Part shown: piece by piece, positions 1 through 64,000 of the stretch | Layout: each line of letters opens with the position of its first letter | Numbering within the stretch: the first letter of the stretch is position 1 | Assembly: GCA_916610825.1 (NCBI GenBank) | Contig: OU744446.1 | Span: forward strand, 21,027,223-21,091,222 | DNA: 64,000 bases | Reading direction: 5' to 3' | DNA from: Haliclystus octoradiatus | Lineage: Eukaryota > Cnidaria > Staurozoa > Stauromedusae > Haliclystidae | The notes under the pieces: generated by a model | Seen by the model: only the letters and a program-made list of their open reading frames with translations | Database searches by the model: none | Told to the model about the DNA's origin: nothing | Made by a program: the position numbers and the translations under genes

Positions 1-149
1 AATATAATCAATTAACCATTTCTGATTTAAGTATGACGTCACAAATAATATGTTCTTGTGTAATATTTTATGACGAATCTGAATATTCAAGAATCGAATG
101 GTGTGATGACAATAGCTAGCAATATTAGCATAAAAATGTTTTTAAAGTA

Positions 150-3100
150 GCTATGACGTCACAAACACAATTATAAGCAATTTACTGCTTCGACTGTAGT
201 TATGACGTCACAATCACAATGCTCTTGTGTATATTTTTATGGCAATTCCGAATATCATAGTTTTGAATTGATCAAATAATATTAACTGGCAATATAAGCG
301 ACTAACCATTTCTGGAGTAGGTATGACGTCACAAAGTAAATGTTCTTGTGTAGTATTTTATGAAGAATTTGAATACTCAAGTTTTAAATTGTGTGATGAC
401 AATAACTAGCAATATAAGCATAAAAATGTTTTTGAAATAGGTATGACGTCACAAACACAATTTTAAGCATTTTACTGGTTCCATTGTAGTTATGACGTCA
501 CAATAACAACTTTCTTGTGTTGAATTTAATCGCAATTCCGAATATCATAGTTTTGAAATGAGCAAATAATATTAACTGGCAATATGTATCAATTAACCAT
601 TTCTGAAGTAGGTATGACGTCACAAATAATATGTTCTTGTGTTGTATTTTATGAAAAATCTGAATATTCAAGAATTGAATTGTGTGATGACAATAACCAG
701 CAATATAAGCATAAAAATGTTTTTAAAATATCTTTGACGTCACAAACACAGTTTTAAGCATTTTACTGTTTCGATTGTAGTTATGACCTCACAATCACAA
801 TGCTCTTCTGTAGAATTTTGTGGCAATTCCGATTATCATAGTTTTGAAAAGATCAAAACGTCACAAACACAATTATAAGCAATTTACTGTTTCGACTGCA
901 GTTATGACGTCACAATCACAATGTTCTTGTGTATATTTTTATGGCAATTCCGAATATAATAGTTTTGAATTGATCAAATAATATTAACTGGCAATATAAG
1001 CAACTAATGATTTCTGAAGTAGGTATGACGTCACAAAGTAAATGTTCTTGTGTAGTATTTTATGAAGAATTTGAATACTCAAGTTCTAAATTGTGTGATG
1101 ACAATAACTAGCAATATAAGCATAAAAATGTTTTTGAAATAGGTATGACGTCACAAACACAATTTTAAGCATTTTACTGGTTCCATTGTAGTTATGACGT
1201 CACAATAACAACTTTCTTGTGTTGAATTTAATCGCAATTCCGAATATCATAGTTTTGAAATGAGCAAATAATATTAACTGGCAATATGTATCAATTAACC
1301 ATTTCTGAAGTAGGTATGACGTCACAAATAATATGTTCTTGTGTTGTATTTTATGAAAAATCTGAATATTCAAAAATTGAATGGTGTGATGACAATAACC
1401 AGCAATATAAGCATAAAAATGTTTTTAAAATAGCTTTGACGTCACAAACACAGTTTTAAGCATTTTACTGTTTCGATTGTAGTTATGACCTCACAATCAC
1501 AATGCTCTTCTGTAGAATTTTGTGGCAATTCCGATTATCATAGTTTTGAAAAGATCAAAACGTCACAAACACAATTATAAGCAATTTACTGTTTCGACTG
1601 TAGTTATGACGTCACAATCACAATGTTCTTGTGTATATTTTTATGGCAATTCCGAATATAATAGTTTTGAATTGATCAAAAAATATTAACTGGCAATATA
1701 AGCAACTAACCATTTCTGAAGTAGGTATGACGTCACAAAGTAAATGTTCTTGTGTAGTATTTTATGAAGAATTTGAATACTCAAGTTTTAAATTGTGTGA
1801 TGACAATAACTAGCAATATAAGCATAAAAATGTTTTTGAAATAGGTATGACGTCACAAACACAATTTTAAGCATTTTACTGGTTCCATTGTAGTTATGAC
1901 GTCACAATAACAACTTTCTTGTGTTGAATTTAATCGCAATTCCGAATATCATAGTTTTGAAATGAGCAAATAATATTAACTGGCAATATGTATCAATTAA
2001 CCATTTCTGAAGTAGGTATGACGTCACAAATAATATGTTCTTGTGTTGTATTTTATGAAAAATCTGAATATTCAAGAATTGAATGGTGTGATGACAATAA
2101 CCAGCAATATAACCATAAAAATGTTTTTAAAATAACTTTGACGTCACAAACACAGTTTTAAGCATTTTACTGTTTCGATTGTAGTTATGACCTCACAATC
2201 ACAATGCTCTTCTGTAGAATTTTGTGGCAATTCCGATTATCATAGTTTTGAAAAGATCAAAACGTCACAAACACAATTATAAGCAATTTACTGTTTCGAC
2301 TGCAGTTATGACGTCACAATCACAATGTTCTTGTGTATATTTTTATGGCAATTCCGAATATAATAGTTTTGAATTGATCAAATAATATTAACTGGCAATA
2401 TAAGCAACTAATGATTTCTGAAGTAGGTATGACGTCACAAAGTAAATATTCTTGTGTAGTATTTTATGAAGAATTTGAATACTCAAGTTCTAAATTGTGT
2501 GATGACAATAACTAGCAATATAAGCATAAAAATGTTTTTGAAATAGGTATGACGTCACAAATACAATTTTAAGCATTTTACTGGTTCAATTGTAGTTATG
2601 ACGTCACAATAACAACTTTCTTGTGTTGAATTTAATCGCAATTCCAAATATCATAGTTTTGAAATGAGCAAATAATATTAACTGGCAATATGTATCAATT
2701 AACCATTTCTGAAGTAGGTATGACGTCACAAATAATATGTTCTTGTGTTGTATTTTATGAAAAATCTGAATATTCAAAAATTGAATGGTGTGATGACAAT
2801 AACCAGCAATATAAGCATAAAAATGTTTTTAAAATAGCTTTGACGTCACAAACACAGTTTTAAGCATTTTACTGTTTCGATTGTAGTTATGACCTCACAA
2901 TCACAATGCTCTTCTGTAGAATTTTGTGGCAATTCCCATTATCATAGTTTTGAAAAGATCAAAACGTCACAAACACAATTATAAGCAATTTACTGTTTCG
3001 ACTGTAGTTATGACGTCACAATCACAATGTTCTTGTGTATATTTTTATGGCAATTCCGAATATAATAGTTTTGAATTGATCAAAAAATATTAACTGGCAA

Positions 3101-3540
3101 TATAAGCAACTAACCATTTCTGAAGTAGGTATGACGTCACAAAGTAAATGTTCTTGTGTAGTATTTTATGAAGAATTTGAATACTCAAGTTTTAAATTGT
3201 GTGATGACAATAACTAGCAATATAAGCATAAAAATGTTTTTGAAATAGGTATGACGTCACAAACACAATTTTAAGCATTTTACTGGTTCCATTGTAGTTA
3301 TGACGTCACAATAACAACTTTCTTGTGTTGAATTTAATCGCAATTCCGAATATCATAGTTTTGAAATGAGCAAATAATATTAACTGGCAATATGTATCAA
3401 TTAACCATTTCTGAAGTAGGTATGACGTCACAAATAATATGTTCTTGTGTTGTATTTTATGAAAAATCTGAATATTCAAGAATTGAATGTTGTGATGACA
3501 ATAACCAGCAATATAAGCATAAAAATGTTTTTAAAATAGC
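150..3540. repeat. 702-bp higher-order repeat within sat1
   Basis: Near-identical blocks recur every 702 bp; the same submonomer junction starts at about 611, 1313, 2015, 2717 and 3419. Each block contains a diagnostic fusion, GATCAAAACGTCACAAACAC, at about 851, 1553, 2255 and 2957, where part of one submonomer is deleted into the next. A similar fusion occurs at about 7205. Low divergence among blocks implies recent amplification. Confidence 0.9.
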
Positions 3541-6500
3541 TATGATGTCAAAAACACAATTTTAAGCATTTTGCTGTTTCGATTGTAGTTATGACCTCAC
3601 AATCACAATGCTTTTCTGTAGAATTTTGTGGCAATTCCGAATATCATGGATTTGAAATGATCAAATAATATTAACTGGCAATATAGTCAATTAACCATTT
3701 CTGAAGTAGGTATGACGTCACAAATAATATGTTCTTGGGTAGTATTTTATAACGAATCTGGATATTGAAGAATTGAATGGTGTGATGACAATAACTAGCA
3801 CTTTGAGTATTCAAGCATTTTTGAATTAGGTATGACGTCAAAAATTATATGTTCTTGTGTAGTATTTTATGACGAATTTGAATATTCAAGAATTGAATGG
3901 TGGGATGACAATAACTAGCAATATAAACATAAAACTGCTTTTAAAGTAGCTATGACGTCAAAAATACAATTTTAAGCATTTCACTGTTTCGATTGTAGTT
4001 ATGACGTCAAAAAAACAATGCTCTTCTGTAGAGTTTTGTGGCAATTCCGAATATTCCAAATAATATTAACTGGCAATATAAGCAATTAACCATTTCTGAA
4101 GTAGGTATGACGTCGAAATAACAATGTTATTGTGTAGAATTTTGTGGCAATTCCGAATATCATAGTTTTGAAATGATCAAATTACATAAACTAGCAAAAC
4201 CAATTAACCATTTCTGTAGTTATTATGACGTAACAAAAAATGTTCTGGTGTAGCATTTCATGATGAATCTGAATATTCAAGTTTTAAATGGTCTGATGAC
4301 AATAGCTAGCAATATAAGCATATAAATGTTTTTAAAGTAGCTATGACGTCACCAACACAATTATAAGAAATTTACTGTTTCGACTGTAGTTATGACCTCA
4401 CAATCACAATGCTCTTCTGTAGAATTTTGTGGCAATTCGGAATATCATAGTTTTGTAATGATCAAATTACATAAACTAACAAAACCAACTAACTATTTCT
4501 GAAGTATGTATGACGTCACAAATAATATGTTCTTGTGTAATATTTTATGACGAATCTGAATACTCAAGAATTGAATGGTGTGATGACAATAGCTAGCAAT
4601 ATAAGCATAAAAATGTTTTTAAAGTAGCCATGACGTCACAAATACAATTACAAGCAATTTACTGTTTCGACTGTAGTTATGATGTCACAATCACAATGTT
4701 CTTGTGTATAATTTTATGGCAATTCCGAATATCATAGTTTTGAAATGATCAAATAATATTAACTGGCAAGATAAGCAACTAACCATTTCTGAAGTAGGTA
4801 TGACGTCACAAAGTAAATGTTCTTGAGTAGTATTTTATGAAGAATTTGAATATTCATATTTTGAATTGTGTAATGACAATAACTAGTAATATAAGCAGAA
4901 AAATGTTTTTGAAATAGCTATGACGTCACAAACACAATTTTAAGCATTTTACTGTTTCCATTGTAGTTATGACGTCACATTCACAATATTCTTGTGTTGA
5001 ATTTTATTGCAATTCCGAATTTCATAGTTTTGAAATGACCAAATAATTTTAACTGGCAATATAATCAATTAACCATTTCTGAAGTAGGAATGACGTCACA
5101 AATAATATGTTCTTTTGTAGTATTTTATGACGAATCTGAATATTAAAGAATTGAATGGTGTGATGACAATAACTAACAATATATGCATAAAATTGTTTTC
5201 AAAATAGCTATGACGTCACAAACACAATTTTAAGGATTTTACTGTTTGTATTGTAGTTATGACGTCACAAAAACATTGCTCTTCTGTGGAGTTTTGTGGC
5301 AATTCCGAATATTCTAAATAATATTAACTGGCAATATAAGCAATTAACCATTTCTGAAGTAGGTATGACGTCGTAATAACAATGTTCTTGTGTAGAATTT
5401 TATTGCGATTCCGAATATCATAGTTTTGAAATGATCAAATTAGATAAACTAGCAAAACCAATTAACCATTTATGAAGTAATTATGACTTCACAAAAAAAT
5501 GTTCTGGTGTTGTATTTTATGATGAATCTGAATATTCAAGTTTTAAATGGTCTGATGACAATAGCTAGCAATATAAGCATAAAAATGTTTTTAAAGTAGC
5601 TATGACGTCACCAACACAATTATAAGCAATTTACTGTTTCGATTGTAGTTATGACGTCACAACCACAATGCTCTTCTGTAGACTTTTGTTGCAATACTGA
5701 ATATCATAGTTTTGAAATGATCAAATTACATAAACTAGCAAAACCAATTAATTAACCATTTCTGAAGTATTTATGACGTCACAAAAAAATGTTCTGGTGT
5801 AGTATTTTATTATGAATCTGAATATTCAAGTTTTAAATGGTCTGATGACAATAGCTAGCAATATAAGCATAAAAATGTTTTTAAAGTAGCTATGTCATCA
5901 CCAACACAATTATAAGCAATTTACTGTTTCGACTGTAGTTATGACGTCAAAGTCACAGTTTTAAGCATTTTACTGTTTCGATTGTAGTTGTGACGTCACA
6001 AACACAATGCTCTTCTGTAGAATTTTATGGCAATTCCGAATATCATAGTTTTGAAATGATCAAATAATATTAACTGGCAATATAAGCAATTAACCATTTC
6101 TGAAGTAGGTATGACGTCAAAAATAATATGTTATTGTGTAGTATTTTTTGACGAATTTGAATATTCAAGAATTGAATGGTGGGATGACAATAACCAGCAA
6201 TATAAGCATAAAAATGTTTTTAAAATAGCTATGACGTTACAAATACAATTTTAAGCATTTCACTGTTTCGATTGTTGTCATGACGTCACAAACACAATGC
6301 TCTTCTGTAGACTTTTGTGGAATTTCCGATTTTCATAGTTTTGAAATGATCAAATTACATTAACTAGCAACACCAATTAATTATTTCTGAAGAAATTATG
6401 ACGTCAGAAAGAAAATGTTCGTGTGTAGTACTTTATGACGAATCTAAAAATTCAAGTTTAAAATGGTCTGATGACAAGAACTAGTAATATAAACATAAAA

Positions 6501-8359
6501 CTGTTTTTGAAGTAGCTACGACGTCACAAATACAATTTTAAGCAATTTACTGTTTCGACTGTAGTTATGACGTCACAATCACAATGTTCTTGTGTAGAAT
6601 TTTATGGTAATTCCGAATATCATAGTTTTGAAATGGTCAAATAATATTAACTGGCAATATAAGCAATTAACCATTTATGAAGTAGGTATGACGTCACAAA
6701 GTAAATGTTCTTGTGTACTATTTTATGAAGAATCTGAATATTCAAATTTTGAATGGTGTGATGACAATAACTAGCAATATAAGCATAAAAATGTTTTTAA
6801 AATTGCTATGACGTCACAAACACAGTTTTAAGCATTTTACTGTTTCGATTGTAGTTATGAAGTCACAATGCTCTTCTGTAGAATTTTGTGGCAATTCCGA
6901 ATATCATAGTTTTGAAATGATCAAATTACATAAACGAGCAAAACCAATTAACCATTTCTGAAGTAGGTATGACGTCACAAAGATAATGTTCTGGGGTAGT
7001 ATTTTATGACGAATCTGAATATTCAAGAATTGAATGGTGTGATGACAATAAAAGGCAATATAAGCATAAAAATGTTTTAAAATAGCTATGACGTCACAAA
7101 CACAGTTTCAAGCATTTTACTGTTTCGATTGTAGTTATGACCTCACAATCACAATGATCTTCTGTGGAATTTTGTGGCAATTCCGATTATCATAGTTTTG
7201 AAATGATCAAAACGTCACAAACACCATTATAAGCACTTTACTGTTTCGACTGTAGTTATGACGTCACAATCACAATGTTCTTGTGTAGAATGACGTAAGA
7301 AACACAATTTTAAGCATTTTACAGTTTACATTGTAGTTATGACGTCACAATCACAATATTCTTGTGTAGAATTTTATGGCACATCCGAATTTCATAGTTT
7401 TGAAATGATCAAATAATATTAACTGGCAATATAAGCAATTAACCATTTTTGAATTAGGTTTGACGTCAAAAATAATATGTTCTTGTGTAGTATTTTATGA
7501 CGAATTTGAATATTCAAGAATTGAATGGTGGGATGACAGTAACTAGCAATATAAACATAAAAATGTTTTTAAAGTAGCTATGACTTCACCAACACAATTA
7601 TAAGCATTTTACTGTTTCGACTGTAGTTATGACGTCACAATCACAGTTTTGAGCATTTTACTGTTTCGATTGTAGTTATGACGTCACAAAAAATTGCTCT
7701 TCTGTAGAGTTTTGTGGCAATTCCAAATATTCCAAATAATATTAACTGGCAATATAAGCAATTAACCATTTCTGAAGTAGGTATGACGTCGAAATAACAA
7801 TGTTATTGTGTAGAATTTTGTGGCAATTCCGAATATCATAGTTTTGAAATGATCAAATTACATAAACTAGCAAAACCAATTAACCATTTCTGGAGTAATT
7901 ATGACGTCACAAATAATATGTTCTTGTGTAGTATTTTATGACGAATCTGAAAATTCAAGAATTGAATGGTGTGATGACAATAACTAGCAATATAAGTATA
8001 AAAATGTTTTTAAAATAGCTATGACGTCACAAACACAATTACAATCATTTTACTGTTTCGATTGTAGTTATGACGTCACAATCACAATGCTCTTCTGTAG
8101 AATTTTGTGGCAATTCAGAATATCATAGTTTTGAAATTATCAAATTACATAAACTAGCAAAACCAATTAACCATTTCTGAAGTAATTATGACGTCACAAA
8201 AAAATGTTATGGTGTAGTATTTTATGATGAATCTGAATATTCAAGATTTAAATGGTCTAATGATAATAGCTAGCAATATAAGCATAAAAATGTTTTAAAG
8301 TAGCTATGACGTCACCAACACAATTATAAGCAATTTACTGTTTCGACTGTAGTTATGAC

Positions 8360-11300
8360 GTCACAATCACAATATTCTTGTGTAGAATTTTATGGCACAT
8401 CCGAATTTCATAGTTTTGAAATGATCAAATAATATTAACTGGCAATATAAGCAATTAACCATTTTTGAATTAGGTTTGACGTCAAAAATAATATGTTCTT
8501 GTGTAGTATTTTATGACGAATTTGAATAGTCAAGAATTGAATGGTGGGATGACAATAACTAGCAATATAAACATTAAAATGTTTTTAAAGTAGCTATGAC
8601 ATCACCAACACAATTATAAGCAATTTACTGTTTCGACTGTAGTTATGACGTCACAATCACAGTTTTAAGCATTTTACTGTTTCGATTGTAGTTATGACGT
8701 CACAAAAAATTGCTCTTCTGTAGAGTTTTGTGGCAATTCCGAATATTCCAAATAATATTAACTGGCAATATAAGCAATTAACCATTTCTGAAGTAGGTAT
8801 GACGTCGAAATAACAATGTTATTGTGTAGAATTTTGTGGCAATTCCGAATATCATAGTTTTGAAATGATCAAATTACATAAACTAGCAAAACCAATTAAC
8901 CATTTCTGAAGTAATTATGACGTCACAAATAATATGTTCTTGTGTAGTATTTTATGACGAATCTGAAAATTCAAGAATTGAATGGTGTGATGACAATAAC
9001 TAGCAATATAAGTATAAAAATGTTTTTAAAATAGCTATGACGTCAAAAACACAATTATAATCATTTTACTGTTTCGATTGTAGTTATGACGTCACAATCA
9101 CAATGCTCTTCTGTAGAATTTTGTGGCAATTCCGAATATCATAGTTTTGAAATTATCAAATTACATAAACTAGCAAAACCAATTAACCATTTCTGAAGTA
9201 ATTATGACGTCACAAAAAAATGTTATGGTGTAGTATTTTATGATGAATCTGAATATTCAAGATTTAAATGGTCTAATGATAATAGCTAGCAATATAAGCA
9301 TAAAAATGTTTTAAAATAGCTATGACGTCACCAACACAATTATAAGCAATTTACTGTTTCGACTGTAGTTATGACGTCACAATCACAATGTTCTTGTGTA
9401 GGATTTTATGGCAATTCCGAATATCATAGTTTAGAAATGATCAAATAATATTTACTGGCAATAAAAGCAATTAACCATTTCTGAAGTAGGTATGACGTTA
9501 CAAAGAAATGTTCTTGTGTAGTATTTTATGACGTATCTGAATATTCAAGAATTGAATGGTGTGATGACAATAACTAGCAATATAAGCATAAAAATGTATT
9601 TAAAATAGCTATGACGTCACAAACACAATTATAATCATTTTACTGTTTCCATTGTAGTTATGACGTCACAATCACAATATTCTTGTGTTGAATTTTAGGG
9701 CGATTCAGAATATCATAGTTTTGAAATGATCAAATAATATTAACTGGCAATATAATAAATTAACCATTTCCGAAGTAGATATGACGTCACAAAGAAAATG
9801 TTCTTGTGTAGTATTTTATGACGAATCTGAATATTCAAGAATTGAATGGTGTGATGACAAAAACTAGCAATATAAGCATAAAAATGTTTTTAAAATAGCT
9901 ATGACGTCACAAACACAATAATAATCATTTTACTGTTTCGATTGTAGTTATGACGTCACAATCACAATGCTCTTCTGTAGAATTTTGTGGCAATTCCGAA
10001 TATCATAGTTTTGAAATTATCAAATTACATAAACTAGCAAAACCAATTAACCATTTCTGAAGTAATTATGACGTCACAAAAAAATGTTATGGTGTAGTAT
10101 TTTATGATGAATCTGAATATTCAAGATTTAAATGGTCTAATGATAATAGCTAGCAATATAAGCATAAAAATGTTTTAAAGTAGCTATGACGTCACCAACA
10201 CAATTATAAGCAATTTACTGTTTCGACTGTAGTTATGACGTCACAATCACAATGCTCTTGTGTAGGATTTTATGGCAATTCCGAATATCATAGTTTAGAA
10301 ATGATCAAATAATATTTACTGGCAATAAAAGCAATTAACCATTTCTGAAGTAGGTATGACGTCAAAAATAATATGTTCTTGTGTATTATTTTATGACGAA
10401 TTTGAATATTCAAGAATTGAATGGTGGGATGACAATAGCTAGCAATATAAACATAAAAATGTTTTTAAAGTAGCTATGACATCACCAACACAATTATAAG
10501 CAATTTACTGTTTCGACTGTAGTTATGACGTCACAATCACAGTTTTAAGCATTTTACTGTTTCGATTGTAGTTATGACGTCACAAAAAATTGCTCTTCTG
10601 TAGAGTTTTGTGGCAATTCCGAATATTCCAAATAATATTAACTGGCAATATAAGCAATTAACCATTTCTAAAGTAGGTATGACGTCGAAATAACAATGTT
10701 ATTGTGTAGAATTTTGTGGCAATTCCGAATATCATAGTTTTGAAATGATCAAATTACATAAACTAGCAAAACCAATTAACCATTTCTGAAGAAATTATGA
10801 CGTCAAAAATAATATGTTCTTGTGTAGTATTTAATGACGAATCTGAAAATTCAAGAATTGAATGGTGTGATGACAATAACTAGCAATATAAGTATAAAAA
10901 TGTTTTTAAAATAGCTATGACGTCACAAACACAATTATAATCATTTTACTGTTTCGATTGTAGTTATGACGTCACAATCACAATGCTCTTCTGTAGAACT
11001 TTGTGGCAATTCCGAATATCATAGTTTTGAAATTATCAAATTACATAAACTAGCAAAACCAATTAACCATTTCTGAAGTAATTATGACGTCACAAAAAAT
11101 GGTATGGTGTAGTATTTTATGATGAATGTGAATATTCAAGTTTTAAATGGTCTGATGACAATAGCTAGCAATATAAGCATAAAAATGTTTTTCAAGTAGC
11201 TATGACGTCACCAACACAATTATAAGCAATTTACTGTTTCGACTGTAGTTATGACGTCACAATCACAATATTCTTGTGTAGAATTTTATGGCACATCCGA

Positions 11301-13440
11301 ATTTCATAGTTTTGAAATGATCAAATAATATTAACTGGCAATATAAGCAATTAACCATTTTTGAATTAGGTTTGACGTCAAAAATAATATGTTCTTGTGT
11401 AGTATTTTATGACGAATTTGAATATTCAAGAATTGAATGGTGGGATGACAATAACTAGCAATATAAACATTAAAATGTTTTTAAAGTAGCTATGACATCA
11501 ACAACACAATTATAAGCAATTTACTGTTTCGACTGTAGTTGTGACGTCACAATCACAGTTTTAAGCATTTTACTGTTTCGATTGTAGTTATGACGTCACA
11601 AAAAATTGCTCTTCTGTAGAGTTTTGTGGCAATTCCGAATATTCCAAATAATATTAACTGGCAATATAAGCAATTAACCATTTCTGAAGTAGGTATGACG
11701 TCGAAATAACAATGTTATTGTGTAGAAATTTGTGGCAATTCCGAATATCATAGTTTTGAAATGATCAAATTACATAAACTAGCAAAACCAATTAACCATT
11801 TCTGAAGTAATTATGACGTCACAAATAATATGTTCTTGTGTAGTATTTTATGAAGAATCTGAAAATTCAAGAATTGAATGGTGTGATGACAATAACTAGC
11901 AATATAAGTATAAAAATGTTTTTAAAATAGCTATGACGTCACAAACACAATTATAATCATTTTACTGTTTCGATTGTAGTTATGACGTCACAATCACAAT
12001 GCTCTTCTGTAGAATTTTGTGGCAATTCCGAATATCATAGTTTTGAAATTATCAAATTACATAAACTAGCAAAACCAATTAACCATTTCTGAAGTAATTA
12101 TGACGTCACAAAAAAATGTTATGGTGTAGTATTTTATGATGAATCTGAATATTCAAGATTTAAATGGTCTAATGATAATAGCTAGCAATATAAGCATAAA
12201 AATGTTTTAAAATAGCTATGACGTCACCAACACAATTATAAGCAATTTACTGTTTCGACTGTAGTTATGACGTCACAATCACAATGTTCTTGTGTAGGAT
12301 TTTATGGCAATTCCGAATATCATAGTTTAGAAATGATCAAATAATATTTACTGGCAATAAAAGCAATTAACCATTTCTGAAGTAGGTATGACGTTACAAA
12401 GAAATGTTCTTGTGTAGTATTTTATGACGTATCTGAATATTCAAGAATTGAATGGTGTGATGACAATAACTAGCAATATAAGCATAAAAATGTTTTTAAA
12501 ATAGCTATGACGTCACAAACACAATTATAATCATTTTACTGTTTCCATTGTAGTTATGACGTCACAATCACAATATTCTTGTGTTGAATTTTAGGGCGAT
12601 TCCGAATATCATAGTTTTGAAATGATCTAATAATATTAACTGGCAATATAATAAATTAACCATTTCTGAAGTAGATATGACGTCACAAAGAAAATGTTCT
12701 TGTGTAGTATTTTATGACGAATCTGAATATTCAAGAATTGAATGGTGTGATGACAATAACTAGCAATATAAGCATAAAAATGTTTTTAAAATAGCTATGA
12801 CGTCACAAACACAATAATAATCATTTTACTGTTTCGATTGTAGTTATGACGTCACAATCACAATGCTCTTCTGTAGAATTTTGTGGCAATTCCGAATATC
12901 ATAGTTTTGAAATGATCAAATTACATAAACTAGCAAAACCAATTAACCATTTCTGAAGTATTTATGACGTCACAAAAAAATGTTTTTGTGTAGTATTTTA
13001 TGACGAATTTGAATATTCAAGAATTGAATAGTGGGATGACAATAACCAGCTATATAAGCGTAAAAATTTTTTAAAATAGCTATGACGTCACAAACACAAT
13101 TTTAAGGATTTTACTGTTTCGATTGTAGTTATGACGTCACAATCACAATGCTCTTCTGTAGAATTTTGTGGCAGTTCCGATTATCATAGTTTTGAAATGA
13201 TCAAATAATATTAACTGGCAATATAATCAATGAACCATTTCTGAAGTAGGTATGACGTCACAAATAATATGTTCTTGTGTAGTATTTTATGACGAATCTG
13301 ATTATTCAAGAATTGAATGGTGTGATGACAATAACTAGCATTATATGCATAAAAATGTTTTTCAAGTAGCTATGACGTCACCAACACAATTATAAGCAAT
13401 TTACTGTTTCGACTGTAGTTATGACGTCACAATCACAATA
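8360..13440. repeat. About 2.9-kb higher-order repeat within sat1
   Basis: A marker variant (ATATTCTTGTGTAGAATTTT followed by a GGCACATCC variant) lies near 7350, 8360, 11265 and 13435. A second marker (GGATTTTATGGCAATTCCG followed by TAGTTTAGAAATG) lies near 9396, 10260 and 12290. The 8360-to-11265 and 9396-to-12290 spacings are both about 2.9 kb, and the intervening submonomer variants repeat in the same order. The final copy is incomplete. Confidence 0.75.
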
Positions 13441-15065
13441 TTCTTGTGTAGAATTTATGGCACTTCCGAATTTCATAGTTTTGAAATGATCAAAAAATAT
13501 TAACTGGCAATATAAGCAATTAACCATTTTTGAATTAGGTTTGACGTCAAAAATAATATGTTCTTGTGTAGTATTTTATGACGAATTTGAATATTCAAGA
13601 ATTGAATGGTGGTTTGACAATAACTAGCAATATAAATATAAAAATGTTTTTAAAGTAGCTATGACATCACCAACACAATTATAAGCAATTTACTGTTTCG
13701 ACTGTAGTTATGACGTCACAATCACAGTTTTAAGCATTTTACTGTTTCGATTGTAGTTATGACGTCACAATCACAATATTCTTGTGTTGAATTTTATGGC
13801 AATTCCGAATATCATAGTTTTGAAATGATCAAATAATATTAACTGGCAATATAATCAATTTACCTGTTCTGAAGTAGGTATGACGTCACAAAGAAAATTT
13901 TCTTGTGTAGTATTTTATGACGAATCTGAATATTCAAGTTTTAAATGGTCTGATGACAATAACTAGCAATTTAAGCATTCAAACCATTTTTGAATTAGGT
14001 ATGACAATTAAAATACATTTTTGTTGTGTATTATTTTATGACGAATTTGAATATTAAAGAATTGAATTGTGGGATGACAATAACCAGCAATATAAGCCTA
14101 AAAATGCTTTTAAAATAGCTATGACGTTACAAATACAATTTTAAGCATTTCACTGTTTCGATTGTTGTTATGACGTCACAAACACAATGCTCTTCTGTAG
14201 ACTTTTGTGGCAATTCCGAATATCATAGTTTTGAAATTTTCAAATAATATTAACTGGCAATATAAGCAATTTTCCAATTTTGAATTAGGTTTGACATCAA
14301 AAATAATATGTTCTTGTGTAGTATTTTATGACGAATCTGAATATTCAAGAATTGAATGGTGTGATGACAATAACTAGCAATATAAGCATAAAAATGTTTT
14401 TAAAATAGCTATGACGTCACAAACACAATTATAATCATTTTACTGTTTCGATTGTAATTATGACGTCACAATCACAATGCTCTTCTGTATAATTTTGTGG
14501 CAATTCCAAATATCATACTTTTGAAATGATTAAATTACATAAACTAGCAAAACCAACTAACCATTTCTGAAGTAATTATGACGTCACAAAAAATGTTCGA
14601 GTGTAGTGTTTCATGATGAATCTGAATATTCAAGTTTTGAATGGTGTGATGACAATAACTAGTAATATAAGCAAACAATGTTTTTCAAATAGCTATGACG
14701 TCACAAACACAATTTTAAGCATTTTACTGTTTCGATTGTAGTTATGACGTCACAATCACAATGTTCTTGTTTTGAAATTTATGGCGATTCCGAATATCAT
14801 AGTTTTGAAATGATCAAATAATATTAACTGGCAATATAATCAATTAACCATTTCTGAAGTAGGTATGACGTCACAAAAAAATGTTCTGGTGTAGTATTTT
14901 ATGATGAATCTGAATATTCAAGTTTTGAATGGTGTGATGACAATAACTAGCAATATAAGCAAAAATATGTTTTTAAAATAGCTATGACGTCACAGAAACA
15001 ATTTTAAGCATTTTACTGTTTCGATTGTAGTTATGACATCACAATCACAATGTTCTTTTGTTTAA

Positions 15066-15921
15066 ATATATGTTGTTTCTACTTATTCTCTTTATCCACT
15101 CTCGACATCCTTATTGGGACAGTTTGGGGTTCTTTTGATGTAAATTATTCTTGGTTAGTGTCAATTAATGTTGTAAATTTTCAATTTTCAGGAGAGGTCA
15201 ACTGCGTAGCCTCCAGACGTCGCTATGGTGTATTTAAAATAGATGTGGCTATGTGTGTCATTACTTGGATCTGTTCTAAACTAGTTTATGATAGATTACT
15301 CTATTGATTTTAAGATTATTGATTTCATAATATTTACTGGTTATATTTGATCATTATTAATTGGAGTGTGTCCTGTTCCAAATATATCACTTGGTATAAA
15401 CTATTAGTCAACTAATGCTAATTTGGTTCATATTTACTTGTATTTGGAGTGATAATTACATAACATTTGAAAAGAAGATCCATGTACCTTTCTGGTACAG
15501 TTGTTATGAATGTATGTGGTCATATTTTTCAAAGTTACAGTTCTTTGTTGCCTTTCCAGTAGATTGACATAATATTTTATTGTGTTGTTGTTTTATGTCC
15601 AAAATTTTTTAGAGGCCGTTTCAGAGGGGGGTGGTTCTCGTAAATTTTCCAAAAATCCCCCATTAATAGAGAGACCATTCCGTAATTCCCACTATTTTTT
15701 AAAAAGATTGCGAGAGATTTTTCCATCAGCTTAGCATTGACTACTTAGCTGTTTATGGATTTCATGGGAGCAGGAATTACACTTACTGTTCTTCTCTAAA
15801 ACACCACGACGGTAATGATACACCAAATTAGTTTTACCTATAAACTAATGTTATTTCCACAACAAACAGGAGCAGACTACACCGTCCAACATGCATGGTT
15901 TGATTTTCAGAACAAGCAGCA
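15066..15921. other. Non-satellite insert interrupting sat1
   Basis: Sat1 stops inside a submonomer after ACAATGTTCTT and a fragment of the matching submonomer resumes at about 15922 with TTGTTCTTGTGTTGAAATTT, so this segment looks inserted into the array. It is AT-rich except for a short stretch near 15610-15680. An 85-codon open frame from 15050 overlaps the satellite edge and has no recognisable domain. No transposase, clear terminal repeats or target duplication could be found. Confidence 0.5.
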
Positions 15922-15978
15922 CCACATTGTTCTTGTGTTGAAATTTAGGGCGATTTCGAATATCATAGTTTTGAAATT
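15922..15978 (+). repeat. sat1 fragment at the sat2 edge
   Basis: Matches the sat1 submonomer with TTCTTGTGTTGAATTTTAGG, then GAATATCATAGTTTTGAAAT, and passes directly into sat2 sequence near 15977. Confidence 0.8.
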
Positions 15979-16655
15979 GAAACAATGCCTGATTCCCATG
16001 GGAATTTGAATTTCACAAAAACAGTTCAAAATGAGTACATCAAAGCCTAATTCCCATGGGAATTCAAATTTGACAAAAACAGTCCAAAATGACAAATAAC
16101 TATGCCTAATTACCATGGGAATTCGAAATGACCAAAAACGATGCCTGATTCCCAGGGGAATTTGAATTTCACAAAAACAGTTCAAAATGACTAAATCAAA
16201 GCCTAATTCCCATGGGAATTCAGATTTGACAAAAACAGTCCAAAATGACAAATAACTATGCCTAATTACCATGGGAATTCGAAATGACCAAAACCAATGG
16301 CTAATTTCCATGGGAATTCAAATTTGACAAAAACAGTCCAAAATGACAAAAAACAATGCCTAACTCTCATGGGAATTCGAAATGACCAAAAACAATGCCT
16401 GATACCCATGGGAATTCAAATTTCACAAAAACATTTCAAAATGACTAAATCAAAGCCTAATTCCCATGGGAATTCCAAATGACCAAGGACAATGTCTAAT
16501 TCTCATGGGAATTCAAATTTGACAAAAACAGTCCGAAATGACCAAAAACAATGCTTAATTATCATGGGAATTCGAAATGACCAAAAAAAATGCCTGATTC
16601 CCATGGGAATTCGAATTTCACAAAAACAGTTCAAAATGACTAAATCAGATTCGTC
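15977..16655 (-). repeat. sat2 palindromic satellite, reverse orientation
   Basis: Tandem units of about 50-60 bp, each centred on AATTCCCATGGGAATT, which contains an NcoI site and often abuts an EcoRI site. In this block the spacer reads GACCAAAAACAATGCCT, the reverse complement of the spacer in the next block. Open frames across it are simple translations of the repeat. Confidence 0.92.
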
Positions 16656-16706
16656 ATAAAATACTATACAAGAACATTTTCTTTGTTACGTCATACCTAC
16701 TTCAAC
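16640..16706 (-). repeat. Inverted sat1 fragment at the sat2 inversion point
   Basis: CAGATTCGTCATAAAATACT and the following bases to TACGTCATACCTACTTC are the reverse complement of the common sat1 submonomer from GAAGTAGGTATGACGTCAC to the GACGAATCTG segment. It lies exactly where sat2 changes orientation. Confidence 0.85.
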
Positions 16707-16719
16707 TACTACTATCATT

Positions 16720-17645
16720 TTGGACTGTTTCTGTCAAATTTGAATTCCCGAGGGAATTAAACATTGTTTTTGGTCATTTTGAACTGTATTTATCAAATTA
16801 GAATTCCCATGGGAATTAGGCATTGTTTTTGGTCATTTCGGACTGTTTTTGTCAAATTTGAATTCCCATGGGAATTAGGCATTTCTCTTTGTAATTTTGA
16901 ACTGTATTTGTCAAATTTGAATTCAAATGGGAATTATAGGTTCTCTTTGGTTTAGTCATTTTGAAATGTTTTTGTGAAATTCGAATGTCCATGGGAATTA
17001 GGCATAGTTTTTGGTCATTTCGAATTCCCATAAGAATTGGGCATTGTCTTTTATCATTTTGGACTGGTTTTGTCAAATTTGAATTTCCCGAGGGAGTTAA
17101 GCATTGTTTTTGGTTATTTTGAACTGTATTTGTCAAATTCAAATTCTCATGGGAATTAGGCATTGTTTTTGGTCATTTCGAATTCCCATGGGAATTAGGC
17201 ATTGTTCTTTGTCATTTTGGACTGTTTTTGTCAAATTTGAATTCCCGAGGGAATTAAGCATTGTTTTTGGTCATTTTGAACTGTTTTTGTCAAATTCGAA
17301 TTCCCGAGAGAATTAAGCATTGTTTTTAATTATTTTGAACTGTATTTGTCAAATTCGAATTCCATGGGAATTAGGCATTGTTCTTTATCATTTTGGACTG
17401 TTTTTGTCAAATTTGAATTCCCGAGGGAATTAAACATTGTTTTTGGTCAGTTTGAACTGTATTTATCAAATTAGAATTCCCATGGGAATTAGGCATTGTT
17501 TTTGGTCACTTCGAACTGTTTTTGTCAAATTTGAATTCCCATGGAAATTAGGCATTGTTTTTTGTCATTTTGAACTGTTTTTGTCAAATTCGAATTCCCA
17601 TTTGAAATGGAAATTTCTCTTTGTAATTTTGAACTGTATTTGTTC
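16720..17645 (+). repeat. sat2 palindromic satellite, forward orientation
   Basis: Units read AATTCCCATGGGAATTAGGC followed by ATTGTTTTTGGTCATTT. A variant has CCCGAGGG in place of CCCATGGG and is followed by AAGCATTG. The block at about 16978-17160 carries the same order of variants (CATAAGAATTGGGCATTG, then CCCGAGGGAGTTAAGC) as three blocks in the array at the right end of the window. Confidence 0.92.
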
Positions 17646-18650
17646 TCGAAACTGTAGTAACACACTGTGTCTTAATATAGCAAGTCAACAAAATGCAAAG
17701 CGAAATAATTTTGGTCATGAAGAAAAATCTGAAAATAATAGCCTGCCTGCTCATAATCAAATTCATAATTTTATATTTAATAATTAATACCTGCTTATTA
17801 TTCCTGAATTGCTGATAAAAATAGCGGTGTCTTGTTATTATCGTTGATCAACATTTAATAAAGTTAACTTCAGGTATATCAAATTCAACAAAGTTAAATT
17901 GAATTGAGCGTATGATTTGTAATAAATATTAATAATTATAATATTTTCAACGTTCAAAAATGGCTCTCAATTTTAAAAACAGAAAAGCATAATTCAAAAA
18001 CATTTTTCAATAGTTAATACACTTTGGATGAGTGTAACAAACCTTGTGTTACAAAAATAAAAAGCGAAAAGGTTGCATGAAATAATCGATCATAGCAAAC
18101 AATATTTATTAAAATACAACTTACCATTTTCCAAATGAGATTCAAATGAAAACTATACGAGAGGCATATACTCCGAACAACATTTATATACATAATTGCA
18201 GGTTCTCTGAGTTAATACACCAATCAATAATAAGTTAACAATCATATTATATCGAAGAAAAATGTATACCTGATAAGAAAAAAATATAAATTGTCTTTTA
18301 TTCGAAATAATTCTGACAAAGAAAGATCATTTCATATCGCGATCAAATGCATGGTAAAGTAGATTCATTTTCTATATAGTAAATCCTTTTCATCAGACAT
18401 CATAACATGAGCATTTAAATATTACCATCGGCTATGGTATTTATATATCTTTGAAGCTGCACTTAACATTTCCACTCTATACTATAAATCATCGCGTCCG
18501 TTTCAATAAATTCTGAATAAATATGCATATCACGAATCTGGCAAAATGAGTGTTTTCGTTTTTCTATAAAAAAAAACTAATTTATTCATAATCGTCTTTT
18601 CTTTCATTCTACATCTGTAAGGTATTATCAATAGCGCGTAGAAATATTGA
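17646..18650. other. AT-rich sequence, no gene seen
   Basis: Low-complexity AT-rich DNA with many stops in every frame. No coding region, repeat family or RNA gene could be supported. Confidence 0.6.
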
Positions 18651-18655
18651 CAACA

Positions 18656-18726
18656 AGATGTAACCAGAGCATTCTATGTAAAAGGCTCTACATAGGCTTT
18701 ACATAGGAGGCTCTGGATGTAACATA
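18656..18726. repeat. Imperfect inverted repeat (hairpin)
   Basis: ATGTAACCAGAGC and CTATGTAAA are mirrored by TTTACATAG and GCTCTGGATGTAACAT, allowing an interrupted stem of about 30 bp around a small CTACATAGG core. This may be the remains of a miniature foldback element; there is no coding content. Confidence 0.7.
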
Positions 18727-19562
18727 ATATCAATATCGAATTAGCATAGAGATTTATTATAGAATTTTATTTCATTTAAAAAGAATGCTGATGCTCCCAT
18801 TCTTGAAAATTTGATCACAAGAAGCACTATGAGGCTCATTTTTCACATCTTATATAGGCACATATACTATCATATGATAATATTATCAGATGTTATATAT
18901 ATATTGCAATAAAGATTTGTGAATCCAAACCGAACGCGATCCGATCGTATCGTGTCGGATTCGGGTTGATATTTGAGGTCTTTGGATCGGATCGGAGTTG
19001 AAGTGCTTTTCTATTGATGATTTCATATTTCGAAATTTGACTGATTACTTGTAATTTATAATAATTAATGTGTTCTGGCTTCCTTTCAGCAAATAAAATA
19101 AAGTTTTTCTGTGTAGATATAGCTACGTTGAATGTATTGATTTGACAGGTGGCCTCTATACATTTCAATCGACTCAGTTGATGTGAAATGAATTGAATTT
19201 TTATGAAGGAAATGATCAAGATATCTTGAGTAATTGTAAATCGTTTCAATGCGTATTGTTTCTCATGTTCTAAACCAAAGTTCACTCTCCGTATTATACA
19301 GTGATAGTCAGCTTAGTCAATTGTTTAATTATTAGTGATCTGACCTGAAGTTTTATCACACAAGGTCCATTATGGACCAACACTAATTGCTAGTATCTAC
19401 TATATAATATTCAATATTTTATATTGTTTGAAAAAGCATTGCAACGATATACGGAAATTTAGCAAAAAAGCCCGGATAATGCAAATTTACAAGAAACTCA
19501 AAATCTTGCGTGGTCCAACATTGCTGGACGTCTGCTGCATGCAGAAGTATGTCGATATCTAG
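18727..19562. other. AT-rich sequence, no gene seen
   Basis: Contains a 130-codon minus-strand open frame at 18893-19285 with no recognisable domain and biased composition. I consider it non-coding. The rest shows nothing interpretable. Confidence 0.5.
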
Positions 19563-19680
19563 TAGAAGTAACACGATTCCATAAAAAAGTAACACGAATT
19601 CACAAACAAGTAACATGATTTCACAACAAGTAAGGCGTTCTCACAAACAAGTGCCGCAATCTCACAGGTAAGTACCAATT
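19563..19680. repeat. Short tandem repeat, about 22-bp unit
   Basis: About five degenerate copies of a unit like AAGTAACACGATTTCACAAA abut the Penelope-like fragment that follows. The copies diverge toward the right (AAGTGCCGCAATCTCACAGG). Confidence 0.7.
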
Positions 19681-19681
19681 A

Positions 19682-19951
19682 TTACACATCGGGTTTTGAA
19701 TGGTCTGGCACTTCATATGTGACTTTGGCCTTGTAGATTGAACTTTTTGTTAGACATTTATTGTTGAGCGGACATGAGGGTTTTGATCTGCAGTTGCATA
19801 ATCTCGTTCTGTTATTATTAACCTGTTCAGTGCTAGTTACTTTATTGTTGTAATTAGTAATAATAATTGTCTTCATGTTGGATGTGCAGCTATAGCTAAC
19901 TTTAAGTGTGATTTTGTTGAAGTTGTAAAGAGGTGAAAATCGCGTGAGCAC
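19682..19951 (-). pseudogene. Penelope-like retroelement fragment, Cys-rich linker
   Basis: An 89-codon open piece contains YSCTSNMKTII followed by a cysteine cluster, CNCRSKPSCPLNNKCLTK, then YKAKVTYEV. In my recollection this cluster lies between the reverse transcriptase and the GIY-YIG nuclease of Penelope-like or related GIY-YIG retroelements in invertebrates. The reverse transcriptase and nuclease parts are missing on both sides, so this is a relic. The assignment rests on motif memory, not on a search. Confidence 0.55.
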
Positions 19952-20570
19952 TTGAGTGAGAAAAATACAAAACTAAAAACTTTTGACTGTAGAGGCTTAT
20001 ATCTCCTTACCTGGATCTTGAATATTGATCAAACATGCGCTAAATCTTCAGCTGAACGTTGAAAATTTCATTCCGAAAGCAGTTGTCATTTGGTTTAGCG
20101 GTTTTTTATTTAGAGACAAATAAGTAAGAAGTTTAATGTTTTTTCCGGTGTAAACTCTGTTGTTGAAAATAAACAGGTTCCTGTTCGAGGAAAAAGAGTG
20201 AGACACAAAATCGTAACTTTGATTGCATTTTTGAGGGGGAAATGCTTGCATAAAGTAAAAATACAAGAAGAACATGTACTGATAGAAAATTTGTCTCTAT
20301 CTAAAGAAGCATTCTCCCAATATCCGGGATATACACTTTAACTGGCTCAGCGTTAGAGACAGGGTGAAACTCAACCAGGGTCCCTGGGTACAAAAAGCTC
20401 CTCCTCTGTTTACCACATTTTTCTTTTCTCCATTAAAACCATCAAACCACGATCCTCAACCAATAATGACATATATATCAAACAAAGCCATCGTAGCTCT
20501 TTGAAAGCAGCATGTGCTTGTTCGTGGAACGGTCTGCATTTTTCGATGAAAGGGATTGCTGACAGTGCCA
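19952..20570. other. No gene seen
   Basis: A 75-codon minus-strand frame at 20048-20275 has no recognised domain. Nothing else could be identified. Confidence 0.45.
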
Positions 20571-20574
20571 TTTA

Positions 20575-20960
20575 TTTCTATATACAAATAGAGATCCATG
20601 CGTCGTGCCTGTATGAATGTATGTGTTCTTTTCACGCATTTATTATTCCATGAAATGTAATAAGTTATAGCTCAAAATGTTGGTAAGAGTTCAAACAGCG
20701 AGTGGCGCAAATAATTTATCCAATAATTTTATTGCATGGAGAGATATTAACGATTATCTACAAAAAAGTATGAAATTTACAATGCCAGTATCGTTCTTTT
20801 TGTCAAGTAGGTGTTCCTTGCTGTGTTTCATGGTGCTCTGATGCAGAGCTATAAGGGACATATTGTTCAGGAATTTATTGTGCTGCATCTATAATGAAGT
20901 TTTTTCTAATTTGACTGGACTTTGCGAAGAGTTTACCCCAGCGGGGGTAAATTCTATCGC
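20575..20960. repeat. Dispersed repeat R1, copy 1
   Basis: AATAGAGATCCATGCGTCGT, GAGAGATATTAACGATTATC, the motif around CCAGTATCGTTCTTTTTGTC, and TGACTGGACTTTGCGAA recur in order at 54.64-55.04 kb and, in part, at 53.55-53.93 kb. No coding capacity is visible; it is probably a non-autonomous mobile element. Confidence 0.8.
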
Positions 20961-20990
20961 GCTTCGACCATAGTTTATAGAGAGAAATGG

Positions 20991-22719
20991 TTTGGAAGCT
21001 CTACAGGGGCTCACATTTGAGGTTTTTGTCCTCCGATTGTGCGAACTACGTCACGATCACCTAGCAAAACATATCAAATCGTCTGCATCTAACTGTAAGT
21101 TGAACTATTGAGATCGTTTAATTTTAAGTTTACTCTTGCCAGAAAAAAAGAATAATATACTATTGTGGATGTATCTTATTTCTGTAAGATAACATGCTGG
21201 TTAACATACAGAAAATGCTAGTAAAATGTTTAATTACAATTTTTATAATATTAATACTGTATAGACTACAGTAAAATAGTAGATATAGAATTAAGAGTCT
21301 ATTAAGCAAGATACTTTGTCCAATCTTCAGAATCTAGTTCGATTCTATAATTATATACAATTTTTCTGGATACGATATTATAGAATCATAGATAGAATAA
21401 TATAAATACAGATTGTTGCTATATAACCATGGCCGAGTGTTCATATTACGTTCCAGCCAGTAATATTATAGTTTATGTAGTGGAAGTATAAACTTAAACT
21501 AGTTAAACTGGGCACAGAAGTAGAGAAATAAATTCTAATTTTAAATAGTCATAATTAAGCGTCCAACTGTAAAGTTAAAGATAAATTCGTCATTGAAAAG
21601 CTAGATGATGGACTTCTGAGAATAAAAAACTACACATGCAAAGAAAATATCTATCCAAACAAAATCGAAACATGATTCTTCTAGATAATTTGATTTATTC
21701 AGAAAACCCCGCGTTACTTATCCTATCACATAATATACGTATGTACAGGTTAGCTGATCAACAGTAAATTATATTAGTGTCTGCATGTATTAATGTACAG
21801 AAAATAAAACGGAACACATTGTATATATCGAAACATAGACGAGAAAGAATGCCACGTATTATTGATTGAAATATCATAATAGATAACATTAATTAAAATT
21901 TCTAGTCAAGTTGCCAAATTTTTAAATACATTCAACCAATCAAGTCTTCAATTTAATTTGATTTAGTATGAATTCTTTGTGCGATAAAATCTCCAGGCGA
22001 GGATAAATTAATATATTGTTTCTATAAGTCTTACTGAAAAGGGTAAGTCCAAGCATATACGATTCAATTGCTTACATGATGATATTGTTACGTTGAAACT
22101 GTGAATACGATTAAATAATCTATTATCTATAGCAACCAATCACTAAAAGATACCTCAACTTGTAAGATATATTTTCAATATCCTTCAATGCCGTGGACCT
22201 CCGCGCGATATACTCTATACTCAGGAATGACACCAAGACATCAGTTGATTATGTATCGCATGTCCACTTTTGTACTGAAGGTTTAGATATCTTTTTCGGT
22301 TAATATCTTTTCTGTATAATCATGTTCAAATCAGACGGCATTTTCCTTCCACATGTGAGATCATAACTCCGTAATTTTGAATTGCAAGGTAACAGAAATA
22401 GGGGATAATCCAGACAAAAAGTTCAAATAATTCATAACAACTTTGAACTGCCAAATTGTATTTTGCATACATTTATCTTGTTCTTTTGCTTTCATAGCCG
22501 AATTAAACAGTGCAGCAGGTTTTGCGATTGCGACCAACTAAACTCTTATATTTTTCGGATCAATATCATTTCCACGTATTTGAGCCACAGCTTTATCAAT
22601 TATTTTTATGATAAGATGATCAGAAAATGAAGCCATATTCTATACAATGTATAATGATACTGAGCCAGATCAATGCTTGACTGTATTAATATGTGCCTTT
22701 TAAAACCTGCGACGGTCTT
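20991..22719. other. AT-rich intergenic sequence
   Basis: No open frame above about 60 codons, no repeat shared with the rest of the window and no RNA gene was recognised. Confidence 0.55.
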
Positions 22720-22764
22720 TCACAATCCTGCACAACCCTGGCATCCGATACCTTGACTTTCAAC
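22720..22764 (-). CDS. Candidate terminal exon of an unidentified gene
   Basis: On the minus strand a good acceptor (ACTATTTCAG) is followed by 14 codons reading VESQGIGCQGCAGL and a TGA stop. It joins in phase with the exon at 22999-23054. An alternative frame through the same two exons is also open and ends RPSQVLKGTY, so the reading frame is not settled. I do not recognise the protein. The exon at 35.4 kb could belong to the same gene, which would put the nested transposons in one large intron. Confidence 0.3.
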   Translation of the reverse strand, partial: VESQGIGCQGCAGL

Positions 22765-22906
22765 CTGAAATAGTAAAACTGTGATTCTTAAAAACATCAA
22801 CAGTGAATAGAAAAAATAATATTTTGCTTTAATGTAGCAGTATATGATAGAAATGTTCAAAACTAATTCTATTTTTCAGCAAGGCAATATAAATACTGTT
22901 GAAAGT

Positions 22907-22952
22907 AGGCTTTGGAAACAACATTATCGCAGTGTCATAAAATAGAAATGAA
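22907..22952 (+). repeat. Short direct repeat, copy 1
   Basis: GGCTTTGGAAACAACATTAT followed by CGCAGTGTCAT recurs almost exactly at 23234-23280, 328 bp away. Confidence 0.8.
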
Positions 22953-22998
22953 CATTCATCAAGTTTTGGTTCATTTTGAAGTTATAATATTTACTAAC

Positions 22999-23054
22999 CT
23001 GATTGGAAATGCTACGACAGTCATCATGAATAGCTTCGTGTTCTTCGATTGCAT
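22999..23054 (-). CDS. Candidate internal exon of an unidentified gene
   Basis: Bounded on the minus strand by an acceptor (AAGTACATTTAG) and a donor (CAG|GTTAGT). The 56 bases give two bases plus 18 codons, AIEEHEAIHDDCRSISNQ, in one frame. In the other phase they read MQSKNTKLFMMTVV, also open. The first frame has more ordinary protein composition. No homologue is recognised. Confidence 0.35.
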
Positions 23055-23233
23055 CTAAATGTACTTAAAATTAACTCCAAATGAAAAAAAATCGTTTTGA
23101 TGTACTCCTTCCACTATCTCTGCTTGCTAAACTGAAATGGAAAATTTCCGTGTGCAGGGTGTTTGATCGCATGGCCGTGTGTTCAAGTTGAAAAGCGAAC
23201 ATTGATGTCTGCCGTGTTTCCAAATCATATCTA

Positions 23234-23280
23234 TAGGCTTTTGGAAACAACATTATCGCAGTGTCATGAAATAAAAATAA
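23234..23280 (+). repeat. Short direct repeat, copy 2
   Basis: Second copy of the TTTGGAAACAACATTATCGC block, with one or two mismatches to the first. Confidence 0.8.
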
Positions 23281-23289
23281 ACATAATAG

Positions 23290-23405
23290 TAACTTGACTC
23301 TAATTAATATAATATTTTACATGTACACAAGAGAGGTTACCTCAAAGGAGGATGGTTTAATATCGATTATCTCATAAAGAGGCTGGTTAATATTTAATCC
23401 AAGAC
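23290..23405. repeat. Dispersed repeat R2, copy 1
   Basis: The stretch from ATTAATATAATATTTTACAT through TGTACACAAGA, AAAGGAGGATGGT, ATATCGATTATCTCATAAAG and GGCTGGTTAAT recurs at about 36065-36180 in the same orientation. Non-coding. Confidence 0.8.
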
Positions 23406-23659
23406 GGAGTACGGGGGAATTTACAAGAATATGATTGTTAAGGAAATTACTTGCTTAGTATTATTATAATAATCATTTATTACATAGAATTATTATTATT
23501 ATTCATTTTTTGTTCAACCAATAGATAATCATATTTGATTTAAATATGTAGCTAATTATTCTAGTCTATTTTTTTTTTCTACATTATACTATGATATTAA
23601 GTAACTAAATAGTTCAATAATATATACAAAATGGATTAGGGTTAAATGTTACTCTTCTG

Positions 23660-24170
23660 CCAGAGCGTGCTGTGACTACATTTGGATGCAATGGAATATT
23701 ATCACCATCATAAATATTCTTATCAGATACGTTAGTACCATCGAATGGTGTTGATGGTGAAGACTCAACCACTGGCTTCCAACGATTAATTGCAACAGTA
23801 TCTGCTGTGTCTCCTTTTTGATGACGTAGTACCTTTCATGACGTGATATAACTTCATATGGGATGGTGTAAGGTGCCTCCAAAGGACGACGTGGACGATC
23901 AACACGGATCCATACTCTCCGACATTTATGTAATTCAGGAGGTACATAAGAGGATATTGTTCTTTTATTAGCAGGTGGTTTAGATTTAACAGTTTTAAAA
24001 TGCTCTTGCAATGTTTGTAATAAATGATGAGAAGTTAATAAATCTTTATCTTCAATACATACACGAGGTATTAGTGGTTTTAAACATGTCAATAGCTCAT
24101 AAGGTGAAATACCATCATCATCTGGTAAAACTCGAAAAGCCAACAGTGCTGAAGGAGAGGTATCATTTCA
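23660..24170 (-). pseudogene. Gypsy pol, C-terminal tail after integrase
   Basis: The frame covers the end of a Ty3/Gypsy polyprotein: a VLPDDDGISPYELL segment (the substrate-site region that follows integrase), then VWIRVDRPRRPLEAPYT and YEVISRHERYYVIK, matching the integrase C-terminal domain of animal Gypsy elements. It is out of frame with the integrase core just upstream on the minus strand, so at least one frameshift lies near 24150. A further frameshift after VIKKETQQ is likely. No 3' LTR was identified beyond 23.66 kb. Confidence 0.8.
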
Positions 24171-24790
24171 TGAAGTATTTGCGGCTATTAAAATAGATTT
24201 TAGAGTGTGATGCATACGCTCTACCAAGCCGTTAGTTTGGGAGTGGTAGGCAGTTGTTCGCAGCTTAATAAATCCAATTAGTTTGCCGACCTCATGCATG
24301 AGTTCACTTTCAAAGTTTGAGCCACGATCCGTAATGACATAAAGGGGTGCGGAATACCTAGATACCCATTCTCTTACAAAAGCTTCAGCTGCAACAGGAG
24401 CAGTTTGGTCAACAATCAAAATGGCCTCAACCCAGCGCGTGCAACGATCAATCATGGTTAATACATATCTATATGTGGTGGTAATATTTGTCAATGAACA
24501 AGTTGACGCAGGTACTGAAAGATGTACAATCTGCAAACGATCAGCTGGTAAATTATATGGTAAAAGATGGACTAATGGGATGGCAAGTGATTTTAGTCTG
24601 TTGGCACTGTAAACAATGTTGTACCCAAATATTTATATCTTTGCGCATTTTAGACCAATAAAATCTTTCATTAATTAGTTTAAAAGTAGCTGAACGGCCA
24701 TAATGACCTGAATTATGAAAACTCTCAAAACGGTAGAACGATAAGAAAGGGGAACAAAGGACGCGGAAAAATTTCTGATGTCTCACACCA
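24168..24790 (-). pseudogene. Gypsy integrase (zinc-binding and core)
   Basis: The N-terminal HHCC zinc finger is visible: H and H in FHNSGHYGRS, followed by NERFYW and C-x2-C in HCLQCQQTK. The RNase H-fold core follows with YVLTMIDRCTRWVEAI, the second catalytic aspartate in ITDRGSNFES and the glutamate in NGLVERMHHTLK, with AYHSQTNG between. The position where the first catalytic aspartate (usually H-x-D-x-VGP) is expected reads HLSVPAS, so that residue appears lost. The zinc finger and core lie in different frames. The enzyme is therefore dead. Confidence 0.88.
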
Positions 24791-24809
24791 CACAGAGCCT
24801 TCAACAAAA

Positions 24810-25421
24810 TCAATAAATTCCAAATTAGAAGTATCAAATGGTATGCGCTTTTGCATTTGAATGATATCTTCAAGGTTGATAAAATTAAAAGATACGGTGG
24901 AAATCGTTGAACAATGATTTGGGAAATCGCGAGATAAAGTGTCGGCAACAACGTTACCATCACCGGGAATGTATATAATATCAGAAACAAATTCAGATAA
25001 AAATGAAAAATGCCGTTCTTGGCGAGGAGAATGATTATGAGCGGAGGGAGAATGCCAAGCAGCAGAAATTGGTTTATGATCAGTAAAAATTGTATCCTTA
25101 GTGTTTTCAATAATTGGGTGGAACCGTCTAACGGCTGAAAAAATAGCTAGTAACTCACGATAAAAAGTAGAATACGATAGTTCAGTTGTCGATAATTTGC
25201 GTGAATAAAAACTTAATGGCTGAGGGTTTTGTTTTTGTTCGTGTAAGACAGCACCAATAGCAAAAGCTGAGGCATCTGTAGTGATAGCATAGCCAGAAAT
25301 TGAAGGATCAGGATGTGCTAAATAACTGCATTGTTGATAGAAGATTTAAGTTTGTCGAAAGCGAGCTGATGATCAGATTGCCAAACAAAAGGTGCAGAAA
25401 CATGTGAATCCATAGAAGCAT
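24810..25421 (-). pseudogene. Gypsy RNase H and tether region
   Basis: Reading the minus strand with frame changes gives QLAFDKLKSSINNA, then TTDASAFAIGAVLHEQ, SFYSRKLSTTELSYSTFYRE, FTDHKPIS and IPGDGNVVADTLSRDFP. These are the RNase H catalytic DAS, the E of the helix and the late D-x-LSR motif of Gypsy elements. A frameshift lies near 25320 (GCAGTTATTTAGC), breaking the frame before the AHPDP motif. The upstream end is interrupted by the 958-bp miniature transposon. Confidence 0.8.
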
Positions 25422-25430
25422 GGCGAAAAC

Positions 25431-26388
25431 TAGCCTGCGCACAGACCTTACTTGAAAACCTTTCTTCCTCGTTAGTAAGGTCTGCGCATCCGAGCGAATT
25501 CTCTTGTTCTGAGAGGAAGTGTCATAATTAAAAGCTATTGTGATTTCAACCAATCGTTGTTAAGTACAACACATCTTGTACTGGTCAGTGATTGGTTGAT
25601 GTTTTCACCTATTGTTTTGAAAATATTTTTACATCAAACATTCAAAATTGTCTTCGCATAAACGTGTAACGATCAATGATAAACAATTTACGCAGTTTAC
25701 GGAACGGGATTAACATATCAAATTTTGATTTTACAACAAAGATGTTATCATGTTCTTGTTGGTTTACATCATTATCAAATATAAGAAAGGTTTTTCAATC
25801 TTAATTTTATTTGAACTGCCGTGTTTACAGTTTACAAATATTTCTAAGAGTTGACTTGAAAGCAACTGATTAATAAAACAGTAGGCCTAAATCACTGACC
25901 TTTTATTGATGATGATTTCAGTCAAATATTCATTGCCTGTTAAAAATGAATGAATACTCAAGTCGAGAAACATTATCTAGAGACAGAAAATCCACAGCAT
26001 CACCGATAATAACTTGGATTCGGCTTATTTAATAGCTAAACCTGCTGAACTCAACTGAATTTCTAACAAAACCAATTCTTGATGAGTTATGTTCTGGTAA
26101 TTTCACTGAAAGAAAATTGAAAAGTTCCATAAAAGTGGAGCTGTGTATATAAAACTAAATAAATAAAAAAAATTTTATATTAAAAAGTATATTTTCTTGT
26201 TTCTGATCGTTTCTGGATGAGTTGTTTTCATACGAATGGTCGACATTGCAAAGGTATGCGTTTCACGCAGAGTGTGTCCATCTTTTGGTCATCTCGGCAC
26301 TTCCTGTCAGAACAAGAGATTTCGCTCGGATGCGCAGACCTTACTAACGAGGAAGAAAGGTTATCAAGTAAGGTCTGCGCGCAGGCTA
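25431..26388. mobile_element. Mutator-like miniature inverted-repeat transposon
   Basis: Terminal inverted repeats of about 91 bp (25431-25521 and 26298-26388) begin TAGCCTGCGC and differ at only a few positions. The flanks carry an identical 9-bp direct repeat, GGCGAAAAC (25422-25430 and 26389-26397). Long inverted termini with a 9-bp duplication are characteristic of Mutator-like elements. Each terminus contains its own hairpin, GCGCAGACCTTACT against AGTAAGGTCTGCGC. The interior is AT-rich without a transposase. It is inserted in the Gypsy pol gene between the reverse transcriptase and RNase H regions. Confidence 0.88.
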
Positions 26389-26391
26389 GGC

Positions 26392-26640
26392 GAAAACACG
26401 AAATTTATGAATTTAGAGGGCTTTGACCGTGAAATGATTTACAAATTTATCGTTGGTGAGCACCACAATACAGTTTGACTAAAACAAGAAACGGGAAAGT
26501 TTTTTGAACATTTTATGTAAATTTCAAGTTGCCCGGAGAAACCTGCCCTTTTATATATGTGGCGCTCGGTCTATCAATAGGAGAAGGCAGTTCTAGTAAG
26601 TCTGTTTTTGATTTTAATTTGGTGAAATGCCTTTGGAAGT
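26392..26640 (-). pseudogene. Gypsy connection region (degenerate)
   Basis: A frame change after the reverse transcriptase gives [15 protein letters not shown], matching the LGH-x-VS-x-GI-x-P segment of Gypsy elements, followed by decayed sequence to the miniature transposon. Several stops are present. Confidence 0.6.
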
Positions 26641-27275
26641 GACTTCATACTCTAAAAAATCGATAGACGCAAATGAAAAAAATACATTGTGATAGATTAA
26701 CGCGTAGACCATATTCAGCAAGTCTAGCAAGAACAAGTTGTAAACGGGCATCATGCTCTGCTTGACTGCTTGCATAAATCAAAATATCATCGATGTATCG
26801 AAAACAAGGTATTGAACACAAAACAGAATTAATAAAGCGTGAAAAAGTCGCGGCACTATTGCGTAGCCCAAAAGACATTGTTTGATAACAAAAGGCACCG
26901 GAAGGAGTAGTGATAGTTGTTTTGTTTATGTCATCAGGATGTATTGGAATCTGATGATAGGCTTTAGATAAATCCAGACGAGAAAAAATTATATTTATGG
27001 CCACAAAGTTTATTGTTAAAAGATTGTAGATTAGGGAGAGAATAGCGATCGAGTTTAGTAATTCGATTAAGTGCCTGATAATCTCTAACAGGTCGAAAGG
27101 TGTCAGGTTCAGATTTTTGAACTATATGCAAAGGACTAGCCCAGGGAGAAGTCGAAGGTTTAATTATGCCTGCATCTACTATTTTATCAAATTCAGCCTT
27201 GGCCACGGCAAATTTGCGGGGGTGTAATCGGCGAGGTTGACAAACAACGGGCGGGATCTCTCACAGTTTCGATGT
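26640..27275 (-). pseudogene. Gypsy reverse transcriptase
   Basis: In order on the minus strand: [54 protein letters not shown], then after a frame change [19 protein letters not shown] (catalytic D), [30 protein letters not shown] and [13 protein letters not shown] (the Y-x-DD box is YIDD). These are the standard finger and palm motifs of Ty3/Gypsy reverse transcriptase. A frameshift near 27000 separates the two halves (after YNFFSSG), so no intact enzyme is made. An alternating fit to Gypsy motifs over about 9 kb shows that all the minus-strand pieces here come from one insertion. Confidence 0.92.
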
Positions 27276-27612
27276 GGTGTACGACATCGTGTGGCGGTGT
27301 GTTTTGAATGAAAAAGGTGTAAATAATTGGCATGAAAATTTAAAATGTTACGCACGTTCGAAGAAAGATTTCGTATCGGGAAAAGGAAATATGACAGATT
27401 CGACGGAAACAGAACAGCATGTTAATGGGACAAAAACAGTTGTTGTGTCGTCAATTAAAACTTGTTTGGAACAATCAAGGGTTATTTTGTGTTTGTGTAA
27501 AAAAATCTATGCCTACAATCGGTTGAGTAACTTCAGCAATTATAAATGAATGGGGAAAAGAGCGTCTTAGTCTAGGCATAGTGGTTGTTAGCTCAGATGG
27601 AATTCAAAGCAT
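27276..27612 (-). pseudogene. Gypsy protease C-terminal part and linker
   Basis: The minus strand reads HSFIIAEVTQPIVGIDFF, the second part of the Gypsy protease (usually I-A-D-V-x-x-PI-x-G-x-DFL), then a variable linker and a VVHHIETV segment that precedes the reverse transcriptase (usually HHIET-x-GPPV). Frameshifts break it. The first half of the protease lies at 32.0-32.2 kb, separated by the LINE, SINE and BEL insertions. Confidence 0.75.
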
Positions 27613-27616
27613 TAGT

Positions 27617-27621
27617 ACACT
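27617..27621. repeat. BEL element target-site duplication, left
   Basis: ACACT, matched by ACACT at 31093-31097 directly after the right LTR. Confidence 0.9.
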
Positions 27622-28084
27622 TGTAAGCGCCAATTCCTACTAAATTAACTTAAATTATATATTCTACTGCGCATGCTCATAATATATTGCATAGCGCATA
27701 TATTAAACTTTAGTTGGCAAAATATCACCGAAAGATCAACAACAGCTTTCAACCATCGGACACACGGTATGAATTCTTTACATTAATTATAATTATCATA
27801 ACAACAATCTTACATATCTATATATTCAATCTTTTTATATCATTTTATTAGTATTTTAACATCACTTTCATTTATTTCATTTTTATAGTTTAAAACGGTA
27901 AAACGATAATTCGTAAATCGGTAAATCATTACAAGTCATATTCAACGTTTCTCTATCAAAGAAAACAACATTTATATCGTTATCGTAACAAATTGTGTCT
28001 ATTTATTGTGTCTTTCCTATCATTCTAATGTTACTGTCATTCGCTGCGCCAACCCAAATGAAAATCATAGAACTGGCGGTTACA
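27622..28084 (+). repeat. BEL/Pao left LTR
   Basis: 463 bp, beginning TGTAAGCGCC and ending GGCGGTTACA (TG...CA). It differs from the right LTR by about four changes: C/T at GTAAAACGAT, T/C at ATTTTATTAG, G/C context at TATTGTGTC, and a one-base indel near ACATTTATATCG. Confidence 0.95.
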
Positions 28085-28121
28085 TTAAAGTTTTAAACGT
28101 ATTATTAGTATCATATCAACT

Positions 28122-30245
28122 ATGGATTATGCAAGTTCATTACCAATCCAAGGCACTCCTAGAGATGAGAGAAGAAGGACCACTCAATCTCTAAGAGCAG
28201 TAACAATTGACAATAATTTATTACATGATCGGCCTGTAAGAAGCCGCGCCTCAAGCGACGGGTTTCAATCAAGAAGACGTCAGGCAATGCAAGCGCTTGA
28301 ATTAGCAAAATTCAAACGTGATAATAAACTTATAATAGCCCAAGAAGAAGCGACATTAGCTATTCAAAAGAAAATGAATGCCGCTGATTTAGAGATGAAA
28401 AAAGCAGAATTAGAACTAAAATACTGTGAGGACTTTGTACTAGATAATGACGATAACCAATCCTTCAATTTATATGAAGATATTAAATCAAACGAAGATA
28501 AGAAATGTAACGTGCAAAATTGGGTCCAATCTATTAACGATGGCAATATCAAAACAGAGGATAATCACAGTGATAACAACTTAACATCCTTAGTAGCTAA
28601 GTTAAGTCTTCCTAAAGTCAAGCCACCGGAATTCTCTGGTAATCCTGTTGATTATCCGCGTTTCATAAAAACATTTGAACAAATGATAAAGGATAAAGGG
28701 CTAACCGATAATGAAAAACTCTGGCATTTAGAAAACTGTTGTATAGGAGAAGCTAAAACCTCAATAAGAAACTGTCTTGGTTTAGAGGGTGGTTTAGAAC
28801 GAGCACTGAAAAAACTAAAACAACGCTACGGAAATGCTTTTGAAGTTGCCGCTGCAGCAATCAAAACAGTAATAGCAGGAGGGCAAATTGAACGTCATGA
28901 TGCAAAAGCTATTCAACGATTTTCTGATAATATTCAAGATTGTGTTGACACGCTAAATCAAATCGGTTATGAAGCAGACATGAACTCAAACATAACTTTG
29001 CAAAAGGTTGTCAGCAAAATGCCTGATTCTATGAGAGATAGATGGTCAGCGACCGCAATAAAAATACGGAGAACCGGACGAAATCCGTTGCTTTCAGATA
29101 TTTCAAATTTCATGTCCACTCAAGCTGAAGCCATGAATGATCCTATATTTGGAATAATTAATGACAATCGTCGAAAAGCTCATAAAGTATATTCAACACA
29201 AACAACGGAATCTGAGACTATACACAGTATTGAACCAACGACAAATTATAACAACAACAGAAAACAATGCGTTATTTGTAACGAGGAACACAGATCAAAT
29301 AAGTGTGCACAATTTATTGAAAAATCTCAACAACAGCGTGAAAACTTTGTCAGAGAAAATAAGTTATGCTACAACTGTCTAGGCTTCAATCATACAGCCA
29401 GGCAATGCAAAAGTCCTAATCGTTGTACGATGTGCAAACAACTACATCATTCATTACTTCATCGTCTATCGTTGCCTAGCAACACATCCGCAGCGGTAGT
29501 TGAAACAGTCGAAGATACCGTTAATTCAGATTATTCAGACGAAAACAATAGCACTTATGAAACGGTCGGTGTAACAAACACAAATGAGCGTTCTATTGTA
29601 CAAATTGTCCCAATCAAATTAGAAGCACGGAATGGCAAAAGTATAGAAACGTATGCACTTTTAGACACGGGTTCGTCAATAACTATGTGTGGTAATGCTA
29701 TTGCTAAACAACTAGAAATAAGTGGTGAACGGCAAACATTGCAATTTTCAACAGTGGCAGAACAAAGGGAGAAGGTCAGCGCTTTTACGACCTCACTAAC
29801 AGCAAAATCAGTAGAGGACGATGTAACAATTGATCTACCAAAAGTCTGGGTAATAAACAAATTAAACGTCCCTATGACAACGCTTCCGCGATCATTTGAC
29901 CTCTCAAAATTCCCGCATTTAAAAGGCGTGAAGTTCCCTGAAGCACACAATGTGAATGAAGTGGGTTTAATAATAGGAACTAATGTGCCACGAGCATTAG
30001 TGCACACAGAGGTAAAAGCCGGCAAGCAACAGCAACCAATTGCAGTAAAAACTATGTTTGGATGGTGTTTAATAGGGTGCCCGGACAAATCAACAACAAA
30101 TGTTCCCAATAAATGTGCCAATGATGGATACGCAGTTAAGTCAGATAAAGAAACCGCTATAAACATCATACATGACAAGAAATGGAAACGTTTACCACAG
30201 CAGAGATTAGAGCGAAACAAACCATCGTTTTCTTACAGGCCTTAA
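28122..30245 (+). CDS. BEL/Pao gag-protease polyprotein, truncated pol
   Basis: A 707-codon intact frame. Residues about 55-110 are charged and helical (coiled-coil-like). The BEL gag core starts near residue 165 with LPKVKPPEFSGNPVDYPRFI, the DUF1759-type domain that assembles the particle. Zinc-binding Cys/His clusters follow (CVICNEEHRSNKC, CYNCLGFNHTARQC, CTMCKQLHHSLLH). An aspartic protease is at about residue 514 with ALLDTGSSITMC (DTG active site), followed by GLIIGTNVP and TMFGWCLIGC, typical of the pre-RT region of BEL pol. The frame ends soon after, at RPL-stop; full BEL polyproteins are more than twice as long. It could supply gag and protease but depends on relatives for reverse transcription and integration. 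Confidence 0.93.
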   Translation: MDYASSLPIQGTPRDERRRTTQSLRAVTIDNNLLHDRPVRSRASSDGFQSRRRQAMQALELAKFKRDNKLIIAQEEATLAIQKKMNAADLEMKKAELELKYCEDFVLDNDDNQSFNLYEDIKSNEDKKCNVQNWVQSINDGNIKTEDNHSDNNLTSLVAKLSLPKVKPPEFSGNPVDYPRFIKTFEQMIKDKGLTDNEKLWHLENCCIGEAKTSIRNCLGLEGGLERALKKLKQRYGNAFEVAAAAIKTVIAGGQIERHDAKAIQRFSDNIQDCVDTLNQIGYEADMNSNITLQKVVSKMPDSMRDRWSATAIKIRRTGRNPLLSDISNFMSTQAEAMNDPIFGIINDNRRKAHKVYSTQTTESETIHSIEPTTNYNNNRKQCVICNEEHRSNKCAQFIEKSQQQRENFVRENKLCYNCLGFNHTARQCKSPNRCTMCKQLHHSLLHRLSLPSNTSAAVVETVEDTVNSDYSDENNSTYETVGVTNTNERSIVQIVPIKLEARNGKSIETYALLDTGSSITMCGNAIAKQLEISGERQTLQFSTVAEQREKVSAFTTSLTAKSVEDDVTIDLPKVWVINKLNVPMTTLPRSFDLSKFPHLKGVKFPEAHNVNEVGLIIGTNVPRALVHTEVKAGKQQQPIAVKTMFGWCLIGCPDKSTTNVPNKCANDGYAVKSDKETAINIIHDKKWKRLPQQRLERNKPSFSYRP

Positions 30246-30628
30246 CTATTGATTGGCCCAAAGTATTATAGTTGCACTATTACACTCTTATGTTCTCTTG
30301 AAGCAACATCCACGTGAACATTGGTATTGGTTTATTTACAACAGCATATACTTTATACTATAATATTGGTTTATTACTGGAATTATTACTACGTTATTAG
30401 TATTGGTTTATTATTACTATTATTACAACTATCACAATTACGATATTGGTTAATTCTACATTATTTGGTTTGATCAACTGATGAAGAAGACGTGACAACA
30501 TTATGATGAAGATGTCAAAGCAATATCATTTTCATATCTATATTAAATTTAGTGTCTAGTTTAAATTAATTGTTGCTTACCTTGTTAAATAATGTACTCA
30601 TATAAAGTCGTACATTGGGGAGGCCTAA
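30246..30628. other. BEL/Pao 3' internal region
   Basis: AT-rich non-coding segment between the polyprotein stop and the right LTR, rich in TATTGGTTTATT repeats. It ends in the purine tract GGGGAGG just before the LTR. The reverse transcriptase and integrase genes that should be here are deleted. Confidence 0.7.
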
Positions 30629-31092
30629 TGTAAGCGCCAATTCCTACTAAATTAACTTAAATTATATATTCTACTGCGCATGCTCATAATATATTGCATA
30701 GCGCATATATTAAACTTTAGTTGGCAAAATATCACCGAAAGATCAACAACAGCTTTCAACCATCGGACACACGGTATGAATTCTTTACATTAATTATAAT
30801 TATCATAACAACAATCTTACATATCTATATATTCAATCTTTTTATATCATTTCATTAGTATTTTAACATCACTTTCATTTATTTCATTTTTATAGTTTAA
30901 AACGGTAAAATGATAATTCGTAAATCGGTAAATCATTACAAGTCATATTCAACGTTTCTCTATCAAAGAAAACAACATTTAATATCGTTATCGTAACAAA
31001 TTGTGTCTATTTATTGCGTCTTTCCTATCATTCTAATGTTACTGTCATTCGCTGCGCCAACCCAAATGAAAATCATAGAACTGGCGGTTACA
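30629..31092 (+). repeat. BEL/Pao right LTR
   Basis: 464 bp, beginning TGTAAGCGCC and ending GGCGGTTACA, nearly identical to the left LTR and followed by the duplicated ACACT. Confidence 0.95.
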
Positions 31093-31650
31093 ACACTAGA
31101 CTACAGAAAATTATCAATGCCTCCGCTCGTGTGGTTTGCATGCTACCGAGATTAGAGCATGTCACATCTGCGCTCGTCCAACTTCACTGGTTACCAGCCA
31201 AGCAGAGAATCCATTATTAAATCTCACTAATTGTTTTCAAAGCACTTCATGGGGCTGCACCACAACACATACAGGAAATATTGATACTCCGTAACAGCTT
31301 ACGTCAGACATACTCTCTGAGGTCATTAACATCAAACCTCCTTGTTAATCCAAGAACACAATCCAAAGCATTCGGAGATCGTTCCTTCTCGGTAGCTACA
31401 CCAACAGTTTGGAATTCCTTGCCGGAGCAGGTTAGAAACTGTAACACATTGGATATTTTTAGAGCTTCTTGAAAGACCTATCTCTTTCGAGATGCGTATT
31501 TCTCGTAATTATACTTTTAAGAACTTTTAATTAGTACAACAACAACAAAAATCTAGATAATGTATATATAATGATGAATGTGTAAAACAGCTCTTTACAA
31601 TATTTTATAGTTTTAGCGTTTATAAATTGTATATTATTATTATTATTAAT
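31093..31650 (+). pseudogene. LINE reverse transcriptase 3' fragment
   Basis: The frame beginning after the BEL element reads TRLQKIINASARVVCMLPRL, VTSALVQLHWLPAKQRIHY, and in a shifted frame YSLRS and FGDRSFSVATPTVWNSLPEQ. These are the C-terminal segments after the palm domain of CR1/L2/jockey-type LINE reverse transcriptases. It stops shortly after and ends in an ATT-rich tail at 31632-31650. It is 5'-truncated, with two frame breaks. Confidence 0.85.
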
Positions 31651-31654
31651 ATGA

Positions 31655-31990
31655 GGAGGATTGGATTAGCTCAGATGGCAGAGCAACCGAACTTCAGATC
31701 GGATCATATCTGATCGACTGCGCTTCAAATCCCCCGAAGTGCAACTCAGCCTTGACATTATCTGAAACATAGAATGGTCCAGAGAGAATTGCATTGTAAG
31801 TAGCTGGGGCGCATCGTTGCGCATTGACAATCGAGACCTATCTGCCATGAAATTGATCTGTGGTGTCGCGGCTGAGATCAACAAAGAGCATTTAAAATAA
31901 TTGCTTTCAGCGTAAAGAAACTTCTCTAGAAGTAGAGGAGTGGTACGGGTGCCTTTGGTAGGGCGACACCGTCTACATTATTTAATTTTT
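31655..31990 (+). mobile_element. tRNA-derived SINE
   Basis: An internal RNA polymerase III promoter is visible: A box TTAGCTCAGATGGCAGAGC at 31666-31684 and B box GCTTCAAATCC at 31722-31732, with tRNA-like spacing of about 50 bp. The sequence does not close into a tRNA acceptor stem and continues for more than 200 bp, so it is a SINE rather than a tRNA gene. The 3' boundary is uncertain. It sits in the Gypsy protease gene. Confidence 0.65.
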
Positions 31991-32011
31991 TATAGTGGCT
32001 GTTGTGGCGAG

Positions 32012-32200
32012 TTCACCTAGTAACATTGATGCCCTTTCCGGAGGCAAAAATTAAAGATAAATTGGAAGATGATAATTTTAAATCATATTTTAGAGAAAGA
32101 GAAATTGGAATTATAGATACAGCAGAACCAGTATCAATAAGAAAAGCTACAGCAGGCATTGTTTGGCAGAATAACAGTGACACACATAAATAAGCCATGC
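32012..32200 (-). pseudogene. Gypsy protease N-terminal part
   Basis: The minus strand reads AVAFLIDTGSAVSIIPISL, the aspartic protease active-site segment of Gypsy elements (DTG-S-x-x-S-x-IP). LIFASGKGINV, the flap region, follows, and the frame then stops. It continues in the fragment near 27.6 kb. The element is broken here by later insertions. Confidence 0.85.
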
Positions 32201-32237
32201 TGAGGTTCTGAATAAGGTTCATAAATAAGGTTCTGAA

Positions 32238-32264
32238 TAAATGATGATGATGATGATGATGATA
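32238..32264. repeat. (ATG)n microsatellite
   Basis: About eight perfect ATG repeats, preceded by three degenerate copies of AAGGTTCTGAATA. Possibly the tail of a degenerate SINE. Confidence 0.85.
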
Positions 32265-32269
32265 GATTC

Positions 32270-32700
32270 AACACGGCTTAAAAGTTTTCCGGGGCCGGGA
32301 TAGCGGAGACAGAATTAATTGGAGTAGGCAAGACAGGACGGGTATTGTTTGGTGTTGCGTGATCATTGTTTAAAAACGTTGGTGGTTTTGGACCAGTACA
32401 CCAAAAAAAAAAGTGATATTAGCGGCATATTTTAGTACTTTGACCTTTTGAGTAACCTGTAATAACCGTGAATTGATCGTTATTGCGCACGCATACTGAG
32501 TAGAGGAATTCGGTTGTTGATACCGAGCCGCCTGAACTGGTACAGGAGCCTGAAAAAATGTTGATCTAAGGGTTGAGTAGGTAAAAAACTAAGATTGTTA
32601 GAATAGGAGGTGTCATTACGGGAAGCGCCCCAAACAGTGTCAGCTACTTTCAAAAATGGTGGCATGGGCAATTCTGTATGGCTTATCAAAAGCTGACGAA
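32270..32700 (-). pseudogene. Gypsy gag C-terminal region
   Basis: Open minus-strand pieces include ELPMPPFLKVADTVWGAS, YSNNLSFLPTQP, then in another frame APVPVQAARYQQPN and a proline-rich TPINSVSAIPAPENF. Position directly upstream of the protease fragment and composition fit the end of gag and the linker. No complete zinc knuckle could be read. Assignment is mainly positional. Confidence 0.45.
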
Positions 32701-32716
32701 AGCTTATCAAAAGAGA

Positions 32717-35110
32717 CCTAAATTGTGATTTAAGTACGAAAAACACAAACCCAAGTGCACAAAATAATCTGAAACAGTATATAGCAGACTTTGCATTCAC
32801 CAATTTGATAAATGAAGTAACACGACCAGCATCAGGTACTATTCTAGACACAATCATGACAAGCCACCCTAATTATTTCTACTCGTCAAAAGTAATTTCT
32901 ACAGGTGCGTCTGACCACAGTATGTGCATGGCTCAGATGAAGAATAAACTACAACGCCTACCAGCAAAGAAAATCACATTCAGAAAGACAAAGAAGACTG
33001 ATTTTGAAGCATTGAATTATGAACTTGCCTCACTGCAATTGGAAAATGTTTACTCGGACTTGGATGGAAACCCACGAAATGCTGACGAAGTCTGTAAAAT
33101 TTGGTTTGACAAAGTGAGTACGCTAATAAATGAATACGCCCCTCTGAAAACACGATTTTAATTAAAGCTAGAAGACCAATATGGATAAACAGTGAGATTG
33201 AAGAAGCGATTCGTCATAGAGACAAACTTTCGAAATTACCTCGCACTCCTGCCATACTAGTCCAATTCAAAGCTCAGAGAAATCTAGTTACTAGCCTTAA
33301 AAGAAAATCCGCCCAACGCTTCCTTATTGCATCATCACATAGCGACCCTGCCAAGTTCCACCGCAGTCTACAAACCATCACTGGAATTGGAAAAGATAAA
33401 TCTACTTCGATACATACAATTTTTCACAACAACAAGCTACATACTTCAGCTGAATCCAAAGCAAACCTACTACGTGATCATTTTTCATCGTGTATACCTT
33501 TCCCTCTACCACTCACTGATTCGCAGCTACAACAGCATAGTAGTATAACTACAATTAAAAATCAACAATATGGAACATTTAGTTTTTCACCAACATCTGA
33601 CTTTGAAATATATAAAATAATATCCAATATGAAAAACAACAAAGCAACAGGAGCAGACTCAATATCAGTGGTATTTTAAAATCAATTTCATCAGGGCTTA
33701 CCCCAGCAATAGCAACTTTGTTTAATCATCTAATTTCAATTGGCGAATTTTCTTCTGCTTGGAAACATGGTATCACTACACCTGTATTCAAGAATGGTGA
33801 CCGTACAAAGCATGAGAATTATAGACCTATTGCAATTTTAACTCATATATCAAAAATTCTGGAGAAAATACTAACGAAGCAGCTGCAATCTCACTTTCTT
33901 TTGAAATTTTCAAAAGACATGTATGGTTTTATTCCGAGACACAACACAGAACTGGTACTCTTAAAGCTAACGCAAGATTGCACAAACGCCTTGAACAGTA
34001 GACAGAGTACAACAATAGCAACATTGGACCTATCTAAAGCCTTTGATATGATCCATCATGGTCTGCTTCTAGAAAAATTGAAGAGTTATGGCCTGGATTT
34101 AACTAGCTGTGCTCTAATAGAAAGCTATCTAACTGGCCGCACTCAATCCGTCCGTGTGGACAACACACTGTCGACACCATATGAAACACCACGTGGAGTA
34201 CCACAAGGTTCAATTTTAGGACCTCTGCTATTTAATGTATATGTTAATGACCTCTCTATGCTGAAACTTTCATCATCCTTAATTCGCTATGCCGAAGATA
34301 CAACACTATACGTCCACCATAAGTGCACTACGCAAGCAATATCGATCATCAATACTGACATACGTAAGGTACACGATTGGTTCTTAGACAATTATATGAT
34401 ATTAAACACTGGAAAAACCCAAACTATCAACATCGTAAATTCAAAAGTGTTGCTACCTATACCAAAAATCAAAGTTGGATTATCAGAGATACCTTTCTCA
34501 AATACAATCAAACTGCTTGGTGTGATTATTGACGAAAAGCTACACATTAAAATTCAATTAAAAAACTGTTTAAAGAAAGGCAACTTTGCACTCCATCAAC
34601 TTCGACAACTACACCATTCTCTAACCAGCAGTATATCAGTAAACTTATATAAAACATACATCCGTCCACACATAGAGTATGGAAGTCCACTTCTGACATG
34701 CCTGCCTGTTTCTGAACGTTCAAAGTTGGACAGCTTTCAAAGAAAGGCACTACGTCATCTCAGAGTAAATGATTCATACGTCAAGAACATCTCTGATCTA
34801 GCAATTAGAAGATCTGTAAAATTAGTGACTATCTTGCACGGCACCCTCACAACATCACGACCTTTATTAATTAGACAACTTTTTAAAACACCATCATCAA
34901 AATACTGTCTAAGAGGGGAACACCGATTGAAGACACCAACCGTAAATTGCAAGAAGATGAGTTTCAGTTTTGTAGTTATGTCAATAAGACTATGGACTAT
35001 GCTTACTGAAGAAATTAAATCATTATCTATACAGAAATTTAAATCTGCTACTGAAGAACATTTTATTTCCTTAAAATTGTTTGGATACTTCAACACTGAT
35101 CCATATTAGT
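32717..35110 (+). pseudogene. CR1/L2-like LINE, endonuclease end and RT
   Basis: The 5'-truncated ORF2-type gene begins inside the endonuclease (FTNLINEVTRPASGTILDTI and GASDHSMCM, the SDH motif). The linker to 33670 is open in shifted frames (ARRPIWINSEIEEAIRHRDK, then MKNNKATGADSIS). A 463-codon open frame from 33718 holds the reverse transcriptase: WKHGITTPVFKNGD, YRPIAILTHISKILEKI, TIATLDLSKAFDMIHH (catalytic D), GVPQGSILGPLLFNVYVNDL and, at the active-site box, RYAEDTTLY. The usual YADD is YAED, so a catalytic aspartate is replaced. Frameshifts lie near 33155 and 33672. The gene is inactive though recently so. Confidence 0.9.
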
Positions 35111-35406
35111 TATTGAATTAATTGACAGAATAATCTATGAACTACACTAATAGATTTAAAAAGAGTAAAAACATTTCATTTTCAAATTTAACCCAATGAT
35201 TATAACCTACCACATAATTTTGTAACAAGCTTATGTAGATTAATTAATCAAGTATATACTTCACTTACTGCTACTATTATTATTTTTAAAATTTATCTTG
35301 AATGTATTAATATTATCTCCTTCGTAATAATGTAAACGAGCAGGCATTGCTCATTTTATCAACGAAGTAAAATAAAATCAAACACACACGCACACACACA
35401 CACACG
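35111..35406 (+). mobile_element. LINE 3' UTR and (CA)n tail
   Basis: AT-rich non-coding sequence after the LINE stop, ending in an ACACACACGCACACACACAC run at about 35383-35406. The repeat is likely the LINE's 3' tail; minus-strand exon sequence begins 40 bp further right. Confidence 0.7.
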
Positions 35407-35445
35407 ATTGTTAATAGGCAAAACATTTAGCAAACGATATCTTAC

Positions 35446-35741
35446 CAAATTATCAGTGGGTGCCATATCTGAAGCAGACAGCGACAGTTGAATCTTCATA
35501 CAGCAGACTGATGGTTTCAAACCCTCCAACGAAATTGTGTCAAGAGCTTCTTCCAGTATTTCTTGATCGTTTTTTTGCAATATTTGTAGTAATTTGTTCT
35601 TCAAATCTGTGCAGGGTGTGGCTGATATGAAGAGCTCCGTGCTGACGACGAGTGGGCCAATATTGGACGGCAGTTCAGCAAAATGGTACCGAAATCTTGT
35701 TAATTCATTGGTGATAAATTTCAGATCAAACAAGCACTCCA
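35446..35741 (-). CDS. Exon of an unidentified host gene
   Basis: The minus-strand frame runs about 98 codons, with VECLFDLKFITNELTRFRYH near the start, ELPSNIGPLVVSTELFISA, then ILQKNDQEILEEALDTISLE and LKPSVCCMKIQLSLSASDM. It ends at a good donor, TTG|GTAAGATATC. The upstream end is either an acceptor (CATGCAAG|TGG) or a start codon at 35748. Composition is that of an ordinary soluble protein, unlike the transposons around it. I do not recognise the family. The LINE would lie in its downstream intron, and two candidate exons at 22.7-23.05 kb could continue it. Confidence 0.5.
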
Positions 35742-36059
35742 CTTGCATGAATCAGAATCTGATTTGTAAGGTAGAAATGGTTGTAATTTAAGCGATACAA
35801 AACGATTGTGTTGTTTGATATGTTGACTGCCTTGACTGGTTTGAGTTTTAGATTAATCTTCAGCAACTGACATCGAATTAGCGGCTGCGTTGTTGGTTGC
35901 GGGGTCACCAATTGTAGGAGATCTAATACCGTGAACAGGTGATCTTCTCGGTGTGATAGTAGTTTGACACCTTGTATTCATATTGAATGAAGGTCTTCCA
36001 CAAGATAATATATATTGATTATAAGTATAACAAGAAAGTATACCAGTGCTTGTCTGAGT

Positions 36060-36180
36060 GAATCTTATTAATATAATACTTTACATTGGATTTTATATGT
36101 ACACAAGATAAATTACCTCAAAAGGAGGATGGTCTAATATCGATTATCTCATAAAGGGACTGGTTAATTGTTAATCTACT
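36060..36180. repeat. Dispersed repeat R2, copy 2
   Basis: Matches 23290-23405: AATATAATACTTTACAT, TGTACACAAGATAAATTACC, AAAGGAGGATGGTCTAATAT, CGATTATCTCATAAAGGGAC. Confidence 0.8.
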
Positions 36181-36183
36181 ACA

Positions 36184-36835
36184 TTACCGGTGCCGCCCAG
36201 TGATCAATTGATGACCAACTAAATGTGATCTGGTTGAATTAGTGAAAGAGCAATAAAATCTCACTTGATATCCTTTTCAAATTCAGATTACTTAGAAGTA
36301 GCATTTAGGAATGCTTTGCTTCCTTATTACAACTTCGAAAATGAAGATGATGATTCTACAATGATGTTATTATAAATTAAACTACTTACAGAATCTGATT
36401 CAAATATGTTGAATCTGATTCGCCTATCATCATCCGATTCATATCGGACCGCTATGAAATTATTTCTTGACGATAATGGAAAGAAGAAATTGCAAGTATA
36501 TCAAAGATATTATGAAATTCAGTTTTATAACTCATGGTCAGCTATATGATCCAGGGTTATCCATGGGTGTCCAGTAAATATATAAATTGCAATCATTAAG
36601 TCTCACAGTTAAAGAACAAGAAATAATCAGTTTTTTGATATTTGTGTTTCTTGTTCGAATTCTGTAGACCTAGTATAGCGTAAATGTATATAGGTTTTAC
36701 CATTAAAATCATAGGTCCTCATACATCGATCAATAATCTTTGAGTAATGTATTAAGTTATTGCCCCCGTGCATGCAGCTTGTATGCATGTAGCCTCTATA
36801 ACACGCATTGCGTGTAACTGGTATTTTAGTAAAGA
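36184..36835. repeat. Dispersed repeat R3, copy 1
   Basis: Shared in order with 55195-55870: TACCGGTGCCGCCCAGTG, CAACTAAATGTGATCTG, TAGCATTTAGGAATGCTTTG, ATCGGACCGCTATGAAATTA and ATGCATGTAGCCTCTA followed by ACACGCATTGCGT. The second copy carries a roughly 50-bp extra segment near 55365. Non-coding. Confidence 0.85.
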
Positions 36836-37599
36836 AAAATGTAAATCATATCTATCGAACGAAGACATCAACATTCATAAGCCACAATTGTTGTTTTTAA
36901 CCATAACACCCATAGACATAGCTTATGCTTCATAATATAAATAATCAAACTGTTTATTTTATCTTCAAATCATGATTACAAGTCATACATAAACTCTCCT
37001 AAAATGACGTCATCTTAGAAACTACGACGAGTGGGGATTTCAATATTAAATCGTTAATGGAACCAATAGTTTGGAAACAAGCATAAACGATTTTGAAAAA
37101 AGGTAGTATATACCGAAGGTTGCTAATTTTATTAATGTTTAAATAAGTGTCACACTTCGAGAGCTATTCTTTTTATGAAATCCAAAATTCAAATCCCAAT
37201 GGTCTATTGACCGTGATTGGTTAAGAACAATGTTTGCAAAACACATGTGAACAATGTGACAATGCTAGCAACACCCACATGTAATAAAAAGAAAACCTTC
37301 AGTAACAGCTACCTCAATTTCGTAGAAAATAAACCAAACCAGTAGCATCAACATTATGAGTAAGAAAAGGAACACAGACGCATTACTACCCTATAACTGT
37401 ATAGACATTCATGCAAGGTATGCAATTGCAATCCTTATTGATATAAAAACGCAGGTCTTGAAAATCAACCTATTATCTCAAAACTGCAGCTGTATTGGGT
37501 GTTATATCAAAACTCTCATTACACTCGTGTTCATCTATTGTGTTCGTAAAAAGATACTTTTGTTTCATAATTGTTTAATATCAACTTTGATTTTATTAA
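36836..37599. other. No gene seen
   Basis: AT-rich. A 120-codon plus-strand frame at 37356-37718 runs into the GC-rich patch and has no recognised domain or supporting splice context; I do not call it a gene. Confidence 0.5.
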
Positions 37600-37603
37600 G
37601 TAG

Positions 37604-37690
37604 AAGCCTTCGGCTTGCGGCCTGCGCCCGGGGACAGTCAGCCTTCGGCTTCCTCAAAGAGGTCGCTTCGCTCCCGTTAGTAGCCTGCAG
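37604..37690. other. GC-rich patch with GAAGCCGAAGG palindromes
   Basis: A sharply bounded 85-bp stretch of high GC in otherwise AT-rich DNA contains AGAAGCCTTCGGCTTGCGGC, CTGCGCCCGGGGACAG, CAGCCTTCGGCTTCCTC and GTCGCTTCGCTCCCG. Two GCCTTCGGC palindromes are spaced 35 bp apart. It has no tRNA or rRNA form I can recognise. Confidence 0.7.
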
Positions 37691-39227
37691 TAAATCTTGT
37701 CAAAGAGAATGTCAATGAAACAAAATAGTCATGAGAAGGAATTAGAAATACAGCACACCACTGATAATTCATTTCAGTTTTGATAATGAATCCTTACGTA
37801 CATGTAAAGCATAGTGAAAAGGAGATAATAGATACTCTATTGTATTACATATTTCAAATCAAATAAATATGGGTTATCTATTAGTAAATTTTATGTTGAC
37901 TACATAGTTCAAATTAAATAAATATGGATTGTATGTTAGGTAAGCAGTTAATGAACTTGTTTTCACAATGAAAGGCATCGGTATGTAAATATTATTGCTG
38001 TATCGGTTGAGTGAATCTCAGCATGAGTCATTGAGTGTAATAACAACAGGTCAGATTCTGAAATTTGATACAGTAAATTAGATAAATGAGAGAGCCAAAC
38101 TCTAATATTTTATTAACTTTAGCCAGCTTCTCACAGAAAGGACACATGTCTATAATGGTCACCATTCACCAACCTCATATAATAATGATTAAAGAAAACA
38201 ATGTCTGGTCACAGTGGACGTTGTCAATGTATGGCACATTATAAATGTACATTTCGATAAAACGATAGAAGGCAGCTAAATTACAACTCCAATTTTGTAT
38301 TTATACAACTTACAACTGCTTGACGACTGAAAAGTACCACACTAATTCTCTGAATTTGTTTATTTGATATGGGTAAAATCTCTGTGTGTGCAGTGTGGAT
38401 AACAGAACCGAACTGCTGACATAAAACGGTGACACAGTAAATCCTTTCTTCTAACGATAGGCCTACGAAGAGCAGTTCATAACAAATCAAGCTATTGGCG
38501 ATACAGTGACACAGTAATCTCTTCTGACAACGATGACTTGATAACAAAGTAGGCTATTAGGGATTATGATAGTCTACTTAAAAGAAAACTAAAATTAACA
38601 ATTTCCATCAGAGTCCTGTAAGCCCTCGTGCAGCAGGGAAAAAGCCACGGTAAAACTGACTTCGACAGACTTTACACGAAGCATTTAAACATTTGAGTTG
38701 TAAAAGACTTACCGAGAATTGTGTCTTCTGTTTGCGATGTAAAATGAAGTATTGCTGGACCTCTTCTCCTTCTATGCATATTGGAATACTTTTGCAAAAT
38801 ATGAAACACTTTTACAAAATATTGGCATCCATTAAAATAAAGCGTGCTCTAAAATTTGTGATGTTGCTAGGCATGACGGGATACACCAAGGAAAGCAGTT
38901 TATTTTCACAGAACTTCCTTCGAAATGACACGATTTTGGAAATTTTAAACGCAATTTATAGCATTTTAAACTGTAAAAACAAAACGTCGGATAGTCAAAG
39001 GCCTATAGATAACCCAGAAGTGTATAAGAAGTTTGGAAAGTGCTCTGCGGAAAAGGAGTTTAACAGTAATGAAACAATGGTGATTTGATCACAGACAGGG
39101 TTTGCGTATTATTATTATTATTAATAATTTAACTTGAGAGTTTGCTGTTTTTTTGTTGGCGAGAGAGGTAATTGCAGCTGTTTAACTTTCTGAATTGATT
39201 GTATCTGAAGCACATTTGAAAACTTAC
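37691..39227. other. No supported gene
   Basis: Downstream of the last recognised ZFYVE26 exon. The final exon of that gene (about 55 residues expected after 39228) should lie here, but I could not find it. A plus-strand 131-codon frame at 38693-39088 shows no domain. TA-rich sequence with (ATT)n at 39110-39122. Confidence 0.5.
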
Positions 39228-39278
39228 TTTGGAAGATTTTCCTTTGATTTTCTTTGTGAATTGCTGAATTTGTTTCAT
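39228..39278 (-). CDS. ZFYVE26 probable exon 9 of those in the window
   Basis: 51 bases, phase 0, strong acceptor CCCTTTTTCCAG and donor AAA|GTAAGT. Encodes MKQIQQFTKKIKGKSSK. The length equals the 17-residue vertebrate segment after PPQ, and its phases fit. Sequence identity is low, so splice signals carry most of the weight. Confidence 0.6.
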
Positions 39279-42200
39279 CTGGAAAAAGGGAATACAAAGA
39301 GACATCATTGGTTGTTAGTTAAAGGAATGCCATTCAGATGTTATTCGAGGGTTTTCAGTATCTTCACCTTTTTGTGGAAGACTTTGTTTGCCGTAAGAAT
39401 CAGTATTGGTGCAAATTTTGAGTTTCCTACTTTTCATTATAAGGAAACTGTTAAAGCTGACTAAATTCATTCGAGTCAACTTTATTACTAACTTTTCAGT
39501 ATACAGTGTAACCCACTTAAGTTCAAGTCAAAATTTCCAACGACTATCGTTCCATTTATTCGATTTTGCACTTATCCGAGTTGTCAAATAAGGACTGAAG
39601 CACAATTTTTTTTAGATGATGTACTTTGACACACTTGTTTTACACTTTATATACATTTATTTTGCATTTTAAAATTCTTCCACATAAGGGGTAAACTACT
39701 AGCTTTAGCTGGTTAATGTTAGTATTTGCAGGAGCGTATTTGCGTTTAATAGCCGGATCCCCTTCCTGACGCAAACCAGTGATCGAACGCAAGACCATAC
39801 AGGTCGAGATCCAATGCCCTAGTCACTAAGGTTGCACTATTGCTTTCCGATAATGACATGAGAGAAATAATAACATTTTCAGGAGTTACTTCACCTGAGA
39901 AGGAGACTTTCCAAGTGTCTTTACAATCTGTAGTAGCAGTTCATCCATCTCCTTCACTGATAACATCCCTAATTCTTCGACTATTCGTATGAAATCGCTC
40001 AGAACTGTCAGTTCTTTTTCATTTATAATATTTAACACGGCTTTAACAAAGATTGGAAGACAAGGCAGTGCATAATCCTGAAAGAAATCATTTTTAATGA
40101 ATGAAACACAAATCAAATTAGAAAAGAGGCTTGCATAACAATTGCGTTTCTGAATGTATAATTTTCTAGCAGACAGAAATAACCATTAGTCAAAAATATA
40201 TGAAAGATCTATTCAATAGAAAACGGTCTAACAATTAGCAAAGTGGTTATATTCATCAGAAATGTTTCATAAAATTGCTTCCAATTTTCAAAGTTAATAA
40301 GGATTCTATGCAAACAGATTCCTAAGTAAATATGTATAATAAAACCTTAACTGTGAATTAATTATCATATCGTTGTTCTAGGCGCGAAATGAGATTCATT
40401 GTTATAACATTTTGTTCTAGATGCAGCTGCAGAAAAAGGGAAGTAGTCATCCAAAAGCTTTCCACAAATCACACTTCCATTGAATCATTAAAGAAATGTG
40501 CATTATAAATATATCAAACAACTTCCAATTCAGGCTCTTAAAGTTATCATATCGGTAATTAAGGATATCAATGTGGATTTCTATAATAGATTCAACCACT
40601 AAAATATACGCTTTACCAATTAAAATGTATTTTCAAGTATGCATTTTATCCTGACCTGTTTCTGAGGCCTGTAGGAAAGTGCTTCAGTGGAATTTCACAA
40701 TTTGAAAATGATTTTGATCTGTGCCTTACTTTTGGCATAAACAATGTTGAGTTTGATCCAAAACGTTTAGGTATTTTTGTATACCACCATTATGCACATA
40801 CCATACAAATTAAACAAACCTGCATGATTCTAGATGCCAATGTGAAAGAATCTTCTGGGTCCCTGCTTAATAGCTGTAAGTAGAAGAGAACTACGTAATA
40901 ATTGACTGTATAAGTCAAAACCTGTATCAGCCAGACAATCAGCACATAAAAGTTTTGTTATAGTGTAGGGTAGTTGTCGAGACATTTATGAATCAGATTC
41001 TTTTCTATATACAGGATTATGCATACAGATAAAGAACTGCTAACACATCATTTTGTCACTTAAAGAGAGTACGGCGTAAGTACTTATTCTTGGGTGATAA
41101 CTGAAAACTTTTAGATACCTTTTTGCAATCAAAAATAACATGACACTCCTTTTATCAGAACATGTCAAATTTAAATCTTTATGTCTGATAAAGGATGTCA
41201 ACACGAAAAGGTTTGATATGCTCCTTAATTTTTGTTGAATGAATTAATTAATGTCAAATTAAAGTTAAGAGCGGCAAATACGGAAGATCTAGATAATAAT
41301 TTGATTTCACTGATAACAATTTTGTTTAATTTTGAATAACTTAAGTCGAAATTTCATAATTTATACTTAATCTATATCTTAATCCAAGGTTTACAAATCA
41401 CTACCTCGGATAATTAATTCCATACTGCTATAAAACGAGTGGTAAAATAATGAGATGTTGAATTCGTGTGTTGCACTGCTTTAGATTTCAAGCTACTGGG
41501 AACGTCCACGCTTACAAGTAAATCGAAGTAAAATATCTGAAAGGGCATGTTTTGTTTAGAAAGCTGGACTGAGCCAAAGATTATATTTTTTGCGAAAACG
41601 TAAACGTTTTGTGACAATATTACTTGAGCTGAATTTCTTGGACAAAATAACAAACAATTGACACAATTGACAACAAATAACACAACAAAGTTCAGAATAA
41701 TAAGGCAGGACTGATTAATAATCAGTGATTATATTGTAGCCCCAAAGTTCCTTGAATTGTGTTATTTAGAAAAAATAGCTCCACCACGCTCAGGCTGGTA
41801 GTTGAAATGTCATGAGTGAACATGGAATTGCCCACAAAAAATTTTCATGGTCTGTGAACTGATCATGAACTGTTCACACCACTTGCAAAATCAGATGTTT
41901 CAGGTGACATGATACACCAGCTACTTACTTACTAACCCTAAAAACAAAATGACTTACCTCCACAACTAGATCTGCTCGTTCTTTTCCTTTACCGAAAAGA
42001 GTAGGAGCTATTTGAGAATCTTTGTAGTATTTTCCCCCACTTCTCTTTTGCAAATTAAAAAAATGCATGACTTTAATCTGTAGCTCTATTGTAGAGAGAT
42101 GCATTTTGATATCATTATTAGGTATCTCGTTGGATGATGAAAATTTATTTGATTGACCATCAGGAAGAACCTCAGCATTTACTTGCAGACAATGCTTTGA

Positions 42201-45200
42201 AGGATTTCTCGATACTCTATCAGAGATTAGATGCTCGATATGCGATTTTGCTAGGTCTAGATATGACATCCTGGAGATCAAACCGGAAAGCTTCTGAGAA
42301 GAAATGCTGTTCGTCCCAAGAAAAAACTTGACACACGTCATGGCAGCTCGAAAGTAATCCTACAGAAATAAAAATTGTAGAACATTTAATGAATGATCAA
42401 TTGTCATAAATGAAAAAAGCAAGTATAAACTTGCAGAAGATGCTAGCTAAATTCTACCAGAAGTCAAGAGAAAAAAACGCCATTTTGAGTTCAATAATTT
42501 TCAATTAGTTGTTCATGATGTTAATAAACATTATGTAAATTGTTCATGATTACTAAAAAACTGTAAACAATTTATGAAATTTTCAAGATAAGCATTGAGT
42601 ATAGTACCTTAAAATATTGGAGATAGTGTTATCTGCTTCAAGAGTAATTAAGTTTGTGTGTCGAATCCATTGATAGTAGAGCGGAACGACAAGTTGTGCC
42701 AGACCTTAATTATAACTACACAATTGCAATTCCCTCATCCTTCCCCAGTGAAAAAAGTTCATGAACGCTTCAAAAACCTGGGCTCATGAGCACAATGTTA
42801 ATAAACGTATTCATGAAATGTTCATAATAAAACTACATATCTCAAGTTAGGCAATTAACATTAACAATACTGTAGAAGTAGATAGGCCACTTCTTGACAA
42901 CAGTAACATTATTAAATTTGTACTGTATGTTAAGTACCAGACCTCTGCGAGTTCGCTTAAGCAGTTGGGTGCAGGCATTTGGCAACTTTTAGACCACTTT
43001 ACACAAGTAAAAAGTTAATAGATGATTAAGGGTATGTCAGCCGAGGCTGGGCTTATTGTATGAGCAATGAGTTGTATATTTGATCAAGTGTGACTTGTGT
43101 ACTTGGAGTTACGTTGGCTATAATCGTCAACTTCTTCATTAACATGTTGTTGGACATAGTGAGTCCGCCACGAAAAAAACATATTACCGTTGTCAGTTGT
43201 CAGTCATATTTACTGTTGTAAAGTGTGTCTCAAAATTTGCCTAATACACAAGACGCTAGCTATCAGGGAGTTTCACCCCGCATTAAGCGTGCAAACTGAC
43301 TCAGTGAAGTCTAAATTATTCACATAATGTATTTTTGTATAATTAAAATAGTCATTGGTTGTCTTGTTTCCGTACGTAAAATTTCATTGTTATTATTATA
43401 CAATAGATTATGTAAATTATATCAATGTTTTATAATATTTATACCATGCCAACTTTGAATTTATTTTCTTTTGCTTGAAAATGATATATTGTTTTGAATT
43501 ACTTAGATTAAAATAGAATGAAATTGATAATTAGTAAGAATTAGTATGAATATAGTTTTAGTTTAGAAACTTTAGTTTAAAATTGGAGTAAATACTTACT
43601 ATCGTGAAAATCAAGTGATTATATAAACCCCAATTAGGATAACTTCTTCCTGTCATAAGACATAAAGTAAGACTGCCTTGTGACCAATTAAGGTCTTATA
43701 TTTTGTAAAAAAATGTATCACCTTAGTAAATTGAATAGTATAAATACAGCCATAAATTTAAAATGAGGAGGAATAAATAAACAGAACATATACCGAAGCC
43801 ATCATCAATGCCAACTGACATCGTTGGGGAAATCACAAATGCAAGAACCAACTGCTGTAGCCTGTATTATAACTATTATTGTATAAATGTATTACGTAAA
43901 TATATCTTAGTTCTATACCTTAACTGATATTTTATTGTTGTCTGCATTTAGTGAATTATATCAATTTGAAATCCAGTTCAATTCAATGGTGTTAATTTAT
44001 TGTTTATCACGATTGGTAGCAAGATTGAATTATCGACTGGAGCACCGCTGTTACGACCACATAAAAGAAATTCAAAATGACAAACACAGATGAAGCACCA
44101 TGATGAAAGATATGACAAGAAAGAGAAGCAACAACAAGAATAAGAAATAAACTACAAACAGTGATCAACGAAAAACAGATGACATTGAAGAATTAGAGCT
44201 AGACTTACAGCAACTTGAACTTTACTACAACGCAGCCCAGCAAATACACAAAGAATATACCTTGATCTTAAAAGACTACGATGAATTTGCCGATGAATGG
44301 GTCAATGACCTATATGTTGATGTCTGCCAAACGAGAAATATAACAAGAGCATATATTGGAATTTATAATGACAGCCTTGAGAAGATAAAAACACATGAAA
44401 ATTCCAGAAGTGTGTGATCATGAACGAACACAACAGAGGAATAAAGTGACAACATATGAGGGTGACGGACATTGTAGAACAACATTGAAAGTGGAACTTC
44501 CTATCAAAATGAATACAGTAAATACATTGATAGATAATAATGGGACTGACAGAAATAGAAAATTATATGCATTGAAAGGAAGAATGTCAAAGATACCAGA
44601 AAAGTAAATTGCAAATATTGAAAACTATGAAGATTTGTGGAAAAACTTGATATAACGTATGGCAGAAACGATCAGCTGACGGATGTATGCTTTAAAGAGA
44701 TCGACCGACTCAAGCCAGTGAAATGTGGAGATGCAAATAATTTCTTGCAATTTGTGGCCTTGTCTCGGGCTTGTCGGTATATGAGAGAATGCAGTGGAGA
44801 TGATTTCCATAAAAATCATAACTCATGTTACATGATAATCGTATGGACTAAATATCAGTTATGGCTGAATGTATTATTGTAATGAGAGCGCATGCTTTCA
44901 TGGCCGGGTGCGTTTTAAATTACTTAGATTAAAATAGAATAAATTGACAATTAGTAAGAATTAGTATGAATAAAGTTTTAGGTTAGAAACTTTAGTTTAA
45001 ATTTGGAGTAAATACTTCTTATCGTGAAAATCATATTAATAATCATCCAGAAATAGAATAACTTCTTCCAGTCATAAGACATAAAGTAAGATTGTGTTAC
45101 GACCAATTAAGGTCTTATATGATTTGTAAAATAATGTGTCACCTTGAGAAATCAAATAGTATGAATACAGCCATAAATCTGATATCAGGAGGAATAAATA

Positions 45201-48200
45201 AAGAGAAGATATACCAAAGCAATCATTAATGCAAAGTGACATTTTTGGAGAAATCACGAATGTAAGAATTAACTGCTGTATTATAACTATTCTTATATAA
45301 ATGTATTATGTAAACATATCTTAGTTCTATACCTTTACTGACATTTTATTGTTGTTTGCATTTAGTGAATTATATTAATTTGAATTCAACAGTGTTAGTT
45401 AATTTTTAATGCAATTCGTAACATTATCACATATTGAAACATTGCAATTGAGTTTTCTCTTATCACTATCCTTCACTTTAAAGTTATCTATTATTATTAA
45501 GGGAAGCAGTAAAAGGTTATCATTTGTTAATAGTGTGTTTGTTATTTGTAATTGAAGGGCTTCTTGGCAATAGTGTCAATGAACTCTTCAACTCTGTCAA
45601 CTGTGTTTATTCATTTCTGTAATAAAGTTTGAAGTATTATCTGTACTATACCTTGATAAGTAATTGAACAGCATACAGGCAATGAAACAGGCCTCGTCTG
45701 CTTAGTTGTTTACATGAATAATGAATATCTGTGACCCAATCACAAAGGTTAGGATTGAGCTCCCTGATTATATTCAAAAGTTCATTAAACATTCCTTCGT
45801 GGAAGCATGGTAGCAAAACCAGGTCAAAGAATAAATGGCTTTGACAATTCTAAAGAAAATTAATCAAGTTGTACATTCAAAACATTGTATATACAGACAG
45901 ACATGCATAAACTAAGCATGGTGATAAATAAAATAGCTTCTTTTGCGAAAAAGCTCATGGAACGTTTTTTCATAAACTTTCATGAACTAGTTTATCAACG
46001 TTAAATGGCACAAAATCCATGAACATTCGTGAACTCAAGTTTATGAACTCACTCACCAAATTTAATGAAATAATTCAACAAACTTAACTAACTAGTTTAT
46101 CAAAGCTCATGAAAGTTCATGAAAGTTCATGAATAAGTTCGGCAAAGTTCATGACTGGTTCATCAAAAGCAAAGTTCATGAAATCAGTTCATCAAAGCTC
46201 ATAGCAGTTCATGAACGTCCATGAACTGTGTTTATGACATGTCATGAACTCAATTCATGCTTTTTATTAAGCGTTCATGAATTTTAATACCAAAATGTAT
46301 ATAAGCTGGGAATCTTGCAAATTTTTAAAATATCACACAGAACATGCAATAGCATTTTCATAAAATATTCCATAGTAAAATATTAAAGAGGTCTTCTTGG
46401 TAAGAATAATATGGCTTAATAATGTTGTCTTTGTTACAGCTGCACCCAGACATATAATGATTGTCTGAGACATTCAATCAATTACAACACATTTGAGCAG
46501 TTCTAGATTGGACTCTTTCTGCATAAATGATGTATGATATGACAGGCTCATAATCTACATGAATAATTTACATTTACATAGTCTAAATGTGATGAACAAT
46601 GGCCTTTATGTTAATAATAATAGTTTATAGGTTTACATTGTGTTTTAGAAAGTCTTCTTGTACCTTTTGTGTTAGTCTGATTAAATGTTATGACATGGCG
46701 CAGTTGATATTTTTCTAATGTGAAAAGTATTTACGTATTATTGATATATAACAGATAAACTTGAAGATTGATCTTACGGAGAAAGTAAAAGAAAGCATAT
46801 TGCAAATAAAGGTCACTTGACCAGAGCTATGGGAACATTAGAAAGTGTTATGAACTCACAAAGTAGCGGAAATCTAGAATGTTTCATTTTTGAATCTCAC
46901 TTTATATAAATGCACTGATTAATTTCATTGAGCACTATACCAAGAACTGGTGTGGTACAATCCCACCATTAATATTATTACATTATTATTATTATACCAT
47001 TCCTATCCTGAACAATGATAACATACCTAAATATTTGCTCTTCAAACTAATAAATGGTAACAGAAAATAGTGCATACCTTTTCTCGTAAGTATACACATG
47101 CATTTCTAAGCAAGCCATGCCTAACATAGTAGCAAATTATCTGTGAATATGTGCCATATGTTTCAAGGAAGTATAAACATTCGTCATTTCTTCTACTGCC
47201 AACTCCTGAACCTGACAATGGATTCTGAAAGGAAATTGAAACAAAAAGTAAAGCTGACAGGATACAGCTCTTATTTCTCATGTAAGACAATTAGGATTAG
47301 AGCTAACCCCTTCCCCTAATAACTAACCTGCCTAATAATAAAAGGATAATGAATCATTATGATGCTTATATATAATTATTCCACACAAGCAATAGATACT
47401 AACCTCAGATTTCTGGCTGTCTTGTGAGCTTCTTATAAACTCAATATCATCAACCTTTAAAGCAACATGGAGTAAATTTATTGTTAAGCAGTCAAAAATA
47501 TGAAAAGGCTTAACTTGATGTTGGAAGGTTTGAAGTGACTGAAATCTTTATGGAGATGAGAACGCCACTGATAGCTAGTTTGATAGCTAGGTATTGCAAG
47601 ACAAGATAAGATATGAAGATAAATGGAAGCCTGAAAACTATGAATTGATAAACTAGTGATAATGTGCTTGTTGTTGGGTTGGTTAGATAGCTTCCACAAT
47701 TTGGCCATAGATGAATGATACAAGTGCACCGGCACTGATCCAATCTCTGGTTTATGTGGATAAAGTGCTATTTATATTAATTGATAACATTAATAGAAAA
47801 AGTGCTGGTGATTTCAATTGTAGAATGGATCAGAATTACAGAGAATCATGCAAAATCTAATGTCGTTGGAACACTTTTGTTAGTCTTCACACAACAGAGG
47901 AAGGCAAGTAATATGATTTAACTCACAGTGTAAAGACTAACATCAGAAAAACATTTTTGAAACTATTAAAGAAACACTTCCCAAAGACACATTCCTTTCA
48001 CAAAATATTCAACCTCAAAACAGTAAATATCCGCCACAGTTGCACTGAAAACATGAAGACGATAAAAAAAGCCACAATAACAAAATAATCAACAACCAAC
48101 AACAAGAAACATCCATCGCGACCAACTATGTAACTGCCGAAAATAAGAATTATGCCCTATAGATAATAACTGCTTCAAAGGGAGCATTGTGTATAATGCT

Positions 48201-50592
48201 ACAGTCACAACAAATGAAGACCAAGAAGGGCAGAACTACTTCGGACTAACTGAAACACATTCAAGACACGCTAAAATCAAGACGCGCACTCATTCAGAAA
48301 TACAAACCATATCAATTCTACAGAGCTTTCGAAGTATACATGGCACTTTAAAGAAAACAACGAAGAATACAACATCAAATGGTCAATCATCTCAACTGCC
48401 AAGCCATACAGCAACAAAACAAAATAATGAGATCTCTGTCTCACAGAGAAATATCACATCACATGCTCTTACGCTTACCTAATAAAAAAAACAGACATAA
48501 TATCAAAATGTAGACATCAAAATATATTTTACTAGTCAAAGTTTACAACGTAGCCCTAAATTATCACCGGAACCACTAACAATAAAGATCAGTCCTTCGT
48601 AACATGTAAACAATAGCATAAGTAGATAATAACACTCCGATTGTATGTATCCTGAAGGTATATTGTAAGATCTTCATTGAATAGATTGCCTGATGATCGC
48701 TATGGCGTGAAACTTAACTTTGAGTAGCAAACATGATTGTCTAATTTTCGACTTCATATTTTATATATTACATATAGCCTATATATTTTTGATCTTAACA
48801 AGTTCACAAAGCTATCTAAACAATTGAAATAAATAGAAAGATTGGAAACAAACCTGACATTTCAGAGACAGGATAGGGCAGGTCTCCAAGACAGAGATTA
48901 TTGTTTCAATATATTGAATATTTGTTGGCAAAGCATTACCACCCTCTGATGCCTGAAATTGTAAAAACATGTAGTTACAGCGATGTAACTAAGAAGTCTA
49001 GTTTCAAAAATAGTCATTAACATTATACCAATATTTCTAGAAAAACGGTCCTGCAATTCCATGAATAGCTCCCAAACAGGTTGTGTTTTGGGTTTTGTGA
49101 ATTGTATGGCTCTTGTGATTGTTTCATTGTAGAGTAAATGGGAGAGGGTATCATGGGAGTGATCTTTATAAAAAAAATATAATTCTTTTAAAACCTCACT
49201 TTCAAACATCAGTTGTAACATCTGAAATCGGTTTTGTGTTTTCAATGCGATAAAATCTAAAATTAACACAAGGAGTGTTTCGATGACGTTCAATCATTTC
49301 CCAGTACAATATGAAATAAAGAATTTGGTTTAAAAAAACATAATGAAGATAATTGTTTATATTTGAACATGTTTACAAATCTTATGAATGCGGGATTTCT
49401 TGCAAAGAAGATATATAACGAAGCCCCATTTTGTTTTTGACTACGTCAAATCAGAAATCAACGCCTTATAATCAAGTTCTCAATTACACTTAATATTATT
49501 GAGCCTCCATCGTAACAAAATAGACATTATATGTGACTACTGGTTGGTTTCTGGATGGTTGGAATATATGAGCTACTACAGCAAAATTGATTTGAACTGT
49601 ATTTATTACTGACTGTTGCCATTAGCTTTCTATTTCTGCGTTTCGTACTGCGATGTTGAATTGGTAGCAACTATCTGGATGAAATTTCTGTCTTTCTTGC
49701 AGGAATGATGCTTAGGTCATGTGTTGTGTTTGAAGCCCTGATTATCGTTACCTTTATTCAATTATATTTATTCAATTCGCAGCTTGCTCATTTTTTTCCA
49801 GAGAAGCTTGCCAAAGTACACAACTCAAATATCCATTCACTAAAATATTTTGGTGCAGACAAAAAGATGCAAGACTCCATTTTGAAAAATCCAATGCAAA
49901 GGCTGCCGGTCCAGTTTGACCCAGCTTCTGCTGATTGTGAAAAAATAGAGAAGATTTCCTGTCCTAAATTGGCATAGGAATATAAATACATTTTTGCATG
50001 CTTTTCCGTAATTTGTTTCATAATACATTGAAATTCTTTATTGATGATACAAATTACTGGGCAGCAACGTATGTGAACAACGGTCACTCAGAAGCAAACA
50101 AGTAAAAGACTAAAATCAAATTACAAGAAGCTGGCCATATAAAATTTGAAAGACAAAGTTTACCGAAATTTACCACCAAAGTTATATTCATTGGACTAGA
50201 TAGAATGATTTCCTCAGATCGTTTCATTGGGTGAAATTTGTAGGTCAATGTGGTAGGCTGATGAGAGATTTGTAACTATTTATCATCAATTGAGTTAGTT
50301 TAAGGCACTGAAAAGAGCTCGATTCACACATGAAATTTATTCTGCATATACAACCTGTTCCTGCACATCAAATTTTTATTTCTCTATGCATAACAGTTAC
50401 ATAAAATTGAAAAAAACAATACATACCATCATGCACTTTGCAAAACTTTCTCTTGCATTTGCAAAACATCCAGACTTTAACTTTGACATCCCCATTACAA
50501 ACCAAACTGCTTTAGGATCTAGACCACATTTTCCAGTGATTTCAGAGGCAACTGAAAAGCATTCGTCTTCGATTAGGCGATCTCTCAGTCGC
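39228..50592 (-). CDS. ZFYVE26 (spastizin) homologue, 3' part of gene
   Basis: Nine minus-strand exons (50427-50592, 48854-48952, 47404-47454, 47078-47224, 45652-45849, 41958-42359, 40820-40873, 39895-40077, 39228-39278) join without a frame break into about 450 codons. The sequence follows the C-terminal region of vertebrate ZFYVE26 in order, for example DYFRAAMTCVKFF, APTLFGKG and CLYFLETYG. ZFYVE26 partners spatacsin (SPG11) and AP-5 at late endosomes and lysosomes, and acts in lysosome reformation from autolysosomes; this part is alpha-helical and lies after the FYVE domain. The FYVE domain and the N-terminal two thirds are not in the window: upstream exons would be to the right of 50.6 kb, where I see only mobile elements to 64 kb. 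The last exon is also not found. Introns are long and full of repeats. All splice sites used are GT-AG. Confidence 0.9.
39735..39842 (-). mobile_element. tRNA-derived SINE remnant
   Basis: On the minus strand: TAGTGACTAGGGCATTGGAT, then GCGTTCGATCACTGG (B-box-like), then GCGTCAGGAAGGGGATCCGG. The last segment resembles the conserved TCAGGAAGGGCATCCGG 3' domain shared by many animal SINEs and RTE partners. Found in the intron downstream of exon 39895-40077. Confidence 0.7.
39895..40077 (-). CDS. ZFYVE26 exon 8 of those in the window
   Basis: 183 bases (61 codons), phase 0, acceptor TTTCTTTCAG, donor CAG|GTGAAG. Encodes DYALPCLPIFVKAVLNII, then VEELGMLSVKEMDELLLQIV and GKSPSQ, matching the vertebrate helical pair ending at an IPPQ motif. 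Confidence 0.9.
40078..40819 (-). other. ZFYVE26 intron
   Basis: AT-rich intron sequence, no repeat or gene recognised. Confidence 0.7.
40820..40873 (-). CDS. ZFYVE26 exon 7 of those in the window
   Basis: 54 bases, phase 0, acceptor CTACTTACAG, donor CAG|GTTTGT. The 18 residues LLSRDPEDSFTLASRIMQ match the vertebrate VEDGFGIAFRVLQ segment. Too short to show as an open frame alone. Confidence 0.85.
40874..41957 (-). other. ZFYVE26 intron with TTCATGAA-like element
   Basis: AT-rich. Near 41805-41885 it holds GTCATGAGTGAACATGGAAT, TCATGGTCTGTGAACTGATC and ATGAACTGTTCACACC, a relic of the TTCATGAA-rich repeat family. Confidence 0.6.
41958..42359 (-). CDS. ZFYVE26 exon 6 of those in the window
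   Basis: 402 bases (134 codons), phase 0, acceptor TATTTCTGTAG, donor GAG|GTAAGT. Begins DYFRAAMTCVKFFLG (vertebrate DQVRAAMTCIRFF). The middle, about residues 50-80, is a poorly conserved serine- and asparagine-rich linker. It ends STIELQIKVMHFFNLQ and APTLFGKGKERADLVVE (vertebrate PTLFGN...). Confidence 0.92.
42360..43490 (-). other. ZFYVE26 intron with TTCATGAA-like elements
   Basis: Contains degenerate copies near 42495-42600 and 42743-42840. The latter begins CCCCAGTGAAAAAAGTTCAT, like the terminus of the copy at 52.66 kb. No coding content. Confidence 0.65.
43491..45415 (+). mobile_element. Short non-autonomous LTR retrotransposon
   Basis: Two direct repeats of about 520 bp (roughly 43491-44015 and 44903-45415) share ATTACTTAGATTAAAATAGA, ATTAGTAAGAATTAGTATGA, GAGTAAATACTT, GACCAATTAAGGTC and TTTTATTGTTGTCTGCATTT, with about 10% mismatch. 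They flank 0.9 kb of internal sequence holding gag-like pieces. It is therefore an old, short LTR element lying in the large intron of ZFYVE26. The exact ends and target duplication could not be resolved. Confidence 0.75.
44170..44882 (+). pseudogene. Gag-like remnant in the short LTR element
   Basis: Frames include LDLQQLELYYNAAQQIHKEY and LILKDYDEFADEWVNDLY, then NLDITYGRNDQLTDVCFKEI, RLKPVKCGDANNFLQFV and ALSRACRYM. Alternating helical segments and the W-x-x-L-D-x-x-YG turn resemble the BEL/Pao-type gag (DUF1759) core. It is split by stops and frameshifts. It lacks protease, reverse transcriptase and integrase. Confidence 0.5.
45652..45849 (-). CDS. ZFYVE26 exon 5 of those in the window
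   Basis: 198 bases, phase 0, acceptor ATTTTCTTTAG, donor AAG|GTATAG. Includes HEGMFNELLNIIRELNPNL, CDWVTDIHYSCKQLSRRGLF and YAVQLLIK, in line with the vertebrate LENLLESIDPTLESWG, ACQHLQKKNYYH and YELQQFMK segments. Confidence 0.88.
45850..47077 (-). other. ZFYVE26 intron with dense TTCATGAA repeats
   Basis: From 45945 to about 46275 the motif TTCATGAA or a close variant occurs more than ten times, for example GAAAGTTCATGAAAGTTCAT. The remainder is AT-rich with a short (ATT)n at 46973-46995. Confidence 0.75.
47078..47224 (-). CDS. ZFYVE26 exon 4 of those in the window
   Basis: 147 bases, phase 0, acceptor TTTCCTTTCAG, donor AAG|GTATGC. The segment ECLYFLETYGTYSQIICYYV followed by RHGLLRNACVYL matches the vertebrate ECLFYLHNYS...ISFYVRHSCLREAL region. 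Confidence 0.9.
47404..47454 (-). CDS. ZFYVE26 exon 3 of those in the window
   Basis: 51 bases, phase 0: VDDIEFIRSSQDSQKSE. The acceptor (GTTGCTTTAAAG) has a weak pyrimidine tract and the donor is GAG|GTTAGT. Its position between the flanking homologous exons and the conserved D-D start support it. Confidence 0.7.
47455..48853 (-). other. ZFYVE26 intron, no other gene seen
   Basis: A plus-strand 97-codon frame at 48189-48482 and its neighbours are threonine- and asparagine-rich, with no domain. A transposon relic is possible but not demonstrable. Confidence 0.5.
48854..48952 (-). CDS. ZFYVE26 exon 2 of those in the window
   Basis: 99 bases, acceptor AATTTCAG, donor CAG|GTTTGT, phase 0 at both ends. 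Encodes 33 residues including NIQYIETIISVLETCPILSL, corresponding to the LVQDVVEYLEST helix of the vertebrate protein. Confidence 0.85.
48985..49241 (-). other. Unassigned minus-strand open frame in a ZFYVE26 intron
   Basis: After an acceptor-like TTAATTTTAG the frame reads FIALKTQNRFQMLQLMFESE, VLKELYFFYKDHSHDTLSHL and FTKPKTQPVWELFMELQDRF. The composition is protein-like, but the acceptor is in a different phase from the exon at 50427-50592, and the two flanking ZFYVE26 exons already join in phase without it. It could be an alternative exon or chance. Confidence 0.3.
49705..49977 (+). CDS. Possible small plus-strand exon, unidentified
   Basis: A 90-codon frame begins just after a strong plus-strand acceptor (CTGTCTTTCTTGCAG). 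It has an N-terminal hydrophobic stretch, VVFEALIIVTFIQLYLF, then a charged region ending KISCPKLA-stop. This could be the membrane-anchored last exon of a gene within the ZFYVE26 intron. No homologue is recognised and no upstream exon was found. Confidence 0.2.
   Translation: MMLRSCVVFEALIIVTFIQLYLFNSQLAHFFPEKLAKVHNSNIHSLKYFGADKKMQDSILKNPMQRLPVQFDPASADCEKIEKISCPKLA
50427..50592 (-). CDS. ZFYVE26 exon 1 of those in the window
   Basis: 166 bases, acceptor TTATTCTTAG, donor ATG|GTATGT. After one base finishing the previous codon it encodes RLRDRLIEDECFSVASEI, then GKCGLDPKAVWF and LKSGCFANARESFAKCMM. The vertebrate protein has the same pattern (TGLD, VW, CLKAGN, AREKFS). Confidence 0.88.
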
Positions 50593-51273
50593 CTAAGAAT
50601 AAGATTATACAATCATAAAAACATGCAGTCTCTTGATCTTGCTTCCACTTAGATAGTATAATTTTGAGACTAAATATCTATATAATAAATAGAGTTTAAT
50701 TCATTTGGCAAAACATTATCAGGTAAGAATCCTCTTCCCCCCGTAAACGTTATCATTAATTTAGAAAAACTGTGGCCACATGGTTTAAGCAAGAATGTCT
50801 CCTTTTCTATAATAAACTTTTTTGCGCGGTTTGCAAGTAGCTACGTACATTACAAGAAACAAAGGGGGTTTAAGGCATTTGAAAGTTGTGTTATCATTTT
50901 TCACTAGCACAAAAATAACATATAGTAAATTTACAAACTTTTAGTAAAAATTGGAAGAGTAAAAATCAAGTCAAAGAGAACACATGCAAATGAAATGAGT
51001 GAGAAAAGAGACATGCAAATTCATGAGACAGCTATATTGCAAAACTGTATAGAGTAAACACAGTTCATGAACTAGTTCATTGACATTTAATGGTCCAACT
51101 TCAATGGAATTTGTTATGAACATGAAAATTGAGGTAGTTCACACATTCATGGACAGTTTTCACAGGGGTTAGCACTATATTAGGACTTTTTTTTACCTCA
51201 CTATTTATCTATGTAATGTAATGTTTCTTTGTCAACTCTTACTACTGACAAAGAAACAATATAATCAATCGAA
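50593..51273. other. Intergenic or intronic AT-rich DNA
   Basis: No coding region. Holds a TTCATGAA-family relic at 51057-51168 that ends with GTTTTCACAGGGG. Confidence 0.6.
51057..51168. mobile_element. TTCATGAA-family miniature element relic
   Basis: AGTTCATGAACTAGTTCATT, later CACATTCATGGACAG, ending in TTTTCACAGGGG, which is the reverse complement of the CCCCTG-GAAAA terminus seen at 52655. Confidence 0.6.
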
Positions 51274-52654
51274 ATGAGACTTAGTAAAGCCTATGAAGAT
51301 CACCAAAACAACACTATCAAAGAGATCAGTGATGACGTATCACAGCATTATGAGGCAGGTCGCAACAGCGCTTTATGGAAAAATATCTCCAAACTGACTG
51401 GAAGGAAGATCAAAGCAAGAGCTTTTGTCAGTACCTCTTCTATCAGTAATTGCTATCTCAATTCAGAAGTCACTTCTCTGCTATTCTGAACAATAATGCA
51501 CCTCCTCCATCTTCTCCTTTGATATAGTTTGATCTACCAATTTAAGTTGCTGAAATCTCAACAACTGAAATATCTCTCTAAGAGCTTTCAATCAGATGTG
51601 ATTCTGTCAAATAGGGCAAAGCTTCTGGTCCAGATAATATTCCACCTGATGTAGCTAGACTCAAAGCCATTGCTGCTTATTTTATTCTTCTGATTTTGAA
51701 CGGATCAGCAGCCCCTCCAGAGCAATTGATCACGTCAAGGATCGTAACTGTCCAAAAGAAAGGGAATGCAATTGACATTAAAAAACAAAGCGGGATCGGC
51801 CTAATGTCAACTAATGCCAAACTATTTAACCGTGTGCTCTAGTTGAGATTGAGAGACCCTCTTCAAGAGGTCATTCTCTGACTTCAGGCAGGAATCTTGC
51901 AAAGCTGACACGCAAGAAAAATCCAGTTTTGGTTTTCAAGGCATTTGACAGCATCTATCAAAGTGCTCTTTGAAACATTCTTTCGTTTTATGGTCTTCCC
52001 CCCTCTATCATTAACGCAATTATGTCAATGTATAGCAACAAAAAAGCTTACACTCGTACTCCGCCAGGGAACAACAGTACCTTTCCAACATCGTCTGGCG
52101 TTCTGTAGGAAGACACACTGGCTCCACTTTTATTCATCATTGTGATGGACTATGTAATGAGCATTTCTTTAAAGTCAGACGATTCATTCACCGTGAGACG
52201 TAGATTGTCAAGTAGAGATGCGGAAGTCAAACTTCCTGCTCTAGCATACGCCAATGACAACTCATAATCTGCACAAAGACAATTCTCAAGATTCAGGAAA
52301 GCTTCAGACGCCGTTGGATTTGATATAAATCAATCGAAGACTGAAGTGATGTACATCTGAGGCGCAGCAAAAATGACCTGTTTTGAAGAATGTCGGAACT
52401 GCTCTCCCTGTCTGCAATGATGCAAAATATCTTGGATGCACCATTCTACATTGCAATTCTGAATTCATCAAGCGTAGAAAACTTGCTTGGATTGCTGTCC
52501 ACAAACTAGATACAGTTTGGTCATCATCAGCCGTTGATAAAGTTAAATGTCATTTATTTAGAGCATGTATCGAAAGCATCCTTTTCTATGGTAGCGAATC
52601 TTGGACATTTACTTCAACGTTCACATCTCAGTTGAATTCAGCTCATCGAAACCT
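51274..52654 (+). pseudogene. RTE-like LINE reverse transcriptase, degenerate
   Basis: Scattered frames read LWKNISKLTGRKIKARAF (the linker before the reverse transcriptase), GKASGPDNIPPDV (the first palm-fingers motif), then, after many stops, NDAKYLGCTILHCNSEF, and FRACIESILFYGSESW near the end. The order and the last two motifs (YLG and LLYGSE-x-W) are those of RTE or craniate-like LINEs. At least ten stops and frame changes are present. An old relic. Confidence 0.8.
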
Positions 52655-52880
52655 CCCCTGCGAAAAAAGCCCATGAGTTCATGCTCAGTTCATAAACAAT
52701 TTATGAACTTCATGAACACTTCATGAACCGGTTCATGAACTGGTTCATGAACGTGAAATTGCCCAAAGGGTCATGAAAAATTTATGAACTGTTCATGAAC
52801 TTTAATAAACTTTTCATGATTAGTTTGTGAACTTTTGGGCAATTTCACGTTCTGAACTCATGAATATTTTTTCCCAGGGG
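52655..52880. mobile_element. TTCATGAA-rich miniature inverted-repeat element
   Basis: Inverted termini of about 25 bp: CCCCTGCGAAAAAAGCCCAT at the left and the complement of ATATTTTTTCCCAGGGG at the right, each followed inward by ATGAGTTCA. Between them TTCATGAAC and variants occur about ten times. Related copies lie in the ZFYVE26 introns. No transposase and no clear target duplication. Confidence 0.75.
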
Positions 52881-52904
52881 CTGATTTGCCACCTCCTTGG
52901 AATT

Positions 52905-53425
52905 CATTATCCAGGCCTCACTTCTAACAACGAAATTTACTTTCGTTCTTGTATACCAAAAATCGAAGCCGTTGCGATGGGTTCTCCTCTTGGTCCGCTT
53001 ATTGCGAATGCCTTTATGTGTAACTTGGAGGATAATTTAAACGATTCGATTAAATTACCTACAACGTATTGGTGATATGTTGATGACACTCTAGCCATTT
53101 TACCTCATAATAATGATGCTGTAATTCTTTTAGACCATCTTAATGCTACCCATATTAATATCAACTTTGCTATGGAAGAACAATGTAATCAGCAAATTGC
53201 TTTCTTAGGCATTTTATGGGAACAATCTGGTACACATTTAAGTAACACAGTTCACAAGATGCCAACAAACACTGGTCTAATGTTACACTACCAAAGCAAT
53301 GTTGATCACCGAAACAAAACAGGTCTTCTGAAAACTATGATTAACCGAGCTTTCCAAGTTTGTTCATCTGGGGAACTTTTTAATCAAGAATGTACAAATA
53401 TTAAGAACAATTTTAAATCTATTTA
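52905..53425 (+). pseudogene. Penelope-like reverse transcriptase fragment
   Basis: The frame reads AVAMGSPLGPLIANAFMCNL, then YVDDTLAILPHN (Y-x-DD), HININFAMEEQCNQQIAFLG and TGLLKTMINRAFQVCSS, the palm and thumb of Penelope-like enzymes. A TGA codon just before YVDD (53073-53075) interrupts it. Its continuation towards the GIY-YIG domain is at 55.95 kb, separated by the R1 and palindrome insertions. Confidence 0.88.
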
Positions 53426-53534
53426 ACAGTTAGACAACGAGCCCGAGTTGGCTACCGTTGAATAGTCACCGAGGTCCTCCGAGGTGATTATTCAGGACGG
53501 TAGACAACAAGGGCGAGTTGTCTAATTGTTTTAG
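53423..53534. repeat. Imperfect 110-bp palindrome, copy 1
   Basis: GACAACGAGCCCGAGTTGGC, TACCGTTGAATAGTCACC, a GAGGTCCTCCGAGG centre, then GGTGATTATTCAGGACGGTA and CAACAAGGGCGAGTTGTC. Three stem segments (about 14, 11 and 11 bp) with small bulges form a long hairpin. Confidence 0.9.
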
Positions 53535-53544
53535 CAGAAACCAA

Positions 53545-53925
53545 CTCCCTAATAATTTATTCTAGATTTTTATTGTATGAAGAGATATTAACGATTTTCT
53601 GCAAAAAAGTAAGATATTTACAACGCCAGTGTCGTTCTTTTTCTTGAGTAGGTGTCCGTTTCTCTGTTGTCATGGTGTTCCGACGATCGTCGCCGCTGCT
53701 ATTGTTTTAATGTAAACAGGTTTAGAATAACAAGGATGTATCAAGTAATTATATAAAGGCCCACGGAAATAATAAAATTGTAAAATTCCAATTTAAATAT
53801 TTCGATATGCTTTAGAAATAGCATAACTATGGGAACTTATTTCTATAAAAGAAGGAAATTTTACAGGAGTAACATTCTGCTGAATCCAATTATTTTAAAT
53901 TCCAATTATCTATCTAGGCCACTTA
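53545..53925. repeat. Dispersed repeat R1, copy 2 (partial)
   Basis: GAAGAGATATTAACGATTTT, GCCAGTGTCGTTCTTTTTC, GTAGGTGTCCGTTTCTCTGT and later the CTGCTGAATCCAA segment match the other R1 copies. It is bounded by the two palindrome copies. Confidence 0.75.
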
Positions 53926-53930
53926 TCTAT

Positions 53931-54042
53931 TTAACAATTAGACAACGAGCCCGAGTTGGCTACCGTCGAATAGTCACCGAGGTCCTCCGAGGTGACTATT
54001 CAGGACGGTAGCCAACAAGGTCGAGTTGTCTAATTGTTTTAG
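53931..54042. repeat. Imperfect 110-bp palindrome, copy 2
   Basis: Same sequence as the first copy with about five differences and with better pairing: GAATAGTCACC and GGTGACTATTC, GCTACCGTC and GACGGTAGC are exact. Both copies are preceded by ATCTATTTAACA and followed by AGAAACCAACT. Confidence 0.9.
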
Positions 54043-54639
54043 TAGAAACCAACTAGTGGTACAAGCCAAACACATCAAAAGAAATAAATTCCAACTATTT
54101 ATTCACTTCTTGCATAATTAATTTTTAATACAACCGTCAATCAAAGGAATCCATGACGACTGCAGCGTCGTGATTTGGAGGATGAATTTTAATTTGACGT
54201 GATTCAGATTTAATTTTTAAAACAAAAAAGTTGGATATCAATACTGGCTACAAATTTACAGCCCCACAAAATAGCAAACTTGAGCAAGGTGACTATTGAG
54301 TATCTAAAAATACATAAATGTTCGCAGTTCGTAATATAAACGTTTGTTGTTGCTGACTAGTGAACTAATTTATATCTGCAATAAAGTAGCAACGAAAAAA
54401 TTGCGAGAAGATTGTTAAATAAGATTAATTAAAATTGTATATGCATAGCCTACCATTAAACAACTTTATCTCATATTTCTCGGGCACGGAATTTATAAGA
54501 CTCTCCTATAAAATTGATTCAAAAACATTTGCGAATCGCTTGTTTACTTTAAAATTTTGCAAGGGAACTTGCCAGCGTTCACTATGAGAAAATAGTGAAC
54601 GATTGAGATGATCGAATAGTACCCTAGTCGGTTTCGACT
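54043..54639. other. AT-rich, no gene seen
   Basis: No recognised coding or repeat features in this stretch. Confidence 0.5.
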
Positions 54640-55040
54640 AAATACAAATAGAGATCCATACGTCGTGCCTGTGTGTATGTATGTGTTCTTTTCACACATT
54701 TATTAATCCGTGAAAAGTAACAATTGTAATTCAAGGAGAGATATTTACGATTATCTACAAATGGTATGAAATTTACAACGCCAGTGTCTTTTTGTCAATT
54801 AGGTGTTCCTTTCTGTGTTGTCATGGCACTTCGATAAACCATGAATAAACAGCACCGCTGCTCTTGTTTAAATGTAAACAAATTTAGAATGACATGGATG
54901 TATTTATTAAAGGCCCTTGGAAATAATAAAATGCTAATTAAAATGTTTAGAAATTGCATAGCTACAGTGGACTTATTGTTCAGGAGTTTATTCTGCTGAA
55001 TCCAAGTTTTTTAATGTAACTGGACTTTGCGAATAGTTCA
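54640..55040. repeat. Dispersed repeat R1, copy 3
   Basis: AATAGAGATCCATACGTCGT, AGAGATATTTACGATTATCT and TAACTGGACTTTGCGAATAG in the same order as at 20575-20960. Confidence 0.8.
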
Positions 55041-55194
55041 CGGTTGACAAGCAACAGTCTATTTACTTCTCTTACTGTGAAATACACACATTCTTAAAAC
55101 AGCACTACAAATGTTAATCATGATGATATTATCATCATTCAAGTTTCAAATGAAATAGTTTTCAAATTGCATTCAAGTAACAAATGTCACAAAT

Positions 55195-55870
55195 CGTTGG
55201 TACCGGTGCTGCCCAGTGGTCAATAATTGATCAACTAAATGTGATCTGAATGAATTAGTGAAAGAGAATAGAGGGCAGTAGAATCTCACTTAATATCTTA
55301 ATCAAATTCAGATTATTTAGAAGTAGCATTTAGGAATGCTTTGCTTCCTTATTACAACTTAGAAAGAACATTTGCGTTAATAAACTCAATCTACAGAACA
55401 CGTGATGAATTTGATGATGATGATTCTACAAGGATGTTATTATAAATTAAACTACTTACAGAATCCGATTCAAATATGTTGAATCTGATTCGCCTATAAT
55501 TATCCGATTTATCTCGGATCGCTATGAAATTATTTCTAGACGATAATGAGAAGAAGAAATTGCAAATATGGCAAAGAAATTATGAAATTCAATTTTATAA
55601 CTCATGGTCAGCTATATTTAGCATGCTCCAGGGTAATCCACGGTATCCCGTAAATATATAAATTGCCATCACCAAGTCTCACAGTTAAAGAACAATAAAT
55701 AATGTACAATAAAATAAGTTTGCCACATAAATGTGTAAATAATGCATCTCTTATTATCTGCTATTAATCAATTTTTTTATATTTGTGGACGTTATAGCCC
55801 CTCATGCATGTAGCTAATATATGCATGTAGCCTCTACAACACGCATTGCGTATAACTGGTATTCTAGTTA
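55195..55870. repeat. Dispersed repeat R3, copy 2
   Basis: Follows 36184-36835: TACCGGTGCTGCCCAGTGG, GTAGCATTTAGGAATGCTTT, ATCTCGGATCGCTATGAAAT, CTCCAGGGTAATCC and ATGTAGCCTCTACAACACGC. Confidence 0.85.
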
Positions 55871-55949
55871 CTTAAATATCCTGTTAATATTTTAAATCAA
55901 TTTCTAGCCCGTTTTAATTTTAATTATTTTAGCAATTTTATTAAACCTC

Positions 55950-56280
55950 ATAAAGAGGACTCCGTTGCAACTATCATACTCTCATGATCCGACGATTATC
56001 TACACAATGACATGGATCGGCTTTGTCGAAAAATTAATACCAATATTAGAGTCGTTTTTAAAAGTAAGAAATAGATACTGTTCGGCACCGTGAACCAAAA
56101 CCTTCATTATTAAATCGACAATCCGTAGTATATTATTACAAGTGTAACTTATGGAACACAAGTTATGTCGGCTACACACGTCGACACCTCTATATAAGAA
56201 TTGAAGAGCACAAAAATGCAGACATTGGAAAGCATGGAAAAACCCACCGAAACCGACAGGACTACGGAAGATTGTTGAAC
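55950..56280 (+). pseudogene. Penelope-like GIY-YIG nuclease fragment
   Basis: A frame with interruptions includes FVEKL and a KINTNIRVVFKSKK segment, then CNLWNTSYVGYTRRHLYIRI and EEHKNADIGKHGK. The SYVGYT and R-x-x-x-R-x-x-EH pattern is the second half of the GIY-YIG endonuclease motif of Penelope-like elements. Likely the continuation of the fragment at 52.9 kb. Confidence 0.85.
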
Positions 56281-56452
56281 TGTAATGTTGTTTATATGTT
56301 GGCTCAAATGCAACTTGGATGTGTTTTCTCGTAGTTTAAACTTAGATTTAAGTCTTTGAACTAGATTTTAATTTTATTTATTATATCATCATGCTTTTAT
56401 TGGGTATTTCAATCGTTTTATCTGGAGATGCGTCTGCTGAATGCAGTTTATA
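56264..56452 (+). repeat. Penelope-like 3' tandem unit, copy 1
   Basis: TACGGAAGATTGTTGAACTG, GCAACTTGGATGTGTTTTCT and ATGCTTTTATTGGGTATTTC recur at 58192-58390. Confidence 0.8.
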
Positions 56453-56454
56453 TA

Positions 56455-58189
56455 CAGTCAAACTCGCTTAATATCCCCTCGGTTAATATCCCATCTCGCT
56501 TAATATCCTGCTTTCTCAAACCCGTTTTGTTATGAAACTCGTTTAATGTCCCGTTTCTTTGAATTTAAAACAAACGATAGTCGTTTCATTGTTAGCGTTT
56601 ACCTTTGTTGTGAAAATTATCATCACTTCGAACTTGATATTGGACATGACATCGACAACATTGATTGTTTTACATACGAATAAACATTTTAACACTTTGA
56701 AGAAACATCTTTCTTTGTTTGTGACTCGAATAAAATAGCTTTGAACATTACTTTACTATAGCTTCCTTATTGCAGAAGCGCCTCTGTCAACGACAAACTT
56801 TTAAAATGGCTTCTATCAAACGAAAACGAACTGAGTTCACGTGGTTGTGATGTAGGTCACATCACAGATTATAACGACCAGATACGGCACTGAACGTTCG
56901 AAAATTGTGATTGGTCAAATAACGGCCATTATGTTTGTTGCCCATTTATTGACGCATTTCATCGTTGTCCATTACGATTTTAGGGATTTATCGACAAAAT
57001 GATACTTGAAATAATTCACTTTTGAAGCTGAATTCAGCCTTTCTCAAACTACTCAATGCAAGTGGATGGATGATACGCTATATGTAAAATTCAAAATCAT
57101 GATTTTGGTATTAGCAAATTTATTTTAAATGCCATAAATTAAAAAAACCTAAAAAGTCTACGGTTGAAATGAAGAAAGGACAACAATATTTATAGTTTAT
57201 CACATAAATTTCATTCCAAACTGTAAAATAATATGCACTGATGCTTGGTGATATGGAATAACGCAATCACAGTCAAATAATAGGCTATTTGGAGTGGATT
57301 TTTATAGAAATTACTGCTTACGTTTTGCCACTATTTTCGATAAAATACGATCACACGCACGCCAAAAATCACGGCTCTTCAAACTGGGAAAATCGTATAG
57401 AAGAGCCACATATATTCGATGTCGATAAATTAATTAAATCATATTACGAAATATTATTTGCAATGTAATTGTAAATTTTATTCATCAAAAACTGCTTGTA
57501 TTCATAATTTATAGCCAGTTTTTCTCTTCGGTAAAATCAATGATTTTGTTCAACTTTCATAAGTCAATAAAATATTGTCTTCCAGACACAATATACCATT
57601 ATCAAACGATCATCTCAAAATAGAAGATATACTTTCCTGTTATTTTCCTTTAGCATGAAAATTGGGCGCAAAAGAAACGTGTAATTTGCCTATATAATAT
57701 GTGCAAATTTATCGTGTTTTTCCATTGCGATTTTAGCGCGTAACTGCAGCCAGGTCGTCGAGGAGCAACAAACATAATGGCCGCCGAGAACAATTGAATT
57801 CGAAAATACAATGAATTCGACTTTCAGTGCCGTATCTGGTCGTTATAATCTGTGGGTCACATGTACGAGTGTTATCAACGCATGCACACTATATTTCATT
57901 GCACGCTTCGTAGAATCACACAGGAAGACTTTCGTGATCAAGAAAAAGAAACTGTACGAAACGTTCAATATATCTGTGTTAATTAGACTTATTTTAATCT
58001 CATTCTATGGTTATCCCTAGTATTTACTATTTTACTTACTTTGATTGAATAGCATTGGTTAACAATGAACGGAATTCCTTTGTTTTGACGAATTTCCTTT
58101 GTTTTTTCTCAAATCGGATAATATCCCTCCTCGGATAATGTCCCGCTTTTTGATTGCACAGAAGGGGGAATATTAACCGAATTCGACTG
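56455..58189. mobile_element. pogo/Tigger-like DNA transposon, non-autonomous
   Basis: Inverted ends CAGTCAAACTCGCTTAATAT and the complement of GGAATATTAACCGAATTCGACTG, flanked by TA dinucleotides (56453-56454, 58190-58191). The terminus and TA duplication fit the Tc1/mariner superfamily, pogo-like branch. It has no transposase; subterminal repeats carry the TTAATATCCC motif several times. A second foldback lies inside. It splits a tandemly repeated Penelope-like tail. Confidence 0.8.
56852..57865. mobile_element. Nested foldback element inside the pogo-like element
   Basis: Long inverted arms: CACAGATTATAACGACCAGA with ATACGGCACTGAA (left, 56864-56894) and TTCAGTGCCGTATCTGGTCG with TTATAATCTGTG (right, 57824-57854). 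A second matching pair, GGCCATTATGTTTGTTGCC and GCAACAAACATAATGGCC, lies inward. The arms are about 90 bp with some mismatches. No coding content. Confidence 0.75.
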
Positions 58190-58191
58190 TA

Positions 58192-58440
58192 CTACCGAAG
58201 ATTGTTGAACTGTAACGCTGTTTATACGTTGGCTTGAATGCAACTTGGATGTGTTTTCTCGTAATTGATAGGCCTACCAAGATTTGAAGATTTTAAACTC
58301 GATTTCATTTTTATGTATTATATCTACATGCTTTTATTGGCTATTTCAATCGTTTAACTTGAAATATGCCTGCTGAAATGAAGTTTATAACCTGTCGAGA
58401 TGGTTGAAACTGTTACGCTATTTACAGATTGGCTCGAATT
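58192..58440 (+). repeat. Penelope-like 3' tandem unit, copies 2 and 3
   Basis: Second copy of the 190-bp unit (58192-58390) and the start of a third (GATGGTTGAAACTGTTACGC at 58399). Separated from the first by the pogo-like insertion. Confidence 0.7.
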
Positions 58441-59681
58441 CAACTTGGAAGAAAACACTGCCCTAAGAAATTAATCATTTGCTTGTGTTGAAACACTCAT
58501 TGCAGCAATTGGGGATCTATTGATATAAAAATTTAAACTTTGGTATCTGAATGACTCAAATGAGTGGAAAAAAGCTGGTAAACTGGCATTAAAGATGAGA
58601 TCATCACAGGCAAATATCATCATTTCACCTAAATGTAGCAGACACACTTCATTCTAGCGGCATAACATTGGACTTCAATTAAGGATATTTTTATCATAAT
58701 TTGTTACTTGATTGAATTACAGGTAATATTTTTGTGTAGATACATATGAAGATGAAGATGAACATAAATTGACAATGATGATCAGATATGAGATACTACA
58801 ACGGCAACGTAAGCCATGCCTTTGAAAGATCGAAAAAGCTACCTGGTCAGTTCCTTGTTCTCTGAGCAGTCATGATTACTGCTAGTGGCCAGAAACAGTT
58901 GCTTGTCTAATGCCTATATTGGTCATACATATATTTTATTAGTCGTAAAACGTTCAGTATTATATTATGTTATACATCTGAATGTAAATTGAAATGAGTT
59001 TGAATGCACTTGAATAGCGCGTACAGATATGAATATTTCTACCAGGAAAGTCCAATCAACGACATTTAACAACGTGAAACGGTAAATTGCTGTATTTTTG
59101 TACTCTGTTGTAAGTAATATTTGTGTGGTAACAATATTAATATATTTGTTCAGCTCAACCTTGTTTTTCCTTTAACAATTTGTAGAAGTTGTGACTGCAT
59201 TCTTTTTTCAATTCATTTCTGCAATGTTAATTCGCTTCGAAATGGCTAGGATTTGGAAAGCTAAAAAAATGCGTTTTGGCTTTGAAATCTCCTATATATG
59301 ATTGGAGTCTGACTTACATGTCCACCAGTAGTGATGGTTGCTGCTATATAACTGAGTTTTTCATTATTTTCCGTAGTAATGCATTAAGATCAAAACAACC
59401 AAAATAATAATCAAGACGGTATGAATGCAACCGACTGATCACACAGTCAAATTGTTTGTCTGACTAGCTATCCCATAATTCATTGCGGAAATCTTGGCGC
59501 GGAACACTATTTAATTCTTTTATTCTGAAATATCTATAAATATCAAATAATTATAATTTTTACTTTTAACTTGAAAATGGCTGATGTTGATAGCCAAAAT
59601 GTTGTTCGAATAAATAAAAATCCGTTATTGTTACCACTGACCACTGACTTTTTTATTGAAGTGTTTCTCAAAGAAGATATT
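58441..59681. other. AT-rich, no gene seen
   Basis: No coding region or repeat shared with the rest of the window is recognised. A plus-strand frame beginning at 59571 runs into the microsatellite and is not a gene. Confidence 0.5.
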
Positions 59682-61271
<1,590 letters not shown>

Positions 61272-61315
61272 CTCCTAACACTTAGTAGAGCACTATCATC
61301 TTAACGCAGGGAAAC

Positions 61316-62163
61316 ATGGAGAAAGCCACATTCACTTACTCTATGAAAAATATACCAATACCGCCTAGGAAAACATACGTAATGCAGCTAATCGATAAAA
61401 TTGAAAGTGCAATTAAAAGAATGCGCTGGAAAGCGTTTTTCTTCCAGGAGAGCGACAAAGAAAACTTAGATAATTTAAAAGATGACCACTATGGATTTAA
61501 GACTAGAAATTGTCCACCGCAGATCCCAGAATTGGAAAGTTTTGAATCCGATTTAATGAAATTGACAACAAATATCCAATTCAGGCCAATAAATGACAAA
61601 TTCCAACGCCAACTTAGACAAGATATCAACGCAATCAAAACATCTTTGGTAGGGTTCGTCCCTGCTGACAAAACAAGAAATTATTACAAACTTGACAAAA
61701 GCCAACATGATAAATTACTACACAATAATATCACATCCACTTACAAGAAAACTAATGAAGCTACAGTGAACAAGATCAACAGAGATGCAAAAGATATTAC
61801 GAAAGAACTAAGGATTGACAAGCGAACGGAGAGAATCGCCCAGCAAAAGGCTTTTATCACCATCAAAGAACATAAGGACAACTTTCAACATAACCCTACC
61901 TGCCGACTAATTAACCCTGCAAAAAGTGAGGTTGGAATTGTAAGCAAAAACATAATCGAAAAAATTGTAATCGACATCAAATCAAAATCAAATGCCAACC
62001 AATGGAAAAATTATTTCTCCGTAATCAAATGGTTTGAAAATTTAAAAGACAAACACAAATTATCTTTTCTAGTTTTCGATATAGAAAATTTTTACCCTTC
62101 TATATCCGAAAAACTCCTCAAAGAATCTATAAATTTTGCGAGAAACCTCACACAAATTTCCGA
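61316..62163 (+). pseudogene. Penelope-like retroelement, N-terminal RT part
   Basis: A frame of about 283 codons holds the N-terminal extension and first fingers-palm motifs of a Penelope-like or related GIY-YIG retroelement: MKNIPIPPRKTYVMQLIDKI, ESAIKRMRWKAFFF, YGFKTRNCPPQIP, VGFVPADKTRNYYKLDK, KAFITIKEHKDNFQHNPTCR, LINPAKSEVGIVSK and LVFDIENFYPSISEKLLKES (catalytic D in the VFDIENFYPSI motif). The frame continues into sat2 sequence for 24 codons and stops. The palm YxDD box, thumb and nuclease are absent. It begins 45 bp after the microsatellite, so the 5' end may also be lost. No internal stops: the loss of the 3' part is recent. Confidence 0.82.
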
Positions 62164-64000
62164 AATGTCAAATTTGAATTCCCATGGGAATTATAGGTTC
62201 TCCCTTTGGTTTAGTCATTTTGAAATGTTTTTGTGAAATTCGAATGCCCATGGGAATTAGGCATAGTTTTTGGTCATTTCGAATTCCCATAAGAATTGGG
62301 CATTGTTTTTTATCATTTTGGACTGGTTTTGTCAAATTTGAATTTCCCGAGGGAGTTAAGCATTGTTTTTGGTTATTTTGAACTGTATTTGTCAAATTCG
62401 AATTCCCATGGGAATTAGGCATTGTTTTTGGTCATTTAGAATTCTCATGGGAATTAGGCATTGTTCTTTGTCATTTTCGACTGTTTTTGTCAAATTTGAA
62501 TTCCCGAGGGAATTAAGCATTGTTTTTGGTCATTTTGAACTGTTTTTGTCAAATTCGAATTCCCGGGGGAATTAAGCATTGTTTTTAAATATTTTGAACT
62601 GTATTTGTCAAATTCGAATCCCCATGGGAATTAGGCATTGTTTTTATGAAATTCGAATTCCCATGGTAATTATAGGTTCCCTTTGGTTTAGTCATTTTGA
62701 AATGTTTTTGTGAAATTCGAATGCCCATGGGAATTAGGCATAGTTTTTAGTCATTTCGAATTCCCATAAGAATTGGGCATTGTTTTTTATCATTTTGGAC
62801 TGGTTTTGTCAAATTTGAATTTCCCGAGGGAGTTAAGCATTGTTTTTGGTTATTTTGAACTGTATTTGTCAAATTCGAATTCCCATGGGAATTAGGCATT
62901 GTTTTTGGTCATTTAGAATTCTCATGGGAATTAGGCATTGTTCTTTGTCATTTTGGACTGTTTTTGTCAAATTTGAATTCCCGAGGGAATTAAGCATTGT
63001 TTTTGGTCATTTTGAACTGTTTTTGTCAAATTCGAATCCCCATGGGAATTAGGGATTGTTTTTATGAAATTCGAATTCCCATGGTAATTAGGCATTTCTT
63101 TTCGGTCATTTCGAATTCCATGAAAATTAGGCATTGTTCTTTATCATTTTGGACTATTTTTGTCAAATTTGAATTCCCGAGGGAATTAAACATTGTTTTT
63201 GGTCATTTTGAACTGTATTTATCAAATTAGAATTCCCATGGGAATTAGGCATTGTTTTTGAACATTTCGGACTGTTTTTCTAAAATTTAAATTCCCATGG
63301 GAATTAGGCATTGTTCTTTTTCATTTTGAACTGTTTTTGTCAAATTCGAATTCCCATGAGAAATAGAAATTTCTCTTTGTCATTTTGAACTGTATTTGTC
63401 AAATTTGAAATCCCATGGGAATTAGGCTTTGGTTTAGTCATTTTGAAATGTTTTTGTGAAATTCGAATGCCCATGGGAATTAGGCATAGTTTTTGGTCAT
63501 TTCGAATTCCCATAAGAATTGGGCATTGTTTTTTATCATTTTGGACTGTTTTTGTCAAATTTGAATTTCCCGAGGGAATTAAGCATTGTTTTTGGTTATT
63601 GTGAACTGTATTTGTCAAATTCGAATTCCCATGGGAATTAGGCATTGTTTTTGTTCATTTCGAATTCCCATGGGAATTAGGCATTGTTTTTGGTCATTTC
63701 GAATTCCTATGGGAATCAGGCATTTTTTTGGTCCTTTCGAATATACATGAGAAATAGGCATTCTTTGTGGTAATTTCGGACTGTTTTTGTCAATTTTGAA
63801 TTGCCATGGGAAATAGGCATGGTTCTTGGTCATTTGGAATTTTCATGGGATTTAGGCTTTGATTTAGTCATTTTGAAATGCATTTATGAAATTCGAATTC
63901 CTATGAGAATTAGGCATTGTTCTTGGTCATTTGGAATTCCCATGGGAATTAGGCATTGTTCTTTGTCATTTTGAACTGTTTTTTTCAAATTAGAATTCCT
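62163..64000 (+). repeat. sat2 palindromic satellite, second array
   Basis: Same AATTCCCATGGGAATT units as at 15.98-17.65 kb, forward orientation, running off the right edge. A composite block of about 478 bp recurs at 62236 and 62715 and partly at 63462: CGAATGCCCATGGGAATTAG, CATAAGAATTGGGCATTG, CCCGAGGG variant, then CCCATGGG. Confidence 0.95.

What the first reader, a model, noticed from the sequence alone, without database searches (positions are those of the whole stretch)
1..15065. A 15-kb satellite built around the CREB/ATF site TGACGTCA
Seen: every submonomer starts with TATGACGTCACAA, so a perfect CRE half-site pair recurs at 50-120-bp spacing across the array, an estimated 150 sites. 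The rest of each submonomer drifts more than the palindrome. Known: TGACGTCA binds CREB/ATF bZIP dimers, and CpG methylation inside it blocks binding. Inference: the array could act as a sink for bZIP factors, a transcribed satellite, or a centromere-like protein-binding repeat (compare the CENP-B box idea). This is the best candidate in the window for an undescribed DNA-based system.
Basis: partly seen in the sequence, partly recalled or inferred. Interest (0 to 1): 0.75.

Follow-up and report, generated by a model that had tools for sequence, protein, structure and literature searches.

The report
CRE-bearing satellite beside putative centromere arrays
A repeated DNA sequence carrying the CREB/ATF binding palindrome TGACGTCA was found at one place on each of four large chromosomes, beside or between larger repeat blocks that may mark the centromere; it looks like a new but ordinary satellite DNA whose palindrome is only partly conserved.

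Summary
The array is real: window 1-15065 holds 126 exact TGACGTCA (127 in the window; shuffles 0.73). It is the right end of a ~61-kb array on C1 (420 exact sites). The ~290-bp unit is A (120) + B (49, apparently a 120-mer lacking its middle) + C (121). Three complete exact-word listings (25, 16, 97 hits) fall only on C1, C2, C4 and C8, one region each, of nine contigs above 16 Mb. On C2, C4 and C8 the array borders a large block of a second satellite, S59; on C1 it lies between two S59 blocks. S59 is a centromere candidate. "Built around the CRE" is partly right: the palindrome is the best-conserved register in C1 (1 of 281 shifts), good in C2 (18), ordinary in C4 (110) and C8 (192); the C-site is lost by a different change in C2, C4 and C8. 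No CENP-B box in the C1 array. Best reading: a new centromere-flanking satellite, amplified by unequal exchange; ATF/CREB docking to nucleate heterochromatin is plausible but untested. S59 carries a perfect EBF/COE palindrome.

The parts
1..15072 (+). CRE satellite array (right end of the C1 array, first site C1:20,981,508, end C1:21,042,294), units A(120)/B(49)/C(121)
15923..15977 (+). stray fragment of a C-type monomer in the gap before S59
   Evidence: 89% over 55 bp
15998..16644 (-). S59 satellite, minus orientation (short piece)
16645..16695 (-). A-type CRE monomer fragment at the point where S59 changes strand
   Evidence: 92% over 51 bp
16715..17601 (+). S59 satellite, plus orientation (short piece), with ATTCCCNNGGGAAT palindromes
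62166..64000 (+). S59 satellite, plus orientation; further S59 matches follow on C1 to 22.05 Mb

Best explanation
A satellite DNA family not found in my paper searches (here 'CRE satellite') that borders, or lies in a gap of, the likely centromere blocks (satellite S59) of four chromosomes. Shown: tandem A/B/C units, higher-order repeats, four regions with S59 nearby. Inferred: it arose from a 120-bp monomer that carried TATGACGTCACAA; one copy lost its middle (B), a three-part unit formed, and unequal exchange or break-induced replication amplified it separately on each chromosome. Inferred: it works passively, as packaging DNA of pericentromeric heterochromatin. TGACGTCA is mainly an inherited box; in C1 and C2 it may be held by a bound dimer, in C4 and C8 there is no sign of that.
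For: 126 sites in 1-15065; 127 in the window against 0.73 by shuffling. Same family on C1, C2, C4, C8 only, in three complete exact-word listings of 25, 16 and 97 hits, reversed controls 0. In 60 samples (compared) S59 borders the array on C4 (junction inside L074), C2 (at most 3.3 kb) and C8 (at most 5.8 kb). On C1 a 1.6-kb S59 piece lies 0.9 kb away, S59 resumes at window 62166 (47 kb away), and another S59 block lies to the left at 20.64-20.85 Mb. No CRE satellite or S59 match in the outer samples of C2 (6 of 6, 28.18-28.8), C4 (5 of 5, 16.904-17.4; one is a 5-bp repeat) and C8 (4 of 4, 2.0-3.03). B aligns as a 120-mer lacking its middle. CRE-dead variants are amplified too: 44 TGACCTCA and 19 TGACGTCG of 199 scored C monomers in C1.
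Against: The C1 palindrome register is the best conserved of 281, and the pooled within-array mean of the four arrays is reached by only 8 of 281 shifts: more than a purely passive repeat needs. Pericentromere is inferred from S59 alone: no CENP-A, H3K9me or Hi-C data; unplaced contigs also start with satellites, so the real centromere DNA may be elsewhere. C5, C6, C7, C10, C11 show no CRE satellite in the word listings; neither satellite was found in 40 spaced samples of C10 and C11. Exact words can miss diverged copies.
Confidence: 0.62

Rival explanations
1. ATF/CREB-docking heterochromatin nucleator: bZIP dimers of the ATF-2 type bind the CREs in bulk and recruit H3K9 methylation/HP1, so the array sets or bounds heterochromatin beside the centromere, possibly released by stress kinases.
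For: C1 and C2 conservation, pooled 8 of 281 shifts, B-site TGACGTCA in all four array consensuses (C2, C4, C8 from 9.0, 8.0 and 7.3 kb of array only). One-sided position at S59 edges on C2, C4, C8. [quoted passage not shown] fission-yeast Atf1 recruits Clr4 and Swi6 at the mat locus (PMC10863984, passages).
Against: No excess conservation in C4 and C8; the C-site is lost in C2, C4, C8 by different changes; the B-site of C8 ranks 274 of 281. In fission yeast the Atf1 effect is at the mat locus: under MAPK activation H3K9me3 and Swi6 fell there but not at the pericentromere (PMC10863984, passage). No binding data; the genome's bZIP genes were not examined.
Confidence: 0.22
2. CENP-B-box-like centromere element: a DNA-binding protein or short-dyad DNA structure at TGACGTCA helps CENP-A loading.
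For: A box in most monomers; S59 also carries a dyad; short dyad symmetries are reported in centromeres lacking CENP-B boxes (PMC8997354, passages).
Against: Not found by word listing on five of nine large contigs; lies at the edge of S59 on C2, C4, C8; no CENP-B box in the C1 array.
Confidence: 0.07
3. bZIP sink: the arrays titrate CREB/ATF proteins away from promoters.
For: 420 sites counted on C1; perhaps ~3,000 in all by my extrapolation from sampled densities.
Against: Background sites are probably as many or more (3 in 84,900 sampled bases); CRE-dead monomers amplify freely.
Confidence: 0.03
4. Wholly selfish or neutral repeat: TGACGTCA is one stretch of an old monomer and its conservation in C1 is an accident of recent amplification.
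For: C4 and C8 show no excess; other words such as TGACAATA and CAATATAA are about equally conserved in C1; C1 copies share higher-order repeats, so rows are not independent; between array consensuses 30 of 281 shifts do as well as the CRE register.
Against: The three homologous CREs of C1 peak together (1 of 281 shifts), and C2 tends the same way (18 of 281).
Confidence: 0.4

Closest known systems
Alpha satellite with CENP-B boxes (PMC8997354, passages)
   Same: Monomers in higher-order units with a recurring box that is intact in only some monomer classes
   Different: The box is a bZIP palindrome, not a CENP-B box (0 found in the C1 array); found on four of nine large contigs; lies beside another satellite
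Tribolium madens major/minor satellites with macro-dyad symmetries (PMC13081366, abstract and outline)
   Same: ~110-120-bp monomers, two satellites close together in likely (peri)centromeres, strand reversals (S59 on C1; CRE array on C2 near 27.871 Mb)
   Different: The two beetle satellites derive from one element; CRE satellite and S59 are not shown to be related; sequences were not compared with the beetle's; no FISH here
ATF-2/Atf1-dependent heterochromatin (PMC3444692, PMC10863984, passages)
   Same: ATF-2 binds TGACGTCA; heterochromatic setting proposed here
   Different: There genetic and binding evidence exists; here hundreds of sites per array with no binding evidence
Mouse heterochromatin nanodomains nucleated at PAX3/9 motifs (PMC8986797, passages)
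   Same: Transcription-factor motifs proposed to seed H3K9me3
   Different: Different factor; supported there by ChIP and modelling

Membership tests
Satellite DNA | Head-to-tail units over many kb | tested here: met
   552 submonomers, all plus strand, 50.8 kb covered in the C1 stretch read; TRF periods 49, ~120, ~290
Satellite DNA | More than one locus | tested here: met
   C1, C2, C4, C8
Higher-order-repeat satellite | Regular multi-monomer units repeated with higher identity | tested here: met
   290-bp A+B+C unit; 1263-bp steps along C1 at 20.9976-21.0001 Mb
Centromeric satellite | Present at every centromere of the complement (not universal: chromosome-specific satellites exist, recalled) | tested here: not met
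   Word listings give four of nine large contigs; diverged copies could be missed
Centromeric satellite | CENP-A nucleosomes | not testable with these tools
   no ChIP data
CENP-B-box satellite | NTTCGNNNNANNCGGGN box (recalled) | tested here: not met
   0 on both strands of the C1 array; C2, C4, C8 not scanned
CREB/ATF response array | Consensus CRE TGACGTCA | tested here: met
   420 on C1; consensus given for ATF-2 in PMC3444692
CREB/ATF response array | CRE under selection within the repeat | tested here: inconclusive
   shifts reaching the observed value: C1 1, C2 18, C4 110, C8 192, pooled 8, between arrays 30, each of 281
CREB/ATF response array | Occupied by bZIP protein in cells | not testable with these tools
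   no ChIP data
Macro-dyad (peri)centromere | Arrays in inverted halves around a centre | tested here: inconclusive
   S59 minus at 20.64-20.66 Mb and plus from 21.1 Mb on C1; local strand switch at window 16644/16715; CRE strand switch on C2 near 27.871 Mb (listing incomplete); whole regions not read

The most novel reading that the evidence does not exclude
This genome uses two neighbouring satellites as docking platforms for two different dimeric transcription factors: a megabase-scale EBF/COE-site satellite (S59) as the centromere body and a CREB/ATF-site satellite as its one-sided border, where ATF-2-type proteins nucleate heterochromatin in a stress-dependent way.
Probability: 0.1. Interest if true: 0.78.

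Novelty: new member of a known kind. Interest (0 to 1): 0.4.

Why it matters
If the CREs are occupied, the arrays would be a natural, sequence-defined test of whether ATF/CREB proteins seed pericentromeric heterochromatin: the arrays differ in CRE density (about 8.3 per kb of array on C1, 6.1 in 9 kb of C2, 4.6 in 8 kb of C4, 4.7 in 7.3 kb of C8; from counts) and so act as a dose series. Even if passive, the pair CRE satellite/S59 gives markers for candidate centromeres of a chromosome-scale genome.

Tried and rejected
Rfam: 0 matches in the window at gathering score. Pfam on six open frames of the window, all outside the array: retroelement domains in three (DUF1759 with a below-cutoff aspartyl protease; reverse transcriptase; integrase core), no match in three. 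CENP-B box: 0 in the C1 array. In the first conservation test the C-site fell on the model edge: there C1 had 1 of 288 and C4 254 of 288 shifts; I rotated the unit and repeated it on four arrays, and report both. Rows kept: hits of 270 bases or more, of 265 or more, identical rows once (C1 141 rows/110 unique, C4 13/12, C2 22/14, C8 17/17). C2, C4 and C8 were read only in part (9.0, 8.0, 7.3 kb). Core-letter counts use 528 of 552 submonomers, those whose alignment starts within three bases of the unit start, which favours intact cores. DNA-query searches of the genome score only the best candidates and could not show absence, so I relied on exact words with fewer than 100 hits. The word (664 hits) was listed only in part. 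An S59 word was too strict (21 hits, C1 and C4 only) or over the listing limit (130 hits, 100 listed), so S59 on C5, C7, C10 and C11 stays open; 40 spaced 300-base samples of C10 and C11 showed neither satellite; C5 and C7 were not sampled. The C8 locus is patchy: a sample at 3.075 Mb had no satellite. The organism was not identified: TTAGGG at five of nine large-contig starts (C8 reads N) and two of three ends fetched and nine large contigs would fit sea squirts with nine chromosomes (abstract starts in listing), but that is only a guess. Paper searches for satellite DNA with TGACGTCA, satellite/CREB/ATF/centromere, ascidian centromere satellites, satellite/palindrome/CREB and satellite/ATF/heterochromatin listed no paper that I recognised as describing this repeat; of these I saw only the listings with abstract starts, apart from PMC3444692 (passages).

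Full report
1. The observation. TGACGTCA occurs 127 times in the window and 126 times in 1-15065; 100 dinucleotide shuffles average 0.73, maximum 4. Tandem Repeats Finder reports overlapping periods of 49, about 120 and about 290 bp over the stretch. The exact 13-mer TATGACGTCACAA is found 94 times in 1-15065, so the claim that every submonomer starts with it is too strong; 165 submonomer matches lie in window 1-16000, one of them a stray beyond the array.

2. The whole array. The window is C1:21,027,223-21,091,222 of a 261.9-Mb, 33-contig genome. Six neighbouring 10-kb stretches show the first TGACGTCA at C1:20,981,508 and the end at window 15,072, with 420 exact sites. The C1 stretch read holds 552 submonomers (202 C, 185 B, 165 A), all on the plus strand, with gaps of 1.6, 4.8 and 3.3 kb; these carry long open frames, the larger two looking like non-LTR retroelements by eye, not confirmed by a library search. 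Submonomer consensuses align as a 120-bp A, a 121-bp C and a 49-bp B that matches the first ~20 and last ~29 bases of the others, i.e. a monomer without its middle.

3. Other loci. A 290-base query finds a second array on C4 on the minus strand and single listed matches on C2 and C8; queries from C2 and C8 show arrays there. Three exact words that C1 lacks or nearly lacks were listed completely: 25 hits on C2, C4, C8, 16 on C1, C4, C8, 97 on C2, C4, C8; the reversed controls were 0. The regions are C1 20.981-21.042, C2 27.82-28.18, C4 16.807-16.904 and C8 3.05-3.114 Mb; C8 is patchy (no satellite in a sample at 3.075 Mb). Nine contigs exceed 16 Mb: C1, C2, C4, C5, C6, C7, C8, C10, C11 (together 257.4 of 261.9 Mb). 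So by word listing the family is on four of nine; diverged copies may be missed.

4. Surroundings. I read 60 samples of 500-1600 bases and compared them with the satellites. A second satellite, S59 (59- and 39-bp units; window 15,998-17,601 and 62,166-64,000), covers 88-100% of the samples C1 20.70-20.85 and 21.18-21.80, C2 27.60-27.818, C4 15.90-16.79, C6 15.93-16.10 and C8 3.12-3.60 Mb. The CRE array borders this block on C4 (junction inside L074), on C2 (at most 3.3 kb) and on C8 (at most 5.8 kb), and the samples on its other side contain neither satellite. On C1 the case is weaker: the nearest S59 is a 1.6-kb piece 0.9 kb away; S59 resumes 47 kb further right at window 62,166, and a left block is seen at 20.64-20.85 Mb, with a sample at 20.95 Mb free of satellites. 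So the C1 array lies in a gap of an S59-rich region of about 1.4 Mb. C6 has S59 but no CRE satellite in the listings. This is what one expects of a centromere-flanking satellite, but the centromere itself is inferred, and some satellite DNA is on unplaced contigs.

5. Is it built around the CRE? For each array I aligned units to a rotated 281-column model and compared the three CRE registers with all circular shifts (C1 whole, 8.0 kb of C4, 9.0 kb of C2, 7.3 kb of C8). C1: mean 0.977 against 0.917, only the true register reaches it (1 of 281). C2: 18 of 281. C4: 110 of 281. C8: 192 of 281. Pooled over the four arrays: 8 of 281. Between the four array consensuses 197 of 281 columns are invariant; the B-site keeps 8 of 8, the A-site 7 of 8 (C4 TGACATCA), the C-site 5 of 8, with C2 TGATGTCA, C4 TGACGTGA and C8 TGGCGTCA; 30 of 281 shifts do as well as the CRE register. 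Three different losses at one site argue that this site is not needed; the B-site consensus kept in all four is compatible with constraint but also with ancestry, and within C8 its copies vary much (rank 274 of 281). Within C1, 145 of 162 scored A, 150 of 167 B and 123 of 199 C sites are intact, and two dead C variants (TGACCTCA 44, TGACGTCG 19) have been multiplied. Copies share recent amplification, so these counts are not independent. An earlier run with the C-site on the model edge gave C1 1 and C4 254 of 288.

6. How it most likely works. I favour a flank of the centromere that was amplified by exchange and packs as heterochromatin; this mechanism is inferred. The most interesting rival is docking of ATF-2-type proteins, which have documented roles in heterochromatin: ATF-2 binds TGACGTCA and dATF-2 is required for heterochromatin in flies (PMC3444692, passages); Atf1 and Pcr1 bind near mat3M and Atf1 recruits the silencing machinery in fission yeast, but the effect reported there is at the mat locus and not at the pericentromere (PMC10863984, passages). 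A sink is unlikely to dominate: sampled non-satellite DNA gave 3 sites in 84,900 bases, so background sites would number in the thousands, as do the extrapolated satellite sites.

7. A second palindrome. S59 carries ATTCCCNNGGGAAT 25 times in the window, 0 in 100 shuffles, and in 10 of 15 repeat samples examined (not in the three C8 samples, the C13 start or the C1 20.5-Mb repeat). That is the published EBF consensus (PMC4512700, passages). A CRE-monomer fragment sits where S59 changes strand (window 16,645-16,695). Two neighbouring satellites with perfect dimer-type palindromes may be coincidence or may reflect the dyad symmetries described for centromeres (PMC8997354, passages; PMC13081366, abstract).

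8. Verdict. A real, multi-chromosome satellite, not found in my paper searches, of a known kind. The CREB/ATF reading is possible but has conservation support in only two of four arrays.

Noticed in passing
window 15998-16644 (-), 16715-17601 (+), 62166-64000 (+): S59 satellite carries the EBF/COE palindrome ATTCCCNNGGGAAT, 25 in the window against 0 in 100 shuffles; S59 fills samples on C1, C2, C4, C6, C8.
   Followed up: partly
window 16645-16695 (-): A CRE-monomer fragment lies at the strand switch between two S59 stretches.
   Followed up: partly
C2 near 27.871 Mb (L049): The CRE array on C2 changes from mostly plus to minus strand (listing incomplete); L049 shows pieces of both strands.
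   Followed up: no
C1:20985797-20987348, 20987798-20992637, 21020353-21023603: Inserts with long open frames, the larger two looking like non-LTR retroelements by eye, interrupt the CRE array.
   Followed up: no
window 59678-61270: A 1.6-kb almost pure TATTAT (ATT) microsatellite.
   Followed up: no
window 24168-24632 (-), 28089-30245 (+), 33616-35109 (+): Retroelement open frames: integrase core, DUF1759 with a weak protease match, reverse transcriptase.
   Followed up: no
contigs C12 and C16 (L058, L061): Unplaced contigs of 0.93 and 0.53 Mb start with what looks by eye like one further satellite on opposite strands (lengths).
   Followed up: no
C1:20500001-20500500 (L105): A different 119-bp tandem repeat to the left of the S59 block of C1.
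   Followed up: no
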